Positions 1 through 64,000 of a stretch of DNA of 64,000 nt are shown piece by piece. The translations under genes were made by a program, and so were the position numbers. The notes beneath the pieces are model-generated. The model made no database searches. It had not been told where the DNA came from and saw only the letters and a program-made list of their open reading frames with translations. Positions within the stretch are counted from its first letter, which is position 1; each line of letters begins with the position of its first letter. Source of the stretch: Bifidobacterium primatium (GTDB taxonomy: Bacteria; Actinomycetota; Actinomycetes; Actinomycetales; Bifidobacteriaceae). The stretch covers positions 124,001 through 188,000 of the forward strand of contig NZ_PEBI01000003.1 in the NCBI RefSeq assembly GCF_002802875.1, in the 5' to 3' direction.

Positions 1-54
1 ATGCTACGCCGCCGATGGCCGTCGTGGCGCTGGTGCAACATTCGTTTGTAAAAA

Positions 55-93
55 ATATCGTATTTCGATATAGTAATATTGTTATTCGATATA
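55..93 (+). promoter_or_regulatory. AT-rich operator-like region before the DUF2975/XRE pair
   Basis: An inverted repeat ATATCG-N5-CGATAT lies at 55-71. The 9-mer TTCGATATA occurs at 64-72 and again at 85-93, 21 bp apart (two helical turns). The stretch is far more AT-rich than its surroundings and sits just before the ribosome binding site of the first gene. I infer a promoter/operator, possibly bound by the XRE regulator encoded two genes on. There is no experimental support. Confidence 0.35.
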
Positions 94-120
94 TTTGATT
101 GCGTTATGGGAGGTGTGGTC

Positions 121-633
121 ATGTCGAAATACATGAATACCTGGGTGCTTGGCGGGCTCAAGGCCATCGTCGTGCTCATCTGGCTGGCGTGCCTGTGGGG
201 TCAGGTATTCGCCGTTCCGACGTTGAGCGCCGCGTTGGCCGGATTGTATCCGGGCCAGGCGGCGATGCGGTGGCCGTATCTGGTGCTGGGCGTGCTGTTC
301 CTGCTCTGCGTCGAAATGGCGTTCGTCGGCGTATGGCGTCTGTTCTCGCTGTCCGGTTCGGGCGTGGTGTTCACGGCTAAGGCGCGCCCCTGCGTGAATC
401 TCATCATCGGCGGGGCCTCCGTCGGCACGATGCTGACGGCCGTCGTGCTGGTCTGTTTCGTCGCGACCGGCTCGGCCGACGCCGCCATGCCGGCCATGGA
501 TTTCTTCAGCATCGTTGCGGTGTTGGGCGCGACATTGGTGGCCGAGATCGGGTTCATCCTGCTCATGGTCGTCATGAATGGTCTGCTGCGGGCGGCGACC
601 GACCAGTCCGACGAGTTGGAGCAGGTGATCTGA
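121..633 (+). CDS. DUF2975 family membrane protein
   Basis: A 170-residue integral membrane protein with about four hydrophobic segments (near residues 10-32, 47-72, 90-115 and 125-155). Size and topology fit the DUF2975 family, whose function is unknown but which is very often paired with a small XRE regulator, as here (next gene one base downstream). I chose the ATG at 121 because GGGAGGTG lies 5-12 bases before it; an upstream in-frame ATG at 79 has no such site. Family assignment rests on topology and gene pairing. Confidence 0.75.
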   Translation: MSKYMNTWVLGGLKAIVVLIWLACLWGQVFAVPTLSAALAGLYPGQAAMRWPYLVLGVLFLLCVEMAFVGVWRLFSLSGSGVVFTAKARPCVNLIIGGASVGTMLTAVVLVCFVATGSADAAMPAMDFFSIVAVLGATLVAEIGFILLMVVMNGLLRAATDQSDELEQVI

Positions 634-634
634 C

Positions 635-847
635 ATGACGATCCGCATCAATCTCGACGTCATGATGGCCAAACGCAAGATCGGCGTCGGCGAGCTCGCC
701 GACCGTGTCGGCATCACCCCGGCCAACGTGTCCATACTGAAGAACGGCCGCGCCAAGGCGGTGCGGTTCACTACGTTGGACGCGCTGTGCCGCGCGCTCA
801 ACTGCCAGCCCGGCGACATCCTCGAATGGGTGGACGATGACGAATAG
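635..847 (+). CDS. XRE-family helix-turn-helix regulator
   Basis: A 70-residue single-domain DNA-binding protein of the Cro/CI (YozG-like) type. The helix-turn-helix is clear: VGELADRVGITPANVSILKN in the first half, followed by LDALCRALNCQPGDILEW, a standard ending for this subfamily. It starts one base after the DUF2975 stop codon, so the two are translationally coupled. Members of this family usually autoregulate their own small operon; the AT-rich repeats at 55-93 are a possible target (inference). Confidence 0.85.
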   Translation: MTIRINLDVMMAKRKIGVGELADRVGITPANVSILKNGRAKAVRFTTLDALCRALNCQPGDILEWVDDDE

Positions 848-909
848 TCGAATGACGCCGACGACGAATGCCCGCTCATCGTCCATCACCACGGTGGCAT
901 AATCGGACT

Positions 910-1275
910 ATGAGTCGTTTTCTTTCACGTTGGCTGGTATTGACGATCGCGGCGGGCGTCATGGTGGCGCTGCTGCCCGGCATGGAGGCGGTGGGCGAGC
1001 CGCCGATTCTCGGCGTCGCCGCGTTCTCCCTGTTCCTGGCGCTCATCAACGCGTCCATCAAACCAGTGGTCCATCTGATTGCCCTGCCGATTTCCATCCT
1101 GAGCTTCGGCCTGTTCGCGCTGATTCTCAACTGGCTGTTCATGGAGCTGGCCTCATGGCTGGCGATGTCGTTGTTCAGCGTCGGCGTAATCATCCACGGG
1201 TTCCTGTGGGCGGTGCTCGGCTCGTTCATCATGGCCGTCGTCTCCGGCATCGTCGACGCCGTGATCGGTGAGTGA
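910..1275 (+). CDS. Phage holin family (YvlD-type) four-helix membrane protein
   Basis: A 121-residue protein made almost entirely of four hydrophobic helices, with the LALINASIKPVV segment typical of the family annotated as mycobacterial 4-TMS phage holin superfamily IV. Despite the name, chromosomal copies are not linked to phage lysis, and nothing phage-like is nearby. The ATG at 910 starts directly with MSRFLSRWLVL. An in-frame ATG at 868 would add a polar 14-residue tail lacking family character. The stop overlaps the next start (TGATG at 1273-1277). Confidence 0.7.
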   Translation: MSRFLSRWLVLTIAAGVMVALLPGMEAVGEPPILGVAAFSLFLALINASIKPVVHLIALPISILSFGLFALILNWLFMELASWLAMSLFSVGVIIHGFLWAVLGSFIMAVVSGIVDAVIGE

Positions 1276-1967
1276 TGTGCAGACGGTTCGCGCTTGATTT
1301 GGATTGGGATGCCGTGGCGGCGCGGTTCGCCGTGGACGACGACGATGTCAACGCCGACGCGTTGCCCGACCCCTCATACAACATCGCGCCCAGGCAGACC
1401 ATCGCAGTCGTTGCCCAGGGCCGGGACGGGCGTCGCCATCTGACCGGCGCCAACTGGTCGCTCATCCCCCGCTGGAGTACGACCGACGACCTGCCGTATC
1501 CCACGTACAACGCACGTGTGGAGTCGATTGCGTCCAAACCCACGTTCGCCGACTCCACGCGTTCCATGCGATGCCTCATCCCCGCGTCGGGATACTACGA
1601 ATGGCATGGCGTCAAGCCGTTCTACTTCCATGCCGGAGACGGCATGCCGCTGTATATGGCCGGACTGTACTCATGGTGGCGTGCCTCATCTGCGACCCCG
1701 TGGCTGCTGACGGCGACCATCATCACCTGCCAGGCCGTGGAGGGTCCGGCATCCGTGCACGACCGCATGCCCCTGCTGATGTCGCAGCCGTTATACGACG
1801 CGTGGCTGGACCCGGCCGTCGACGGTCCGACATTGCTGCCGCAAGTGCATACGGCCGGGGAATCGTTGTCCCGCGCGCTCGCCTTTCATGAGGTCGCACC
1901 GTTGGATGGTGACGGGCCCGAGCTCATCCGGCCCGTCACCCGCGAAGAGCCGCTTCGCTTATTCTGA
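1275..1967 (+). CDS. SRAP domain protein (YedK/HMCES family)
   Basis: A 230-residue SOS response-associated peptidase-like protein. This family forms a covalent thiazolidine link with abasic sites in single-stranded DNA, shielding them. The start must be the ATG at 1275 because the catalytic cysteine has to be residue 2 (MCRRF). The other hallmarks are visible: NARVES near residue 80, the glutamate in RCLIPASGYYEW near 97-108, and the histidine in HDRMPLLM near 161. The length is normal. The start overlaps the stop of the holin-like gene by one base. A GTG at 1272 would put an extra residue before Cys2 and block catalysis. Confidence 0.93.
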   Translation: MCRRFALDLDWDAVAARFAVDDDDVNADALPDPSYNIAPRQTIAVVAQGRDGRRHLTGANWSLIPRWSTTDDLPYPTYNARVESIASKPTFADSTRSMRCLIPASGYYEWHGVKPFYFHAGDGMPLYMAGLYSWWRASSATPWLLTATIITCQAVEGPASVHDRMPLLMSQPLYDAWLDPAVDGPTLLPQVHTAGESLSRALAFHEVAPLDGDGPELIRPVTREEPLRLF

Positions 1968-1979
1968 CCGATGCTCGGA

Positions 1980-2636
1980 TTACTCCGCCGAATGAGCGGC
2001 ATGATGGCCGCCATGCGCGTGCGCGGGAGCGGGCCTGGGACGCACCTTGGCGGTGAGGTATTCCGATTCGATCTTCCATACGGTCACGCTTCTGACCTGT
2101 GCGTCGGTGAATTCGACGTGGAGCATGTGCGCCTGATGCGCCATCAGCAGCTGCAGGCCATGGCGGCATGCGTCGAGATCGTCGACGATGGAGGCAATGC
2201 CGTTGCCGACGATGGATTTGAACGATTCGCCCCAGTTGCAGGCCGTGCGCCCCTCGACCACTTCGCAGTCCGTGCGCCCCTCGACCACTTCGCAGTCCGT
2301 GCGCATGGTGAACGCGACCGGCAGACGGTTGCCGGACGCACGAATGGCGTCAAGCCTGCGACCATGCGGCGCCGAGTGCATCCACAAAACGAGCCGTCCG
2401 TTTTCCCGGTCGTATTCGTAGCCGAAGTTGACCGGCACTACGGTCAGGCCCTCGACGTCCGTATATGCGACGTCGACGATGTCGCAGCCGTCGATGATCG
2501 AGGCGATGGACTGCGTGTCCGTGACCTCGCGGTCGGCCCGTCGCATGGGGCGCCTCTCCCCCGCAATCGTCCGCTCGTTCTCGCGACGGCGCACATGGCC
2601 GGCGCTGTCGTTCTCCTTTGCGTAGTCCACGCTCAT
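1980..2636 (-). CDS. Pyridoxamine 5'-phosphate oxidase-related flavin protein
   Basis: A 218-residue protein of the NimA-like/PNPOx-related split-barrel family, which binds flavin nucleotides. Supporting segments are REVTDTQSIASIIDGCDI, VPVNFGYEYD, LWMHSAPHGRRLDAI and CNWGESFKSIVGNG. The substrate is unknown. AGAGG sits six bases before the ATG at 2636; the ATG at 2639 is the alternative. The C-terminus is histidine-rich (HAHGGHHAAH). Oddity: nine residues (RTDCEVVEG) are repeated in tandem just before CNWG because of an exact 27-bp duplication. The gene is convergent with the SRAP gene. Confidence 0.8.
   Translation of the reverse strand: MSVDYAKENDSAGHVRRRENERTIAGERRPMRRADREVTDTQSIASIIDGCDIVDVAYTDVEGLTVVPVNFGYEYDRENGRLVLWMHSAPHGRRLDAIRASGNRLPVAFTMRTDCEVVEGRTDCEVVEGRTACNWGESFKSIVGNGIASIVDDLDACRHGLQLLMAHQAHMLHVEFTDAQVRSVTVWKIESEYLTAKVRPRPAPAHAHGGHHAAHSAE
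2245..2298. repeat. Exact 27-bp tandem duplication inside the PNPOx-like gene
   Basis: The 27 bases at 2245-2271 are repeated without a mismatch at 2272-2298. The reading frame is kept, giving two copies of RTDCEVVEG. Perfect identity suggests a recent slippage or recombination event. Confidence 0.9.
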
Positions 2637-2685
2637 CATCGGCCTCTTTCCCGTTCCGTCACGACGTCATGCCATTGCATCGCAA

Positions 2686-3714
2686 TTATGCCACGGCATT
2701 CGCGTTCACGGCTTCGGCGACGATGAGTTTTCTGCGCACCCATACCGGGGCGATCATGCGGCCGTGGCGTTGCAGATGAATCAGGATGGCGATGGCGAGA
2801 CCGCCAAGCACCAGCACCGGGATGATGCTGGCTTCAAGGCCGAAGGAGCCACCGGTCAGGAGTTCCGGTCCGTTCCATTGCGCGACCAGCCACGACTGCT
2901 GGGCTCCGGTGCCGGAGACGATCGAACCGAAGATGGGGCCTTCGGCGATGTTCCACATGGCGTGGAAGCCGATGCACCACCATAGGGAGCGCGTGGCCAG
3001 ATAGATGGCGCCGAACAGCAGCCCCGCCTCGATGGCGATGGCGATGCCGCCCCATAGGGTGCCGTCCGGATTGGTCACGTGAAGCAGGCCGAATACGAGC
3101 GCGGACACCGCCACCGCACCCCATGAGCCGAGACTCTCCTCGACCAGACGCAACAGGATGCCGCGCATCATGATTTCTTCGGCGACGCCTGCGGTCAGGC
3201 CCAACGTCAGCAAATCGGCCCACGGATCGTAGCCGGCATTGAATCCGACGATCCGGTATCCGCCAAGCAGCGCGATGATGCCGATGCTCACGGCGATGCA
3301 CACGAATGATGCGATGCCGCCGCGCACCAGATCTAGAGCGCGCATCGGCGCCAGTTCGGCCGGAAGGCGACGCCCCTCCATCGCCATCACGACGACCAGA
3401 TACGCGACGATCGCACCGAACAATTCGCCCCACGATACGAGCGTCATATCGGGGGTCACCCCTACTCCGGAGCCCGGCAACGCCGCCGATCCGCCGGAGC
3501 CGACGCCGATGACCGCAATCGCGGCGGCAATGAATATCACCACGAATACAAGGCCTCGCAAAGGCGCGCTGTAGCGTTTCTTGTCTTTCCCGTCATACCG
3601 GCGGACCGGATGGTCATCGGTCATCAAATCGGTTTGCCGGAATGACGGGACATCGCCCAGCAGCATCCCGTGTCCATCATTTGTCTGTCGAGTTGATTGT
3701 CTCACATCGCCCAT
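2686..3714 (-). CDS. CPBP family intramembrane metalloprotease
   Basis: A 342-residue polytopic membrane protein with the three CPBP (Rce1/Abi) motifs: the metal-binding glutamate pair and arginine in EEIMMRG, the histidine in FGLLHVTN, and the last histidine/asparagine in GFHAMWN. Family members are membrane-embedded proteases; several protect bacteria from their own or foreign bacteriocins. The first 45 residues are polar and cytoplasmic. The ATG at 3714 has AAGGGGAGC just before it; the frame stays open upstream to 3819 without a better site. The substrate is unknown. Confidence 0.85.
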   Translation of the reverse strand: MGDVRQSTRQTNDGHGMLLGDVPSFRQTDLMTDDHPVRRYDGKDKKRYSAPLRGLVFVVIFIAAAIAVIGVGSGGSAALPGSGVGVTPDMTLVSWGELFGAIVAYLVVVMAMEGRRLPAELAPMRALDLVRGGIASFVCIAVSIGIIALLGGYRIVGFNAGYDPWADLLTLGLTAGVAEEIMMRGILLRLVEESLGSWGAVAVSALVFGLLHVTNPDGTLWGGIAIAIEAGLLFGAIYLATRSLWWCIGFHAMWNIAEGPIFGSIVSGTGAQQSWLVAQWNGPELLTGGSFGLEASIIPVLVLGGLAIAILIHLQRHGRMIAPVWVRRKLIVAEAVNANAVA

Positions 3715-3870
3715 TGCAGCTCCCCTTCTCACGGATACACCGTAGTACGTGATTCCAGTATGGCATCGTCCCAATCGCGACACCATGGGCATCGCATCAA
3801 CGGCGAGAATCTCCGGCAAGCACTTCGCTGCCGAAAGTCACGCGATGGAGTACACGACACAATCGTTAAA

Positions 3871-3912
3871 CAACATGATGTTGAGCAATCATATATCCGC
3901 CGACACGTCGGC
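3871..3912. promoter_or_regulatory. Two palindromes between the CPBP gene and the 84-residue protein gene
   Basis: CAACAT-G-ATGTTG at 3871-3883 and GCCGAC-AC-GTCGGC at 3899-3912 are two different perfect palindromes 15 bp apart in an AT-rich stretch. They lie downstream of the minus-strand gene at 3966-4220 and upstream of the CPBP gene, so they could be operator sites for the latter. There is no U-tract, so a terminator is less likely. The rest of 3715-3965 shows nothing I can name. Confidence 0.3.
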
Positions 3913-3965
3913 CGTCCCTATGCAATGACTTCGACGGGAACTCGATTCGTCAAATAATCGAAATG

Positions 3966-4220
3966 TCAACGCCGGGTCTCGCGAATGGCGGCCTTGCAGG
4001 CCCATTTGGTGAGCAAATACTGTCCGTAACAACTGACGGCGATGACGCCGACCATGATTGCCGTGGATGCAATCGTCGGCACAAGGCCATCGCGGTTCTT
4101 CAACGCCTTCCACGGGCAGCAGCGCATGGGTCCATTGTCCACGATTTCGGGAGTGACATTTTCCATGTCGTCTGTCCCGTTCATGTTCCTGGCGTCATCG
4201 TTCCTGCAGTCAGCGTTCAT
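3966..4220 (-). CDS. Hypothetical 84-residue protein with one membrane helix
   Basis: I do not recognise this protein. It has an acidic, asparagine-rich N-terminal third, a short middle (MRCCPWKALKNRD) with two adjacent cysteines, one hydrophobic helix at about residues 47-70, and a basic tail ending in IRETRR. The ribosome binding site is very strong (AAGGAGG seven bases before the ATG), so it is probably translated. It lies next to, but is transcribed away from, an ABC transporter. It could be a small membrane peptide or regulator. It does not look like a lanthipeptide precursor and no modification enzymes are near. Confidence 0.6.
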   Translation of the reverse strand: MNADCRNDDARNMNGTDDMENVTPEIVDNGPMRCCPWKALKNRDGLVPTIASTAIMVGVIAVSCYGQYLLTKWACKAAIRETRR

Positions 4221-4313
4221 GACAATCCTCCTTGATTGAATACGTGCACCTATGCCACATTCAGCTTAGCAAGCGGCATCAATCGCGACCAACTCTCATG
4301 GGCGCTTACAGAG

Positions 4314-4333
4314 CCTCATCCTTGAGGATGAGG
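4314..4333. repeat. Perfect hairpin in the divergent intergenic region
   Basis: Arms CCTCATCC (4314-4321) and GGATGAGG (4326-4333) flank a TTGA loop. The hairpin lies between the start of the 84-residue protein gene and the ABC transporter operon, about 170 bases before the latter. There is no U-tract. It could act in the leader of the transporter mRNA. The rest of 4221-4501 is otherwise unremarkable. Confidence 0.35.
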
Positions 4334-4501
4334 AGCGCGTTCATCCTCATGACCGATGGAGATTCCACGTGGTCGGGAAGACCATAGAAACATAGCGTTT
4401 CCGCCGGTTGCAAGGAGCTAACAGCGTCGTTGCAGTATGCGGGCCTAGGCAAGGCATCCTTGGTCTCTGCCTTCAATCCCGTCTTTTCCGAAAGGTGAAC
4501 C

Positions 4502-5158
4502 ATGCCATCCATATCAGCGACCAATCTCTCGATCGGGTACAGGAATTCTCCGATCGTCAGCAACATCAACCTGAAGCTAAGGACGGGCAGGATCATCTGT
4601 CTGCTCGGAGCGAACGGCTCGGGCAAGACCACGTTGATGAAGACGCTGCTCGGGCGGATAAAGCCCGTTAGCGGGCAGGTCACATACAACCAGACGAATA
4701 TCAATGAGATGTCCGCGGCGATAGACCACCCGAGTTTCTTTCCCTACCTGAGTGGCAGACGGAACGTTGAGGTGGTTTCCGCGTTCTGGGGTCTGGATGT
4801 GGATCCGGAGACGGCGTTGAACAATGCAGGCATCGATCGCGCGGCACATGGACGGAAGGCGAAGGACTACTCGACCGGCATGAAGGAGCGTCTGGAACTC
4901 TGTCTCGCCCTCGTGCCGCGTCCAAGGTTCCTGTTCCTCGACGAGCCGCAGAACGGCCTGGACCCCGATGGCATAACCTCTCTGTCCGAAACGCTTCGCT
5001 CCTATCGGGACAAGGGGAACTGCGTCATCATCTCCACGCATCTGCTCCATGAAATCCAGGGAGTCCCGGACGAATGCATCATGATCCGTCATGGTCAAGC
5101 GGTTCAGGTCCCGGATCTGACCGGGGTGAACCTCGCGGACCTGTATCAGAGGAGGTAG
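4502..5158 (+). CDS. ABC transporter ATP-binding protein
   Basis: A 218-residue ATPase that powers an ABC transporter. Visible motifs: Walker A GANGSGKT (residues 36-43), signature STGMKERL in place of the classical LSGGQ (around 124), Walker B FLFLDEP and the switch histidine in IISTHLL. The short length and STGM-type signature are typical of exporters and of lantibiotic-immunity/drug-efflux ATPases. AAAGGTG precedes the ATG at 4502. It forms an operon with the two permease genes directly downstream. The substrate is unknown. Confidence 0.9.
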   Translation: MPSISATNLSIGYRNSPIVSNINLKLRTGRIICLLGANGSGKTTLMKTLLGRIKPVSGQVTYNQTNINEMSAAIDHPSFFPYLSGRRNVEVVSAFWGLDVDPETALNNAGIDRAAHGRKAKDYSTGMKERLELCLALVPRPRFLFLDEPQNGLDPDGITSLSETLRSYRDKGNCVIISTHLLHEIQGVPDECIMIRHGQAVQVPDLTGVNLADLYQRR

Positions 5159-5162
5159 GGTC

Positions 5163-5900
5163 GTGAGCGTCATTTCCCCCATTCGAACGCTGATCGCCTA
5201 CTACTGGAACGTGTGGTATTTTCTCGCCGCGATGTCCGGCGCCGTAGCGTCTCTCCTGCTGGGTGCCTGGATTTCAGGCGCGGCGAACGGGACCCCGATA
5301 ACCGGAGGGTATTGCGTCTATTTCACCGGCACCCAGCCGCTGATCTGCCTCTCGCTGCTCTTCGCATACGATGACAGGGTCTTGAAGGCGCACTACGGGG
5401 GCCTGCCCCGTCGAGTGTATTTCGCTTGGAAGCCGAGCTCGCTCAGAGCTGTATTCCGGGCTCTGGTACTGGCCGCTTTGAATCTGCTCGGCGTATTGTG
5501 CTTCGATGCCATCATGATTCTGGCGGGCGTCGAGATGCACCCGAACCTGGCCGCCGTTCTGCGTTTTGTTGTTCTGCAAAGCTTTTTGATTGCCCTGATC
5601 TACTCGATAATCGAGATCGTCGCCGATCCCAAGATTGCCGGAATCGTCTCGGGCATCCTGCTCTATCTGTGGGTCATCCTGCCGAGCAATCTTTCCGACT
5701 ATGCGACGCCCTACATTGCAGCCGCTCTACGGACCGTCGGCCTGAACCTGAACGGCACCGTGATGTCGCCGACGGAAGCGGGGAACCGACCGTCTATCGA
5801 CCCCGTGATGGGCGTGCCGATTGTGGTGCTCTGGGTCGCCTATGTTGTCGTCTATGTTCTGCTGAGCTGGTTCCATCGCAAAGGAGCGAACAAGAAATGA
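5163..5900 (+). CDS. ABC transporter permease (ABC-2-like), first subunit
   Basis: A 245-residue membrane protein with about six hydrophobic segments and no recognisable soluble domain. It begins with GTG at 5163; AGGAGG, inside the end of the ATPase gene, is seven bases upstream. Its stop overlaps the start of the next permease (ATGA). Position and topology indicate a permease partner of the preceding ATPase. The two permeases differ in sequence, suggesting a heterodimeric channel (inference). Confidence 0.75.
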   Translation: MSVISPIRTLIAYYWNVWYFLAAMSGAVASLLLGAWISGAANGTPITGGYCVYFTGTQPLICLSLLFAYDDRVLKAHYGGLPRRVYFAWKPSSLRAVFRALVLAALNLLGVLCFDAIMILAGVEMHPNLAAVLRFVVLQSFLIALIYSIIEIVADPKIAGIVSGILLYLWVILPSNLSDYATPYIAAALRTVGLNLNGTVMSPTEAGNRPSIDPVMGVPIVVLWVAYVVVYVLLSWFHRKGANKK

Positions 5901-6523
5901 AATCTCTGTTCCGCATTGAACACGTGGCATTGATCCGCCGGTCGACGCTTGCCTTCTTGGCAGTGCTTCTTCTTCCGTTGTTCTTTTTACGTTACGGGAA
6001 CATGGGTGCAGTGGTGCAGTCGGCAATGGTGATGGCGCTTCCCATAACCACGGCCGGTCTTGCCTTCTCCCATGCGAGGGTGCCCGGCTCGTATCGTTCC
6101 TTCAGCATCCACGAACGGCTCCTGTTGAGCTTTACCTTGAAATCGCTGTTGCTCGGTACCGCGGTCAACGTCTGCCTGACCTTGCTGTATGGATTTGCCA
6201 TCGGATTTGTCGTCAATGAGAGGCCTCTTTCACCGCATACCGTCCTGATGCTCGCATTCACCGGCGTCGTTCTTTCTCTGGCATGCTTCGTCCTGCGGCT
6301 CTGGACCAGTCCCCTTGTCTCCTGGAACGTTGTCGCTTTCTTCATCGTCGCCGGACTCACGGTGAGTTCCGGCATGTTCGAAAACGCACCGATCCTGCAC
6401 GCCGTCATACCGACCACATGGGTATTGAGCGGCGTAAGATTCGCTGGCTCCGTGATTCCGGTCGGCATCGCCGTCGTCATGATAAGCGCATGGCTGCTGC
6501 TCAAGGCGGTGAAACGCGTCTAG
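5897..6523 (+). CDS. ABC transporter permease-like membrane protein, second subunit
   Basis: A 208-residue protein with six predicted membrane helices and little else. The ATG at 5897 overlaps the preceding stop in an ATGA junction, a standard translational coupling, and MKSLFRIEHVALIRRS is a typical cytoplasmic lead-in. It completes a three-gene transporter (ATPase plus two permeases). There is no clear family match from sequence alone. About 190 bases of non-coding DNA follow, ending in the promoter of the next gene. Confidence 0.7.
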   Translation: MKSLFRIEHVALIRRSTLAFLAVLLLPLFFLRYGNMGAVVQSAMVMALPITTAGLAFSHARVPGSYRSFSIHERLLLSFTLKSLLLGTAVNVCLTLLYGFAIGFVVNERPLSPHTVLMLAFTGVVLSLACFVLRLWTSPLVSWNVVAFFIVAGLTVSSGMFENAPILHAVIPTTWVLSGVRFAGSVIPVGIAVVMISAWLLLKAVKRV

Positions 6524-6654
6524 TTGCCGAGGCTTCAGCGAATAGGCCGAACCATTGTTCGAGATCGGCGAGCGCGACGGGCTGCTATAGCACTGATAAA
6601 CGTCCCGGAACATCACTCATGCGAAACATCATGAGACCTCGGGAATTTTTAGCG

Positions 6655-6683
6655 TGAACCTATCGCGAGGTCACGGCTACCAA
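6655..6683 (+). promoter_or_regulatory. Putative ECF-type promoter of the VanZ-RDD gene
   Basis: TGAACC at 6655-6660 (preceded by CG) and TACCAA at 6678-6683 are separated by exactly 17 bases. The same arrangement occurs before the sigma factor gene and before the second ABC operon. A GAACC-type -35 with a short -10 at this spacing is usual for ECF sigma factors. The site ends 32 bases before the start codon. Confidence 0.6.
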
Positions 6684-6715
6684 CTATTACAAGTAGCCTT
6701 CAATGAGGAGTGATC

Positions 6716-7729
6716 ATGGGTTTTCTGTCGGCGTTTACGGTTCCGTTCTTGTTTGCGTTGGCGTTGTGGCCTGTTGTGTCCGTGGCGTTGACCGTTCCGG
6801 TGCTGGCGATGCTGTATCACCGCGATAACCGGCTTGGATTGCCAGCGGTCCTGTCCGCGTATGGCACGGTGCTGTATGCGATCGGCTTGCTGTGCTTCAC
6901 CTTGTACCCGCTGCCGGCCGATCCCGTCGCGTTCTGCGCCGTCCACCATCTGACGCCGCAGTTGGACCTGTTCCGGTTCATCACCGACATCCGTACTGAC
7001 GGGTTGGATGCGGTGCTGCAGATCGTGATGAACGTCGTGTTCTTCCTTCCGCTCGGGTTCATCGTCAGGCGCGTGTTCCGCCGCGGTCTTCCCACGGCTC
7101 TCGTCGCCGGGTTCCTGGTCTCGCTGCTGGTGGAGACGATGCAGCTGACGGGAGCGTTGGGCGTGTTCCCGTGCGCGTATCGCCTGTTCGACGTGGATGA
7201 TCTGGTGTGGAACACGTCGGGTGCGCTGACCGGGTACGGGTGCGCGCTGGTGTTCGATCGACTCCTGCCCGTGCGTGAGTCGGATGCGGTGACGGTGACC
7301 CATCCCGGTCTGATCCGGCGTCTGGTCGCGTTCCTCGTGGACATGGGCCTCGTGATGTCGGCGGCCCTGCCGTTGGCCGTCGCGGCGAACGTCGCCCACG
7401 CATTGGTCTCGGGCGTCCGGCCCGGCATGGATGCCGACCGCGTGTTGGGCGGGTTGGGGTTCTCGGGGCTGATGTTCCTGCTCATGCTGTTCGTCTTCGA
7501 GGTGCTGGTGCCCTGGCTGCGGGATGGGCGCACGTTGGGAGGCGGCTACACGCATATGACCTGCGAGACGGTCCCGCGCTCGGGCGCACGCCGGGTCCTG
7601 TTCTATATGGCGCGGTTCGCGGCGTTCGCCTGTCTGATGCTTGCCGGCATGCCGTGGCAGCCCGTGATCGCCCTTGCGCTTCTGGCGTTCTGGATGGTGT
7701 TCAGGCGCATGCCCTACGACCTGATCTGA
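6716..7729 (+). CDS. VanZ-RDD fusion membrane protein
   Basis: A 337-residue polytopic membrane protein with two domains. Residues 1-180 form a VanZ-like domain: TLYPLPADP, NVVFFLPLGF, SLLVETMQL and FDVDDLVWNTSGALTGY are hallmarks. Residues 195-337 form an RDD domain, starting RRLVAFLVDMGL. VanZ homologues reduce sensitivity to glycopeptides or other cell-wall agents in some Firmicutes; the role of the fusion is unknown. GAGGAG precedes the ATG at 6716. It has its own CGTGAACC-N17-TAC promoter, which suggests control by the sigma factor encoded next and a cell-envelope stress role. Confidence 0.88.
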   Translation: MGFLSAFTVPFLFALALWPVVSVALTVPVLAMLYHRDNRLGLPAVLSAYGTVLYAIGLLCFTLYPLPADPVAFCAVHHLTPQLDLFRFITDIRTDGLDAVLQIVMNVVFFLPLGFIVRRVFRRGLPTALVAGFLVSLLVETMQLTGALGVFPCAYRLFDVDDLVWNTSGALTGYGCALVFDRLLPVRESDAVTVTHPGLIRRLVAFLVDMGLVMSAALPLAVAANVAHALVSGVRPGMDADRVLGGLGFSGLMFLLMLFVFEVLVPWLRDGRTLGGGYTHMTCETVPRSGARRVLFYMARFAAFACLMLAGMPWQPVIALALLAFWMVFRRMPYDLI

Positions 7730-7760
7730 CGATTCTCCGGGCGTGTCGGCGCCCGTGCCG

Positions 7761-7789
7761 TGAACCGTCTGCGCGTTCCCCGCTACGTA
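7761..7789 (+). promoter_or_regulatory. Putative autoregulatory ECF promoter of the sigma factor gene
   Basis: TGAACC at 7761-7766 and TACGTA at 7784-7789 are separated by 17 bases, and CG precedes the first box. The spacing, the first box and the GC-TAC junction match the sites at 6655 and 9308. Autoregulation is common for ECF sigma factors. Confidence 0.6.
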
Positions 7790-7846
7790 AACCGATGGAT
7801 ACCCGTCTACGATGTGCCGTGGAAGGAGCCGCATACGCAGGATGAC

Positions 7847-8425
7847 ATGACCTTGCCCGGTGGGGAGATGACGCGCGATGAGGATCTGCTCGCGCGGGTC
7901 GCCTCCGGGGACGAGCGCGCCTTCGAGACCCTGTATGGACGGTACGCTGTGGCGGTGCGGGCGTTCGTTCGTGCGCGCGTGTCGGATACCGGTATGGCCG
8001 AGGAGGTGTGCGCCGACGTGTGGTTGGGCTGCTGGCGGTCGGCGAAGGCGTTCCGCGGTGACGCGAAGGTGCTGTCATGGCTGCTGGGCATCGCGAAACG
8101 CCAGATCTACATGCGTGTGCGGCGCGGGCGCCCGAACGTGACCGCGTTGGATGACGCGCCCGAACCGCGTGACGATGGCCCGAGCCCGGAGACGGCCGTG
8201 CTGTCCGAAGCGGGCGTGGATGATCTGACGGCGTTGCTGCGCCGTCTGCCCGTCGAACTGGTGGAGACGGCGACGTTGGCGTGGCTGCACGGCCTGCCCT
8301 ACCGGCAGATCGCCCGCCTGCTGGACGTGCCGGAGGGCACGGTCAAATCCCGCGTCTCGCGTGCACGCCGTCTGCTGCGCGCGCAACTCGGCCACGAAAA
8401 CGATGCGGATGGAAAGGAACGGTGA
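7847..8425 (+). CDS. ECF-type sigma-70 family RNA polymerase sigma factor
   Basis: A 192-residue protein with the two ECF domains: region 2 (AFETLYGRYAVAVRAFVRARV, then AEEVCADVWLGCWRSAKAFRG, WLLGIAKRQI) and region 4 (LPVELVETATLAWLHGLPYRQIARLLDVPEGTVKSRVSRARRLL, the -35-binding helix-turn-helix). The extra-cytoplasmic function group redirects RNA polymerase under stress. The start is uncertain: ATG 7847 has AGGA four bases upstream, ATG 7868 has GGGGAG too close, and the frame is open back to 7760. The next gene encodes a membrane protein, the likely anti-sigma factor. A matching promoter precedes this gene. Confidence 0.9.
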   Translation: MTLPGGEMTRDEDLLARVASGDERAFETLYGRYAVAVRAFVRARVSDTGMAEEVCADVWLGCWRSAKAFRGDAKVLSWLLGIAKRQIYMRVRRGRPNVTALDDAPEPRDDGPSPETAVLSEAGVDDLTALLRRLPVELVETATLAWLHGLPYRQIARLLDVPEGTVKSRVSRARRLLRAQLGHENDADGKER

Positions 8426-8431
8426 ACCCCG

Positions 8432-9259
8432 ATGACCGATCATCTTGACGAAACGACCAGCCGCTTGACGGACGATGAGGCCGACGAGCGCCTGCTCGCG
8501 GCATTGGCCGCCGTGGAACGATCCCGTTCGGGAGGCGTGCCTCCCGTGGCGGCGGTGATGGCGCGCATCCGCGCGTCGCGTTCCCCGTTGGACGGGCCCG
8601 CATGGTCGTGGACGCGTAGCCTGAGATTGTTCATGCTGCTGCTGGGCCGGCAGATGAAGGTGGTACCGTGGCAGGTGGTGCCGGCCACGCTGGCGTTGAT
8701 GGCGTTCTCCGGATTGGGGGCGCGGTTCTTCGCGGTCGGCTGGGGGGTAACGGTCGTGTCCCGCGCGTTCTGCTCGATGGTGCTGGCCGGCGTGTTGTTG
8801 AGCGTGACGATGGCGTTCGGTGATTCCCGCGCGGACATGATCTCGTCGGCCACCCCGTTGGGTCCGGGGGCGGTCACGCTGGTCCGGTTGGTGTTCGTGC
8901 TCGCCTGCGACGTCGTGTTCGGCCTGTTGGTGACCGTTGTGATGGGCGCGCAGGGCTATGGGATGTTCGGCGTGCTGCTGGTCGGATGGCTGTCGCCTTT
9001 GCTGCTGGTCGCCGGCGTGGGCGCGATGCTCGCGATCCGGTTCTCCACGGGCGTCGGCTTCGGCGTCGGTCTGCTGCTGGTCGCCGTGATCCGCATGGAC
9101 CTGCTCGGGCTCATGGGACTGCCGGCCGTGGGCTGGATCGATATGACCCGGACATTCGGACAACTGTTGCTGGCTGTCACGGGTCTGCTGGCGTGCACGG
9201 CGGCGGTGGCGTTCGCCGGACGATTGTCCGAGGCGCGCGTGGCGGCCGCGGCCGTCTGA
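8432..9259 (+). CDS. Candidate membrane anti-sigma factor
   Basis: A 275-residue protein with an acidic cytoplasmic N-terminus of about 65 residues, carrying TDDEADERLLAAL and VAAVMARIRAS helices, followed by about six membrane helices. It starts seven bases after the sigma factor stop. Position and layout fit an anti-sigma factor: a soluble sigma-binding segment tethered to the membrane. The usual zinc motif HxxxCxxC is absent, so any inhibition would be by a zinc-free domain. The function is inferred from context; it could instead be a permease-like partner of the ABC operon downstream. Confidence 0.6.
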   Translation: MTDHLDETTSRLTDDEADERLLAALAAVERSRSGGVPPVAAVMARIRASRSPLDGPAWSWTRSLRLFMLLLGRQMKVVPWQVVPATLALMAFSGLGARFFAVGWGVTVVSRAFCSMVLAGVLLSVTMAFGDSRADMISSATPLGPGAVTLVRLVFVLACDVVFGLLVTVVMGAQGYGMFGVLLVGWLSPLLLVAGVGAMLAIRFSTGVGFGVGLLLVAVIRMDLLGLMGLPAVGWIDMTRTFGQLLLAVTGLLACTAAVAFAGRLSEARVAAAAV

Positions 9260-9307
9260 ACGAATCGAGGTCGATGGGTCTCATCGGTGGTTGTTCGGCG
9301 TGTCGCG

Positions 9308-9336
9308 TGAACCATGCGGCCGGTGGCCGCTACCTA
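9308..9336 (+). promoter_or_regulatory. Putative ECF promoter of the second ABC operon
   Basis: TGAACC at 9308-9313 and TACCTA at 9331-9336 are separated by 17 bases, with CG before the first box and GC before TAC. This is the third copy of the motif in 2.7 kb. The site ends 57 bases before the ATG of the first operon gene. Confidence 0.6.
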
Positions 9337-9393
9337 TCTGGTGACGGACGATAAGGAACGGCCGTCGATCTTCGGACTTCAGGGAGGGACGGC

Positions 9394-10020
9394 ATGGCGG
9401 GAATGATTCGCGCGCAGGCCAGGCGCATCGGCGTGGGATTGCTGGCGGCGCCCGTGGTCTGCGGGATTACCGTTGCGGTCGCCGGCATCATGGTGTCCGG
9501 CGTGTGGTCGCGTACGCAGACGTTGACGGTGGTGAACTGGCTCGCCCAGCTGATGGTGATCGGTTCGGGCGTGTGCGTGGCGGTCGCGTTGACCGGCGAC
9601 CCGCTGGTCGAGGCGAGCGAGTCCACGCCCGTGGGCTGGCGGCGCGTTGAGTCCACGCGGTTCGTCCTGACGGCCTTGTCCGGTCTGGTCGGCGCCGTGC
9701 TCATGTTCGCGCCGTTGCACGTACTGGGCTTGTGGCCGCAGGACATGGGATGGGCGAGTCTGATCGCGCCGGCCGGCGCGGTGCTGGTCGTGGGGGCGGC
9801 CGGATTCGCAGCCGCCGCATGGTCCATGTCCACGCAGGCCACGGTCATGGCGGTGGTCGCGGTATGGATGTTCCTCGCCCTCCTGTGGGATCCGTACGTG
9901 CTCGACCCGGTCGCGCAGCGCGGCATCCCGTTCGCCGCCGCCGTGATCGCCATTGGGGTCGCGTGGCGGCTGCTGGGCGACGAGGAACGCAACGCGACGC
10001 TTGCGAGGAGGAGCATATGA
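9394..10020 (+). CDS. Membrane protein, first gene of the ECF-linked ABC operon
   Basis: A 208-residue membrane protein with about five or six hydrophobic helices, many alanines and valines, and a charged loop near residues 70-85 (LVEASESTPVGWRRVESTR). GGGAGGGACGGC precedes the ATG at 9394. The stop overlaps the next start (ATGA at 10017). Together with the next two genes it makes a two-permease, one-ATPase exporter. The loop ASESTPVGWRR is echoed in the next gene by LEDSTPTSAP, suggesting related ABC-2-like subunits (weak). Confidence 0.7.
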   Translation: MAGMIRAQARRIGVGLLAAPVVCGITVAVAGIMVSGVWSRTQTLTVVNWLAQLMVIGSGVCVAVALTGDPLVEASESTPVGWRRVESTRFVLTALSGLVGAVLMFAPLHVLGLWPQDMGWASLIAPAGAVLVVGAAGFAAAAWSMSTQATVMAVVAVWMFLALLWDPYVLDPVAQRGIPFAAAVIAIGVAWRLLGDEERNATLARRSI

Positions 10021-10799
10021 GCATGCGCATCGGTTTCCCGCGATTGGCCCGCGTCCACCTGCTCATCGTGTGGCGGCAACGCTCCTTATGGGTCGCGGCC
10101 GTCCCATTGGCCCTGTTCGCGCTCCTGCTGGGCGCGATCTCCCCGGCCGGCCCGCACGACCACGGCGCGGGCGATCTGGCGTTCATGGCCAAGACGATGG
10201 CCATGTTCATGCCGATCGCCTACATGGCCGCGTTCACCGACTTCCACACGCGCCACGACCGGCTCGGCATCGGCCAGCTGGAGGACTCCACGCCCACTTC
10301 CGCGCCCGTGCTGGCGGCGGCGCGCACGCTCGGCGCGTTCCTGATCCTCATCGCCCCGTCGATCCTGCTGCTGGCCTGCGCCGGCGTCACGCAGACCCTG
10401 CACGGCTCGTGGCGGGCCGTCCCGCAGGCGTTGGCCGCCGGGCTTACGATCACCGGGCCGGCCGTGCTGACCGCGATGAGCCTGTCCTCGCTGCTCGGCG
10501 TGATCCTGCCCATGATCGTCGCGCGCATCGCCGGCGTGCTCGCATGGTTCGCGCTCGTGTTCTCCTCGCCGATGCTGCCCGTGCCGACCGTCAACGGCAC
10601 CATCCTCAACGTGATCGGCGACGCCGTCGGCGCCGGATGGTTCGGGCTCAAGCCCGTCTACCCGGCCGTGGGAGGCGTCCTCGCGGTCACCGGCACGCCC
10701 GCCAACGCGGCCGTGTCCCTGATCGCGCAGCTCGCCGCCGCCATACTGCTCATGGCGTTGGGCGGATGGTGCTCGGCGCGCCCGCGCACGGCACGCTGA
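10017..10799 (+). CDS. ABC-2-type permease of the ECF-linked operon
   Basis: A 260-residue polytopic protein with six or more hydrophobic helices. The N-terminal MSMRIGFPRLARVHLLIVWRQ lead followed by a helix, and a loop carrying FHTRHDRLGIGQLEDSTP before helix three, resemble ABC-2 permeases of multi-permease exporters. The ATG at 10017 is preceded by AGGAGGAGC and overlaps the upstream stop. It pairs with the ATPase gene 53 bases downstream. The substrate is unknown. Confidence 0.72.
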   Translation: MSMRIGFPRLARVHLLIVWRQRSLWVAAVPLALFALLLGAISPAGPHDHGAGDLAFMAKTMAMFMPIAYMAAFTDFHTRHDRLGIGQLEDSTPTSAPVLAAARTLGAFLILIAPSILLLACAGVTQTLHGSWRAVPQALAAGLTITGPAVLTAMSLSSLLGVILPMIVARIAGVLAWFALVFSSPMLPVPTVNGTILNVIGDAVGAGWFGLKPVYPAVGGVLAVTGTPANAAVSLIAQLAAAILLMALGGWCSARPRTAR

Positions 10800-10852
10800 A
10801 CGGCACCGGCGGAACCCTCATCGGAAAACACCATACGGGAAGGAAAAGCATC

Positions 10853-11728
10853 ATGTTCATCTCCATCAGCCATCTGACCAAGGACTTCCCGAGGAAGCCC
10901 CGCGCGTTGGACGACGTGACCTGCGACCTGCCGCACGGGATGGTCGGCCTGATCGGGCCGAACGGCGCCGGCAAGACCACGCTCATGCGCATCCTCGCCG
11001 GCATCATCCGCCCCACGTCGGGCCAGGTGCTCATGGACGGCCACGATCTGAAGGACGCGAGGACCCGCCGCGCGCTCAAACGAACGCTCGGCTACCTGCC
11101 GCAGGACATCGAACCCTACCCGCAGCTCACCCCGCTCGAATTCCTCGACTACGTGGGCGTCCTCAAAGGCATCGACGGCACCCGGGAGCGCATGCGCCAG
11201 GCATGCGAGCTCATCGACCGGGTCGGGCTCACGGACGTGGCCGACCGGCGCATCGGCGGCTTCTCCGGAGGCATGCGCCGCCGCGTCGGCATCGCCCAGG
11301 CCCTCATGGCGGACCCCCGGCTCATCATCGTGGACGAGCCCACCGCCGGACTCGACCCCGAGGAACGCATGCGCTTCCGCACGCTGCTCGCCGGCCTCGG
11401 CGGCGACCGCACCGTGATCCTGTCCACCCACATCCTCGACGACATCGCCCAGACCTGCCCATACGTGTTCGTCCTGCGCCAGGGCCGCATCCGCTACGAC
11501 GGGCCGACCGAACAGCTCACCGGACACGCCGCGGGCCGCGTCTGGCTCACCCAACCGGCCAACACCCCGCCACCCGCCGGCATGATCGTCGCCAACGCCG
11601 TCACCACCGCACGCGGCGTACGCTACCGCGTCATCACCGACACCCCGCCCGCCGACGCGCACCCCATGGAACCCACCTTGGAGGACGGCTACATGGCCCT
11701 CATCGAGGAACACCCCGACCACCACTGA
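10853..11728 (+). CDS. ABC transporter ATP-binding protein of the ECF-linked operon
   Basis: A 291-residue ATPase with Walker A GPNGAGKT (residues 38-45), Q-loop LGYLPQD, signature FSGGMRRRVGIAQAL, Walker B LIIVDEP and switch ILSTHI. The C-terminal 70 residues (after YDGPTEQL) form an extra domain typical of drug- and peptide-export ATPases. GAAGGAAAAG precedes the ATG at 10853. It lies in one operon with the two membrane proteins before it and probably the lipoprotein after it. Confidence 0.93.
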   Translation: MFISISHLTKDFPRKPRALDDVTCDLPHGMVGLIGPNGAGKTTLMRILAGIIRPTSGQVLMDGHDLKDARTRRALKRTLGYLPQDIEPYPQLTPLEFLDYVGVLKGIDGTRERMRQACELIDRVGLTDVADRRIGGFSGGMRRRVGIAQALMADPRLIIVDEPTAGLDPEERMRFRTLLAGLGGDRTVILSTHILDDIAQTCPYVFVLRQGRIRYDGPTEQLTGHAAGRVWLTQPANTPPPAGMIVANAVTTARGVRYRVITDTPPADAHPMEPTLEDGYMALIEEHPDHH

Positions 11729-11782
11729 CGGCCGACGAACAGGCAGCTCAATCATCGGAAACACGACGCAAAGGAAACCAGC

Positions 11783-12181
11783 ATGACCAACACGACACAC
11801 GCCATCCGAACCATCACGGCCACCGGTCTCGCCGCCATCATGGCCCTGAGCCTGACCGCCTGCATGGACGGCATCAAACATCCCGAAAACTACCCGGCCG
11901 ACGGAAGCAAAACAATCACCGCGACCAGCAACCCGCAGGACATCAGCGCCGACCAACTCGGCCACACATGGCCCCTCACCGTCGACCACGGCACCGTCAG
12001 CTGCACACACGACACCAAAGGCGACCCCGTCATGCGCTTCACCGCGCCCGACGGCGCCCAATACGCCCTCAACCAGACCAGCAGCAACAAGGACCTGCCC
12101 GGCATCGACCAGCTCCTCGCCGACGGCAAATCCACCGGCACCCTCACCAGCTTCGCCTTCACCGTCTGCGACGTGGAATGA
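11783..12181 (+). CDS. DUF2511 lipoprotein
   Basis: A 132-residue exported lipoprotein. The signal peptide (residues 1-27) ends in a lipobox LTAC with Cys at about residue 27. The mature part matches DUF2511 (YebY-like): LGHTWPLTVDHGTVSC, then FTAPDGAQYALN, with a second conserved Cys near the end (VCDVE), so a disulfide is likely. The function is unknown. AAGGAAA precedes the ATG and the gene starts 54 bases after the ATPase stop, so it is probably the last gene of the ECF-linked ABC operon. Confidence 0.8.
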   Translation: MTNTTHAIRTITATGLAAIMALSLTACMDGIKHPENYPADGSKTITATSNPQDISADQLGHTWPLTVDHGTVSCTHDTKGDPVMRFTAPDGAQYALNQTSSNKDLPGIDQLLADGKSTGTLTSFAFTVCDVE

Positions 12182-12240
12182 CGATGTCGGAATCATCGAC
12201 GAAAGACCGCAGGGCTTCCTCCCGGACAATCCTATAGTCT

Positions 12241-13050
12241 CTATAGTCCGGTTTCCCGAGGCTCGTGTTCGAGCGCGAGTTTCATCTTGCTGTTGTCCGT
12301 CAGCCACGCATGCAGGTCTCGGTCCAGGATCATCGCCAAGTCGAAGCATGCCTGTACAGCGTCCTCCAAGGTGATGCGTCGGTTCTCGCCGGGAAGCGGG
12401 ATGCCGTTGACGAGCGGCTCGTGGTGGGCGACCCTGTTGCGCAGGGCGTGCACCGTCTTGACGATGTCCAGCGCAAAGCGTCTTGTCCAACGTTCTCCCA
12501 TCGCACGCGAATACCGGCGCCCATTGGAAAACATCTTGTCAAGCCCCTTGCGCCACAGATCGTTCTCGTAGTCGGCGCGCCTCTGGTCCGGCCACTTCGT
12601 ATGAATCGTGCCTCCGTCCTCCAGAAGGTTGCGCCAGAAGCCGAACGTCAATGAGGCAACGAGATGACCGTGCGTATGAATTCCGCGCTGTTGCGGGGTG
12701 AGATGGTTCCATGCCTCGCGAATCTGGTATTGGGTGCGGTCGTCTAAATTGAGTCCCGCCATGTACCAGTCCCCGGTGCCTGTCTGTTCCGAGGAGATGA
12801 GGGACAGCCGCCGGTCCATGTGGTTGCGCAGGGCGACTTCGAGGATGGCGATGTCTCCCATGCAGGCGCTGGCCATGTCGTGATTCCACAGGTACAGTCG
12901 CAGCGCAGGGCATGAGCGCCGCCGTGCTTCGGAATCATACGCGGCGAGCCGTTCGTTGGTGATGCACGCGCGCAGCGCCCTCTCCTGCGGGCTTCCCTTG
13001 CGAGGGGTTTGCGAGAGGAAATCGGGCGCTGGGTTTGACTATCGACTCAT
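12241..13050 (-). pseudogene. Abi family (Abi_2/HEPN) protein with an early stop codon
   Basis: Abi_2-type abortive-infection proteins kill or arrest phage-infected cells, probably by HEPN RNase action. The family signatures are clear: LRLYLWN, ILEVALRN, FGFWRNLL, and the HEPN motif RNRVAH. The matching segment extends upstream of the first ATG (12876) through about 54 codons (ALRACITNERLAAYDSEARR), but these contain no ATG, GTG or TTG. An in-frame ATG at 13048-13050 is followed by a TAG at codon 4 (13039-13041). So either the gene is inactivated by one nonsense codon, or it uses a rare start. No ribosome binding site precedes 12876. If intact it would be about 269 residues. Confidence 0.6.
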
Positions 13051-13075
13051 AAACCACTAGCGTATGTCATGAATT

Positions 13076-13143
13076 CCCCCAATGGGCCTCTCCGGACGGT
13101 CTTTGACTGAGCCGTGATGCACTGGGGGTTCTCTTTTTTTTTT
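13076..13143 (+). terminator. Terminator-like structure with a T10 tract
   Basis: Arms CCCCCAATG (13076-13084) and CACTGGGGG (13120-13128) pair with one mismatch, enclosing a 35-base loop that itself has short complementary arms (ACGG/CCGT). Ten Ts follow at 13134-13143. The polarity would stop plus-strand transcripts, yet both neighbouring genes are on the minus strand, where the structure falls in the leader of the Abi gene. It may end an antisense RNA or be bidirectional. Confidence 0.45.
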
Positions 13144-14090
13144 CAGGGCATCGTTTCGTCCTCCGTTCCGGTTTCACCAACTTCGACGTCGTCCGCGTGC
13201 GAGCCGTTCCGCCCGTAGAACAGGATGACTACGATGCATCCAGCGAAAGCGAGCATGGCGACGAACATGCCGGTCGTTCCCATGAGGCCCAGCGGGACCA
13301 TTCCGAGCATGCCCAGTTGCAGCGTAAGGCCAACACCCAGCATCACGGCGATACCAACGAGCAGTGTGTAGACACTCCATACTCGCATTATCGCGGCATG
13401 CCTCCATACCGAGCGCGGAGGCCGATGCGGGTCGATCAGGCGCCCTGAGTACAGGATGGCGATGTGTCCAAGCACCATCACGGTAACGATGGCAAGCTCG
13501 AAGCCGGGCGCAAGCCAGATCAGCCACGGACTTTTGTCGGCCCAACCGTCGACGACGCCGGCCATGTTCATGTGCATCGGCACACGCTGCGGCATACTGT
13601 CGTAGCCTGCGTATCCGACGATAACCGTCGCCGCGATGATCGCGACGTAAACGAGATCCCACCACAGCGGCAGCGGCTTGGGCAGCGAATCGTCAATGAC
13701 GGCAACACGTCGATCGCCGGTCGCTTTCCAACCGCGTTCCGTCTTGACCGAGATCATCTCGCGGCGGCACCGCTGCCACCAGACGAATCCGAATGCCATG
13801 ATCAGAACCAAGGCGATGACCGCGGTCCAGAATGCCACAGTCGGGCCGAATCCAAGCCACACACCGAAGTCGACGAGTGCCAATATGCCGCCGAAGCCAC
13901 CGACGGTCAGCGAATAGTTTCTTCTGAGACCCGCGAGGCGTATATCGGAGAACGCCGCGGGCGGTACGGTGACTCCGAACATCTCGTACCGGTCGGTCGC
14001 CCATGGTGCAGCCGTCACGCCGACGGTCTCCAGCACCGGCAGCATCAGCCACATCGCCGTCGTGATGACGGTCATTGCGCTGTCATTCAT
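13143..14090 (-). CDS. DUF1648 domain membrane protein
   Basis: A 315-residue protein with about seven hydrophobic segments. The central segment around residues 165-200 carries the DUF1648 pattern (LPLWWDLVYVAII, then MPQRVPMHMNMAGVVDGWADKS). Such proteins are related to YdiU/SdpI-type immunity and membrane proteins of unknown role. The ATG at 14090 follows a GGGGGG tract; the frame stays open to 14150 without a better signal. The C-terminus is acidic. It stands alone between two accessory genes. Confidence 0.72.
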   Translation of the reverse strand: MNDSAMTVITTAMWLMLPVLETVGVTAAPWATDRYEMFGVTVPPAAFSDIRLAGLRRNYSLTVGGFGGILALVDFGVWLGFGPTVAFWTAVIALVLIMAFGFVWWQRCRREMISVKTERGWKATGDRRVAVIDDSLPKPLPLWWDLVYVAIIAATVIVGYAGYDSMPQRVPMHMNMAGVVDGWADKSPWLIWLAPGFELAIVTVMVLGHIAILYSGRLIDPHRPPRSVWRHAAIMRVWSVYTLLVGIAVMLGVGLTLQLGMLGMVPLGLMGTTGMFVAMLAFAGCIVVILFYGRNGSHADDVEVGETGTEDETMP

Positions 14091-14300
14091 TGCCCCCCCT
14101 ACTTGGGCCCTTGAATCACTTGAATTATATGTCCGTATGCCCGTTCGCACTGGCGCCGGACCATGATGAGGGACGATGCCATGTCACCGCCGCCGCTCGT
14201 AAAGCGGCCATCCCGCGCGCAACATCCCCGAGTTCAACCCGCACAAGGCCTCACACGATAGCAAAAACTCGCATGATGACGGGCTTCCATATGCCAAGGG

Positions 14301-15674
14301 TCACTGGTCTGGGTTGTTAAGCAGTGGGGCGCGACCGTCATCATATGCGCGGATCAATCGTCGCAGGAGGAATGCCGTGAAGTATGGTGCGGTGAAGATG
14401 TGATTGCTGCCGCCGATGTTGCCCGCACTAAATTTGATACCGAAGTTGATGTCCGGGTAGGAGTCCGAAGTCACGAGCGTGCGCAATGATTTGGCGGTGC
14501 CGTTCTTCGCCTTCACCTCGACCGGGACGAGGTGGTTTCTGGTCCGGATGAAGAAGTCCTGTTCCAGTGTCGAATTCTCCCGCTTGTAGTAGTAGAGATC
14601 GTATCCCTGCTTCTTCAGCGCCTCGCCCACAATGCTCTCATATAGCGCACCCTTGTAGACACCCAGATTGCGGTTGGCCCGAAAGTCCTCGCTGGCCTCG
14701 TCGTCGAGCATGGACACGAACAGTCCTGTGTCGCCGAAGTAGAGCTTGAACCGGTTCTCGTCGTAGTTGCCCTTCAATGGCAGTTCCGGATATGCCAGAC
14801 AGTAGCAGATGTTGACCATACCTGATGTCTCCAGCCATTCGACACAGCCTCGGTAGTCCTTGAACCGTGCCCCACGGGCTACCTTGCTGATCTGGAACTT
14901 CTTGTTCTCCTTGGCGAGCTGAACGGGAATGTGGTTGAACACGTTCAATATGCGTGCCTGGTCCAGTCCCTGCGCGTACTTGCGGATGTCCTCCTGATAG
15001 TCCAGCACCAGCTGGCGCTGCATTTGCAAGGTCCCTTCGAAGGTTCCCTTAACGATGTACGACGAGACGACCGCCGGCATGCCGCCCAACGTGCAGTAGT
15101 CGAGGAACAGGGTGGTAAAGACCTGCATCTGAGCATCGGAAAACGGACGAGCGTCTATGAGATGGTCGAGCATGTCTCCGGTGATGTCGTCCCCGTAGCC
15201 GCGGGCCCATAGGAACTCCTCAAAGTCCAGAGAGCGCATCTCGTAGTCGGTCTTGTATCCGACGCTGTTGCTCTCGATTCGTGTGTATCCGATTCCCAGC
15301 ATCGACCCGCTGCAGATGACGTCGAACCGTCCGTCGATCTTCAAGAACTTGAGTGCCGTGGCGATGTCCGGAAACTCCTGCATTTCGTCGAAAAACAGTA
15401 GCGTCCTGCCAGGGATGAACCGTTTGGACGGGTCGATCAGCGAAATATTACGTATGATCGCATCGGCTGCGTAGCCGTCCGATGTGATCATACGGTATTT
15501 CGGTTCCTCAACGAAGTTGATTTCGATGACGCTCTCATAATGGCCCTTGGCGAAACGCCGGATAGACTCGGTTTTCCCCACCTGTCTCGGTCCCTTGATG
15601 ATGAGCGGCAGTCTGTTCGGGTTGCCCTTCCATTCTTCAAGAAAAGCGTCAGCCTTGCGCTTGAGATATGTCAT
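14301..15674 (-). CDS. AAA_14/DUF4143 ATP-binding protein
   Basis: A 457-residue protein of the common bacterial AAA_14 + DUF4143 family. The N-terminal ATPase has Walker A GPRQVGKT (residues 28-35) and Walker B LLFFDEMQ (about 92-99) with a sensor CSGS. The C-terminal DUF4143 region carries a nuclease-fold-like core (TLEQDFFIRTRNHLVPVEVKAKNG, resembling the E-VK of PD-(D/E)XK enzymes). The biological role is unknown. AAAGAGG precedes the ATG. Four repeats at 32-bp spacing lie directly upstream. It stands alone, with G+C below the local average. Confidence 0.88.
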   Translation of the reverse strand: MTYLKRKADAFLEEWKGNPNRLPLIIKGPRQVGKTESIRRFAKGHYESVIEINFVEEPKYRMITSDGYAADAIIRNISLIDPSKRFIPGRTLLFFDEMQEFPDIATALKFLKIDGRFDVICSGSMLGIGYTRIESNSVGYKTDYEMRSLDFEEFLWARGYGDDITGDMLDHLIDARPFSDAQMQVFTTLFLDYCTLGGMPAVVSSYIVKGTFEGTLQMQRQLVLDYQEDIRKYAQGLDQARILNVFNHIPVQLAKENKKFQISKVARGARFKDYRGCVEWLETSGMVNICYCLAYPELPLKGNYDENRFKLYFGDTGLFVSMLDDEASEDFRANRNLGVYKGALYESIVGEALKKQGYDLYYYKRENSTLEQDFFIRTRNHLVPVEVKAKNGTAKSLRTLVTSDSYPDINFGIKFSAGNIGGSNHIFTAPYFTAFLLRRLIRAYDDGRAPLLNNPDQ

Positions 15675-15723
15675 AGAGACCTCTTTCGTTTCCGATGCCT
15701 GAGCCCAGTATAATTTGTTTTCT

Positions 15724-15841
15724 CATTTCATGAGCGAGATTTACTTGAGAAACACATTTTTATGAGCGACTTTTTATTTATATACACTTTTTAATGAGGG
15801 AGTTTTGCTTGTTTTTCCGCATTTCATGAGCGAGATTGGTT
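15724..15841. repeat. Four tandem 32-bp units (iteron-like) upstream of the AAA_14 gene
   Basis: The core ATGAGCGAG (or a one-to-two base variant) starts at 15730, 15762, 15794 and 15826, exactly 32 bp apart. The first and last units share the 18-mer CATTTCATGAGCGAGATT. The units are contiguous without unique spacers, which argues against CRISPR. They cover the region just upstream of a TATACT-like -10 of the minus-strand ATPase gene. The remainder of 15675-16012 shows no further gene. Confidence 0.8.
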
Positions 15842-16012
15842 GTTTTGTGACGGAAAAAGCATGATGCGACTGATGCGCTTCTAACTATCGCAGCGGAACC
15901 ATTCGCGGTCCAAATGCGCTGTCATGCGATCGCTTGACATGACGTTGCGGGTGATGGGGCAGGGCATTTCTAATGGTTGGTATCGGTCCGTTACTCGATC
16001 CGGGGAGACGTT

Positions 16013-16336
16013 ATGGGTTATCTGCTTATCATCGACATGCTGCCCACGTATGGGCTGTTGTTCTACGTTTTGGTTTCGGTGTGCGTCTTTGTACTGCTCC
16101 ACGGCCTGCGTAAAACGTCTCTGGACCGGCGCCGGATTCGATTCGTCATGGCTGCGGCGTTGGTTGTCTCTTGGATTTGCGCCCTGTTTACCGCGTTGGT
16201 GTATGCCATGGCAACGCCAGCGTCACAGCCCGATATGGCGGACTTCTACGTCATGTACCGGCCGGCTTCGCTGGGTGTTCTCTTGGTGTTATTTCTTGCG
16301 CAGGTTGGGTATGGCATACGGGCCATACGGCGATGA
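16013..16336 (+). CDS. Small hypothetical membrane protein
   Basis: I do not recognise this protein. It has 107 residues, three hydrophobic helices (about residues 3-25, 45-68 and 82-100), and a basic stretch RKTSLDRRRIRF between the first two. GGGGAGACGTT precedes the ATG at 16013. The in-frame ATG at 15977 has no ribosome binding site. The gene is convergent with the toxin remnant downstream. It resembles orphan small membrane proteins common in accessory DNA. Confidence 0.6.
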   Translation: MGYLLIIDMLPTYGLLFYVLVSVCVFVLLHGLRKTSLDRRRIRFVMAAALVVSWICALFTALVYAMATPASQPDMADFYVMYRPASLGVLLVLFLAQVGYGIRAIRR

Positions 16337-16405
16337 TTGTTTTGCCATGCCGGGCGGTGCTTGTTTTGTGCGGTAAATGGTTCATGAGCACTTCGGGCTT
16401 CGGAT

Positions 16406-16820
16406 TTAAGATTGCACGTTCATCAGTCTGCGCATCATACGGGCGAATCCCGGCATGCCGGAATGTTTAAGCCGTTCCAGTTCTTCCCGCATGGTGCGCG
16501 GTGGATGTTTCTTTGATGCGACCAGTTCGGTCATGGCCTTGACCGCGCGTTCGGGATATGCCTCGGCGACGCCGGTCAGAAACACGTCGGGGTGACGGGC
16601 GGATAATCCGATCTTGGCGAGTTGATTCGCCGGAAAGTCCTTCAGATTGAAGGTGACGATCACATCCGCATCGCCGTTATGGGCGGCGGCGGCCACATGC
16701 CGATCGCCGGCGTCCGGCAAGACGACCTCACCGGTCAGTTCCGGAATGGAGGAGACAAGATAATACGGCTTGATGTTGCGGATGGCGGACAGATAGCGGT
16801 CAACCCAAGATGGTATCCAA
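16406..16820 (-). pseudogene. 5'-truncated PIN-domain toxin
   Basis: The frame encodes the C-terminal two thirds of a PIN-domain RNase toxin: LPDAGDRHVAAAAHNGDADVIVTFNLKDFPA holds the third and fourth acidic positions, followed by the usual HPDVFLTGVAEAYPERAV and the C-terminal helix. The N-terminal half, with the first catalytic aspartate (the DTNVL/DANVL strand), is absent. The remaining frame runs straight into the antitoxin gene out of frame. Full-length relatives have roughly 180-195 residues; only about 138 are left here. The toxin is probably inactive; a deletion of about 150-200 bp at the antitoxin-toxin junction is the simplest cause. Confidence 0.65.
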
Positions 16821-17177
16821 TCCGCCTTGGCTGGCGGCCTCGCGCATGGTCTCCAATGTCTCATGGCTGTGGGATTCCGACTTGTCGCGGTAGGCGACGA
16901 CCTGTGCTCGAGAAACCATGCGGTTGCCTTTCGCACTGTAGCGGACGAACGGAATCTCGCCGGCGTCAAGCATGCGCGCGACGGTCTTCGCCGATACGCC
17001 GAGAATCTGAGCGGCCTCACCGGTGGTAATCATTTCGGTTGAATTGTCGTGCACGATAGCCGCGAATGCGCGACGCAGCTCCTCCGCGTCCAGCGGGTAT
17101 GCTTTGCCGTCACCTGCGGTGATGTATGCAGTTCCTTTGCCGATCTGGGAAATGGGGATTGCCTCGAATACAGTCAT
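16800..17177 (-). CDS. Antitoxin with excisionase-type helix-turn-helix
   Basis: A 125-residue DNA-binding protein. After an N-terminal sheet segment, residues 48-100 form a MerR/excisionase-like helix-turn-helix: MITTGEAAQILGVSAKTVARMLDAGEIPFVR, then GNRMVSRAQVVAYRD. This architecture is the usual antitoxin partner of PIN toxins and represses its own operon. AGGAAAGG precedes the ATG. Its 3' end overlaps the truncated PIN frame by about 20 bases; its own C-terminus (GGLDTILG) may be altered by the same deletion. A gene left without its toxin is expected to decay. Confidence 0.75.
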   Translation of the reverse strand: MTVFEAIPISQIGKGTAYITAGDGKAYPLDAEELRRAFAAIVHDNSTEMITTGEAAQILGVSAKTVARMLDAGEIPFVRYSAKGNRMVSRAQVVAYRDKSESHSHETLETMREAASQGGLDTILG

Positions 17178-17418
17178 GGTGAGTCCTTTCCTGAAGCCTT
17201 GTGTCCACCCTATCCCAGATCAGACATTTCGGCAATATCGGACACATCGGACACTCTATCGACGATAAACATGCACTCTTGCCAAAAAGGAATAACCCAC
17301 ATTCACTGAAGGTGTCGAACAGCCCAGACAATCCAGACAATGAGGCGTGCACGGTTGGTCTGGCCGGTTTTCTTCAGAGTGTTGCTGATACGGGTTTTGC
17401 GAGTCCAAAAAGTTATAC

Positions 17419-17442
17419 AAGAATCAGATACATCTGATTCTT
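17419..17442. promoter_or_regulatory. 11-bp perfect inverted repeat in a 450-bp gene-free stretch
   Basis: Arms AAGAATCAGAT (17419-17429) and ATCTGATTCTT (17432-17442) are separated by AC. It lies in the gene-free region 17178-17630, upstream of the antitoxin and downstream of the MetE-like gene. A second shorter palindrome (ATCAAA-CATA-TTTGAT) follows near 17463-17478. They could be operators or relics of a mobile element. The rest of 17178-17520 is AT-rich with no gene I can support. Confidence 0.4.
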
Positions 17443-17520
17443 CCTTCAAATTACTATTCAATATCAAACATATTTGATTATTTGACGGCTACCTCCGGCA
17501 ATTATCCAGCGCACAAAAAC

Positions 17521-17582
17521 GAGAATGCCCGGTCAACCGCACACATAGTCAAATAGTCAATGTGCGGTCACCGGACATTCTC
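17521..17582 (-). terminator. Rho-independent terminator of the MetE-like gene
   Basis: Two arms of 22-23 bases (17521-17543 and 17561-17582) pair almost perfectly, with one mismatch and one bulge, around a 17-base loop. On the minus strand they are followed by a TTTTT run (A5 at 17515-17519 on the plus strand). It ends 48 bases after the stop codon of the minus-strand gene. Confidence 0.8.
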
Positions 17583-17630
17583 TCTTTACGGACAACGCTT
17601 AACCGGCGAAACACTCACCCGATCAAACGC

Positions 17631-18752
17631 TCAGTCGCCCCACACCTCGTCGGCGATGGACTTGACGAGGGCGATCTTGGCCCACTGCTGCTCCTCGGTG
17701 AGCTTGTTGCCCTCCTCGGTGGAGGCGAAGCCGCACTGCGTGGACAGGCACAGACGTTCGAGCGGCACGTACTGAGCGGCCTCCTCGATTCGGGCCTTGA
17801 TGGCGGCCGGGTCCTCGAGCTCGGGCGTCTTCGACGTGATGAGGCCAAGCACCACCTTCTTGTCCTCGGAGAGTTCGGCGAGCGGCGCGAAGTCGCCGGA
17901 ACGGTCGTCGTCGAACTCGAGGTAGTAGGCGTTGACGTTCTCCTTGCCGAACAGGTTCGCCGCCACGGGCGCGTAGCCACCGGAGGAAAGCCACGTGGAG
18001 TGGAAGTTGCCGCGGCACACATGCGTGTTGATGGCGAGGTCGGCGGGCTGGCCATCGATCACCGCGTTGATGATGTCGAGGTTCTGCCGCTGCAGGCGTT
18101 CGGCGTCCTCGTCGCTCCAGCCGAGGCGCTCGCGCACGGCCGGGTCGCACAGGCGGGTCCACGTACAGTCGTCGAACTGCACGTTGCGGCAGCCGGCCTC
18201 GTACAGGTCGGCGATGGTCTGGCGGTAGGCCTTGACGATGTCGGCGGCGAGCGCCTCGTCGGTGGCGTAGAACTCGTCGTACGGGTAGGCGACCTTGTTG
18301 CCGGTGAGCACGAACAGGGTCTGTGCGGGCGAAGGCATGGTCTGGCGGGCCACGGTGTTCTCGTCCTCGAACTGCTTGACGAACTTGAAGTGTTCGACGA
18401 ACGGATGGTTGTGGCCGTCGAGTTTGCCGGTCACGGCGGCGGTGTCGGCGGGGGTGACCTCGTCGTGGAAGGCGACGCGGTGGGCCGCGGCCTTGTGCTC
18501 CACGCCGGCGAAGCCCCACATGAAGTCGAAGTGCCACCAGCGACGGCGGAACTCGCCGTCGGTGATCACGTGCAGGCCGGCCTGCTTCTGCTTGGCGACC
18601 AGCTCCTTGATGGCCTTGTCCTCGACGGCCTTGAGCGCCGCCGCGTCGATGCTGCCGGCCTCGTAGTCCGCGCGGGCCTGCTTGAGGGCCTCGGGACGCA
18701 GGTAGCTGCCCACCACGTCGGCGTGGAAGGGTGCGTTGCTCGCATATGCCAT
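17631..18752 (-). CDS. Short MetE-like cobalamin-independent methyltransferase (YxjG/YxjH type)
   Basis: A 373-residue protein covering only the catalytic C-terminal half of cobalamin-independent methionine synthase, a form annotated as 5-methyltetrahydropteroyltriglutamate-homocysteine methyltransferase. Zn ligands are visible: HVCRGN (His and Cys) near residue 230 and the late Cys in STQCGFAS near 338. Other marks are DGEFRRRWW and VQFDDCTWTRL. Short forms may use methyl donors other than folate. GGAG precedes the ATG at 18752. The 165 bases upstream hold no recognisable riboswitch. A strong terminator follows. Confidence 0.85.
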   Translation of the reverse strand: MAYASNAPFHADVVGSYLRPEALKQARADYEAGSIDAAALKAVEDKAIKELVAKQKQAGLHVITDGEFRRRWWHFDFMWGFAGVEHKAAAHRVAFHDEVTPADTAAVTGKLDGHNHPFVEHFKFVKQFEDENTVARQTMPSPAQTLFVLTGNKVAYPYDEFYATDEALAADIVKAYRQTIADLYEAGCRNVQFDDCTWTRLCDPAVRERLGWSDEDAERLQRQNLDIINAVIDGQPADLAINTHVCRGNFHSTWLSSGGYAPVAANLFGKENVNAYYLEFDDDRSGDFAPLAELSEDKKVVLGLITSKTPELEDPAAIKARIEEAAQYVPLERLCLSTQCGFASTEEGNKLTEEQQWAKIALVKSIADEVWGD

Positions 18753-18918
18753 GGTTGCTCCATTTCCTCGGAAAATCGTTTGACCGCGATCGCCGCCGAA
18801 CTCGGACGGCGCACCGCAATGCTGACTTTGGTACCTTACCGCGATTCCGTGGATTGTGCGCGGGCGTCCCTTATCGCGGACAGCCCCTATTCTCCGAATT
18901 CGGGCCTGGCTTTCGAAA

Positions 18919-19566
18919 TCAGCCTATGGCGTTGCCCGCTTCGGCGGCGATCTGGGTCAGAGCCTCGCCATCGGGGATGGTGGCGTGGCTGCGGCATCGG
19001 ATCCATTCGCCGAAGATCTCGATGAGCGTGTTGACGGCGATGGCATAGCGCAGTCGGGTGGCGAATCCCTCGGCGTCCTCATCGTCGGCGGGGAACATGT
19101 CGGCAAGTATCGCCGACCATTGGGGTATCCGTGCGAACATGGCGCTACGCAGCGTATCGGTGTCGTTAATGATGGTGAGGCCTCGTGCCAGCGACTCATA
19201 TTGTTCATCGTCGAGCCGGTTCGCGACCTCCTCGACGACGATCGAGGCGATGACGAACGGCGACGTGGGCGACGGCTTGTCTGCCGTCCTCGCCTCGATC
19301 GCGGACGCCAGTTCCGCGATCTGCGGGGGCTCGATGACAAGATCCTCTTTCTTGGGGTAATAGCGGAACAGTGTGATCGGGGTCACGTTCGCCGTCTTGG
19401 CGATCTGCTGGACGGTGACCTCGTCGTAGCCGTGTTCGAGGAAGAGTCCGATGGCGGCCTGTCGGATGCGTTTGCGGGTCTGCCGCTTCTTCTCCCGCTG
19501 CCATTGCTCGCGGGATGAGACCGCCTTCGCCGATACTCCCCTGGCGTTGCTGTGCTCCGATGTCAT
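18919..19566 (-). CDS. TetR family transcriptional regulator
   Basis: A 215-residue repressor-type protein. The N-terminal helix-turn-helix is standard TetR: RIRQAAIGLFLEHGYDEVTVQQIAKTANVTPITLFRYYPKKEDLV (about residues 33-77). The C-terminal ligand domain is divergent, as usual. AAGGAAAGGAC precedes the ATG at 19566. It lies 126 bases downstream of an MFS exporter gene on the same strand, so it probably controls that exporter. A CATAC-N6-GTATG dyad lies in the gap near 19596. Confidence 0.88.
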   Translation of the reverse strand: MTSEHSNARGVSAKAVSSREQWQREKKRQTRKRIRQAAIGLFLEHGYDEVTVQQIAKTANVTPITLFRYYPKKEDLVIEPPQIAELASAIEARTADKPSPTSPFVIASIVVEEVANRLDDEQYESLARGLTIINDTDTLRSAMFARIPQWSAILADMFPADDEDAEGFATRLRYAIAVNTLIEIFGEWIRCRSHATIPDGEALTQIAAEAGNAIG

Positions 19567-19692
19567 GCCTGGCGTCCTTTCCTTCGAACCCTTTCATACT
19601 ATGCCGTATGTCATTTACCTTGTCGTAATGGGTTGCGAACGTGTTACCGAGGGCCGGTTGTCGCCGCGACATACGTGCGGGAAGGGCCGGTG

Positions 19693-20925
19693 TCACGCCT
19701 GTTCGGAGGATTCCGCAGGCGTGGTGTAGCGGACCGTGGCGAGGTAGAGGATCCATGCGAGGGGCATGGCGAGCATGAACAGCGGGTAGAACCATTCGAT
19801 GGGCATATTGCCGTACAGCAGGCCGCCGATGATGGGCCCCAACGACATGCCGAGGTCGATGCCTGCATAATACGTGCTGTTGGCGATGCCGCTGCGTGCC
19901 TTGCCTGCGATGATGACGGCCTGCGCCTGGGTGACCGAGCTCATGATGCCATAGCTGCCGGCCATGAGAACCGCGGCGAGGATGAGCGGTATGTCGTTGC
20001 GCATGAGGTCGAGGCACAGCAGTGTGGCGAGCATGAGCAGCGAGCAGACGCGCATGAAGAACCGGAAGCTCTTCTCGTCGAACAGGTCGCGCAGGGTGAC
20101 TCGCATGATGAGCAGGGCCACGGCGTAGAGCGGGAAGAACAGACTGACCTCGACGGCCAGGTGCCGTGCCGACACGTAGGAGACGAGGAACGACTGTGTG
20201 GCGAAATACGGGATGGCGAACAGCATGAACACGAGCGAGAGCGGCACGACGCGCGGTTCGACGATGCTGCGGATGCCGAACCGATGCGAAGCACGCTCCG
20301 TTTTGGCGGAGGCTGTCGAAGCCGGGGACTTCTTCGCCACCGGCCGTCCACCGTTGCGCACGAACAATACGGAGACCACCATGAACACGGCGACGACGGC
20401 GGAGATGAGGAACGTGTGCCGGTAGCCGATGACCTGCTGCGCCTTGATGCCGATAGCGGGGCCGATGGCCATGGCCAGTGCGTTCATGGTGCCGTAGAGC
20501 CCCATGCCGGCGCCCATGTGACGGATGGGCAGCAGCAGCGACATCCATGTGGCGAGGCAGACCGAACAGCAGGCGAAGCCGACGCCGTTGACCATGCGTG
20601 CGGCGATGAGCGACGCCGGGTTGGAGGCGAGCGAATACCAGATGCTGGCCACGAGGTAGAGTGCCGAGCCGATGCCGACGAGCATGCGTTTGCTGGTCTT
20701 GTCGGCGAGGTTGCCGGCGATGGGCCGGCAGAACAGGGCGATGATGTTCATCATGCCGGAGACGACGCCCATGAGCGCGCCCGATGCGCCGAGATGCTCG
20801 GAGTAGCCGGCCATCAGCGGCGTGGCAAGCATGTTGCTGGCCATGAAGCAGAATGTCGCGACCATGACCAGGACCACATCTCGGGTGAGCAGTCTGTCGT
20901 CGTTGTTTTTCGTCAACGTTCTCAT
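19693..20925 (-). CDS. MFS transporter (drug-efflux-like)
   Basis: A 410-residue major facilitator protein with 12 predicted helices split into two six-helix halves by a charged central loop (GGRPVAKKSPASTASAKTERASHR). The loop after helix 2 carries RPIAGNLADKTSKR, the MFS motif A pattern. Similar to multidrug or sugar-efflux transporters; the substrate is unknown. The start has CCGGAG immediately before it, so the ribosome binding site is weakly placed. The dyad CATAT-CA-ATATG at 20951-20962, 26 bases upstream, is a possible operator. Neighbouring TetR gene suggests inducible export. Confidence 0.87.
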   Translation of the reverse strand: MRTLTKNNDDRLLTRDVVLVMVATFCFMASNMLATPLMAGYSEHLGASGALMGVVSGMMNIIALFCRPIAGNLADKTSKRMLVGIGSALYLVASIWYSLASNPASLIAARMVNGVGFACCSVCLATWMSLLLPIRHMGAGMGLYGTMNALAMAIGPAIGIKAQQVIGYRHTFLISAVVAVFMVVSVLFVRNGGRPVAKKSPASTASAKTERASHRFGIRSIVEPRVVPLSLVFMLFAIPYFATQSFLVSYVSARHLAVEVSLFFPLYAVALLIMRVTLRDLFDEKSFRFFMRVCSLLMLATLLCLDLMRNDIPLILAAVLMAGSYGIMSSVTQAQAVIIAGKARSGIANSTYYAGIDLGMSLGPIIGGLLYGNMPIEWFYPLFMLAMPLAWILYLATVRYTTPAESSEQA

Positions 20926-20963
20926 CTCCGGAAATAACTCATATGATGTTCATATCAATATGA

Positions 20964-20995
20964 AAGCCCTCCCCCTTTTGTCGCGGGGAGGGCTT
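20964..20995 (-). terminator. Terminator of the pyrimidine operon
   Basis: Arms AAGCCCTCCCC (20964-20974) and GGGGAGGGCTT (20985-20995) form a perfect 11-bp stem with a 10-base loop, 31 bases after the pyrE stop. On the minus strand it is followed by a short TTTCATATT tract. Confidence 0.7.
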
Positions 20996-21026
20996 GCGTG
21001 TGTGGAAACGCTTACGCTGCCGGTTA

Positions 21027-21728
21027 TCAGGCGCCGTAGCGTTCGAGGTAGGCGTCGGCCGCGGCCTTGATCTCGTCCGTGACGTACGGGGTACCGTCGG
21101 CCGTATTGATGCGCCGGCCGGCTTCGAAGATCTCACGCACGTTGGCGATGGCGAAGACGGGGAAGCCGAACTCCTGTTCGACGGCCTTGACGGCGGAGAG
21201 GTCGGAGTCCTTGGTCTTCTCCATGCGGTCGACGGAGAGCACGAGGCCTACGACCTCCACGTTCGCCTCGGCCTTGAGCTTGGGGATGACCTCGCGCACG
21301 GCGGTGCCGGCGGTCATCACGTCGTCGACGAGCAGCACCTTCATTCCGTCGGTCAGCTGGGTGCCGACCATCATGCCGCCGTCGCCGTGGTCCTTCTTCT
21401 CCTTGCGGTCGAAGGTGTAGCCGACCTCCATGCCGTGGGCGGAGGTCAATGCGATGGCGGTGGAGACGCCGAGCGGGATGCCCTTGTATGCGGGGCCGAA
21501 CACGGTGTCGATGTCCTTGGGCAGGTTGCCGGCTTCGATTTCGGCGGCGATCTTCTCGGCGTAGAATGCGCCGATCGTGGCGATCTTGCGGCCGTCGTTG
21601 AAGGCGCCGGCGTTGATGAAGTACGGGGACTTGCGGCCGGACTTGAGAGTGAATTCGCCGAACTTCAGCGCCTTGGATTCGAGCAGGAACTGTGTGAAGC
21701 GGATGTCGAGCGATGCGGTGTCGGTCAT
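21027..21728 (-). CDS. pyrE: Orotate phosphoribosyltransferase
   Basis: Converts orotate and PRPP to orotidine 5'-phosphate, step five of UMP synthesis. The 233-residue protein has the PRPP-binding motif [16 protein letters not shown] (about residues 133-148), [11 protein letters not shown], and [16 protein letters not shown] near the N-terminus, all diagnostic for PyrE. AAGGAGAAAGAG precedes the ATG at 21728; upstream in-frame sequence belongs to the pyrD region in another frame. It is the last gene of the operon, 25 bases after pyrD, with a terminator behind it. Confidence 0.96.
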
Positions 21729-21753
21729 GTCTCTTTCTCCTTGTGATGTGATG

Positions 21754-22716
21754 TCAGCGCCAGGTCTTGCCTTCGGCGAGTTTGGCGGCGAGTTCCGGAC
21801 GGTCGTCGAGCAGGTCGTCGAGCTCGCAGGCGACGCGCAGCGGCGCGACGGGGTCGAACAGGGCGGCCGCGCCCACCTCGACGGCGTTCGCTCCTGCATA
21901 CAGATATTCGAGGGCCTTTTCGCCGCTGTCGACGCCGCCGATGCCGATGATCGGAATGTCGGGCAGTGCGGAACGTACCTGCCATACGCGTGCCAGGCCG
22001 ATGGGCAGCACAGCCGGTCCGGAGACGCCGCCGGTCACATGGTCGATGATCGGCTTGCCGGTGCGGGTGTTGATGCGCATGCCGACGATGGTGTTGATAA
22101 GACTCAGTGCGTCGGCGCCGGCCTCCACGGCCGCGCGTGCGGGCACGGTGATGTCGGTGACGTTCGGCGTGAGCTTGACGATCATGGGCTTGTCGGTCAT
22201 CTTGCGCAGCCGGGTGATGAGCCGGCTCAACGCCACGGGGTCGGTGCCGACGCTCATGCCACCGGCGGAGACGTTCGGACAGCTCACGTTGATCTCCAGC
22301 ATGTCGGCCGGCGAGTCGGCGAGCTTGGCCACGACCTCGGCGTAATCGTCGTCACTGTGGCCGGCCACGTTGGACACGACGTTCGCGCCGATCTTCTTGA
22401 GCTTGGGCAGGTCGTCGACGAGGTAATGGTCGACGCCCGGGTTCTGCAGGCCCACGGCGTTGATGTTGCAGGCGGGGCCTTCGGCGGTGCGCACGCCGGG
22501 ATTGCCCTCCCACGGGACCGGGGAGACGCCCTTGGTGGTCACGGCGCCGAGCTGGCTCACGTCGTAGAACCAGCGAACGGCCGCATACTGGAAGGTGCCG
22601 GATGCGGTGCCCACGGGGTTCTTCCAGGGCACGCCCGCCACCACGGTGGGATGTTTCCACTCGTGGTCGTACAGGTCCATGGTTTCGGTTTCGGGATTCG
22701 CTGCGGTCACGGTCAT
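21754..22716 (-). CDS. pyrD: Dihydroorotate dehydrogenase, type 1B catalytic subunit
   Basis: Oxidises dihydroorotate to orotate (FMN enzyme), step four of UMP synthesis. The 320-residue protein shows [20 protein letters not shown], the active-site cysteine loop [14 protein letters not shown], and [21 protein letters not shown] (phosphate-binding). Type 1B enzymes need the PyrK electron-transfer subunit, which is encoded just upstream. GGGAGTGAAG precedes the ATG at 22716, and pyrK ends at 22722, leaving five bases between the genes. Confidence 0.96.
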
Positions 22717-22721
22717 GGACT

Positions 22722-23570
22722 TCACTCCCATCCAAGCTGTTCTCGGGTGAATACGGGTCCGTCCGCGCAGACCTTGAGCCTGCCGTTCACGGTGTCGGTG
22801 GTGCACAGCACGCAGGTGCCGTAGCCGCAGCCCATGCGCTGTTCGAGGCTGAGCTGGCAGGGGATGTCGCGCTTGGCTGCCCAGGAGGCCACGGCCTTCA
22901 TCATGGGCAGCGGCCCGCAGGAGAGGATCACCGGGGGCAGGTCGCCGTCCTTCAACTCGTCCTCGATGCGGTCGAGCAGCGTGACCACGTTGCCTTCCGA
23001 CTCGTCGATGCTGTAGGTGCGGTCGGCGTAGCGGTCCACGTATTCGTCGGCGAAATGGTTCTTACGGTAGCCGAACACGGCGGTGGATTCGCTGTTTTCG
23101 TCGCCGGCGATGTGCTGGGCGGCGTGGATGAGCGGCGGTACGCCGAGGCCTCCGGCCACCAGCACGTAGTTCGCAGGCTCCTTGGTGTTGAAGGGATGGC
23201 CGAGCGGACCCATCACGTCGATGACGTCGCCGGCCTTGAGCTCGGCGAACTCGCCGGTGCCCTTGCCGACGACGGCGAAGATGAAGCTCACCAGGTCGTC
23301 CTGGATCTCGCTGATGCCGAACGGACGGGGCATGGGCTTCATGGGATCGTGGGTGAAGAAGTCCACGAACTGGGCGGGGCGTCCATGCGCGGCGATGTAC
23401 GGATCGCGGATGGTCATACGCATCACGCCGGAATCGAGTTCGGTGATGTCTGCGATCTCAACGGTGTGGCGGGGCGGGAAAAACCCATGGGCGACCGCCG
23501 CGTCGACGACGGCCCTGCCATGTGCCAGCCGCTCCTCCGTGGCAGTCGGGATGAACGTGTCTGCGGTCAA
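22722..23570 (-). CDS. pyrK: Dihydroorotate dehydrogenase electron-transfer subunit
   Basis: Carries electrons from dihydroorotate via FAD and a [2Fe-2S] cluster to NAD. The 282-residue protein has the flavin domain (MPRPFGISE), the NAD domain (LVAGGLGVPPLI, ILSCGPLPMM), and the cluster cysteines CGYGTCVLC plus CADGPVF near the C-terminus. It starts with TTG at 23570, with AAGGAGAG about ten bases upstream; no ATG in the frame keeps the full domain. It partners the type 1B PyrD encoded directly downstream. Confidence 0.94.
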   Translation of the reverse strand: MTADTFIPTATEERLAHGRAVVDAAVAHGFFPPRHTVEIADITELDSGVMRMTIRDPYIAAHGRPAQFVDFFTHDPMKPMPRPFGISEIQDDLVSFIFAVVGKGTGEFAELKAGDVIDVMGPLGHPFNTKEPANYVLVAGGLGVPPLIHAAQHIAGDENSESTAVFGYRKNHFADEYVDRYADRTYSIDESEGNVVTLLDRIEDELKDGDLPPVILSCGPLPMMKAVASWAAKRDIPCQLSLEQRMGCGYGTCVLCTTDTVNGRLKVCADGPVFTREQLGWE

Positions 23571-23591
23571 AGTCTCTGCTCTCCTTCAGGT

Positions 23592-24671
23592 TCAGTGCTG
23601 CAGGGCGGAATCGAGGTCGTCTCGCATGCGTTCGGCGGCTTCCCTCGCGCTTTCGCCTACGATCTGCAGCGCCTCGTCAAGGTCAAGGTCCTCGCTGTAG
23701 GCGGGGTTCTTCTTCCAGGCGCCGATGATACCACGGGAAGAATTCACGATTGCGCCCGAACCGTTGCCATCGAACATACGTGCCACGTCGGCGGCGGTGC
23801 CGCCCTGTGCGCCATAACCGGGCACGAGGAAGAACGTATGCGGCATCCGCTCGCGCAGCTGCGCGCCCTCTTCGGGGTGGGTGGCTCCCACGACGGCACC
23901 GGCACGCGAGTATCCGTGCTCGCCGATGGTGTCGGCGCCCCACTGTTCGACCAGGTCGGCGACGTGCTCGTAGACGCGGCCGCCGTTCTTGAGCTCCAGC
24001 TCCTGGATCTCGCTGCTGGAGGGGTTCGAGGTGCGCACGAGGATGAACACGTCCTTGTCGGTGGCCGTGGCGGCGTTGATGAACGGCGTGATGCCGTCGG
24101 TGCCGAGATACGGGTTCACGGTGACGGCGTCCTCGTACCATTCGGAGCCGAACTGGAATTCATCGCCGTTCTCGTCGTAGTCCTCCACATCGACGGCAAG
24201 GGCGGCGGCGTTGCGCTGCACGTTCTCGATCTCGTCCTCGCTGGCCACGTCGGCGAACCGCAGCGGGAAGCCGCTCAGATGGTGGGCGTAGGCTTCGGCC
24301 GTCGAGCCGATGTCGCCGCGCTTGACGTCGCCGAGCACATACAGGCCGTTGTCCTGCGCGTACTTGCAGGTGCGCGCGTACATCCACAGTCCGGCCTCGC
24401 CCAATGCCTCGTACATGGCGATCTGCGGCTTGACCGCGGGGACGATGTCCTTCACCGCGTCGATGATCGTGGTGTTGAACTTGAGATACATGGCGGCGAA
24501 GTTGATGGACCATGCGGCCTCCGCCTCCATGGGGTTGCCCATCTCGCTTTCGCTGACGGTCGCCTCTCGCGCGTGGTCGATGAGCTGCTTGGGCAGCAGC
24601 GCCGGCTTCGGGTCGAGTCCGACGACGCTGGGGTTGTTCTTCGCCGCGATGGCGTCGATTAGGCGGTCCAT
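23592..24671 (-). CDS. pyrF: Orotidine 5'-phosphate decarboxylase, type 2
   Basis: Makes UMP from OMP, the last step of the pathway. The 359-residue protein is the longer actinobacterial type: N-terminal NPSVVGLDPKP, the catalytic lysine in GLYVLGDVKRGDIGSTAEAYA, then VNPYLGTDGI, and VPGYGAQGG near the phosphate-binding end. It is longer than typical type 2 enzymes because of an acidic insertion (residues about 150-180, rich in E and D) before VNPYLG. The ATG at 24671 begins MDRLIDAIAAKNNP; GGAAAGGA lies rather far upstream (13 bases). Confidence 0.94.
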   Translation of the reverse strand: MDRLIDAIAAKNNPSVVGLDPKPALLPKQLIDHAREATVSESEMGNPMEAEAAWSINFAAMYLKFNTTIIDAVKDIVPAVKPQIAMYEALGEAGLWMYARTCKYAQDNGLYVLGDVKRGDIGSTAEAYAHHLSGFPLRFADVASEDEIENVQRNAAALAVDVEDYDENGDEFQFGSEWYEDAVTVNPYLGTDGITPFINAATATDKDVFILVRTSNPSSSEIQELELKNGGRVYEHVADLVEQWGADTIGEHGYSRAGAVVGATHPEEGAQLRERMPHTFFLVPGYGAQGGTAADVARMFDGNGSGAIVNSSRGIIGAWKKNPAYSEDLDLDEALQIVGESAREAAERMRDDLDSALQH

Positions 24672-24732
24672 GAGTGTTCTTGTGTCCTTTCCGGGGAACG
24701 AATGAAGAATCGGGAAAACGTGAAGACGCGTC

Positions 24733-26160
24733 TTACAGCCGGCTGAAGACGAGCCTGGAGCCGATGATGGTGGCGAGCGGACGGCCGGTGACGTCCCATC
24801 CGCCGAATGGCGTGTTGCGGGCCTGGGAGTGGAAGCGCTCGGGATCGACCTTCCATGCCGCATTCGTGTCAAGCACGACGAGGTCGGCGGTCTCGGGATG
24901 CTCCACCGCGCTCAGGTCGAGCATGCGACGGCCCTCGCCGGCGCCGGCCGTATCGAGCATCGCATCGATGTCGGCGGGGTCGTGTCCCATGAGCCGCTGC
25001 GGCTCGGTGGCCATGAGCTCGATGAGTCGCTTGTCGGAGATGTGCCCGCCGTCGACGAGCACCTTGTGGCATACGCCGTAGGCGCATTCGAGTCCGATGA
25101 TGCCGTTGGGCGCCTCGAGGAAGCCGCGTTCCTTCTCCTCGAGCGTATGCGGCGCATGATCGGTGGCGAGCAGGTCGACGGTGCCGTCGGCGATGGCCTC
25201 GATGGTGGCCTGACGGTCGGCCTCCGAGCGCAGCGGCGGGTTCATCTTGGCGAGGGTGCCGTATTCGAGCAGCGCCTCGTCGCTCAGGGCCAGATAGTGC
25301 GGTGCCGTCTCGCAGGTGATGGGCAGACCTTCGGCCTTGGCTTTGCGGATGGCGTCGAAGGAGATGGCCGTGCTCACATGCTGGAAGTGGATGTGCACAC
25401 CGGTCTCACGGGCCTTTTCGATGTCGCGGGCGACGATCTTCAGTTCGGTGTCTTCGGGGATTCCCGGCACGCCGAGCTTGCGCGAGACGGGCCCGTCGTT
25501 GACGGCGCCGGTGTCGTGATGCTCGCAGTGTTCGATGAGGTAGAGGCCGGATTCCCTGACCATGCGCAGCACGTCGTCGAGGATCTCCGGCGTGACGGCC
25601 GAGCCGTCGTCGCTTATCGCGGTGATGGGATGGTCGAGCTGGGAGCGGTCCTTCTCCCCCTCGGCCACGCCTCGGATGTACCAGTGCCAGTCGGCGAGGT
25701 CGGTGGCCTCGTGGCCGGCACGGCCCTTGGACGCACAGACGCACAGGTCGTAGCGCACCGGCAGGTTCACGTCGTGGGCGGAATCGTAGTGCTGGAGGAA
25801 GTCGATGACGCTGTCGAATCCCTTGCCGAGCACCTCCTCGGCGCCGGACTGCTCACGATCCGTGACCTTCACACCGTCCAGCGCCGGCACGGTGTTCGGC
25901 ATGATGAGCACGTTCGTGTAGCCGCCGGATGCCGCGGCGGCGGCGCCTGAGACCATGGACTCCTTGTACGTCTGTCCGGGGTCGCGGAAATGCACATGCG
26001 GGTCGGCGAAGCCCGGTGCCAGCGTGAGTCCCGTGGCGTCGACCTCGCCGTCGAAGACGGCGTCCTCGTCACGGAAGAAGCGCCCTTCATCGGTTTCGGG
26101 AATCACCAGATCGATGGTCTCGCCCGTGTCCCATACGGTGATGTTGCGCAATGTGAGCAT
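24733..26160 (-). CDS. pyrC: Dihydroorotase
   Basis: Zinc amidohydrolase that closes carbamoyl-aspartate to dihydroorotate, step three of UMP synthesis. The 475-residue type I protein has the metal motif DPHVHFRDPG (about 53-62), further metal ligands in IEHCEHHD and HFQHVST, and the C-terminal Asp in LLATDHAPHTLEEKE. AAAGGAAAAG precedes the ATG at 26160. It sits between pyrI and pyrF in the operon. Confidence 0.95.
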   Translation of the reverse strand: MLTLRNITVWDTGETIDLVIPETDEGRFFRDEDAVFDGEVDATGLTLAPGFADPHVHFRDPGQTYKESMVSGAAAAASGGYTNVLIMPNTVPALDGVKVTDREQSGAEEVLGKGFDSVIDFLQHYDSAHDVNLPVRYDLCVCASKGRAGHEATDLADWHWYIRGVAEGEKDRSQLDHPITAISDDGSAVTPEILDDVLRMVRESGLYLIEHCEHHDTGAVNDGPVSRKLGVPGIPEDTELKIVARDIEKARETGVHIHFQHVSTAISFDAIRKAKAEGLPITCETAPHYLALSDEALLEYGTLAKMNPPLRSEADRQATIEAIADGTVDLLATDHAPHTLEEKERGFLEAPNGIIGLECAYGVCHKVLVDGGHISDKRLIELMATEPQRLMGHDPADIDAMLDTAGAGEGRRMLDLSAVEHPETADLVVLDTNAAWKVDPERFHSQARNTPFGGWDVTGRPLATIIGSRLVFSRL

Positions 26161-26229
26161 GTGCTTTTCCTTTCACAGTCGGTGCGGCCGCCGGTATGCC
26201 CGCCGACGGCCGCAGTCCAGGGAACCTGG

Positions 26230-26649
26230 CTAGAACTTGGCTTCCTCGTCGCAGTAGTCGCAGCGGTATTCCTTGCGCTCGGAGTGCACGAGGTGGAAAC
26301 GCTGTTTGATGCCGCGTTCGATGGTGGTCACGCAGCGCGGGTTCACGCAGCTGATGACGTTGGTCACATGCTCGGGCAGGTTCGGGGTGAGCTTCTGTAC
26401 GATCCTGCCGCCGTGCACCACGTCGACGGTCGCCTGACGGGCCACAAGTCCGAGCACGTCGAGGTCGATGTCCTGCTCGCCTTCGATCTTGATGATGTCC
26501 TTGGAACCGAACTGGTGGCTGGTCGTGTTCATGATCAGCGCAAGCCGAGTGGTGGCCGGGTTGATGTTGAGATAGTTGAGCACCTTCAGCGCCGTGCCGG
26601 CGGGCACGTGGTCGATGATGATGCCTTCAGTGATGCTGGTCACCTCCAT
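26230..26649 (-). CDS. pyrI: Aspartate carbamoyltransferase regulatory chain
   Basis: Binds nucleotides and zinc and gives allosteric control to PyrB. The 139-residue protein has the nucleotide domain (IIIDHVPAGTALKVLNYL) and the zinc domain with four cysteines: CVNPRC and CDYC. Start and pyrB stop overlap by one base (TGATG at 26647-26651). Presence of pyrI indicates feedback control of the first committed step by CTP/ATP (established for the family). Confidence 0.95.
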   Translation of the reverse strand: MEVTSITEGIIIDHVPAGTALKVLNYLNINPATTRLALIMNTTSHQFGSKDIIKIEGEQDIDLDVLGLVARQATVDVVHGGRIVQKLTPNLPEHVTNVISCVNPRCVTTIERGIKQRFHLVHSERKEYRCDYCDEEAKF

Positions 26650-27653
26650 CAGGCGGCCACCTCCTTCGCGTTGACCGCGTCGATTCCTTCGGGGTCGAAT
26701 CCGGGCAGTTCGTCGCCCAGTACGGAGCATTCCAATGCCATACGCATGAGCATGCCGTTCTTCACCTGCTCGAAGTAGGCGGCACGCGGGTCGTGGTCCA
26801 CCTCCACGGCGATCTCGTTGACGCGTGGCAGCGGGTGCAGCACGGCCATATCCTTCTTGGCGAGCTTGAGCTTGTCCTCGTCGAGGATGTAGGTGTCGCG
26901 CAGGCGCAGGTAGTCGTCCTCGTTGAAGAAACGCTCCTGCTGCACACGGGTCATGTACAGCACATCGAGGTCGCCGATCACCGAGACGAGGTCCTTGACC
27001 TCCACATAGGTGCAGTTCTCGGTGGCGTTGATGCGGTCGATCACGTACTGCGGGGTCTTCAGCTCGTCGGGGCTGATGAGCACGAAGTTCACGTTGCCGA
27101 AGCGGCACAGCGTCTCGATGAGCGAGTGCACGGTGCGGCCGAAGGTGAGGTCGCCGCACAGACCCACGGTGAGGTTGTTGATGCGGCCGAAGCGCGACTG
27201 CAGCGTGCACAGGTCGGCGAGCGTCTGCGTGGGATGCATGTGTCCGCCGTCGCCGGCGTTGATCACGGGAATGTCCACCGCCTCCGAGGCCACCAGCGCA
27301 GCACCCTCCTTCGGGTGGCGGATGGCGACGACGTCGACGAAGTTCGCGACGGTCTTCAACGTGTCGGCGATGGATTCGCCCTTGCTCACCGACGCCTGCT
27401 GGGCTCCGGCGAAACCGATGACGCGGCCGCCGAGACGCAGCATGGCGGTCTCGAAGCTCAGACGCGTGCGGGTGCTCGGCTCATAGAACAACGTTGCGAT
27501 GATACGGCCGTCGCAGGTGTGCGAGACCAGTTTGCGATTTGCGTCGATGTACTGCGCCTTGCGCAGCAGAAGCTCGATCTGCTCGGTGCTGAGATCGTCG
27601 AGCGTGACAACGCTTTTTCCGATGAAATCCTCGCTCGGGGATATTGATGACAT
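26649..27653 (-). CDS. pyrB: Aspartate carbamoyltransferase catalytic chain
   Basis: Condenses aspartate and carbamoyl phosphate, the committed step of UMP synthesis. The 334-residue protein has the carbamoyl-phosphate motif FYEPSTRTRLSFETAM (about 54-69), SVSKGESIADT, HPTQTLADL and the aspartate-binding HPLPRVNEI. GGAAAGG precedes the ATG at 27653. It is the first gene of the operon pyrB-I-C-F-K-D-E. The 155 bases upstream have a TCCC-TAT-GGGA dyad near 27721-27732 but no attenuator I can prove. Confidence 0.96.
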   Translation of the reverse strand: MSSISPSEDFIGKSVVTLDDLSTEQIELLLRKAQYIDANRKLVSHTCDGRIIATLFYEPSTRTRLSFETAMLRLGGRVIGFAGAQQASVSKGESIADTLKTVANFVDVVAIRHPKEGAALVASEAVDIPVINAGDGGHMHPTQTLADLCTLQSRFGRINNLTVGLCGDLTFGRTVHSLIETLCRFGNVNFVLISPDELKTPQYVIDRINATENCTYVEVKDLVSVIGDLDVLYMTRVQQERFFNEDDYLRLRDTYILDEDKLKLAKKDMAVLHPLPRVNEIAVEVDHDPRAAYFEQVKNGMLMRMALECSVLGDELPGFDPEGIDAVNAKEVAA

Positions 27654-27808
27654 GCGCGCCTTTCCGTCGTTGTTTGGATTCAGGCGGCCACAACATCGTC
27701 GCGACCTAATCAAGTCTAAATTCCCATAGGGACGGAAAGACGCAAAAACATGACACGCGTTGTTTACGTTGGCTTCGGCGGCCGTTCACCTCGGTCCGTC
27801 GAAACCTC

Positions 27809-28318
27809 CTACTCCTCTCCTTCTCGTTTTTTCGCGGCGGCGACCTCCAACTGGTCGAGGAAGTCGGTGAGATAGTGGATGACGCGCCTGCCGCCGGCCA
27901 GCACGCGTTCATCGACCGCCTGGTTGCGGCCCGCCTTGAGCTGGGTGACGATGCGGTCACCCTGATGCTCGCGCCTGGCGCTGAACCTGCATAGCACCAC
28001 GGCGTCCTGCGGAGGCTCCTCGCAGATGGAGATGGCGTAACGGGCCACGACCATGGGATCGTCATTATGGGGAAGCTGCTGGTTGATGAGCATGGCCAGT
28101 GTCTCCAACACGCGACGCTGGCCTTCGGACGCCTTGATCTCATCGTTGACGCGCACGCTCACGGCGACGCCATTGAGCTCCCTGGACGGCTGGTCGGCGC
28201 AGATCACCGCCTCGAGGTTCATGTCGTCGATTTCGGCGTCTGCGTCGAATGCATAGTAGTAGCCGAGCGTGCTGAACCCGTCGGCGTCGGTGATGGGGCT
28301 TGTTGCGTCGTCGCTCAT
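27809..28318 (-). CDS. Conserved hypothetical protein
   Basis: I do not recognise this family. The 169-residue protein is soluble and acidic, with a short N-terminal disordered part (MSDDATSPITDADGF), a central alpha/beta-like region with several cysteines (VICADQPS, ISICEEPPQ, VVLCRFS), and a C-terminal helix ending in KKREGEE. AAGGAGCGC precedes the ATG at 28318. It stands alone between the pyr operon and the antiporter. Regular high-G+C codon use supports a real gene. Confidence 0.65.
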   Translation of the reverse strand: MSDDATSPITDADGFSTLGYYYAFDADAEIDDMNLEAVICADQPSRELNGVAVSVRVNDEIKASEGQRRVLETLAMLINQQLPHNDDPMVVARYAISICEEPPQDAVVLCRFSARREHQGDRIVTQLKAGRNQAVDERVLAGGRRVIHYLTDFLDQLEVAAAKKREGEE

Positions 28319-28394
28319 GGATGCGCTCCTTCTTCGGAAGATAAAACGTCTACGCACAGCATAGCGGATGATCGCCGTTCTGAAGATAAAAGAA

Positions 28395-28416
28395 GCCTCC
28401 CTCTGACGAGGGAGGC
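28395..28416 (-). terminator. Rho-independent terminator of the antiporter transcript
   Basis: Arms GCCTCCCTC (28395-28403) and GAGGGAGGC (28408-28416) form a perfect 9-bp stem with a TGAC loop. On the minus strand it is followed by TTCTTTTATC (complement of 28384-28393). It lies about 245 bases after the antiporter stop, beyond the repeats at 28458-28676. Confidence 0.8.
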
Positions 28417-28457
28417 GGAGACTAAAGAAAACGACGGGAGAAACCGAACGCCCGAAA

Positions 28458-28676
28458 GCATGCCACGCTCGTCAGAGCACGGCGGTCCTGCAATTAGGGA
28501 CCGCCTGCGGCAGCGTTTATCTGGCTTTCTCGCTCGATGAAATTGCAAATCGGCATGCCGTGCTCATTAGAGCACGGCGGTCCCGCAATTAGGGACTGCC
28601 TGCGGCAGCGCCTTACTGGCTTTCTCGCTCGATAAAATCGCTCGAAAGCATGCGGTGCTCGTTAGAGCACCGCATC
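28458..28676. repeat. 95-bp tandem repeats with hairpins in the antiporter 3' region
   Basis: Units at 28458-28552 and 28553-28647 are each 95 bp and highly similar. A third partial unit (28648-28676) overlaps the last codons of the antiporter. Each unit begins GCATGC, then a hairpin with arms of about nine bases around GAGCAC; in units 2 and 3 both arms are perfect yet differ in sequence. A second hairpin follows (GGCGGTCC with GGACCGCC). The region 28319-28661 contains no gene otherwise. Confidence 0.85.
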
Positions 28677-30686
28677 CGCTTGCATGAGGTAGACGTTTTG
28701 GCGCATCATCTTGGCCTGGCTGCGCGTGATCTCCTCTTCCTCCTGCATCTCGCGAATCGTCTCCAGCTCGAGACGGAACGTCTGCGTGCGGATGTCCTCC
28801 ACGCCCTGACGCGACGGCAACGACGACAACGTGGGCAACGACGACGACTTCGCATGCAAAGTGCTCAATGCGGCACGGTATTCGCCGATCAGACGGGCGA
28901 TGATCTCCGCGTTCTCCACATCGGTGAGCACCTCGTTCTTCAGGTGCCCGATGGTGGCCTCGAACAGTTCGATCTGGATGCTGCGCATCATATCGGTCTT
29001 ATGCGGGTCCAGACCGGGCGTCACCCGTGCCAGCAGCGACCAGATGCGACGCAGCAGAATCATGGCCTGACGACGGGGCTTGGCCTGACGGATCTGGATG
29101 TGGTGGCCGCCCGAGCCGGTGAGATGATTCAGCGAACTGTTGAGACGGGTGATGAGCTGTTCGGCGGCCTCCTCCTTTTCGGGATGCTCCTCGAGCAGGT
29201 CGTTCAGCCACTCCCGCTCCCATTCAAGCGTCGAGACGCGAACCTTCTGTTCTCGTTTGATGGTCTCCTGGGGAACCGCGAGCTTCACGCGGTCGATGCG
29301 CTCCGTGTAGGAGTGCATGACGGCACGCACCTCCTCATGGGTCTCCGGGGTGTCGAGCTCGGCGATCTTCGTAAGCGTGCGGCGCAGCATCTCCACGTTG
29401 TCCTTTGCATACTCCTCGCCCTTCACGTCGTCGTCGCGCGGTGCCAGCAGCGGAAGGATGATGTTCGCCAACACCAGCGACACCACGATGTAGCCGGAGA
29501 CGATGAACAGCAGGGCGCTGCGCAGTGGAATATGCGTGGCCTCGTCGATGCCGTTGGGCAGCGTGAACGCCAATGCCAGCGAGATCGTGCCCTTCGGGCC
29601 GCCGAACGTCATGACCAGGGCGCTGTGCACTCGCTCCTTCGTAAGCTTGCGGCGCTTGCGGGTGACCCGGTCCTTGGTGACGCGCAGCATGCCCAGCATC
29701 CACAGGAAACGGATGACGAGGGACACGACGGTGAGCACCACCACGGCCAGCACGAGCATCCAGCTGCTCACCGATTCGTTCTGCCAGCTGGAGCGCATGG
29801 CGATGGGCAGTTCGATGCCGAGCAGCACGAACACCGAACCGTTCAGCGTGAATTCGATGAACTGCCATACGGAGTTCGAAACCAGATTGGTGCGGGCGAT
29901 GTCGCTGCCGAAGCCGTAACGCTGGAAGGTGATGAGCAGGCCTGCGGCCACCACCGCCAGCACGCCGGAGACATGCAGGTGCTCGGCCCCCACATAGGCC
30001 GCGAACGGAATCAGCACCTCTATGCCGATGCGCAGGGTCATCGTCTCCATACGGTATCGGCGCAGCAACAGCACCAGCTTGTTGAAGACGAATCCGGCGA
30101 CCACGCCCACGGCGACGCCGCCGAAGAAGCTCACCGTGATGCCTTGGGCGAACTGCGCAAGGGAGAACGTGCCCGTGAGCGCGGCGAGACAGGCGAACTG
30201 GAAGCCCACGATGCTGGCCGCGTCGTTGAACAGGCTTTCGCCGCGCAGCACGTTCAGCTGTCGCTCGGTCAGCTTCGCCTCCTTGCTCAGCGAGGCGACG
30301 GCCACAGCGTCGGTGGGGCCGAGCGCCGCGCCGAGCGCCAGTGCCGCGGCAAGCGGCACCGCAGGCCACAGCACATGCAGCGTGATGCCGGTGACGGCGA
30401 GCGAGAGCAGCACCAGTCCGATAGCCAACGACAGCGACGGCCCCAGGTCCTTGGCCACTTCACGACGGGGGACGTTGCGGGCCTCAAGGAACAGCAGCGG
30501 GGCGATGAACAGCACCATGAACAGTTCCGAATCCAGTTCCAGATTCGGCAGGAACGGCGTGAAATACCAGACCACACCCAAGGCGATCTGCACAAGCGGC
30601 GTCGACACGCGGGGAATGAAGCTGCTCAGCGCCGACGACACCAGAACGGCGATAAGCACTTGAAGGACCAGGGTGAGTTGGGCCAT
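28662..30686 (-). CDS. Na+/H+ antiporter (CPA1/NhaP type)
   Basis: A 674-residue cation:proton antiporter that exchanges protons for Na+ or K+ across the membrane. About 12 helices fill residues 1-410; conserved acidic positions appear in ALGAALGPTDAVAVASLS and RGESLFNDAASIVGFQ (the ND pair of the transport site), and TFGGPKGTISLALA lies near residue 316. The C-terminal 260 residues are cytoplasmic and helical, probably regulatory. GAAAAGG lies a short way before the ATG at 30686. The last codons overlap the 95-bp repeat units. Confidence 0.93.
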   Translation of the reverse strand: MAQLTLVLQVLIAVLVSSALSSFIPRVSTPLVQIALGVVWYFTPFLPNLELDSELFMVLFIAPLLFLEARNVPRREVAKDLGPSLSLAIGLVLLSLAVTGITLHVLWPAVPLAAALALGAALGPTDAVAVASLSKEAKLTERQLNVLRGESLFNDAASIVGFQFACLAALTGTFSLAQFAQGITVSFFGGVAVGVVAGFVFNKLVLLLRRYRMETMTLRIGIEVLIPFAAYVGAEHLHVSGVLAVVAAGLLITFQRYGFGSDIARTNLVSNSVWQFIEFTLNGSVFVLLGIELPIAMRSSWQNESVSSWMLVLAVVVLTVVSLVIRFLWMLGMLRVTKDRVTRKRRKLTKERVHSALVMTFGGPKGTISLALAFTLPNGIDEATHIPLRSALLFIVSGYIVVSLVLANIILPLLAPRDDDVKGEEYAKDNVEMLRRTLTKIAELDTPETHEEVRAVMHSYTERIDRVKLAVPQETIKREQKVRVSTLEWEREWLNDLLEEHPEKEEAAEQLITRLNSSLNHLTGSGGHHIQIRQAKPRRQAMILLRRIWSLLARVTPGLDPHKTDMMRSIQIELFEATIGHLKNEVLTDVENAEIIARLIGEYRAALSTLHAKSSSLPTLSSLPSRQGVEDIRTQTFRLELETIREMQEEEEITRSQAKMMRQNVYLMQADAVL

Positions 30687-30849
30687 ACGGGAAGGACCTT
30701 TTCTTCTCTCTTATTGACAAAATCTATTCAAAATGCTAGCAGTCAAACGTTTTCATCGCGTTAAGGATTCGTCCATGGCTTATTCATTTTCGCGGGAAAA
30801 CCACGCCTCCAAAGATTCCCGCCCGTAAGGAGTCGGCGTCGACGAGCGG

Positions 30850-32049
30850 TCACAGTCCCGCCTTCTTGAGCTCGGCGACGATGCCCACGTAGAACTCGCG
30901 CACATCGAATCCCTCGATGTTCTCACGGTTGAGGTCGATCATGTCGGCATGCGAGATGCCGCGTCTGCCATTCGGCTCCAGCCAGATGAACCGCTCCCCC
31001 CACGGGAACGACGGCTTGGACACCAGTCCGTCGTTGGGGCCGTCGAACCATTTGACCAGCGGATACGTGAAGTTCAACGGGAATTTGCCGGTCGTCGCGT
31101 GGGCGAGCCTCGACCCCACGCTTTGGCATCGTATGCCGGGGAACGGCTCGAGCCCGATCCGCTCGTTGATGCGGGCGCATCCCTCCTGCGTGAGGTCATG
31201 CACGGCAGCCATGAAGTCCGGGGTCTTGTCCCCCAGACGGGCCGCTGCGGTGTTGTAGGCGGATTCGACCCTGTGCTGGGCGGAGAGAGGAATGTGGGAC
31301 AGCAGATAGTCGGCGAATCCGCATCCCCGATGAGGCGTGTTGATGGTGGTCAGTGACGCGACCCACCGGCCGGCGCCGCATCGCGCGATGGCGTAGCGCA
31401 TATCGAGCCCGCCCTTGGAATGGGCGATGACGTTGACCTTGCCGCAGCCGGTCTGTTCCACGATTCGGCGTATGCGTTCGGCGAGCTCGACGGCGCTGTC
31501 CGCGACCGACGAGGCTGACTGGTGCTCACCGTAGAAGATTCGCGCGCCGTTGCGTTCCAGCTCGTCCGGTATTCGCCCCCAGTAATTCAACGCCTTGGTA
31601 TCCCGGAAGAACACGCCGTGCACCAGCAGGACAGGGTATCGGGTCGCGCAGATTCCGGCCGGCGCACGACGTCTATCGAATGCCTCCTTCTCCGATTCGA
31701 ACCGCACCTCGCGCTCGACGGTGCGGATGATCAGCCGCAACGCGACCAGATTCGCGATGGGTATCCATCCGCACAGAATGCCGATGACGCGAATCTTCAG
31801 ACCCAATTGCACGGAGGCGAGATAGACGGCGATGATGCCGATCCAGAAGACGACGGATTCGATCAGCGCGAACACCGCCAGCGACGAGACCCAGGGCATC
31901 CACCGGGAGGGCAAGGCGAAGAACGCCGACACGACGAATGCGGCACCGCCGATGAGCACGGTCCACCAGAACACCTTCAGAAGAATCACACCGAACCGGC
32001 AGATCGCGATACGGCGCGAGCCGGTCATCCCACCCGTTTTCCGTTTCAT
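30850..32049 (-). CDS. Membrane-anchored alpha/beta hydrolase (lipase-like)
   Basis: A 399-residue protein. The first 120 residues hold about three membrane helices. The hydrolase domain follows: oxyanion segment YPVLLVHGVFFRD, nucleophile motif VIAHSKGG (serine in AHSKG), acid in GPNDGLVS, and the catalytic histidine in GISHADMIDL. It resembles triacylglycerol lipases and esterases of the LipA/EstA type. GGAGG lies ten bases before the ATG at 32049. The frame is open upstream to 32229 but without family character. The substrate is not known. Confidence 0.85.
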   Translation of the reverse strand: MKRKTGGMTGSRRIAICRFGVILLKVFWWTVLIGGAAFVVSAFFALPSRWMPWVSSLAVFALIESVVFWIGIIAVYLASVQLGLKIRVIGILCGWIPIANLVALRLIIRTVEREVRFESEKEAFDRRRAPAGICATRYPVLLVHGVFFRDTKALNYWGRIPDELERNGARIFYGEHQSASSVADSAVELAERIRRIVEQTGCGKVNVIAHSKGGLDMRYAIARCGAGRWVASLTTINTPHRGCGFADYLLSHIPLSAQHRVESAYNTAAARLGDKTPDFMAAVHDLTQEGCARINERIGLEPFPGIRCQSVGSRLAHATTGKFPLNFTYPLVKWFDGPNDGLVSKPSFPWGERFIWLEPNGRRGISHADMIDLNRENIEGFDVREFYVGIVAELKKAGL

Positions 32050-32297
32050 CCCGTTCACGCCTCCATTGCACCACGAACCATACACAATGGCGGGATTATC
32101 AGACGCGGCGCCGTCATCCGACGGCACGGAGATCACTGGACACCATGTCGTCTTGTGATTTACCGCCATGTGGTCCCGACAATATTCAGGCAGCGTACGC
32201 ATAATTCCCATGAATACCCGCATGCGCATCCTACAATGGGAGGCGGGATCTATTCATCCGCCTACTATGGCTCTAATTCATGGACAGCGAGGTATCC

Positions 32298-33125
32298 ATG
32301 GCGATTCAATCGACTATTACGCTGAACAACGGCACGGTCATCCCCCAGGTCGGTCTGGGAGTGTTCCAGACTCCGGACGGCGACACCACCGTAAACGCGG
32401 TCCAGACCGCGCTGGAAGCCGGCTACCGACACATCGACACGGCGATGATCTATCGCAACGAGGCCTCGGTCGGCGAGGGCATCCGCCGTTCCGGCGTGCC
32501 GCGTGAGGATATCTTCCTCACCACGAAGCTGTGGAACGACGACATTCGCTCCCATCGCGCAAAGGATGCGTTCCAAGAGAGCCTTGACAGGCTCGGGCTG
32601 GATTATGTCGACCTGTATCTCATCCACTGGCCTGCGGACGGCTGGCAGCAGGCCTGGGACGACATGCAGGAGATCTATGCCTCCGGCCGCGCGAAGGCCA
32701 TCGGCGTGAGCAACTTCCATGAGCATCATCTCGCCGACCTTCTGGCGAACAGCGACGTGACGCCGGCCGCCGACCAGATCGAATCCTCACCGCAGTTCCC
32801 CAACCAGCCGCTTATCGACGCGGTGCAGGCCAAGGGCATCGCCGCGGAGGCGTGGAGTCCTCTCGGCGGCACGGGCGGCAGTCTGCTCGGCAACCCCGCA
32901 TTGGCCGAGATCGGCGCGAAATACGGCAAGTCGCCGGCGCAGGTGGCGATTCGCTGGCATATCCAGCGTGGTGTGGTCGTGCTGCCGAAGTCCACACATG
33001 CCGAACGCATCAGGCAGAATCTCGATGTGTTCGATTTCACGCTCTCCGAGGCCGACATGGCCGCCGTCAGTGCGTTGGACACCGGCAGGCGCAACGGTTC
33101 CGATCCGGATAACTTCGCGTTCTGA
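32298..33125 (+). CDS. Aldo/keto reductase
   Basis: A 275-residue NADPH-dependent reductase of carbonyl compounds, probably of the 2,5-diketo-gluconate reductase type. The catalytic tetrad is visible: Asp in YRHIDTA, Tyr in AMIYRNE, Lys in LTTKLW and His in YLIHWP. The NADP-binding end has PKSTHAERIRQN. GAGGTATCC precedes the ATG at 32298. A similar gene lies at 54246-55100, on the other side of the defence block; the two share a 25-base identical stretch. Confidence 0.93.
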   Translation: MAIQSTITLNNGTVIPQVGLGVFQTPDGDTTVNAVQTALEAGYRHIDTAMIYRNEASVGEGIRRSGVPREDIFLTTKLWNDDIRSHRAKDAFQESLDRLGLDYVDLYLIHWPADGWQQAWDDMQEIYASGRAKAIGVSNFHEHHLADLLANSDVTPAADQIESSPQFPNQPLIDAVQAKGIAAEAWSPLGGTGGSLLGNPALAEIGAKYGKSPAQVAIRWHIQRGVVVLPKSTHAERIRQNLDVFDFTLSEADMAAVSALDTGRRNGSDPDNFAF

Positions 33126-33135
33126 TTCCGACCGC

Positions 33136-33154
33136 AGGCCCCGTTCAGGGGCCT
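33136..33154 (+). terminator. Short GC-rich hairpin after the aldo/keto reductase
   Basis: Arms AGGCCCC (33136-33142) and GGGGCCT (33148-33154) form a perfect 7-bp stem with a five-base loop, ten bases after the stop codon. The following GTTCGCC is not a clear U-tract, so termination is only likely. Confidence 0.4.
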
Positions 33155-33251
33155 GTTCGCCATCCGTCGTCCATGCCGCCTTCCCGACGTCGGATTCTTC
33201 CGAACATGATGACGCAACGTTGCAAGAACGATTGCAAAGGAGTGGTCCCAA

Positions 33252-33722
33252 ATGTCGTTCGCCACGGTCCATCAGGACATCACCACCATGCAGGTCGACG
33301 CCATCGTCAACGCGGCCAACACGCGGCTGCGTATGGGAGGAGGAGTCTGCGGCGCGATATTCCACGCGGCGGGCGCGGAGAAGCTCCAGCGGGCCTGCGA
33401 CCGCCTCTCCCCCATCGTCACCGGTCAGGCCATCGCCACCACCGGATTCGATCTGCCGGCGCACTACGTCATCCATACGGCGGGCCCCATCTGGCACGGC
33501 GGCGATCATGGCGAGGAACGTCTGCTGCGCGCCTGCTACCGAAATTCGCTGAAGCTTGCGGACAAGCTGCATTGCACGAGCATCGCCTTCCCGCTGATCT
33601 CCAGCGGCATCTACGGGTATCCAAAGGATGCGGCGCTCGATGTCGCCGAGGACGAAATCCAATCCTACCTTGATGAAACGCCGTCGACGGACATCAATGT
33701 GTATCTGGTGCTGTTCGGCTGA
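33252..33722 (+). CDS. Macrodomain protein (ADP-ribose/O-acetyl-ADP-ribose deacetylase type)
   Basis: A 156-residue single macrodomain. The family binds ADP-ribose and removes it from proteins or hydrolyses O-acetyl-ADP-ribose. Diagnostic parts are QDITTMQVDAIVNAANTRLRMGGGVCGAIFHAAG (the loop with NAAN and GGGV), VIHTAGPIW, and FPLISSGIYGYPKDAA. AAAGGAGTGG precedes the ATG at 33252. It is convergent with the amidase gene that follows. Confidence 0.94.
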   Translation: MSFATVHQDITTMQVDAIVNAANTRLRMGGGVCGAIFHAAGAEKLQRACDRLSPIVTGQAIATTGFDLPAHYVIHTAGPIWHGGDHGEERLLRACYRNSLKLADKLHCTSIAFPLISSGIYGYPKDAALDVAEDEIQSYLDETPSTDINVYLVLFG

Positions 33723-33745
33723 TGCGCCCCGATCGGTGCCGGCGT

Positions 33746-34621
33746 CTAACGCAGAATCGGGTCGACGAAGCGACGGTTGGCGAGCACGGGCAGGCTTTCC
33801 CGCGCCGAACACAGTACGCCTCGGTCGGGTCGCGCCGCGATCATGCCTGACCGCAGGCCAGCGTTCACGATCACCTCGCCCAATGGGTCGATGATACGGC
33901 TCAAGCCGATGTTCTGTTCGCTCACCTCGCTGCATGCCAGTACGTAGCAGGTGTTCTCCACCGCGCGGGCGGCGGTCATCAACGCCCAATGCCGCTCCTT
34001 CAACGCCCCTCGCACCCATGCCGCACTGACCACGATGACGTCGGCGCCCCGTACCGCCAGCGAGCGCGCGGTTTCGGGGAAGCGTACGTCGTAGCAGGTC
34101 ATGACGCCTATCTTCCAGCCGTCGATGTCGACGATGGGCGGCAGTTCGTTGCCTGGCAGCACGGTGTCGGATTCCTTTTCGGCGAACGCATCGTACAGGT
34201 GGAGTTTGCGGTAGGCGGCGATGATGTCGCCATTCCGGACGACGAGGAACGTGTTGGCGACGCGGGAATCGTCCGTTCCGTATTTCCGGCCCGTGGCCGC
34301 CTCATCAGGTTCAGCAACGGTGCCTGAAGCGTTTTCGGTCGACAGGCGTTCATGCACGGTGCCCATGAGTGTAACGCCGGTCTCCCGGCTGATGCGGCGC
34401 AGCTGCGTCGCAAATGGCCCATCCAGTGGCTGTGCGTGTTCGGCCACGAACGCTCCGTCGCCGCCGTTGCGTGCGATGAGGCCTTCGGGCAATACCAGCA
34501 GTCGTGCGCCTTCGTCGGCCGCCTGCCGGGTGTAATCCCGTATCGTCGTCAGGTTGCCTTCCGAATCCGGCCCCACGGTGAACTGTGCCACCGCCACCGA
34601 CAGTGTTTCGGCATCGCCCAT
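33746..34621 (-). CDS. Carbon-nitrogen hydrolase (nitrilase superfamily)
   Basis: A 291-residue amidase-type enzyme that cleaves non-peptide C-N bonds. The Glu-Lys-Cys triad is clear: Glu in LLVLPEG, Lys in YRKLHLYD and Cys in VMTCYDVRFPE. It resembles omega-amidases and deaminated-glutathione amidases (NIT1/YafV group), so a metabolite-repair role is possible. GGAGGATG precedes the ATG at 34621. The frame runs open to 34747, overlapping the end of brxL, but without a site. Confidence 0.9.
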   Translation of the reverse strand: MGDAETLSVAVAQFTVGPDSEGNLTTIRDYTRQAADEGARLLVLPEGLIARNGGDGAFVAEHAQPLDGPFATQLRRISRETGVTLMGTVHERLSTENASGTVAEPDEAATGRKYGTDDSRVANTFLVVRNGDIIAAYRKLHLYDAFAEKESDTVLPGNELPPIVDIDGWKIGVMTCYDVRFPETARSLAVRGADVIVVSAAWVRGALKERHWALMTAARAVENTCYVLACSEVSEQNIGLSRIIDPLGEVIVNAGLRSGMIAARPDRGVLCSARESLPVLANRRFVDPILR

Positions 34622-34733
34622 ATCATCCTCCGTTTCTTCTGTCCCGTTCTTTCCATGGTTGCTCACTGTTTCCCGCCATGGAGCCGACCTCTTGCCGGCG
34701 TGTCGTGGCGGGAAACGGTAAGTGACCGATTCG

Positions 34734-36932
34734 TCACTGGTCCGCACGGCTGTAGTTGACGGTGAAGTCCTTGCTTACCGGCCTCAGCTGGGGCATACGC
34801 AGCAGGGGGCTGAACCAGCTGGTGTCGAACCGCTGGTAGATGTCGAGTCCCCGGCCCATGTCGATGATCCAGCCGGTGTCGGTTTTGATGGACCGGTCAT
34901 GGATGCTGTCCTTGAACTCGTAGGTGAATACGATGCCGTAACGCCCGTAGTTGTCCTGTAGCGCCTTCAGGTTGTCGAGCTGCTCCATGGCAGGGCCGTT
35001 GTTCCGCTCCTGATCGGTGATGAGATGGACCTGGATTTCCTCGGATCGGTCGGAGCATCGCAGCACGGTTTCGAGGAATTCCGCGAAATTGCGGACCTGA
35101 TAGGATTTGCGAACATAGGGGTCGCAAACCACGATCCGCTTCGCTCCCGCGAGCCAGGGGCCGAACAGCCTATCGTAGCTTAGGTTGTTCTGTCCTTCCT
35201 TATATTCCCGACGGCCGGGTTTCGCCAGAAGGGCAAGCTGTTCGAGGCGCGAAAGCCGCGGCTGGGATGCCGGTGCCGCAGCAGTTCCGCCCGTCGTCGT
35301 CCGGTCTGCGGCGGAAGCACCGGAACCGGAGGGAGCCGATTCTCCCGATTCCATCCCGGCGGGCTCCATATCGTCTCTGGTCTTCTCCGAGGCCTTGTCT
35401 GCCCTGCCACGCCAGTAGAGTTCCGGATATTCGGTCTCCTCCAGCGTGCTTACGTAAACCTGTTCGCCCGAGCCGGCTCTTGTGTACGAGAAGTCCACTT
35501 CGGCCATGGTGTCATCGATTCGGCACAGCTGGTCCTTGACGCGTTTGCGTCCTTCGATGGCACAGCGCAACAGCGTCTCCATCTCCTCCATCGTGGCCTC
35601 GCCGGTCGGGTGGATGAGTTTCATGAGTCCGGAGAACGTCTTGCGGATGCCGGCCTTGTCTCGCGTGGACAATGTCGGCGACAGGGTGAAATACCGTTCG
35701 TATACGCTGCCGTAGTCCACGTCGCGCAGGTTGTGCAGTATCTCGGCCAGATAGTCGACCACGAACCCGTAGCCGCGGGTGAACATCTCGCCGCGGATCT
35801 GCTCGAACTCCCAGCCGGGAACGTAGTAGTGGATGCGGTCGAGGAACGCCGGATCGTGATACTGCCGAGGCAGCTCCTCGAACAGGTCGGTGTTCTTCAG
35901 CATGTAGGGCACGTTATGCGACGTGTTGCCGATGAACACCATGGACGCCTCGCCCTGCAACGTTTCGACGCCACGGGAGAACGACTTGTTGGCCATGTAG
36001 TTCTTCATGATGTCGACGAGCGCCTTGTCGGCCCGCTTGGCCTTGCCGGCGAATTCGTCGAACGCGACCGTGTCCCAGTAGCCGACGAGACCGATCCTGC
36101 CGCTGGCGTTGTTGACGAACAGTTTCGCCGCCGTCACTTCGCCTCCGGAGATCAGCATGCCGTGCGGCGAGAACTCCGAGTAGATGTGTGATTTTCCGGT
36201 GCCCTTGGGGCCGAGTTCCACGAGATTGTAGTTGCGTTCGACGAACGGGATCATGCGTACCAGATGCAGCAGTTTGGCACGTGTGCCGAACAGGTCCGGG
36301 TCGAATCCGATGGACTGCATGAGCAGGTCGATCCACTCGTCCGTCGTGAACCGGCCTCGCGCGGCGAGATAGTTCTCTCGGTCGTCGCGCGACATCTGCA
36401 CGGGAGCCAGTTTCTGCAGCCGCCACGGCACCTCGTGCGGGTCTCCTGAATACGCGTAGCCGAGCGTGCACATACACCACACGCCCGAAACCAGCAGCTT
36501 CGGGTTCCTTTTCACGATTGTCGGGTCGACAATCACCTCGCTGATGCCGAGATTCGAGAACGTGGCCTCGTACCGGTCGTATTTCTCGTTCAACACCACC
36601 TGCACACGGTCGATGATGCTGTAGCGCCCACGTTCGCGGATACGCGACTGGATGAGGTTCGCCTCCTCGCGATGCACATAGTTGTCGCTGAGGATCCTGC
36701 GTACGCTGTCCATGCCACCTTCGATGCTCGTCGCATCGGTCGTGGCCGCATACTTGCCGATGAGATATTCAAGCACGTATGAGGGGACGGGCGCATTGCC
36801 CTTGATGCGGCCAACCAGGTCCTTGCGCGCCACGCATCCGGGGAACGTCTCGGCGATCTTGCGATCGAGTTCGGACTCGTTCGCCGGCTCCCCGTTCGCC
36901 GAAGCCGTCACATTGTCTTCCGTGTTCGTCAT
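34734..36932 (-). CDS. brxL: BREX Lon-protease-like ATPase BrxL (long form with C-terminal MIT_C-like domain)
   Basis: The final gene of the BREX operon. The 732-residue protein has the BrxL N-terminal part (CVARKDLVGRIKGNAPVPSYVLEYLIGKY), an AAA+ core with Walker A GPKGTGKSH (about residue 235), FDEFAGKAK, and sensor VFIGNTSHN. After a Ser/Ala/Gly linker at about 515-570 comes a separate domain: RIVVCDPYVRK, VHLITDQE, and HDRSIKTDTGWIIDMGRGLDIYQ, the pattern I associate with MIT_C/phospholipase-D-like domains of long BrxL proteins. BrxL is needed for phage exclusion in some type 1 systems. AAGGTAGGG precedes the ATG at 36932; ATG at 36947 is also possible. Confidence 0.9.
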   Translation of the reverse strand: MTNTEDNVTASANGEPANESELDRKIAETFPGCVARKDLVGRIKGNAPVPSYVLEYLIGKYAATTDATSIEGGMDSVRRILSDNYVHREEANLIQSRIRERGRYSIIDRVQVVLNEKYDRYEATFSNLGISEVIVDPTIVKRNPKLLVSGVWCMCTLGYAYSGDPHEVPWRLQKLAPVQMSRDDRENYLAARGRFTTDEWIDLLMQSIGFDPDLFGTRAKLLHLVRMIPFVERNYNLVELGPKGTGKSHIYSEFSPHGMLISGGEVTAAKLFVNNASGRIGLVGYWDTVAFDEFAGKAKRADKALVDIMKNYMANKSFSRGVETLQGEASMVFIGNTSHNVPYMLKNTDLFEELPRQYHDPAFLDRIHYYVPGWEFEQIRGEMFTRGYGFVVDYLAEILHNLRDVDYGSVYERYFTLSPTLSTRDKAGIRKTFSGLMKLIHPTGEATMEEMETLLRCAIEGRKRVKDQLCRIDDTMAEVDFSYTRAGSGEQVYVSTLEETEYPELYWRGRADKASEKTRDDMEPAGMESGESAPSGSGASAADRTTTGGTAAAPASQPRLSRLEQLALLAKPGRREYKEGQNNLSYDRLFGPWLAGAKRIVVCDPYVRKSYQVRNFAEFLETVLRCSDRSEEIQVHLITDQERNNGPAMEQLDNLKALQDNYGRYGIVFTYEFKDSIHDRSIKTDTGWIIDMGRGLDIYQRFDTSWFSPLLRMPQLRPVSKDFTVNYSRADQ

Positions 36933-36967
36933 ATGCCCTACCTTCATCCCGCAGGCCTCATGGCCTG

Positions 36968-39655
36968 TCAGAAGTCGAATCCGTCGTCGGCGAAGAGACT
37001 GCGTTTGAGCAGATAGTCGGCCTTCTGCTCCAGCATACGCCGCTGGTTGCTGCCGGCGATCCGTTCGGACAGGCGCAACTCCACCATCGTGTCGTTGAAC
37101 CGGTCGGCCTCGCTCGTCAGCAGGAACGTCGCCGCCACATGACGGTCACGCGCCTCGGGGCTTTCGGACAGGAACGTTACCGGCACCTCGTTGGAGATCG
37201 GCACCGCATCGCCGCCGGCGACGCCGTACAGCCCTGCGAACACGGTGCGCTGCGCCACCTTGTCGCCCACCGGCTCGGTCTGCTGGAACTCCACGGTCAG
37301 CTGGCCGGTGGTGATGCGGTCAGTCTGCTGCAGAATACGGAACTCGACGGGCCTGACATCCTGCGCCGCCGACCGTCCCTTGCTGATGCGCACGACCGGC
37401 ACGACGATCTCAGGCAGCGAGGCGCCGCCATGCACGTACCGCACGCCACTGCCCTGCTTCCGCAGCCGGTGGATGGAAACGGGCACCTGCACGCTCACGC
37501 CCTCGCCGTCGGCATCCTCCAATCCGAGCTGCACGGCCGTGAACGTGGTGAACGAAGGGGATTCGGCCAGGTTGGAACCGATAACGAACCGGCGTTTGCG
37601 CTGCCATACCGCGTCGCCCTTCGGCTGTTCGCTCAGCCATTCGCCGTCGGCCACGTCATGGTCCTGATACAGGAACCCATGGTCGGCGGTCACGATCATG
37701 TTGGTCACGTTCGCGTTCGCCAGCTTCTTCACGATGCCGTCCAGTTCGACGATGGCGCGTTCGCAGGCGTCGAACGTGGATGCCTCATCGCTTTCTCCGG
37801 CATGGTCGATCGTGTTGTGGAACACGTAGATCACCTTGTGGGACTTCACCAGCTCGCGGGAGTCTTCACGGTTGAGCCGCATCAGATCCTCGGCCTTCAC
37901 GGCGGCACCTCCCACCTTCGCGAGAATGGCGTTACGGTTGTCGGCACCCTGCGACGGCATGCCGTCGACCAGCACGCCGTAATGGTCGTTCGTGCTGAAC
38001 GTCAGCGTCCTGTGTGGCAGCAACGCGGCCATGCCCAGCTGCGTGTATGAAGGCAGCACGCTCAGCTGGGCCTCGGTCGTCGCATTCCAACGGTTCTGCG
38101 AGCGCATCCAGTCGGCGAAGGATTGTGCCACCTCGTATCGCAGTGCATCGGAGATGATGACGGCGATCTTCCTGCCGCCGTCCACGGTCTTGTGCACGTA
38201 TTTCCGGTAGAAGTCCCGTTGCACCGGAACATCCTTGATGCCCCAATAATCGAGCTTGTCGACCTGCCGCTGCCATGTCTCACCGAGCCGGGATTGGAAC
38301 CGTGAATAGCGAAGTTCTAGATCGTCGCGGATGGCCGACGCCTCCGCACGTCTGCCCTGCCGTTTCCATGCGCGGACGAACTCTCGATACGTTTGGTCTG
38401 CCCGGTACAGATGCTGCGCATACATGGCGAATCCTCGTTCGGGAGAATCGATACCGTCGATGGCCTCCTCGCATTCGTCGAGCGTGGCGCGAAGCCGGCT
38501 TGCCGCGCCGATGGCCTCATAATCGGTCCGGTAGTCGTCGTACCAGATGTGCGGTGTGCGCTCGCGGATGATGGCTTGTACGTCGTCGTCGGCTATCGTC
38601 TCGTTGCCGACCTCCTGATACAGGAGAGTCACAATCTGTTCGTCGACTTCGCTGAACAGCGAGCGTCGGATGAGTTTCTTCAACGGCATCGCGACGATGT
38701 CGCGGCTGAGCATGAGTTCGTCGAACACCTGTTCGGCAAGTTGTTTGAACGTGTCGGTGAAGGTGCGGTCGTTGCGCCAGCCTTCGAAGTCGCGTCGGAT
38801 GTTGGCGTACCGGTCGGGGCCGGCGTCGCCTTCGGAGAAGTCGTTCCATGCGAGTTTGAACAGCCACAGCACGAAGTCCTTGACCGTCGGGGTCTTGTTC
38901 GTCCCCATCGGCGCAAGGTCATATGGCATATCCGCCGGGATATCTCCCGGAATCTCATACCGGTAGATGCCGCTGGTTCCCTTCCAGTGGAAGTCCAATA
39001 GTCCGGCCTTGCGGATGCGATCGATGCCGCTGTCGTCGTCTTCGGCGTATTGTTCGAGCAGCCGACGCCAGATGTCCTGCAGGCTGTTGCGCCCATCCGG
39101 CAGATTGAGCAGCACGGCGATCATTTTCGCCTGCATGGTTCGTGCGTCGTCATTTGCGCTCATGCGTTCGGCGAGCGCAGCTACGTCGTCGTCATCATCG
39201 AAGAACGGTTTGGTGTGCTGCATCACGTCGAGCCATGCGTCGCGGGTTTCACCGTCGGCGTCCTTGGGCATGGTTTCGTTGAGGATGAGCATGAGCCGGT
39301 CGGCGGAGAAGACGGGCCCGTAGGCGAGTTCGAGGTCGAGCAGCCAGTTGTGTTCGTCGTCGGGGTGCTCGTTGCCGGGTTCTGCGGCGTTGCGATAGAT
39401 GAGGAACTTGGTGTCGGGCTGTTCGCGCAATACCCGGTATTTCACGCCGAACGGGTTGGTGTTGGTGAGTCTGATGAGTTCCACGTCACGCAGCGTCGCG
39501 TTCGTAGCCGTCGGGCCGACGAGCGTTGCCACGGCGTCGTCGTAGACGCCCTCGTTGTCCTCCCAGAACACGATGCGCCCTTCGCCGTTCGCCGACTCCA
39601 CGTATTTGCCGAATCGTGCCGCCAGCAGTGCGCTCAGCTGTTCGCTTCCACCCAT
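36968..39655 (-). CDS. pglZ: BREX alkaline-phosphatase-like protein PglZ
   Basis: An 895-residue core protein of type 1 BREX. The phosphatase-fold core shows IAVIISDALRYEVAQSFADWM (metal-binding Asp), FHNTIDHAGESDE and NVTNMIVTADHGFLYQD (late Asp-His). The N-terminal half is helical and recognisable as the PglZ lead-in (IVFWEDNEGVYDD). AAGGAGCAGC precedes the ATG at 39655. It follows the AAA ATPase gene by 31 bases and precedes brxL by 35, so the three are one transcript. Confidence 0.95.
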   Translation of the reverse strand: MGGSEQLSALLAARFGKYVESANGEGRIVFWEDNEGVYDDAVATLVGPTATNATLRDVELIRLTNTNPFGVKYRVLREQPDTKFLIYRNAAEPGNEHPDDEHNWLLDLELAYGPVFSADRLMLILNETMPKDADGETRDAWLDVMQHTKPFFDDDDDVAALAERMSANDDARTMQAKMIAVLLNLPDGRNSLQDIWRRLLEQYAEDDDSGIDRIRKAGLLDFHWKGTSGIYRYEIPGDIPADMPYDLAPMGTNKTPTVKDFVLWLFKLAWNDFSEGDAGPDRYANIRRDFEGWRNDRTFTDTFKQLAEQVFDELMLSRDIVAMPLKKLIRRSLFSEVDEQIVTLLYQEVGNETIADDDVQAIIRERTPHIWYDDYRTDYEAIGAASRLRATLDECEEAIDGIDSPERGFAMYAQHLYRADQTYREFVRAWKRQGRRAEASAIRDDLELRYSRFQSRLGETWQRQVDKLDYWGIKDVPVQRDFYRKYVHKTVDGGRKIAVIISDALRYEVAQSFADWMRSQNRWNATTEAQLSVLPSYTQLGMAALLPHRTLTFSTNDHYGVLVDGMPSQGADNRNAILAKVGGAAVKAEDLMRLNREDSRELVKSHKVIYVFHNTIDHAGESDEASTFDACERAIVELDGIVKKLANANVTNMIVTADHGFLYQDHDVADGEWLSEQPKGDAVWQRKRRFVIGSNLAESPSFTTFTAVQLGLEDADGEGVSVQVPVSIHRLRKQGSGVRYVHGGASLPEIVVPVVRISKGRSAAQDVRPVEFRILQQTDRITTGQLTVEFQQTEPVGDKVAQRTVFAGLYGVAGGDAVPISNEVPVTFLSESPEARDRHVAATFLLTSEADRFNDTMVELRLSERIAGSNQRRMLEQKADYLLKRSLFADDGFDF

Positions 39656-39686
39656 ATGCTGCTCCTTTCGCTTCCCAGTCATCCGA

Positions 39687-40796
39687 TCATGCCGCGGTCC
39701 GGCGCAGGTATTCGCGCAGGAACGGGACCGCGAAGTCGACTTCGCCGCGTTCCGTCTCCCGAATCACGTATGCGTCGAGCAGACGCTTGCGATAGGTGGC
39801 GGCATAATTGGCGCTTTTGCCCATGCGCTCGGCCACCTCCGCCGTGGATACGGCGCCGTCCGATTGCGCCATCGCCTCAAGGTATTCCCGATCCTTTGGA
39901 GACAGCCCGTGAAGTTCGGGGACGCAGACGGCATTGTCGAGATCGATGCGCGCCTCGGATATGCCGCCGCGAACATCCTCATCCTCTATAACGTTGGATT
40001 CCCTCATGTCGACGGCATCCCAGATATGGTAGCCGACCAGTTGAATCATGTACGGGTATCCATATGTCGCCTCGGAGGCCGTCCGCAGCTGCTCCTCGGT
40101 GATGGCCATGCCTGAGGCGGCGAAGGTCTCCGCGAATGCATTCTGCACCTCATCGACGGGAATGTCGGCGAGCACGTTGGTTTTCGCACGCCGCAGGAAG
40201 GTGATCACCTCGTCGTTGAACAGGTCGGAGACCATCTGCGGCAGTCCGGCGAATACGATGGCGATGTTGCGGCGCTCTCGTATCTGATGCTGAATGGCCG
40301 TGGCGATGGCGATCATGTCAGAGCGTTCCGCGGCCTGCGTCTCGTCGATGGTTATCAGCAGACCGGCATGGTGTTTCTCCAATGATTCCAACCGGTCGGC
40401 CATCGCCTTGCGCAGTGTTTCGGGCATGCGTTTCGGCGAGAGTTCCGCCTCGCCCAGGCTGATGCCAGCGCCGGCGAAGCTCACCGACGGCTTGATGGTG
40501 AAATGGTCCAGTACCGAGTCCTTGGACCGTAGTTCGTTGACCAGCCGCTCGCACAGCCCTTCCGATGCGGTCTCCTCGATGACGTCCCATTTTCGGGCAC
40601 GGGCACGGTCTCCGAACACGGTGAGCATCACCGTCTTGCCGGTTCCTCGTGCTCCAGTTATGAGCATGATGCGCCCGGGAGCTCCCACGCCGTTGTCGAG
40701 GCCTTTTTCGAAATCGCGGATTACTTTTCTGCGGCCGATGAGTAGCGGCGGTTCCCCTCCTGCCGTCGGCTTGAACGGGTTCTCCTTGGCTTGCAT
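39687..40796 (-). CDS. AAA ATPase with C-terminal winged helix, inserted in the BREX operon
   Basis: A 369-residue ATPase of the Orc1/Cdc6-like or AAA_16 type, common in bifidobacteria. Walker A is GARGTGKT (about residue 46), Walker B is GLLITIDETQA (about 145), and arginine-rich IRERRNIAIVFAGLP follows. The C-terminus is a winged helix (GAVSTAEVAERMGKSANYAATYRKRLLDAYVI). It is not a standard BREX gene. GGAGGAAGG precedes the ATG at 40796. It reads into pglZ and diverges from the RloA-like gene. Five 9-bp iterons in the shared upstream region are a plausible binding site for its winged helix (inference). Confidence 0.85.
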   Translation of the reverse strand: MQAKENPFKPTAGGEPPLLIGRRKVIRDFEKGLDNGVGAPGRIMLITGARGTGKTVMLTVFGDRARARKWDVIEETASEGLCERLVNELRSKDSVLDHFTIKPSVSFAGAGISLGEAELSPKRMPETLRKAMADRLESLEKHHAGLLITIDETQAAERSDMIAIATAIQHQIRERRNIAIVFAGLPQMVSDLFNDEVITFLRRAKTNVLADIPVDEVQNAFAETFAASGMAITEEQLRTASEATYGYPYMIQLVGYHIWDAVDMRESNVIEDEDVRGGISEARIDLDNAVCVPELHGLSPKDREYLEAMAQSDGAVSTAEVAERMGKSANYAATYRKRLLDAYVIRETERGEVDFAVPFLREYLRRTAA

Positions 40797-40835
40797 GATG
40801 GCCTTCCTCCCGTATCGGCTTTGATTCATCCTGAA

Positions 40836-40878
40836 ATCAAAACTATCAAAAGAATCAAAAATTTCAAAAGAATCAAAA
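40836..40878. repeat. Five 9-bp iterons in the divergent promoter region of the BREX locus
   Basis: ATCAAAA occurs at 40836, 40845, 40854 and 40872, with TTCAAAA at 40863, all exactly nine bases apart. The array is between the divergent ATPase (minus) and RloA-like (plus) genes. The region 40797-40998 is otherwise AT-rich with no further gene. Confidence 0.85.
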
Positions 40879-40998
40879 GTGAAACTTCTTTTAAACGAAA
40901 GTCCCGTCACCAACAGCATACTTTTTGCAAAAATCTGCGTTTTTTGCCTGTTTCTTGATATAGTTAACAAGAATACAAAGCAATCAAGGAAATGTATT

Positions 40999-42312
40999 AT
41001 GCTCATTGACTTCAGTTTCTCCAACTACAGAAGTTTCAAAGACGAGCAGTCGTTCTCAATGACTCGCGACACCAGATTCTCGGACGGGGAATTCGGCAAG
41101 CAGTCGACAATCACCGCAGTATATGGTCCGAACGCGTCCGGCAAGTCAAATTTCCTCAAGGCATTATGGACTATGGCCACATTGGTGCGAACCAGTTATA
41201 GTCAGGGCGACGCCACAACGTCCATTCCCCGGGATCCATTCCTTCTGCGAAGCAACGCCCGCGGAATCGAATCGATGTTCTTCGCGGATTTTCTGGCATC
41301 CGACGGACAACGCTACCAGTACTGGTTCCGATGCGACGATAAAACCATCCTGCATGAGGAACTTTCATTGTTCAGAATCATAGGGGATAGACTTTCCACG
41401 CATTCAACGAGACTGTTCTCACGGAATGGCAGCGATGTCGATTTCGGCGGATCCTTCCGCGGCCCCAAGGCACAAGTGCGGAAAACAATCGAGCTGAGAC
41501 CGAATTCACTTGTACTGTCGGCAGCGGCCGCAGCCGGCATTGAATGCACACATGCCGCATTTGAATTCTTTTCATCAGGAATCGCCTATTGCGACGCCAT
41601 GGGATTTTCGGATGAACAGCCGCTTATCATCAGTGAGTTCAATCGCAACACCAGATTCTCCACACATCTGCAACAGTTGATTCGATACGCCGATTTCGGC
41701 ATCGACTCGATTCGGAGCGCTCCGGTGAACACCGACCCCATCATGCTGGATTCATTCAAAGAGCAGCTGAAGACACAGCTCGGCGCCGATTCCGAAAAAC
41801 TGGACCAGCTGTTCGACGCGCCAGCTGCCACTGAGCTGCGCTTTGAGCATCGCGGCGAGACAACCGCCCAGTTCGGCGTGCAGAATGAGTCCCAGGGCAC
41901 GCTGGCCGCGTTATCGTTCTTCTCACTGGCCCTACGGCAGCTGGCTCGCCCTACGGTGACGTTGATCGATGAGATAGACACCAGCCTGCATCCCACTTTG
42001 GTCGAGGAGTTCATCCGGTTGTTCACCGACCCGGAGACAAATCCCCACGGCTCGCAAATCATCTTCACCACTCACGATGCTTCGCTGATCAATACGTCCG
42101 GAGCGGAGGACCGGCTTATCGGCCCGGATCAGGTGTGGCTGGTGGAGAAAACAGCCTCAGGCGATTCGGAACTATATCCCGTGACCGATCTGAATGTGCG
42201 GCGGGAGGAAAACATCGGCAAGAATTATCTCAACGGTATTTACGGGGCCATTCCCAAGCCAAGCTTCCACATGATGTTCGCGCGAATAATGGAAGAGGAT
42301 GATGCGTCATGA
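40999..42312 (+). CDS. AAA15-type ATPase (RloA/AbiLi-like)
   Basis: A 437-residue ABC/RecF-like ATPase. It begins FSFSNYRSFKDEQSFSM, the start typical of AAA15 proteins; Walker A is GPNASGKS (about residue 43), and the C-terminal half has QGTLAALSFF, Walker B VTLIDEIDTSLHP and FTTHDASLI. Similar proteins pair with TOPRIM or RloB partners in RloAB, AbiL and PARIS defence. AAGGAAATG precedes the ATG at 40999. The gene overlaps rloB-like by ATGA. Lower G+C than the BREX genes and opposite orientation suggest separate acquisition. Confidence 0.9.
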   Translation: MLIDFSFSNYRSFKDEQSFSMTRDTRFSDGEFGKQSTITAVYGPNASGKSNFLKALWTMATLVRTSYSQGDATTSIPRDPFLLRSNARGIESMFFADFLASDGQRYQYWFRCDDKTILHEELSLFRIIGDRLSTHSTRLFSRNGSDVDFGGSFRGPKAQVRKTIELRPNSLVLSAAAAAGIECTHAAFEFFSSGIAYCDAMGFSDEQPLIISEFNRNTRFSTHLQQLIRYADFGIDSIRSAPVNTDPIMLDSFKEQLKTQLGADSEKLDQLFDAPAATELRFEHRGETTAQFGVQNESQGTLAALSFFSLALRQLARPTVTLIDEIDTSLHPTLVEEFIRLFTDPETNPHGSQIIFTTHDASLINTSGAEDRLIGPDQVWLVEKTASGDSELYPVTDLNVRREENIGKNYLNGIYGAIPKPSFHMMFARIMEEDDAS

Positions 42313-42956
42313 GCCGCAGAAAAACTAAACTTCCGGCGCATGGCCGCAACGCCCGCAGAAGGCACCGCACCCGAGCCAAGCGATATCTTGTGGTTTGCGG
42401 CGGGGAGGTCACCGAGAAAGATTATTTCGAACATTTGGGCGCACAGTATGATGTCCAGATTACTGTGCGCTCAAAAATACGTACGCCCGCACAGCTTGCC
42501 GAGTATGCGGTCAAATGCATGGACGACGATGCCAAGAACAATGACGAGCAGGACAGATACGCCGCCGTCTTTGTGGTCGTCGATGTCGATGATTTCCACG
42601 ATCACAGTAAGGCTCAGCGTATCTGCAAGCAAAACGGCATCCAGCTCATTATCTCGAACCCCTGCTTTGAGGTCTGGCTCATCGACCATGTGCAACAATG
42701 CCCAGACTCCCATACCTCCACGCCCGATGTGGAACGATACGCGGCATCGTTGGGAGTCACGACCGGACCTCGGCACAAGTACGTTGAGTTTTCTCACATT
42801 GACGGGCACTTGTCGGATGCCGTTCGAAATGCAAGACGTCATAATACACAGGGGCGTCTCCCGCACCGCCGCCAGCTCACCGCGGGGCAGGAATCACAAT
42901 ACGCCCCATGGACGGATGTTGCCGATATGGTGAACGACATCATTCCGTCCTTGTGA
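42309..42956 (+). CDS. RloB-family TOPRIM-like protein
   Basis: A 215-residue RloB-type protein, the probable nuclease partner of the AAA15 ATPase. The TOPRIM-like acidic positions are visible: Glu in VVCGGEVTEKDYFEHL, Asp pair in AVFVVVDVDDFHDHSKA, and the SNPCFEVWLIDH motif. The N-terminus is very basic. It overlaps the preceding gene (ATGA at 42309-42312) and is convergent with pglX, whose end is 20 bases on. AbiLii, the toxic half of the lactococcal AbiL system, belongs to the same family (from memory). Confidence 0.88.
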   Translation: MSRRKTKLPAHGRNARRRHRTRAKRYLVVCGGEVTEKDYFEHLGAQYDVQITVRSKIRTPAQLAEYAVKCMDDDAKNNDEQDRYAAVFVVVDVDDFHDHSKAQRICKQNGIQLIISNPCFEVWLIDHVQQCPDSHTSTPDVERYAASLGVTTGPRHKYVEFSHIDGHLSDAVRNARRHNTQGRLPHRRQLTAGQESQYAPWTDVADMVNDIIPSL

Positions 42957-42975
42957 CCACTCGGAATCGGATGTT

Positions 42976-45900
42976 TCACTCCTCCAGCTTGTGGTGGGGC
43001 CAGGTCCAGGTGGCGACGTCCTTGCGCTTGCGGTCCAGGGCGGGGATGGATCGCAGGGCGCCGCCGAGACGCAGGTAATTGACGAGCACGCCGTCATCGA
43101 GATCGATGTCGAGGTTGCGGGTGGCGAGCGGATAGAGGACCTTGTCCTCGTATTCGCGGCATTCCGTGATGGCGGCCCGCATCTTCTCCCCCGCACGCAC
43201 GTCGCGCGCCGAATCAGAGGCGAGCAGACGGCCCGACTGCGCGTCGAGCTTGGCCACGTAGTCGCGCAGGTAGCCGAGCACGTTGCTCGTGGTGACCGGC
43301 GTGTACCGGTGCAAGCATACAAGAGCCCTGAACGAGCCCTTGTTGTCGCGACGGCTGGAATACATCCAGTAGATCGGACGGCTCTTGTACATCTTCACAT
43401 GGTCGTTGTAGAAGTCGTTCACGAAATACTTGCGCAGGGATTTGCCGAGCATGGATTCGGCATACGCCACGTTCTCGCCGAGTCGTTCCTCGCCGTAGAC
43501 GACGGCCAGGAACGTGCGGAAGCGGGAGACGATGTCGTCCTCGAACCATTCATCCGACGTGATCGGGATGACGTTGTCCTCGTCGGGCATGAAGCGCGGG
43601 TTCGGCACCTCGCGCAGGTAGTTGTCCAACGTCTGGCCCTGCGAGGCGAGGATGAGGCCCGGCTTGTCGATGCTGTAGCGGCCGAACATGCAGCCGACGG
43701 CGTACGAGATGAGCTCCTTGACGAGGTCGCGGGCCATGAGCGTATCGCGTTCGGCCGGGTCAGCTTTCGGATACGCGAACGCCGGATTGCGTTTCAGCGA
43801 GACGCGTTCCAACGGCACGTCACACGGCACTTCGTCACGCACCCCATACGCATCCGCCACCAGTTCGTTGTTGCGAGCCTCACGCTCCCGCTGCTCCTCG
43901 GCGATTCGCTTGCACCGCTCGATATACGCGGCAACGATTTCAGCCAGACTTCGGCCTCGGCCCCCGCTGGCGGGGGCTGTCAGCGCAGCTGACTGGGGGT
44001 GGCTGGTCTCTTCCGCAACCGTCCCCTCCACAATCGGCAACCCCACAAAATCCCACGACGTCTCAAAAGAGTCCCAATCGGACTTGGAGGTGGAGATGAG
44101 GGATTCGATGAGTTGCTTATTATCTTCCGTGTTGGAGGGCAAAGGGATTTTTTCGATATAACCCGGATGCAGATTAAGCGTTGGATTCAATCCATCAAGA
44201 ATCACTCGGGCGACAACTGAATTCAACAGTCCTAGAAGTGACACATTATCTTCGGATTGTGCTACGCCCGCTGCTGCATCAAACAGATGTCCCGCATAAT
44301 TAATACGGAAAGATTGCTCCCCGCTTGAAATAACAGTCCAACTAATTCCCGGCTTAAAAATTCGGTCAAGATTAAAATTCGTCGCTCGGACTCTGCTGCC
44401 ATCTTCTGTTAATTCATGCTGAATTGTGCACCCATCATGCTTCCAATTAACCAGGGACGACTCATTCCCATACCACCTGCGAAACTCCCCTCCCTTCGCA
44501 TACATAAACCATGTATAGCTGGACTCAGCCGCATGTCGCCTATCGGTTTCACTAAACCCAACCGCACACTGGTCGACTTCATGCCACAGCCTAACGAATT
44601 TGTCATTATTCGCAGTCACCATACCCTTAGATACACGGGTAGTATCACCGAGATTATGCCCGGAACGGAAAACATTCATCACTCCAGCCGGAAGCCAGTA
44701 CACGATGGGCGAGCCGGGAATCCGCGTGAAATCATCCTGATCACACTCATAGAAATGCCTAGCCATAGGAGCCTCATCCAAAAACTTGCCGTTCAAGACA
44801 GCCCGGTGAGCGGCGATAATCTCCCGTGAGCGAGGGCCCTGCTGCTTTGCACCGACGAAATCACTCAGCCGAACAAAGCAGCTCTTCTCATCAGAAAGAC
44901 CTCGTTCCAATACAAAAGTACAAATGGGTACAGTAGCCCCATCGAAACCAGAGTATTCAAGTTGAATCAACGACGACAAATGCTCACGGCTAATAATCCG
45001 CTGACGCAGCTTTTCGTAAGAGTTAATGAACATCCATACATACGGAGACATGAAACCGAGACGCCCATGAGCCGGCACAAGTAGAAGACATCTGTAAATG
45101 AACGCGGCGAACAGATCCGCTTTGCCGTCCTTGTAGTTGTGGTTTACGTAGCTCTTGAGCTCGGCACCCATGTTGTTCGAGCCCATGTACGGCGGATTGG
45201 CGACCACGGCCATGTATTGGCGTGCGAGGTATCGGGTCTGAGTGAGGACGGTTTCGGCCTTTGCCCTGAGGGCTTCGTGGTCGATGAGGGAGTCGCCGGT
45301 GAAGAAGGCCGGCTGGGCTGTGGGGGTGTCACCACCCTCAGTCCCGGCTTCGCCGGGCCAGCTCCCGCCAGCGGGAGCCGAGGCCGACTTCGTCGAGGCG
45401 GCGAGGTCGGCGAGCTCCTTCGATGGCTGGATGAGGGAGCCGGTGATGTTGGCCTGGGCGTATGTGTTCCAGATTTCGGGGTCGAATTCCACCTGGTACA
45501 TGCGGTTGAGCTCGTTTGCCTCGTCATCGGTGAACGACACCGGCTCGATGCGCCGGATGTGCGGGCGCACGCCGCGGTTGCGGCGGAAGAAACGACGGTA
45601 ACGGTCGCGCGCCTTCATCAGCAGTGCGAACTCGGCCAGGTTCGCCGCACGCTCGTCGATCTCCATGCCATAGAGGTTGTGCTCCAGAATCAGCGCGGGA
45701 ATCTCGTTCGGGGAATAGCCCTGCTCCTCGTAGATGGCGTAGAGCAGGTCGAACGCGTAGGTGAGCATGTGGCCGGAACCGCAGGCGGGGTCGCATACGG
45801 TGAGGGATTCGGGGGTGGAAAGATCCTTCGACTCGCTACGCTCGCTCAGGATGACATTGGGGACAGAGGGATCCGAGGACTCAGGGATGTAATACTCCCA

Positions 45901-46779
45901 CTGTTTGGAAAGGTGGGATTCGGGGTGGGATTGGGTCCAGAGGCGGCCGACGGTGTTCTGTACCAGGTAGCGTACGATCCAGTCCGGGGTGAACAGCTGC
46001 GTGGCGGCCGGAATCTCAGCCGCGCCGGCCTTGCCGCTCTTCTTGAATCCGGCCATCACCTCGTCCTTGCGCTGGGAGATGTAGAACTGGTACAGCCAGC
46101 CGATGATCTCCACGTTGCCGCGCTGCTCGCCTGCGGCATCCACCGTGATGCAGTCCTCCGGGCTCATGGCCTCCAATGCACGACGCAGCACCGAACCCGA
46201 CGCCAGCAGATCCGCCGGCATGAGCAGCTCGTCCACGCCGCGGTCAAGGTTCTCCTCACCTTCGAACATGGAGGGAATCGCATCATGCCAGTGCCGGCAG
46301 TACGCCTGCAATAGCAGACCATACGCCTCGCCCTGCGGGTCGTCGCTCGCACGCGTGCCATCGATCAGCGCCTCGACCGCGCTCTGCACGCCGGCCGTGC
46401 GGTTCGCACGATTCTCCTCGAACACGGCCGGATCATACACACCGCGCAACGCCTCCGACAGCACCTGCGGCAGGCCGTTCACATCGGCCACATCCTCCGC
46501 GGACACCACATGCAAATCCGTATATCCCAGCACATCCATGTACCGCAAGGCGATGATGCGGTTGAACCATCGGTACGCATACCGTTCCGTCACGGCGGCG
46601 AAGCCGGTGTCGCCGCCGCCCTCCGCCCTGATGATCTCCTCCAGGCGGGCGACCACCTTCGGCATGTCCGCGCGGGCTCGGGAGGCGGGCTCCAACGCCG
46701 CCCTCATGCGGGCGGCGATCGACGTCATCAGTTCGGTGCGCGATTCGGCGGCGAACGCCTGGAGTCTGTTCGTATTCAC
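42976..46779 (-). CDS. pglX: BREX adenine-specific DNA methyltransferase PglX
   Basis: A 1267-residue methyltransferase marking self DNA (N6-adenine) in type 1 BREX. Motif I is DPACGSGHML (about residue 330) and the catalytic motif is VANPPYMGSNN (about 528). The region after it, residues about 590-920, is the target-recognition part and has lower G+C. The C-terminus is conserved (FMPDEDNVIPITSDEWFEDDI). Oddities: in-frame repeat insertions at residues about 309-320, 465-482 and 926-943. The start overlaps the brxC stop (ATGA). Confidence 0.95.
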   Translation of the reverse strand: MNTNRLQAFAAESRTELMTSIAARMRAALEPASRARADMPKVVARLEEIIRAEGGGDTGFAAVTERYAYRWFNRIIALRYMDVLGYTDLHVVSAEDVADVNGLPQVLSEALRGVYDPAVFEENRANRTAGVQSAVEALIDGTRASDDPQGEAYGLLLQAYCRHWHDAIPSMFEGEENLDRGVDELLMPADLLASGSVLRRALEAMSPEDCITVDAAGEQRGNVEIIGWLYQFYISQRKDEVMAGFKKSGKAGAAEIPAATQLFTPDWIVRYLVQNTVGRLWTQSHPESHLSKQWEYYIPESSDPSVPNVILSERSESKDLSTPESLTVCDPACGSGHMLTYAFDLLYAIYEEQGYSPNEIPALILEHNLYGMEIDERAANLAEFALLMKARDRYRRFFRRNRGVRPHIRRIEPVSFTDDEANELNRMYQVEFDPEIWNTYAQANITGSLIQPSKELADLAASTKSASAPAGGSWPGEAGTEGGDTPTAQPAFFTGDSLIDHEALRAKAETVLTQTRYLARQYMAVVANPPYMGSNNMGAELKSYVNHNYKDGKADLFAAFIYRCLLLVPAHGRLGFMSPYVWMFINSYEKLRQRIISREHLSSLIQLEYSGFDGATVPICTFVLERGLSDEKSCFVRLSDFVGAKQQGPRSREIIAAHRAVLNGKFLDEAPMARHFYECDQDDFTRIPGSPIVYWLPAGVMNVFRSGHNLGDTTRVSKGMVTANNDKFVRLWHEVDQCAVGFSETDRRHAAESSYTWFMYAKGGEFRRWYGNESSLVNWKHDGCTIQHELTEDGSRVRATNFNLDRIFKPGISWTVISSGEQSFRINYAGHLFDAAAGVAQSEDNVSLLGLLNSVVARVILDGLNPTLNLHPGYIEKIPLPSNTEDNKQLIESLISTSKSDWDSFETSWDFVGLPIVEGTVAEETSHPQSAALTAPASGGRGRSLAEIVAAYIERCKRIAEEQREREARNNELVADAYGVRDEVPCDVPLERVSLKRNPAFAYPKADPAERDTLMARDLVKELISYAVGCMFGRYSIDKPGLILASQGQTLDNYLREVPNPRFMPDEDNVIPITSDEWFEDDIVSRFRTFLAVVYGEERLGENVAYAESMLGKSLRKYFVNDFYNDHVKMYKSRPIYWMYSSRRDNKGSFRALVCLHRYTPVTTSNVLGYLRDYVAKLDAQSGRLLASDSARDVRAGEKMRAAITECREYEDKVLYPLATRNLDIDLDDGVLVNYLRLGGALRSIPALDRKRKDVATWTWPHHKLEE
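43951..44002. repeat. Palindromic repeat module inside pglX (copy 1)
   Basis: A module of about 52 bases with a first hairpin (GCCCCCGC/GCGGGGGC) and a second (GTCAGC/GCTGAC). It is an inverted counterpart of the module at 45332-45387: 29 bases match with two differences, the inner hairpin differs in both arms. It is read in frame as part of pglX, encoding PQSAALTAPASGGRGR. Confidence 0.8.
45332..45387. repeat. Palindromic repeat module inside pglX (copy 2, inverted)
   Basis: Inverted copy of the module at 43951-44002 with hairpins GCTCCCGC/GCGGGAGC and CCCGGC/GCCGGG. It is translated as ASAPAGGSWPGEAGTEGG in pglX. The pair encloses the low-G+C recognition region. Confidence 0.8.
45821..45855. 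repeat. SERSESKDL-type dispersed repeat inside pglX
   Basis: About 35 bases (AGATCCTTCGACTCGCTACG onwards to 45855) match a dispersed bacterial repeat whose complement encodes ILSERSESKDL. It contributes VILSERSESKDLS in frame, about 15 residues before the methyltransferase motif I. Confidence 0.7.
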
Positions 46780-49700
46780 AGCAGGATCTTCTTTCCTTCG
46801 TTGATGGCATGGATGAGGGTGCGTCGGTAGGATTCGAGGAAGGTATCCACGTCATGCTCGTTCTCCAACGCCGTCACCGGCTTGGGAACGGGAATGGTGG
46901 TGATGACCACGCTTCGCCGCACGACGGATGTGACGGATGCCCCATCGTCGTGAACGGTTTTGGCGACGTGACGGCCGGAACGTTGCGATTCCTCCGCCTC
47001 CTCACCGGTGCCCGGCTGCTCGGAACGATGCGATGTATCGGTAGCGGGCGTCTCGTCAGGCTTACGGGATTCGACGGTCTTCTCATGCTGACGGGCAAGC
47101 GCCTCGTCCAGCTGCGTCATGAGCGTGGCATACAGGCTCTGCTGTACGACATCCGCGTTCTGCCGGATGTCGGCGATGTACTTGGCGCTTCCCGCCTTGC
47201 CCGCGAACTCGTCCAGCCTCCGGCCCACCAGCTGCCGCACCGACTCGTCCACGTTCGCGTACGAGTCGGATTGCATAATGCTTTCGCGCACCGAGTCGAT
47301 GACGGCGAGCGCCTGCGAGCGCTCCTGTTCGATCAGCCGGTCCAATGCGGCGCGCAGTTCGTCCACCATGGTCTTGAGCTGGTTGATGCGGTTGCCCCGG
47401 TGAAGGTTCGGGTCGTTCGCCAATGTCAGGGTGTCATCGCGCTTCCGCTGTACGTCAGCCGGCGCAAGCGTGAAGTTCGATTCGTTGTCGTGCAGGTATG
47501 CCATGCAATCGCTGAGCACGGTCTTCTGCGCGCCGTTGAGTATCTGCCGGATCGGCGAGACGATGTCGTCCTTGTCGTCGAGCAGCTGTTCGTCACCGTC
47601 CTCTTCGTCGTCGGTGATGAACGATTCGAGCATCCACTGGTCGCCGTGCGCCACCGCCCGGTTCAGACGTGCGATGACTTCATCCAGTCGCTTGGTGAAC
47701 GCGAACCGGTTGTTGACGTCGCGCAGGTGCCGCAGGTCGGCGGCCTCGTCGCTGAGCGCATCGCGTATGGCCGCGGCCATGGCCGGCGGATCGGATGGCA
47801 GACCCGACTCCGGGGCGTCGAAGTAGTCGCCGTAGAATCGGCGCAGTCGGCGCACCTTGGCCGCGTCGTACTGTTTGGGCACCTCCACGACGATGGAGTT
47901 CTGCTTCTTGGTGCTGGTGAGCACGGCGACGGCTTCGGTGCGTTCCACCTTGCGGCTGTCGACCATGAGCGTGACCTGCCCCGTGCCGTACAGGTGCAGC
48001 AGACAGGCCAGCACGGCTGCGTAGGGCCAGCCGTACGGCGGCTCGCCGTAGTGCGAGATGACGGCGTGCACCGTGGGTTTGACGGTCTTCGACCGCATGA
48101 TGAACGAGAGCACGTCCTGCGCCGGCGCATCGATCTTGGAGCGGGCGTCCGAGGTGCCGGGCAGTGTCTCCCCGTCCGGAATCGCGGCGTCGTCGAGTAC
48201 TTTGCCCAGCCCTTTCTCGTCGTAGCGTACGCCGGCGAGCATGGCGAGGTTGGGATAGTATTTGCCGATCATCAGACCCATCGCCTCGGCTATGCGACCT
48301 TCCGCGGTAGTGGACTTCAATTCGAGGGGCAGGCCGTTGTACGCGAACACGGCGTTCATGATCGATTCGCGCAGCGTGGTCTTCAACGTGCGTCTCATCA
48401 TCGACAGCGCCGTGTTCTTCTCGCCGATGATGCGCATACGCTGTTCGGAGGTCTCCTGGTTGCGCAGGTTCAGCTTCACGTATTTCGAGGTCTTCAGATA
48501 CATGACGGCGTCGTTAGTGAACGTCTTCTCGTCGGGCAGGATGATGCGCACCACGTTACGTTCGCCGGCGCCCTGCATGATCTTGGCGTCCACGTCCGTG
48601 CCGTCCAATGGCGTCACCAGGTGCAGTACCGTGGCCTGCGTCTGGCCTATGGTCGAGCCGTCGATGGTCAGACCGTAGCGGAACGGCGCCTTCTGCGGCC
48701 CGTATTCGATGCGATGCGTGCCGCCGCCGAGGATGTCCACGCCGAGAACCTCGCCGATGAACGAACGGATGTCGCCGTCGGTGATGTCGACGTTCTTGAT
48801 CTCCTTTTCAATCTCCTGCTCGTCGTTGGTCAGGTATTCGTAGAACTCGCCGTTACGGTGCACGTAGTTGCCGGCCTCCAGCACGTCGAGCACGCGGCGG
48901 ATGCGGTTCTCGAACTCGGGGATGTTCTCGTCGAAGCGTCCCAGCACGAGCACGCGTAGATTGCGCACCGTGGCCTTGAACCCCTGCACGTGCTTCACCA
49001 TGAGCAGTGCCTTGAGCAGGGAGAGGGCGAGCGGCTTGTCGTCGTTCTCGGGCAGTTGGCTGTTCGCCTCGTTGATGCGGTAGTTGGCGGAGGTCTGCAA
49101 GGTGCCGGCGATGCCGTCGTAGAACCTGCTGAACGGGATGATGCTGCCGAACGGCAGGCTTCGGCAGGCCATGAGCGCGATGCTCACCGTGCTGAGCATC
49201 GAACGTTCGCCCACGGACCGGTGCGCACCCTCGAAGAAGCCCGCATCGGACATGCCTCGCATGGCGTTGTGGAACAGGCCGAACTCGTAGTTCATGAACG
49301 GGTATGAGTCGACGAAATCGTCTTCGGAACCGAATTTGTTCGTGCGGAACTGTTGGGCGCCGCCCTCGCCCTGGAAGTCGAACAGCGTGCCGAGATTACC
49401 CTGCTGGCGGGCGAATAGCCGTTCGATCATCGGACGTGCCTCGTCGGTCTTGACGAGCAGACGCTTCTGGATCACCTCGATGGCGTCGGTGCTGTCGAGC
49501 CGCATGTTGATGTCGAACCGACCCTTGATCTTCGTCAGATCGATGCCCTGGTTCACGGTGCGGCCCTCGATGACCTTGTCGAGGTCCTCCTGCGAGGTGA
49601 CGAACACCCATGCGCGGCCGTTCGTGCGGGAGAACAGCTCCTCGGTCACGGTCTGCAGATTGAGCATGCGCTCCGGTTTGCCGCCGACGAACTGACCCAC

Positions 49701-50531
49701 CTCGTCAACGAGGAACAGGATGCGCCGGTTCGGCTCCTGTACGTCCAGCCAGGCGTTCACGTCGTCGGCGAAGTCGGCGATGGTGGGACGATACTGCGCC
49801 TGATAGTCGGCGATGATCAGACGGTCGTCACGTACCGGTTTGCCGGTGGCCTCGGTGAACGCCTCGCTGATCTCCTCCTCCCAGAACTGGGATTCGGCGC
49901 GCCCCTGCTCCCACGGTTTACCGACCTTCTGCTCGAACAGCTTCTTGAACGCCTCCAGCTTGCCGTTGTTGTCGAGGTCATGCTCGAATTTGGCGATGTA
50001 CCGGTTTGCACCGAAATAGCCGCGCGACTCGTTGAACACGCGGACGAACGCGTCGGTCAGCGCGTTCGGATTGTTGTTCTGCGCCTTGCTGTCGATGTTG
50101 AACAGCAGCGAGGTGGCGGGGATCTCCAGATTCCGGCGCAGCAGGGCCTCAAGCGTGTTGTTGCCCGCATCGGCCGCCTTGCGCATGAGCGTATGCACGG
50201 CCTGTTCGCGCGGGACCATGGTGGCGGCGTCGGCGAACGCCTCGGGCACGTCGCCGAGGATGTGCGAGAGGATCTTCAGCAGGTGAGATTTACCGGAACC
50301 GAAGTAGCCGGAGATCCACACGCCGTTCGTGTGGTGCGAGCCCGGCTCGTTGTACTCGTCCAACAGCATCTCCATGCTGTTCTGAATCTCGTTGGTCAGC
50401 ACGTATTCGTCGATCTCGTCCCTGAGGTTCTTGTCGTCGCTGGCCTTGACCACGCCGTCGATGCGCTGGTCGATGTTCTTGACGAACATGCTCCGCAACG
50501 TCATCATACCGACTTCCGATTCACTCCCCAT
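46776..50531 (-). CDS. brxC: BREX P-loop ATPase BrxC
   Basis: A 1251-residue core ATPase of type 1 BREX. Walker A is GYFGSGKSH near residue 74, with LFLVDEVGQF as Walker B near 265. The middle and C-terminal parts contain long helices, including LDRLIEQERSQALAVIDS. AAAGGAGCGAGC precedes the ATG at 50531. It overlaps pglX by the ATGA junction at 46776-46779. BrxC is required for both BREX methylation and exclusion in studied systems. Confidence 0.95.
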   Translation of the reverse strand: MGSESEVGMMTLRSMFVKNIDQRIDGVVKASDDKNLRDEIDEYVLTNEIQNSMEMLLDEYNEPGSHHTNGVWISGYFGSGKSHLLKILSHILGDVPEAFADAATMVPREQAVHTLMRKAADAGNNTLEALLRRNLEIPATSLLFNIDSKAQNNNPNALTDAFVRVFNESRGYFGANRYIAKFEHDLDNNGKLEAFKKLFEQKVGKPWEQGRAESQFWEEEISEAFTEATGKPVRDDRLIIADYQAQYRPTIADFADDVNAWLDVQEPNRRILFLVDEVGQFVGGKPERMLNLQTVTEELFSRTNGRAWVFVTSQEDLDKVIEGRTVNQGIDLTKIKGRFDINMRLDSTDAIEVIQKRLLVKTDEARPMIERLFARQQGNLGTLFDFQGEGGAQQFRTNKFGSEDDFVDSYPFMNYEFGLFHNAMRGMSDAGFFEGAHRSVGERSMLSTVSIALMACRSLPFGSIIPFSRFYDGIAGTLQTSANYRINEANSQLPENDDKPLALSLLKALLMVKHVQGFKATVRNLRVLVLGRFDENIPEFENRIRRVLDVLEAGNYVHRNGEFYEYLTNDEQEIEKEIKNVDITDGDIRSFIGEVLGVDILGGGTHRIEYGPQKAPFRYGLTIDGSTIGQTQATVLHLVTPLDGTDVDAKIMQGAGERNVVRIILPDEKTFTNDAVMYLKTSKYVKLNLRNQETSEQRMRIIGEKNTALSMMRRTLKTTLRESIMNAVFAYNGLPLELKSTTAEGRIAEAMGLMIGKYYPNLAMLAGVRYDEKGLGKVLDDAAIPDGETLPGTSDARSKIDAPAQDVLSFIMRSKTVKPTVHAVISHYGEPPYGWPYAAVLACLLHLYGTGQVTLMVDSRKVERTEAVAVLTSTKKQNSIVVEVPKQYDAAKVRRLRRFYGDYFDAPESGLPSDPPAMAAAIRDALSDEAADLRHLRDVNNRFAFTKRLDEVIARLNRAVAHGDQWMLESFITDDEEDGDEQLLDDKDDIVSPIRQILNGAQKTVLSDCMAYLHDNESNFTLAPADVQRKRDDTLTLANDPNLHRGNRINQLKTMVDELRAALDRLIEQERSQALAVIDSVRESIMQSDSYANVDESVRQLVGRRLDEFAGKAGSAKYIADIRQNADVVQQSLYATLMTQLDEALARQHEKTVESRKPDETPATDTSHRSEQPGTGEEAEESQRSGRHVAKTVHDDGASVTSVVRRSVVITTIPVPKPVTALENEHDVDTFLESYRRTLIHAINEGKKILL

Positions 50532-50620
50532 GCTCGCTCCTTTGCTCGTATTCCTCTGATTCGTAAGTCATGTTTCATATATGAGCGGATTGCATTCGTG
50601 TTGCAGTCCCGCCGCAACGA

Positions 50621-51322
50621 TTACTGCCCGCCGAGCGGGTCCTCCATGCTATTGAGGCTGAACGACCGATAGTAGTTGTCCGCTCCGAGACGGTCGAACA
50701 GACGCATCGTGGAGACCATGCTCGCCGTCTTCGCATATGTGCCGGGGAAGAACAGCACCACGGGACGCGACTGCTCGAACACCAGCTGGATGCGTTCCAT
50801 CAGCGTATGCGTGCGAATGTACGGATACACCCTGCCCACGCCGGTGATGAACACGATGTCGGCCTGGTGATGCTCCCGCGCCTCGCGATACCGTTCGGCG
50901 ATGGCGTTCATCAGATCGTCCTTGTCGGGGCTGAGCTTGTCTACCAACGACTGGAGGAACATGTCACCCACCTCCCCGTCCGGGGACGCCCGATGCAGGC
51001 GCGGCTCCTTCTTCAGCACGCGGTCGAAGATGCGGCTCTCCTGGAGCACCTCGATTGCCGTGTCATACAAATCGATGACCAGCACGCCCGGGGAGGCGTC
51101 GCCGGCCTCCGGCGTCATGGACTGCAGACGGTTCGCCAACTGCGCGATGCGCCGCTCCACCTCAAGCTCCTGGGAGGGCGGATATGCATAGATGTAGTTC
51201 GCCGGCTCACCCGCCGTGTCGCTGCCGTCGCGGAACGACTGACGACGCATGATGGCGAACAGGCTGTCGAATTCACGCTCGATGTCACGCGGCTCACGCT
51301 GCACCATGTTGGAAACCGCCAT
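50621..51322 (-). CDS. brxB: BREX protein BrxB (DUF1788)
   Basis: A 233-residue soluble protein of the DUF1788 family. The family marks are VLVIDLYDTAIEVLQE, IVFITGVGRVYPYIRTHTLMERIQ and RPVVLFFPGTY near residues 80-190. GAGGAGGGATG precedes the ATG at 51322. It lies 15 bases after brxA and 89 before brxC. Its exact role in the BREX complex is not settled. Confidence 0.93.
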   Translation of the reverse strand: MAVSNMVQREPRDIEREFDSLFAIMRRQSFRDGSDTAGEPANYIYAYPPSQELEVERRIAQLANRLQSMTPEAGDASPGVLVIDLYDTAIEVLQESRIFDRVLKKEPRLHRASPDGEVGDMFLQSLVDKLSPDKDDLMNAIAERYREAREHHQADIVFITGVGRVYPYIRTHTLMERIQLVFEQSRPVVLFFPGTYAKTASMVSTMRLFDRLGADNYYRSFSLNSMEDPLGGQ

Positions 51323-51337
51323 ACGTACATCCCTCCT

Positions 51338-51940
51338 CTACAATCCGGGCTCGCCCATCGGAAAGAATCCAAACGATTCCGGCCTGTCTCTCAGCATATC
51401 GGCAATCTCGGGACTCAGTAGGGAAGGCACGATGAGATTCCCCCGCTGTTCCAGCAGACCGGCCTCGAACATGGCGTGGAACACGTTCTGCCGCAGCTTC
51501 TTCGCCGTCGACTCGCTGAGACCCTCCAGCTCAGGATGCCACATGGCCTTCTTCAGCACGAACCGGTCGTAATCCACGTAGGTCACGGTCGGTATCCCCA
51601 TCAGATAATGGTCCCGCAGCACTTCGTTGGCGAACTCCCCCACCAGCGTGTAATGCCGGCACATCGCCACCCACATGAGTGCGGCCTGGTCACCTGATGG
51701 GGTCCCTTCATCGGCAAGATAACGCAATTCGTCTTCCGAAAGCGCACTGAGTCGTTTCACCGTTTCACCGGCGATGCGTTTGCCGGCGGCAAGCGTACGG
51801 ACCCCGAGCAGATTGTCGTCCGTCACGATTCGCCGGGCAACCGACCAATCCCCCTGCTCCAGAAACACGCGCGCAACGACGACACCCTGCGAAGCCAGCA
51901 GACCACCGACCGTAAACGACAACCGATACCGTTCCGCCAT
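51338..51940 (-). CDS. brxA: BREX protein BrxA (DUF1819)
   Basis: A 200-residue protein of the DUF1819 family, a DNA-binding helical protein and usually the first gene of type 1 BREX operons, as here. Recognisable segments are LSFTVGGLLASQGVVVARVFLEQGDW, VAMCRHYTLVGEFANEVLRDHYL and LRQNVFHAMFEAGLL. AAAGGAGCGC precedes the ATG at 51940. The 160-base gap upstream separates it from a divergent SWIM-domain gene and must hold the BREX promoter; I see no clear operator there. Confidence 0.93.
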   Translation of the reverse strand: MAERYRLSFTVGGLLASQGVVVARVFLEQGDWSVARRIVTDDNLLGVRTLAAGKRIAGETVKRLSALSEDELRYLADEGTPSGDQAALMWVAMCRHYTLVGEFANEVLRDHYLMGIPTVTYVDYDRFVLKKAMWHPELEGLSESTAKKLRQNVFHAMFEAGLLEQRGNLIVPSLLSPEIADMLRDRPESFGFFPMGEPGL

Positions 51941-52100
51941 CGTCGCGCTCCTTTCATCGTTTCCATTTCACGCGAATATTTCAGTTTATCACCTACTACA
52001 CGACCGGCGTTCGGACCCTAGCGCCACATGAGACCGCAACCGTTGGTCTCTCATGTCACTCATGGCTCCCATGATACGGCTCCGCGTTTACACTCGAATC

Positions 52101-54155
52101 ATGACAGTTCCATCGAAGCCGCTGCTGTATGAATTCGAAGCCATGTTCGACGATGCGCCGCATATACTCGAACGCGCACTCGACTATTGGGAGGATGACC
52201 GTGTGGGCTCGGTGGAGGAGATCGCCCCGGCGCTGTTCCATGCGCATGTGGCCGGCAGTGAGGAGACGCCCTACGACGTGGACATCCGTCTTGATGGCGG
52301 AGACACCGGAGACGAGACGTCTCATCCGCGCGAACGGCATGTGATGTCCGCCGCATGCACATGTCCCTATCACCGGACCCCATACTGCAAGCACGTGGGC
52401 GCCGTATTATACGCGCTTCGCGCACGGCTGGAAGGCGACGGAGGGAATCCCACGACGCCGGATGACGAGACTCCAGTGCACGAATCCAGACCCATCGTGC
52501 CGAAGCATGTCCTCGACGGCATATGCCATCGCATCGAGGAACGCATACAGCAGTCGGACGGCCGTAACGTTCTGTTCTTCTGGTCGACCGAGTGTCTGCG
52601 CCAGGCCGAACGGCTTCGTTCCGGAGCGGAGGAGCCGCTCATCCCGGCCAAGGAGGCCGGGCGCATGGTTCTCGGCCCCATGGACGAGTATCATCGTCGC
52701 CGCAACCTCAGCGACCACGACTATGATTCCGGCGGCCCCGACGAAGGCGCCGAATCGCAATCATGGCCCGCATCCGGCGAGACGCATCGGCAGGGCCTGT
52801 ACGACGACGCCCTTTCCGGCCTGCGTACGGTGGTCGACAACGCACTGCATTCCACGAGCTATGACGACGCCTGTTTCAACCTCGCCATATGCATGCAGGC
52901 GCTGGCCGCGTTCACGAACTCGGTGGATGACGATTATCACGAGCTTTCCAATGAGAACGATCAGCTCACCGATCGAATCCGCTGCTACATGGAGAACGTG
53001 GCCGCCTACGCGGATTCCCCGACCTCGAGCATCGCGCTCGGACACATCGCGAAGGTCGCGTATGAGCCGGATATACAGTTCTACGATCCCGCGAACGCGG
53101 CGATGCTGCTGGCAAGCGCCTGCGCGTTCGCCCGATACGAGGACAGGGCGATGTGGGCGTACGACGTGATCGACACTGCCCTTGAACGTCTCGGACCTTC
53201 GCATGACGGCGAATTGCCGCATGACATGCTTGTCGCCCCTCGTCATGTGCTGCACCGGTATGTGCAGATGGCGGCCTATGATCTGCGCCGGCTGGCCGGC
53301 GACGAGGCGGGGTGCCGGGAACTGTGGGATGCGTATCCTTCATCCGACCCGCTGCTGCTGATGCATGCCGTCGTCCTGATACGGCAGCGGCGGTTCCGGG
53401 AGGCATATCACCTTGTGGCCGGGCATCTTGACCGGAGCATGGACCCGCTCGATGCCGACAGGCAGATCGTCCGCAACGGTCTTCTGCAGGGGTTGCTGCC
53501 GCATGGCTGGCATTCGCTGCTGGAATGCTGTGCGGAGGGCATGGACGATGCCGAGCGGCTTGCCGGCGTCTACCGGTTCGTCATCGTCAACGGCAACGAC
53601 AAGGCGGACGCGACGTATGTGGGCAGGCTGCGTCGTCTGATCCGTCTGGGAGGGTCGAGCGATGAGCAGTGGCATGACGCGGCGCGCTCGCTGGCCCGTG
53701 AATGCGCCAGGAACATCGCGGAACGCATTCGCACGCAGCCCGAGATACCATGGAACGCCGTCGGACCGAATCGACGCAGCAGTTGGCGCAATCCCGCATA
53801 TGAGCGGCTCATCGTGGATGAGCGGCTGTCCGATGCGGCGCTCACCTATTGCGTGACCATCGACTATCCTCCGCTGCCTTTGCTGAAGACCATGGCGATC
53901 GACCATCCTCAGGAGGCCCGTCAGGTGATCTACGACGCCTTGCCCGTCGGTGCGCTGGATGCGAATGCGGTCGTTCCCGGCACGGGACGCCGTGGCATGG
54001 ATGCTCACCGGACCAAATACCGTCAGGTGGCGAAGCAGCTGCGGCGTTACCGTGAGGTGTTCGGGGATGAGGAGATGCGCGGGCTCGCCCGTCGCATCGT
54101 CGAACAGTATCCGAACCGCAGGGCGTTGCGCGACGAGCTGTCCTTCGCGCTGTAG
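52101..54155 (+). CDS. SWIM zinc-finger protein
   Basis: A 684-residue soluble protein. The SWIM motif CxCx(n)CxH is clear: AACTCPYHRTPYCKHVGAVLYALRARL at about residues 82-110. The rest is helical, suited to repeat-type (TPR-like) packing. SWIM proteins bind nucleic acids or proteins; this one has no known role. The ATG at 52101 lacks a ribosome binding site but has TACACT six bases upstream, so a leaderless mRNA is likely. It diverges from brxA, so it may be a BREX-linked gene; it could equally be an older neighbour. Confidence 0.78.
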   Translation: MTVPSKPLLYEFEAMFDDAPHILERALDYWEDDRVGSVEEIAPALFHAHVAGSEETPYDVDIRLDGGDTGDETSHPRERHVMSAACTCPYHRTPYCKHVGAVLYALRARLEGDGGNPTTPDDETPVHESRPIVPKHVLDGICHRIEERIQQSDGRNVLFFWSTECLRQAERLRSGAEEPLIPAKEAGRMVLGPMDEYHRRRNLSDHDYDSGGPDEGAESQSWPASGETHRQGLYDDALSGLRTVVDNALHSTSYDDACFNLAICMQALAAFTNSVDDDYHELSNENDQLTDRIRCYMENVAAYADSPTSSIALGHIAKVAYEPDIQFYDPANAAMLLASACAFARYEDRAMWAYDVIDTALERLGPSHDGELPHDMLVAPRHVLHRYVQMAAYDLRRLAGDEAGCRELWDAYPSSDPLLLMHAVVLIRQRRFREAYHLVAGHLDRSMDPLDADRQIVRNGLLQGLLPHGWHSLLECCAEGMDDAERLAGVYRFVIVNGNDKADATYVGRLRRLIRLGGSSDEQWHDAARSLARECARNIAERIRTQPEIPWNAVGPNRRSSWRNPAYERLIVDERLSDAALTYCVTIDYPPLPLLKTMAIDHPQEARQVIYDALPVGALDANAVVPGTGRRGMDAHRTKYRQVAKQLRRYREVFGDEEMRGLARRIVEQYPNRRALRDELSFAL

Positions 54156-54245
54156 CGAATCCGTCGATTCGCCGAGGGCCGAGACCGGCGCCTCCCGGAG
54201 TAGAGTTGGGCTTGAAAAACCGAAACCATTGCAAAGGAGCACGCC

Positions 54246-55100
54246 ATGACATTGCTCGAACCTCCCGCGATTCCGACCCGTAAGGCGCATGATGGCCTGG
54301 AACTGCCGGCCATCGGATTCGGCACCTACAAGGTGAACGGGTTCACCGGAGTCAGGGCCATCGCGTCGGCGCTTGAAGTCGGATACCGTCTGATCGACTC
54401 CGCGTTCAACTATGAGAACGAGGGCGTGGTCGGCAGGGCCATCCGTGAATCCGAGGTGCCGAGGGAGGATATCATCGTCACCTCGAAGCTGCCCGGCCGC
54501 CATCATCAGTACGATCAGGCACGCACCACCATCGAGGAGTCGGTGGCACGCATGGGACTCGACTATATCGACCTGTATCTCATCCACTGGCCGAACCCGT
54601 CGCAGGGGCAGTTCGTGGAAGCGTGGCAGGCGCTTGTCGACGCACAGGAGCAGGGCATCGTGAAGCATATCGGCGTGAGCAACTTCCTGCCCGGCCATAT
54701 CGATCTGCTCATTCGTGCGACCGGTGTGACGCCGGCGGTCAACCAAGTCGAACTGCATCCGTTCTTCCAGCAGAACGAGCAGCGCGCATACGATGAGGCG
54801 CATGGCATCATCACCGAGGCGTGGAGCCCGTTGGGCCGCGCCAACCAGATGCTCAAGGATCCGACGATCGTCAGCATCGCACGCAAGCATGATGTCTCCC
54901 CCGTCGCCGCGATCCTGCGCTGGCATCTGCAGCTCGGCGACGTGGCCATCCCGAAGTCGATGGACCGCGACCGTCAGCGCGCCAACCTCGATCTGACCGG
55001 TTTCGAACTCGACGAACAGGATATGCGCGACATCGCGGCCATGGACAATCCCGAGGGCCGTACGTTCGAGCAGGATCCCCACTGGCACGAGGAGGACTAA
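54246..55100 (+). CDS. Aldo/keto reductase (second copy)
   Basis: A 284-residue NADPH-dependent reductase. The tetrad is visible: Asp in YRLIDSA, Tyr in FNYENEG, Lys in VTSKLPG and His in YLIHWPNP. AAAGGAGCACGCC precedes the ATG. It is a paralogue, not a duplicate, of the gene at 32298-33125: overall it diverges but keeps 25 identical bases around DLYLIHWP. A very stable terminator follows. Confidence 0.93.
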   Translation: MTLLEPPAIPTRKAHDGLELPAIGFGTYKVNGFTGVRAIASALEVGYRLIDSAFNYENEGVVGRAIRESEVPREDIIVTSKLPGRHHQYDQARTTIEESVARMGLDYIDLYLIHWPNPSQGQFVEAWQALVDAQEQGIVKHIGVSNFLPGHIDLLIRATGVTPAVNQVELHPFFQQNEQRAYDEAHGIITEAWSPLGRANQMLKDPTIVSIARKHDVSPVAAILRWHLQLGDVAIPKSMDRDRQRANLDLTGFELDEQDMRDIAAMDNPEGRTFEQDPHWHEED

Positions 55101-55130
55101 CCCCTCCCTCTTCCCGACCTCAAAACGTCA

Positions 55131-55185
55131 GATGCCCGTCGTATCGTCCGAACTCGATCGGACGATACGACGGGCATCGTTTTTC
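55131..55185 (+). terminator. Strong Rho-independent terminator, bidirectional
   Basis: Arms of 20 bases (55131-55150 and 55159-55178) are perfectly complementary around an eight-base loop, followed by GTTTTTCG. On the minus strand a TTTT run also follows (complement of AAAA at 55122), so it can serve the convergent gene at 55198 as well. Confidence 0.9.
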
Positions 55186-55197
55186 GTCATCGCCGTC

Positions 55198-56067
55198 TTA
55201 CCGTTGACGTCCCATCATCAGCTGCCAGACCCTGTCTCCCTCATGCAGGCTGCGCGGCACCATCGGTCGCAGCGTCGGATCTTCGAGCAGGGTCCGGGCA
55301 TGTTCCGCATCTCCGTGAAGCACCTTGTATTCGGCCAGCTGAATCTGCCATCCGACCCGGCCGTGGTGGCTGGGCTCCTCCTCCATACGCCGGGCGATGT
55401 AGTCGGCGTCGGCACGGGTCCATGAGGATGCCGGACGGAACCAGATGCCCATGTCATGGAGCAGCCCCTCGAGCATCATCCGTTCGGCGGAGCCCGCCCG
55501 CCGTCTGGAGACGATGCCGCGCAGCTGCTCGACCGCGATGTCGCGCCGACGGTAGTCGCCCATCATATGGCAGGCTATGGCGCCGATGTTGAGCATCATG
55601 ACCCTCAGGTTGCCATCGCCGGAGACCTGCAGGGCGCCCAGACGATCCACCGCCCTGCGCGGCTCGTCGTCAAGATAGTCGCATCGTGCATATTCGATGG
55701 CGAGCCGGTCGGCCGAACGGTTGAACCTGTCATGCTGCGCGTACCGGTCGAGCACCGCACGGTATTTGTCCACGTCGCAGTCCTGGACGACGATGGGCGC
55801 CAGGGCGGCGAACGCCCGTGCAAGGCATCGACGGCATGAGACGGTGATGAGCCAGGTCACGATGACGAACATGACGATCGTCAGATAGAACAGGCCCGCC
55901 GACTCCATCGACGCCATCAGCACGTAGTACACCACGGCGACCATCAGCAGTATCGCGATGTGTCCGGCCCGGATTCTTCGCGTACGTGCGGCATAGACGG
56001 CCCACACCTGGTCGGCGCTCATGCCATACCATTCCGAACGGGAACCATCGTCACGCATCGTCGTCAT
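55198..56067 (-). CDS. Hypothetical membrane protein downstream of jetC
   Basis: I do not recognise this family. The 289-residue protein has a polar start, two membrane helices at about residues 35-53 and 57-76, then a cytoplasmic helical region of about 200 residues with TPR-like pairs (DRYAQHDRFNRSADRLAIEYARC, ILGD-type repeats). GGATGAAGG lies before the ATG at 56067; the frame opens at a GTG at 56142. It is on the same strand as the Wadjet-like genes and 96 bases after jetC, and takes the place where a jetD might be expected, but shows no nuclease or TOPRIM feature. Confidence 0.55.
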   Translation of the reverse strand: MTTMRDDGSRSEWYGMSADQVWAVYAARTRRIRAGHIAILLMVAVVYYVLMASMESAGLFYLTIVMFVIVTWLITVSCRRCLARAFAALAPIVVQDCDVDKYRAVLDRYAQHDRFNRSADRLAIEYARCDYLDDEPRRAVDRLGALQVSGDGNLRVMMLNIGAIACHMMGDYRRRDIAVEQLRGIVSRRRAGSAERMMLEGLLHDMGIWFRPASSWTRADADYIARRMEEEPSHHGRVGWQIQLAEYKVLHGDAEHARTLLEDPTLRPMVPRSLHEGDRVWQLMMGRQR

Positions 56068-56163
56068 GCCTTCATCCTCACTTTCCGAGCTTTCCGTCGA
56101 TACCGTCGGAAAACATGCATCGTATGTATATATGATGGCCACGTCCCGCAGCGGCCGGCGCCG

Positions 56164-59100
56164 TCATTCGGCGTCGACCGCCATCAGGGTCGCCTCCTGC
56201 AGATAGGAGCGGCTGGTCTCCGGATCCCTATAGGCGACATAGGCCTTCGTGGCGATTTCGAGAATCTCCGCCGTCTTGCTTTCCGGCGCCGACACGATGA
56301 CCTGGAAACCGAGACGCGGCAGCACGGAAAGCGCTCGCTGCGTATAACGGCCGTCGGCCTTGATGAGCGCCTCGTCGAGGAACAGCGTGGTGTAGGTGGG
56401 CCGTCCGGAGACGTCGCCTCCCAGCAGGTAGATGAGTGCGGCGCCGTAGACGAACGAGGTGAGCTCCTGCAGCGCTCCGCCGGATTTTCCTCCGGTCGAG
56501 GTGATGCGTTCGTCGGGAGCGCCCGCGTGGCTCACCGTCGCATAGAACGAGGACCGGCAACGCGGGTCGAGGTTACGGGCTCCGTAGTTCTTGATGCCGT
56601 TGGCGTCGCGGACCTGTTCGAGCTCGTGTCGAAGCGCGTCGACCAGTCCGGCGCATGCGGTGAACGTCTTCCTGGCGACGGCCATGCGGTCCGTCGAACG
56701 TTCCGCCTCCGCATGCCATTCGCCAAGCGTGGCTATGGTCCGTTTCAGACGTGCGGTGAACGAGCGTTCGGGACGTCTCACGTCGGCGCCGATGGACAGG
56801 CTGCCATGCCGCGGACCGAACTTCTGGCCCCGCAGCATGGCGTTGATGCGGTCCAGCTGATCGGCGATGTCGTTCGCGTCGGTGTCGAGCGCGCGGTTGA
56901 TCTGCGTGAAGTCCATGAGCAGCTTGTCGAGGCTGTTGGCGTACTCCTCCTCGGTGGCCGCCGATGCCGTCAGCCGTTCGAGATCGGTCAGCTCGTCCAG
57001 ATAGTACTTGTAGTCCTCCACGCTCGCCGTCAGGGAACCGTCGTCCCCCGCATACAGGTCGAGATACGTGGCCATGCGCGTCTCCGTTTCGGTCCGCCGC
57101 GTTCCGGCCGTTTCGGCGAGCGCGGCGACCCTTTGCCTGACGGATGCGCACACCCGCTCCACCGTGCGCCGTTCGAACGTGTCGCCCTGTGTGGTCGGTC
57201 CGGCCCCGACGATGATGTGCGGTCGGTCGGCGCGGTTCACCACCCCGGCGAAGTTGTCCTCATACGCCGTGTCCAGCAGTTCGATGACCGGTTCGGGCAG
57301 CTGCGGGCCGTCATGTCCTTCATGATCGGGGCCGGCGTGCGTTTCGAGCCATTGGCGGATGGCGGCCATGGCTCGCCGCAGCGACTCGTATCGGCTTTTC
57401 GCCCGGTAGAGCTTCTGGTTTTCCTGTGCCAGTTCGGCCTCGAGATCGTCGCGCATGGAGGCGAGTCCGTCGAGCTCCGGATCGTCGTCATGTCGGGAGG
57501 CGGCGTCTTTCAGCTCGTCGATGCGACGTCGTATGCCGTCGACGTCGACCTTCTCCCATGGTGTGTAGTCGAGTTGTTCGGCGAGACCGTGTTCCTTGTG
57601 CAGCCTGTCTATGCGTCGTTTCTGTTCGGCATAGGCCGCATCCGCCTGCCGGAGGCGGGTCTTGGCGTCGTTCACCGATTGGGCGAGCCGTTCCAGATAT
57701 GCGTCGTCGGCGAATCCGATGATGGGGTGCAGTCCCTTGGTGCCATGGTATCCGCGGTCTCCGGATTTCATCTGGCCATCCGCCTGCACCTGACGGTCCC
57801 GGTCGCCGTCGTCGATGGCGTCGACGCATCGGGCGTCGAATCGTTCGGACCCCGTCTGTTCCTTGAGCCAGCCGATGAACGGGGAGTTCTCCCGATACCG
57901 CAGTTTCCCGGACATCCAGCCGGCGGTATGGCCGGTGTCGTATTCGCGGGAGGTGTCGATGAACCGCCATGTGCGGCGGATCATCGTCGTCGGGTCTATG
58001 GCGCTGACCTTTTCGGCGAATCCCCGCTCGTGGCGCTTGTCGACGAGGATGGTCTGCGCGATGGGCGCATATGCGACGTTCATGGCGGCTCGCCATCGCT
58101 CGCTGTCCTCGCGTACGTCCATGAGCTCGGCGACGTACGGCAGTTCATCCACGCTCAGACCGGTCGCGCGGGCGAGCAGGGCCCTTGCGTCATCCATGGC
58201 CTGGGTGATGCGTGTTCCACGCTTGGTCTGGCGTTCATGGTCCTTCTGCAGGCGGGCGAGATCGGCGGCTGCCGCGGACCGGTCGCCGACCGCCTCGTCG
58301 CGAAGACGCTCGCACTCGGCGAGTTCGTTTTCGTATGTCCGTTCGAAGGCGAGAGCGGCCTGCCGCCGGGCGTTCCATGCCGAGGAGTCGGCGGGCATGG
58401 TCTCGTCGACTCCTCGGAACTGCGTTTCCATGCGCTTCCGTTGCCGCTGCGCATCGTCGAGATCGCGTCCGGCCTGGTCAAGCTCCGTTTCCAGACGGAT
58501 TCGCCCGCCACCGTCAAGCCCTTGCATCCGGGCGCTGATGTCGACGATGCGATGCTGCAATGACTCCGCATGTCGTTGCAGTCGTTCCGTTTCACGTTGC
58601 TGCAGTTCGGCCTCATGCTCGTCGACCGGCAGCTGCGTGGCCACCTCTTTCGTCAGCCGTCCGGTGACCCAGTGTTCCAGCGTCCTGCGTCCGTCCTCGC
58701 TGTCGGGGTCGATCGGCTCGAAGGACCTGGTCTGCCGCAGTGCGTTCGCGTATTCGCCGTAGGCCTGCTGGATGCCGCGCAGGCGGCCGATTCTTCTGGC
58801 CTTTTCCTCCATGCTGCGGAAGTTCTCGTCATAGCGGTCGTAGTCCTCCACGGTACTGCGGGTCAGCCCCAACGCCTCCGGCACGCCGAGAACGCCTTGC
58901 TTGAAGATGTCGTCGAGCCTTGACGGCGCATCGGCCGATTGGATCTTGTACAGCAGGCGGCATGCGGATTCGCTCAGTCCCAGCGTGCGCCAGATGTGGG
59001 CGTGGAAGGCGTCGGCGTTCGAAAACTGCAGACAGCCGGGATATGCGGATTTCAGTGCGGTGGGTGTGAACGGCGCGTCACGGAACGCGTCCATCATCCT

Positions 59101-59592
59101 CGGGTCTATCTTCCGGTCCCATACGATGTACTGTCGGCGCACGTCTCCCCTGCCGTCGCCCGGGGAGAGATAGAGGAATTTCGCGCAGGAGAGGGTCTCC
59201 CCTCCCGTGTGGTTCTCGTAGGTGTCGACGATGGCTCCCCAGACCGACTGCGGCGTGCCGTCGTCGTCGCGGCCCCGAAGATAGATGGGCACGTCGCCTG
59301 TGCCGTCGTTGCTCATGCCGAGCATGCCACGCAGGTATGTGTAGTCGTTGCGTTCGGAGCGTCCGGCGTTCGATGCCTTGTTGTATGGCGTTCCCGTGGG
59401 ATACAGCAGCGATATCTGCGCGTCGACGAGCGTGGATTTGCCCGATTCGCTGGCTCCGGCGAGCAGCGTCACCGGCTCTCCCGAGTCGGTGGAGGGCCTG
59501 AACTCGTGGTATCCGTCGTATGAGCCCCAGTTGACGAGCTGTCGGCTTGTCAGCATCCATCGGTCGGCGATGATCGCCATCTCGTTCTTCAT
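56164..59592 (-). CDS. jetC: JetC-like SMC/MukB-type ATPase
   Basis: An 1142-residue condensin-like ATPase of the Wadjet group, which extrudes DNA loops and senses small circles. Walker A is [10 protein letters not shown] (about residues 45-54). Long coiled coils fill about 220-480 and 600-950, with hinge-like residues between. The C-terminal signature [27 protein letters not shown] and Walker [16 protein letters not shown] (about 1060) complete the head. The start overlaps the jetB stop (ATGA). Confidence 0.9.
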
Positions 59593-60404
59593 CGGCCCTC
59601 CTCGATATCCATGGAACCGCCTTCGACGATGGCTCCGACGTCCATGGCGTCGTCGTGCATGGCAGCGCTTTCATCCGCATCCGATACGGCGCCGCCGCCC
59701 GGCTCCTCGTCCTGCGGCTCGATGTCCGCGCCCAGCCAGGTCTCGGCGAGGCGCCGGTCAAGTACCACGGGCACCAACGGCGTGATCGTGTACATGCGTT
59801 CGTCGTCATCGTTTCTGGACAGGTATCCGTAGGTGGTCAGGGCGGAGACCGTGGCGGCTATCTTCTTCAGCACGCCCTCCTCGTCATTGCGCGAGGCCAG
59901 ATAGCCGGCTCCCGTGGTCAGCGCGTTGCGGATCTCCTCGAAGCTGACGATCCATCCGTCCGACTCCGTGCGGGTGTTCTCGTATTCGAGCACGCGTATG
60001 CGCAGGTATGCGAGCGTGGCGGCCTCCTCGCGGGTGAGGCTGGCACGGGTCTTGAGCGCACGCATGGATACGTCGGATTCGCTCACCGGCGTGGCGTACA
60101 TGATGTGGTAATGCCGGTTCACGACCAGTTCGAGCATGTCGTTGTTCAACGAGCGGACGACGTCCTCCCGGTTGTCGAGCACCAGGTCGTAGAGATCGCC
60201 GGTGATGTATCGGTCGCGTTTGAGCGCGATGGCCGCGATGCGTGCGTCGGCATCCATGTCGCCGGTGTCGCCTTCGAACAGTGCGTGGGGGTTCATCGTC
60301 GCCATGAAATCGCCGGCCGCTGCGGCCCCGCCGCCGGACGTCTCGTCCGCGGATACGTTCTTGGGAGAACCGTCCATGTCGTTGTCGTCCTGTGCCATGT
60401 TCAT
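59589..60404 (-). CDS. jetB: JetB-like (DUF4194, MukE-like) protein
   Basis: A 271-residue winged-helix subunit of a Wadjet-like condensin. The core (residues about 70-215) contains [35 protein letters not shown] and [10 protein letters not shown], characteristic of DUF4194. The flanks are acidic and low-complexity, with [15 protein letters not shown] near the C-terminus. GGAGG precedes the ATG at 60404, which overlaps the jetA stop (ATGA at 60401-60404). ATG at 60398 is an alternative start. Confidence 0.88.
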
Positions 60405-61915
60405 CCTTCCTCCACGATGTCGTCCAGGGTCCTCGTATCGGCCAGCAGCGGTCGTGTGTGCCATTGCCGTTCCTCGCCGGACAACGATATGCAGTGCCAT
60501 GTCGCACGTGGTCCCGTGCCGACCTGCAGCCCGCCGAGGAATCCCACGAGTTCGCTTTCCCTTCGTTCCTCGGCCGGCAGAAGGTTGAAGCTGGCCGCCA
60601 TGTCCACGTAGTCGCCCCGCATGACCGGATTGCCGCGGATGAGCTCCACCATGTGGCGAAGCCGCGGCCCGCCTACCTCGACCATGGCCTGCAGATCGGG
60701 GGCCTCGATATGCCGCATGGCGCCGCCGGAGTCGTCGAGACCGGGCGGGGACGCATAGGTCAGCGGACGTGCCGGCCGCAGCGGCAGACGTCCCAGACGG
60801 ACCGTGGCGACGCTGGTGTCGTAGGGCTGGTCCGTGGCGTCGGGATCGGCCTTCGCCTCGGCGTTGAGTTTGGCGAACAGACGGTTCAATGTGCCGAGCA
60901 TGGTGCGGTATCGCGTGTCGGTCTGCTGGCGCACCAGCCTGCTGACGGCTTCGTCCGAAAGCCTCATCTGCCGGCGCACGTCCTCGATGCCTTCATAGAT
61001 GAGGGAGAGCTCGGCCTTGATCTGATTGAGCAGTACGGCGGAGTCGCCGGCCAGGTACGGGGTCTGGGCGATGTCTCGTATGGCGTCGTCGATCTGGTGC
61101 CGCCCCTCCTCGGTCACGATGACTTGGAACGCGTCGGCGAACCGGCGGCCGCTGTCCGATTCGCGGAACGACCTGCGGTAGTCGTCGTGATATAGGGAGA
61201 GTATGTCTTCGACGGACATGGCGCCGGCCTGCATGCGCCGGCGCAGGGCGTCGCCGTTGTCCCGTTCGGACATCGCCAGCTCCTTGAGGTCGACGGGCAC
61301 GCCGCGCAGTGTATTGTGCAGCACGCCGATGATGTCCGCCACCTGGTCCTGCGAAAGCTTCTCATCGGACTCGCCGTGCTCGATCTGCTCGATCTCCCTG
61401 CGACGCTCCTCTATCTCCCCGTTGAGCAGTTCGACGCGTTTCTTCGGATCGGCGGTCAGTCGCATACGGGCATGCTCGACCTCCATGATGATGGAGTTCG
61501 CCTGGGCTCCGGAAAGCACCTGGGTGTCGTCCTCCAGACGGGAGAGCGCGTCGATGGCCCTATGGGCCCTGGCCGTGAGCCGATACAGGAACCGGTGCGA
61601 GGCGACGTCGAGCGAATTCGCCAGCCAGGCGTAGTCGCCGTCGCCTTCGCGGGTGAGCTCGACGAGTATCTGATGGGCGGCGTCGGAGAGCGTCTGGTCG
61701 TCCTTCAGCGTGTATTCGCCGGTTTCGATGAGTCCCGACAGACCCTGCGCGAAACGGTCCTCGAGGATCTCGCGGGGCAGTTCCCCGGTGAGCGGTTCGA
61801 ACGCCGCACGGAGCAATGCCACGTACATCATGGAGTGCTGACGCAGAAGCAGTCGCAGCACACCGGTCTCATAGACCGGTCTGAGCCTTTCCATCTCCTG
61901 ACGGACGTCGCCCAA
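60401..61915 (-). CDS. jetA: JetA-like (DUF3375, MukF/kleisin-like) protein
   Basis: A 504-residue kleisin-type subunit of a Wadjet-like condensin. Family marks are [20 protein letters not shown] at the start, [10 protein letters not shown], and a coiled stretch [15 protein letters not shown]. The start is TTG at 61915: AGAGG lies six bases upstream, whereas TTG at 61921 touches it and no ATG is available. It starts 54 bases after glnE on the same strand, so glnE and jetABC may share a transcript. Confidence 0.88.
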
Positions 61916-61969
61916 ATTCAACCTCTTTCGTTCTCGTTCAACATGTCGGTCACGCGAGCGCCGTCCCGG

Positions 61970-64000
61970 TCAGGATTCCTCGTCCTTGCCGTAGAAGAGC
62001 CTGTCGATGACGAGGCGGCATTTACGCATGACGCCGAGCAGTTCGTTCTCGAACGCCTGGCCGCGGTGCGCGGGCTCCTTGAGCACGGCGGCGATGCCGC
62101 CGAGCGAATAGGTGTCGTCGGGCAGCACGTCGGCGCGGTTGGCCCTGCCCGACCACAGATAGTTCGCGTTGCGGGCGTTCGTGGCCATGGTCCATGCCTG
62201 ACGCAGTATCGCGGCATCGTCGTGGCCGATCTCCCCCAGTTCCTCGAGCTTGTCGAGGGCCGGCATCGTGGAGACGCATTGCAGTTCGGGATGGTCGTGG
62301 GCCTTCTGCAACTGCAGCAGCTGCACGGTCCATTCGACGTCGGACAATCCACCCTTGCCGAGCTTGAGATGACGCTCCCGACGGACGCCTCGGGGCAGAC
62401 GCTCCGCTTCCACACGTGCCTTGAGCCTGCGGATGTCCTTGATCTGCGCTTCGGAAAGCGGCTGGTCGGGGTATCGCAGCGGGTCAGCGAGCAGGGTGAG
62501 GAAGTCATGGGCGAGCCGTTCGTCGCCGGCGGCGTACCGTGCGCGCAGCAGCGCCTGATGCTCCCATGTGCTTGCCCACGAGGTGTAGTATTCGCGGCAG
62601 GATTCGTAGGAGCGTACCAACGGGCCGTTCTTGCCTTCGGGACGCAGGTCGAGGTCGAGTTCGATCTTGTTCTCCATCGAGACCGGCCCCATGAGGATCC
62701 TGCGCAGGTCGTCCACCACGGCCTTGGCGAAGGTGAACGCCTGACGGTCCTCCACCGAGCCGTTAGGACGGTAGATGATGATGACGTCGGCGTCGGAGCT
62801 GAAGTTCACCTCCCTGCCGCCGTATCGGCCCATGCCGATGACGGCGAGCCTGGCGGCCGGACGCTCCAGTCCCTGCTCGCGGCATTGGTGGTCGACGGAC
62901 CAGTCGAGCGCGCTGTCGAGCAGGGCGTCGTAGACGACGGTCATGGCCTCGAGGCAGTCGCCGTCGGCGATGACGCCGCTCATCCATCCGAGTCCGATGC
63001 GTTCGATCTCGTGGCGGCGCAGGGAGCGCAGCAGCGTGGCGAAGTCATTGACGCGGTCGGGGAAGCGCATGCGCGCCGCATGGCATTGGATGTCGAGGCT
63101 CTGCCGGGAACGCGGCTGCATCTCCTCGTCGTGGCCGAGCCAGGTGACCGATTCCATGGACTTGTTCATGGCGTCGCCGAGATATCTTGAGTTCGACAGG
63201 ATGTGGCACAGTCGCTGGCCTGCGGACGAGGAGTCGCGCAGGAACCCGAGGTAATCGCTGCCCTGGCCGAAGTTCTCCTCGAGTTTGCGCCATGCCAGCA
63301 GACCCATGTCGGGGTTCTGGCCGTCGCCGAGCCATTGCAGCACGGCCGGCAGGATGATGCGGTTGATCTTCGCCGACCGGCTGATGCCCTCGGTGAGCGC
63401 CTGCACGTGGCGCATGGCGTTCTCCGGATCGCCGAAGCCGATGGATGCGAATCGTTCCTTGGTGGCCTCTGGGCTCAGGCTGATCTCGCCTTCGCCCAGG
63501 GTGGCGATGTTCGGCAGCATCGGACGGAAGTAGATGTCCAGATGCAGCTGGCGCACCTCCCGTCGTGTGGCGTCGAAGCGTTCGATCAGTTCGTCGGGGT
63601 GCGTGCCCAGTGCGCGCGAGAGCCTACGAAGCTCGGCGCTGGAGTTGATGAAGTCCTTGTCGAGCTGCCGCTGCGACTCGATGCCTCCCTCGTTGCCCCG
63701 TCCCAGGTCGGGGAACAGGTGGGTGCGCTTGAGCGCCCACATCTGCTGCCGGTGCTCGAGTACGCGTTCGAATCCGTAGTCGGCTGCCAGCTTGGCGGCC
63801 TGCTTGCGCGAGACGTATCCGCCGGCGGCCAGCGCCTGCAGAGAATCCAGCGTGGATGCGGTGCGCAGCGTCTCATCGGTGCGTCCATGCACCAGCTGCA
63901 GCATCTGCACGGTGAACTCCACGTCGCGCAGGCCTCCGCGGCCGAGCTTGATCTCGCGATCCTTCTGCGGCTTGGGAATGAGGTCCTCCACGCGTTTGCG
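61970..64000 (-). CDS. glnE: Glutamine synthetase adenylyltransferase (5' end outside the window)
   Basis: Attaches and removes AMP on glutamine synthetase in response to nitrogen supply. About 676 C-terminal residues are visible. The end of the first (deadenylylating) nucleotidyltransferase domain shows KLGRGGLRDVEFTVQM; the second domain has VIGMGRYGGREVNFSSDADVI (the Asp-x-Asp metal site), LDLRPEGKNGPLV and KLGKGGLSDVEWTVQLLQL. The start lies beyond 64000. The layout is that of actinobacterial GlnE. The neighbour downstream is jetA, an unusual pairing. Confidence 0.96.
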   Translation of the reverse strand, partial: RKRVEDLIPKPQKDREIKLGRGGLRDVEFTVQMLQLVHGRTDETLRTASTLDSLQALAAGGYVSRKQAAKLAADYGFERVLEHRQQMWALKRTHLFPDLGRGNEGGIESQRQLDKDFINSSAELRRLSRALGTHPDELIERFDATRREVRQLHLDIYFRPMLPNIATLGEGEISLSPEATKERFASIGFGDPENAMRHVQALTEGISRSAKINRIILPAVLQWLGDGQNPDMGLLAWRKLEENFGQGSDYLGFLRDSSSAGQRLCHILSNSRYLGDAMNKSMESVTWLGHDEEMQPRSRQSLDIQCHAARMRFPDRVNDFATLLRSLRRHEIERIGLGWMSGVIADGDCLEAMTVVYDALLDSALDWSVDHQCREQGLERPAARLAVIGMGRYGGREVNFSSDADVIIIYRPNGSVEDRQAFTFAKAVVDDLRRILMGPVSMENKIELDLDLRPEGKNGPLVRSYESCREYYTSWASTWEHQALLRARYAAGDERLAHDFLTLLADPLRYPDQPLSEAQIKDIRRLKARVEAERLPRGVRRERHLKLGKGGLSDVEWTVQLLQLQKAHDHPELQCVSTMPALDKLEELGEIGHDDAAILRQAWTMATNARNANYLWSGRANRADVLPDDTYSLGGIAAVLKEPAHRGQAFENELLGVMRKCRLVIDRLFYGKDEES

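What the first reader, a model, noticed from the sequence alone, without database searches (positions are those of the whole stretch)
36968..50531. Nested defence island: RloA/RloB-type pair and an extra ATPase inside a type 1 BREX operon
Standard BREX genes brxA-B-C-pglX are split from pglZ-brxL by a plus-strand AAA15 + RloB pair and by a minus-strand AAA ATPase that reads into pglZ. RloB/AAA15 pairs are related to AbiL and PARIS, which can be triggered by phage anti-restriction proteins. A nested guard that responds when BREX is inhibited is an attractive hypothesis.
Basis: partly seen in the sequence, partly recalled or inferred. Interest (0 to 1): 0.75.

Follow-up and report, generated by a model that had tools for sequence, protein, structure and literature searches.

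The report
Abortive-infection gene pair inside BREX operon
A complete phage-defence operon (BREX) in a bifidobacterium relative has a two-gene suicide-type defence module and an extra ATPase gene inserted in its middle; this middle slot is known to hold changing defence genes, so the module looks like interchangeable cargo and not a dedicated alarm for BREX failure.

Summary
Observation confirmed. An intact type 1 BREX set (window 34734-51940, minus strand) is split between pglX and pglZ by a plus-strand RloA/RloB (AbiLi/AbiLii) pair (40999-42956) and a minus-strand AAA_16 ATPase (39687-40829) that runs into pglZ. The nested-guard reading is only partly supported. Other RloAB loci show no BREX gene of 40 bits or more in the flanks held: 0 of 26 in the family, 0 of 80 GTDB, 0 of 80 viral (capped, overlapping sets). 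Sister G156 has the same BREX and ATPase, but a DUF6119 gene where RloAB sits. The pglX-pglZ slot is occupied in 17 of 22 family BREX loci, often by other defence-like genes. Slot cargo, PARIS in BREX and the anti-inhibitor idea are in print; the nested Salmonella PARIS did not respond to Ocr. Best reading: a self-contained abortive-infection module recently dropped into a known cargo slot. Less expected is the ATPase: it, or its remnant, heads a BREX unit in 4 of 4 BREX loci of its genus (one remnant, one degenerate BREX), and relatives carry private tandem repeats just upstream (25 of 27 family copies; control 0 of 60).

The parts
34734..36947 (-). brxL (Lon-like BREX protein, with a C-terminal phospholipase-D-like/MIT_C domain)
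   Evidence: TIGR02688 573.8 bits; PF13337, PF20442, PF16565
36968..39682 (-). pglZ (BREX-1 type A); likely start ATG at 39655, preceded by AAAGGAGC
   Evidence: TIGR02687 587.8 bits; sequence
39687..40829 (-). AAA_16 ATPase (start 40829 or, as in most close relatives, 40796); C-terminal stretch read as winged helix by inspection; ends 4 bp before the pglZ ORF
   Evidence: PF13191 1.9e-11; alignment A6
40836..40878 (-). tandem array of five 9-bp units (TTTTGATNN type, one with a mismatch, the last cut short) just upstream of the ATPase; only match of the three-unit pattern in the own genome
   Evidence: expected 0 (three-unit pattern) and 0.02 (two-unit pattern) in shuffles
40879..42991 (+). 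segment specific to this genome (rloAB cassette), G+C 0.531 against 0.597 for the whole block; sister G156 has a DUF6119 gene here
   Evidence: blastn homology with L089 stops at 40878 and resumes at 42992; G+C
40922..40998 (+). upstream region of rloA shared with L120 of a relative without BREX-1 PglZ; probable own promoter (no consensus promoter called there)
   Evidence: blastn alignment 40922-42945 to L120; scan
40999..42312 (+). rloA (AbiLi-like ABC/OLD-type ATPase); Walker A, signature and Walker B residues intact
   Evidence: PF13304 2e-34, PADLOC AbiLi 2.4e-84; alignments A2, A5
42309..42956 (+). rloB (AbiLii-like, TOPRIM-type effector); overlaps rloA by 4 bp
   Evidence: PF13707 1.4e-30, PADLOC AbiLii 1.4e-23; D92 invariant and E36 nearly so in 43 sequences
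42976..46779 (-). pglX (BREX-1 adenine methyltransferase)
   Evidence: NF033452 1171.9 bits
46776..50531 (-). brxC
   Evidence: NF033441 900.8 bits
50621..51322 (-). brxB
   Evidence: PF08747 3.6e-28
51338..51940 (-). brxA
   Evidence: PF08849 1.4e-44
34604..52045 (.). whole BREX + ATPase + RloAB block, absent from relative G157 at a collinear site
   Evidence: no direct repeat of 8 bp or more between the end stretches tested

Best explanation
The segment is an intact type 1 BREX whose pglX-pglZ junction, a known cargo slot, was loaded twice: with a solitary AAA_16 ATPase gene that now heads the pglZ-brxL unit, and with a self-contained RloA/RloB (AbiL-type) abortive-infection module on the opposite strand. 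Most likely mechanism of the module: RloA, an OLD-type ABC ATPase, holds RloB, a TOPRIM nuclease, inactive until RloA senses a phage product; RloB then damages cell RNA or DNA and the infection aborts. It adds a second, independent line of defence next to BREX and is not wired to BREX failure. Shown: gene content, intact motif residues, low dN/dS, a different gene at the same place in the sister genome, no BREX link elsewhere in the flanks held. Inferred: the trigger, the target of RloB, expression from an own promoter, and activity.
For: rloA and rloB overlap by 4 bp. RloA keeps Walker A, signature and Walker B residues in all of 29 sequences and H359 in at least 90%; RloB keeps D92 in all of 43 and E36 in at least 90%. 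dN/dS against G154 is 0.10 (rloA) and 0.16 (rloB), with synonymous distances above 1, so rough. Sister G156 is collinear at 88% on both sides but has a DUF6119 gene (L089 7200-8930) in place of RloAB. Homology with G154 (L120) runs from 77 bp upstream of rloA to near the end of rloB. The RloAB segment has lower G+C, 0.531 against 0.593-0.625 for the BREX genes. BREX genes near RloAB elsewhere: 0 of 26 family loci, 0 of 80 GTDB loci, 0 of 80 viral loci at 40 bits; in 396 phylum genomes RloB is found in 15 and BREX-1 PglZ over the cut-off in 6, together at one place only in the window. The slot holds other defence-like genes elsewhere: schlafen AlbA_2, HEPN/RES, Dsr1-like SIR2, OLD/Gabija-like, ApeA-like, a CBASS cyclase, AAA_13. 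Published: about 7000 of about 9000 genomes with pglZ and pglX have genes between them (PMC11341690 section 6).
Against: No activity is shown. F. nucleatum AbiLi gave no antitoxicity against its toxic AbiLii (PMC3985639 passages), so RloA holding RloB in check is uncertain. No promoter consensus was found just upstream of rloA. RloB fold and TOPRIM assignment rest on the literature (PMC10440598 passage) and residues: the structure prediction never ran and no solved structure matched. Many flanks are short: at least 5 kb on both sides in 19 of 26, 47 of 80 and 25 of 80 loci. About 5000 of the published slots hold no known defence system (PMC11341690), and 5 of my 20 Pfam-scanned cargo proteins had no Pfam hit.
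Confidence: 0.7

Rival explanations
1. Dedicated nested guard: RloAB senses a phage anti-BREX protein (DNA mimic or other inhibitor) or the blocked BREX complex and kills the cell, as PARIS does with Ocr.
For: Position inside BREX; RloA scores next best to AriA of PARIS; PARIS is triggered by Ocr (PMC9122126 passages); other family slots hold genes of guard-like families: an OLD-TOPRIM protein (L085) and an AAA_13 ATPase (L098).
Against: No BREX gene of 40 bits or more at 26, 80 and 80 other RloAB loci; the sister BREX lacks it; opposite strand; the nested Salmonella PARIS did not respond to Ocr or Gp5 and its deletion did not reduce defence (PMC11341690 passages).
Confidence: 0.12
2. The AAA_16 ATPase is a clade-specific BREX regulator: it binds its own upstream 9-bp array and so sets expression of ATPase-pglZ-brxL (or of the whole operon where it precedes brxA). 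Not exclusive with the best explanation.
For: It, or its remnant, heads a BREX unit in 4 of 4 BREX loci of the genus: before pglZ in G000 and G156, before brxA in G159, remnant with array before brxA in G153. Upstream arrays in 25 of 27 family copies and 15 of 16 wider copies with at least 33% identity, 0 of 60 control upstream regions; copies of one subfamily share one repeat type. Only 4 bp between the ATPase stop and the pglZ ORF. In Salmonella LT2 slot cargo supplies a pglZ promoter (PMC9009780 passages).
Against: Only two of the four loci have an intact ATPase in an intact BREX: G153 keeps a remnant, and in G159 the fetched stretch shows a partial brxA and no brxB, brxC or pglX. The four loci share ancestry. 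Most copies of the gene family lie away from BREX; 0 of 20 BREX loci outside the genus show it, though brxA is in view in only 14 of them. Over all 28 wider copies tested, 12 (periods 8-11) or 17 (periods 8-24) have a significant array; the wider periods and the 33% split were chosen after seeing the sequences. DNA binding is not shown.
Confidence: 0.25
3. RloAB is a toxin-antitoxin-like addiction cassette that stabilises the island, with little phage role.
For: A two-gene operon with a presumably toxic nuclease; F. nucleatum AbiLii is toxic in E. coli (PMC3985639 passages).
Against: AbiL is a lactococcal phage-abortive system (PMC10440598 passage); F. nucleatum AbiLi did not neutralise its AbiLii (PMC3985639 passages); the slot holds other defence-like genes.
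Confidence: 0.1

Closest known systems
PARIS (ariA-ariB) nested in Salmonella type 1 BREX (D23580, LT2)
   Same: ABC/OLD-type ATPase plus a second gene inserted between pglX and pglZ of a type 1 BREX (PMC11341690, PMC9009780 passages).
   Different: Here the second gene is RloB (PF13707), not DUF4435; [quoted passage not shown] an extra AAA_16 ATPase is present.
AbiL (abiLi/abiLii) of Lactococcus and RloA/RloB
   Same: PADLOC profiles AbiLi and AbiLii are the best hits for the two genes; two-gene order.
   Different: The lactococcal system is plasmid-borne (PMC10440598 passage, which also notes RloB in type I restriction operons); the meaning of Rlo (R-linked ORF) is recalled. Only 2 of 88 neighbour proteins of 17 family RloAB loci match HsdM.
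BREX auxiliary/backup effectors (PMC12839542 section 35, part 1 of 2 read)
   Same: OLD-ABC ATPase plus nuclease, schlafen and other effectors embedded in BREX loci, proposed as backup against counter-defence.
   Different: RloB and bifidobacteria are not named in the main text; supplements could not be read.
BrxR (WYL regulator of BREX loci; title and abstract listing, details recalled)
   Same: Like BrxR as I recall it, the ATPase stands at the head of a BREX unit.
   Different: No WYL domain found; AAA_16 ATPase; found mostly away from BREX.

Membership tests
Type 1 BREX | brxA, brxB, brxC, pglX, pglZ (type A) and brxL together | tested here: met
   TIGR02687, NF033452, NF033441, TIGR02688, PF08849 and PF08747 all over their cut-offs
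Type 1 BREX | site-specific adenine methylation and phage restriction | not testable with these tools
   needs PacBio methylome and phage plating
AbiL / RloAB | AbiLi-type ATPase next to an AbiLii/RloB-type protein | tested here: met
   AbiLi 2.4e-84, AbiLii 1.4e-23; PF13707 over its cut-off
AbiL / RloAB | abortive infection with a toxic effector | not testable with these tools
   needs expression and phage assays
PARIS | AriA-type ATPase (AAA_15/AAA_21) | tested here: met
   AAA_21 and AAA_15 over cut-off; AriA profile second best
PARIS | AriB / DUF4435 (PF14491) partner | tested here: not met
   only PF13707 found for the partner
BREX-dedicated guard | recurrent linkage of the module to BREX | tested here: not met
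   0 of 26, 0 of 80, 0 of 80 other loci at 40 bits, within the flanks held
BREX-dedicated guard | activation by an anti-BREX protein | not testable with these tools
   needs bench test
BrxR-type BREX regulator | WYL domain | tested here: not met
   the ATPase hits AAA models and ATPase_2 only
TOPRIM nuclease (RloB) | TOPRIM fold with E and DxD residues | tested here: inconclusive
   D92 invariant and E36 nearly invariant in 43 sequences; D94 nearly invariant in the 18-sequence alignment only; fold not modelled because the machine was busy

The most novel reading that the evidence does not exclude
The minus-strand ATPase, not RloAB, is the novel part. It belongs to an apparently undescribed actinobacterial family of solitary AAA_16 ATPases with a C-terminal winged-helix-like end, each close relative preceded by a private array of (mostly) 9-10 bp direct repeats whose sequence differs between subfamilies. 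In this genus such a gene-plus-array unit has come to stand at the head of BREX transcription units in two different positions, so that a self-binding ATPase controls when half or all of BREX is made, in place of a WYL-type BrxR.
Probability: 0.2. Interest if true: 0.6.

Novelty: new member of a known kind. Interest (0 to 1): 0.35.

Why it matters
As a defence locus it is one more instance of a published pattern: the pglX-pglZ junction of BREX as a revolving slot for other genes, here with an AbiL/RloAB pair in place of PARIS. It usefully separates slot-level linkage (strong) from module-level linkage (none found), which weakens guard stories built on a single nested locus. If the repeat-array ATPase does control BREX, it would give actinobacteria a BREX regulator unlike BrxR, and a testable function for a widespread orphan gene family.

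Tried and rejected
RloAB as PARIS: rejected, no DUF4435. RloAB as a companion of type I restriction: only 2 of 88 neighbour proteins at 17 family RloAB loci matched HsdM_N or N6_Mtase (PADLOC MTase_I also 2; both tables show the first 25 families of 85 and 96). Seven of the 24 loci listed were dropped (L110, L117, L119, L123, L124, L130, L131), one small ORF of L112 was dropped, and L134 and L135 were not listed at all. RloAB as prophage cargo here: not pursued; viral relatives are at most 40% identical. Island ends as attachment sites: no shared repeat of 8 bp or more in the tested end stretches. Solved structures: none for RloA or RloB profiles; for the ATPase only weak P-loop hits to KaiC. 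Promoter and terminator scans gave no excess over shuffles. Literature searches, listings seen only unless said: bifidobacterial BREX (20 of 456 listed), RloB or RloA with BREX (the one paper with both words RloB and BREX, PMC13268207, opened at both passages, lists them in separate tables of Citrobacter koseri), repeat-array ATPases (four unrelated papers, none). None listed describes this locus or this ATPase family by title; they cover open-licence PMC papers only.

Control for the no-link result: the BREX profiles built from family loci hit a BREX gene at E up to 1e-5 in 13 of 13 phylum loci fetched with the PglZ model, and in 12 of 13 at the 40-bit threshold used (L332 has only a 36-bit pglX hit; L322 and L334 overlap). 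Loci of other BREX types were not tested on purpose. A 25-bit pglX hit in L155 fell below the threshold and was not counted.

Full report
Check of the observation. Its family includes Bifidobacterium: the nearest relatives found by the named scan are Bifidobacterium and Bifidobacteriaceae records, and the length of a B. panos contig (150709) is that of contig C14 of genome G069 of the family set. All six type 1 BREX genes are present, open and on the minus strand, each with a model over its cut-off. Between pglX and pglZ lie, on the plus strand, rloA (40999-42312) and rloB (42309-42956), and on the minus strand an AAA_16 ATPase (39687-40829).

Anatomy. rloB ends 19 bp from the end of pglX, tail to tail. 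rloA and the ATPase are divergent and share a region of 169 bp (202 bp if the ATPase starts at 40796, as most close relatives do) that holds five direct repeats of the type TTTTGATNN (40836-40878). The ATPase stop lies 4 bp before the first possible pglZ start and 31 bp before the likely one, so pglZ-brxL is probably transcribed from the ATPase promoter or from inside the ATPase gene (inference). The best PADLOC hits of the pair are AbiLi and AbiLii. RloA keeps Walker A, ABC-signature and Walker B residues in all of 29 sequences and H359 in at least 90% (motif names by inspection). RloB keeps D92 in all of 43 sequences and E36 in at least 90%. dN/dS of rloA and rloB against G154 is 0.10 and 0.16, with synonymous distances of 1.1 and 1.65, so purifying selection is likely but the ratio is rough. 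Fold prediction was never accepted: the machine was busy at all ten tries.

How it came about. Relative G157 is collinear with the window on both sides at about 90% and lacks exactly 34604-52045, that is BREX, ATPase and RloAB together. Sister G156 is collinear at 88% over brxL-pglZ-ATPase and over the end of pglX, but where the window has 40879-42991 (RloAB) it has one DUF6119/TIGR04141 gene of 576 aa. The break points are the outer edge of the ATPase repeat array and the last codons of pglX. The RloAB segment has G+C 0.531 against 0.593-0.625 for the BREX genes and 0.607 for the ATPase. The ATPase is shared with the sister and RloAB is not; RloAB is the exchangeable part. RloAB of G154, a genome without a BREX-1 PglZ hit, aligns from 77 bp upstream of rloA to near the end of rloB, which suggests that the cassette carries its own promoter.

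Is the pair linked to BREX? In 189 family genomes, 24 have BREX-1 PglZ over the cut-off and 26 have RloB, at 27 loci; six genomes have both, and only the window has them together. I fetched the 26 other RloB loci and searched them with BREX profiles built from the family: 0 of 26 have a BREX gene of 40 bits or more. In 396 phylum genomes RloB is in 15 and BREX-1 PglZ over the cut-off in 6; again only the window has them at one place. The profiles hit a BREX gene in 13 of 13 phylum loci fetched with the PglZ model, 12 of 13 at 40 bits.

Is the slot special? Of 24 family BREX loci, 22 (window included) have pglX and pglZ on one stretch; L106 (contig end) and L107 (no pglX hit) were dropped. Five have a junction of about 40-150 bp and 17 hold 1.6 to 8 kb. 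Cargo includes schlafen AlbA_2 proteins (a cluster of 11 by BLAST, two of them short remnants; Pfam run on two), HEPN/RES, sce7725 and sce7726, a Dsr1-like SIR2, an OLD-TOPRIM protein with a neighbour that weakly resembles Abi_2/AbiD (below the Pfam cut-off), ApeA-like proteins, a CBASS cyclase, an AAA_13 ATPase (PADLOC PDC-S06) and a PemK toxin. Pfam was run on 20 cargo proteins, 17 of them from the slot (two from inside a split pglX, one from a brxC-pglX gap); five had no hit. PADLOC was run on 10; three had no hit. Among cargo identified by family, only the window's RloAB runs against BREX. The slot is published: of about 9000 genomes with pglZ and pglX, about 7000 had genes between them, about 5000 of these without a known defence system, and 2.21% of the other 2000 or so had PARIS (PMC11341690, section 6 read). 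PMC12839542 (section 35, part 1 of 2 read) catalogues OLD-ABC/TOPRIM and schlafen effectors in BREX loci and says that PARIS-like modules counter anti-BREX proteins. PMC9009780 (passages) reports two transcripts in LT2, brxA-pglX and cargo-pglZ-brxL, with a promoter for pglZ inside the cargo.

What RloAB most likely does. By family knowledge it is an abortive-infection pair: an OLD-type ATPase sensor with a TOPRIM-type effector (RloB related to OLD_TOPRIM by HHpred, PMC10440598 passage; F. nucleatum AbiLii toxic in E. coli but not neutralised by its AbiLi, PMC3985639 passages). The trigger is unknown. A guard of BREX remains possible but has no support beyond position, and the nearest tested analogue, PARIS in Salmonella BREX, did not respond to Ocr or Gp5 (PMC11341690 passages).

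The ATPase. Relatives occur in 74 of 189 family genomes, with up to 8 matches in one, mostly away from BREX (11 loci viewed). In the window's genus all four BREX loci have this subfamily at the head of a BREX unit: before pglZ in G000 and G156, before a partial brxA in G159 (whose fetched stretch shows no brxB, brxC or pglX), and as a remnant (array plus last codons) before brxA in G153. G160 has no BREX-1 PglZ hit but keeps the ATPase between a glnE-like gene and the antiporter-like gene that flank the island elsewhere (names by my reading). None of the 20 other family BREX loci shows it in the stretch fetched; brxA is in view in 14 of them. Just upstream of the gene there is a tandem array with a 9 or 10 bp period in 25 of 27 family copies, the window's own included (three 5'-truncated copies left out). 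Among 28 further copies, 27 from the phylum and one from the own genome (two truncated copies left out), 12 had a significant array with periods 8-11; with periods widened to 8-24 after viewing them, 17 of 28, and 15 of the 16 with at least 33% identity. Control upstream regions of rloA and BREX genes gave 0 of 60. The repeat unit is TTTTTGATA-like in the close subfamily and TTTTATATTC-like in most copies of the next, with yet other units further away. This fits a protein that binds its own array. That the protein ends in a winged helix is my reading of the sequence, not a tool result. Whether it regulates BREX is open; I give 0.2-0.25.

Novelty and score. BREX with a nested abortive-infection module is known; the RloB version in a bifidobacterial BREX is a new member of that kind. 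The main text of PMC12839542 does not name RloB, and the search for RloB or RloA with BREX found no paper that puts them in one locus; supplements could not be read. Interest 0.35, mostly for the ATPase with its private repeats.

Noticed in passing
window 40836-40878; L055-L084 and L361-L390 upstream regions: Solitary AAA_16 ATPase genes of actinobacteria carry subfamily-specific direct-repeat arrays immediately upstream (25 of 27 family copies; 17 of 28 further copies, 15 of 16 with at least 33% identity, 0 of 60 controls).
   Followed up: partly
window 55198-61921: JetA, JetB and JetC of a Wadjet system lie beside BREX; the fourth tested protein (55198-56142) has no JetD match, so the system may be incomplete.
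   Followed up: partly
window 45820-45855 (inside pglX); also L089 and L085: A stretch that reads VILSERSESKDL (VILSERSESKAL in L085) lies in a length-variable loop of PglX just before DPACGSG; it is also in the sister and in a BREX of another genus.
   Followed up: partly
L102 7161-10735 (G019): A SIR2_2 protein and a HerA-like (DUF87) protein sit between two halves of pglX, as if pglX were split by a SIR2-HerA pair.
   Followed up: no
L086 about 16370-16490 (G153): Upstream of brxA a repeat array is followed closely by the last codons of the ATPase: an internally deleted ATPase gene.
   Followed up: yes
L090, L093, L094, L096, L098, L099 (brxC-pglX gap) and L091, L094, L095 (before pglZ): One cluster of ATPases (AAA_14/DUF4143 by Pfam for the one scanned) recurs in bifidobacterial BREX loci; upstream sequences show palindromes by eye, and a significant tandem array in only 1 of 9.
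   Followed up: partly
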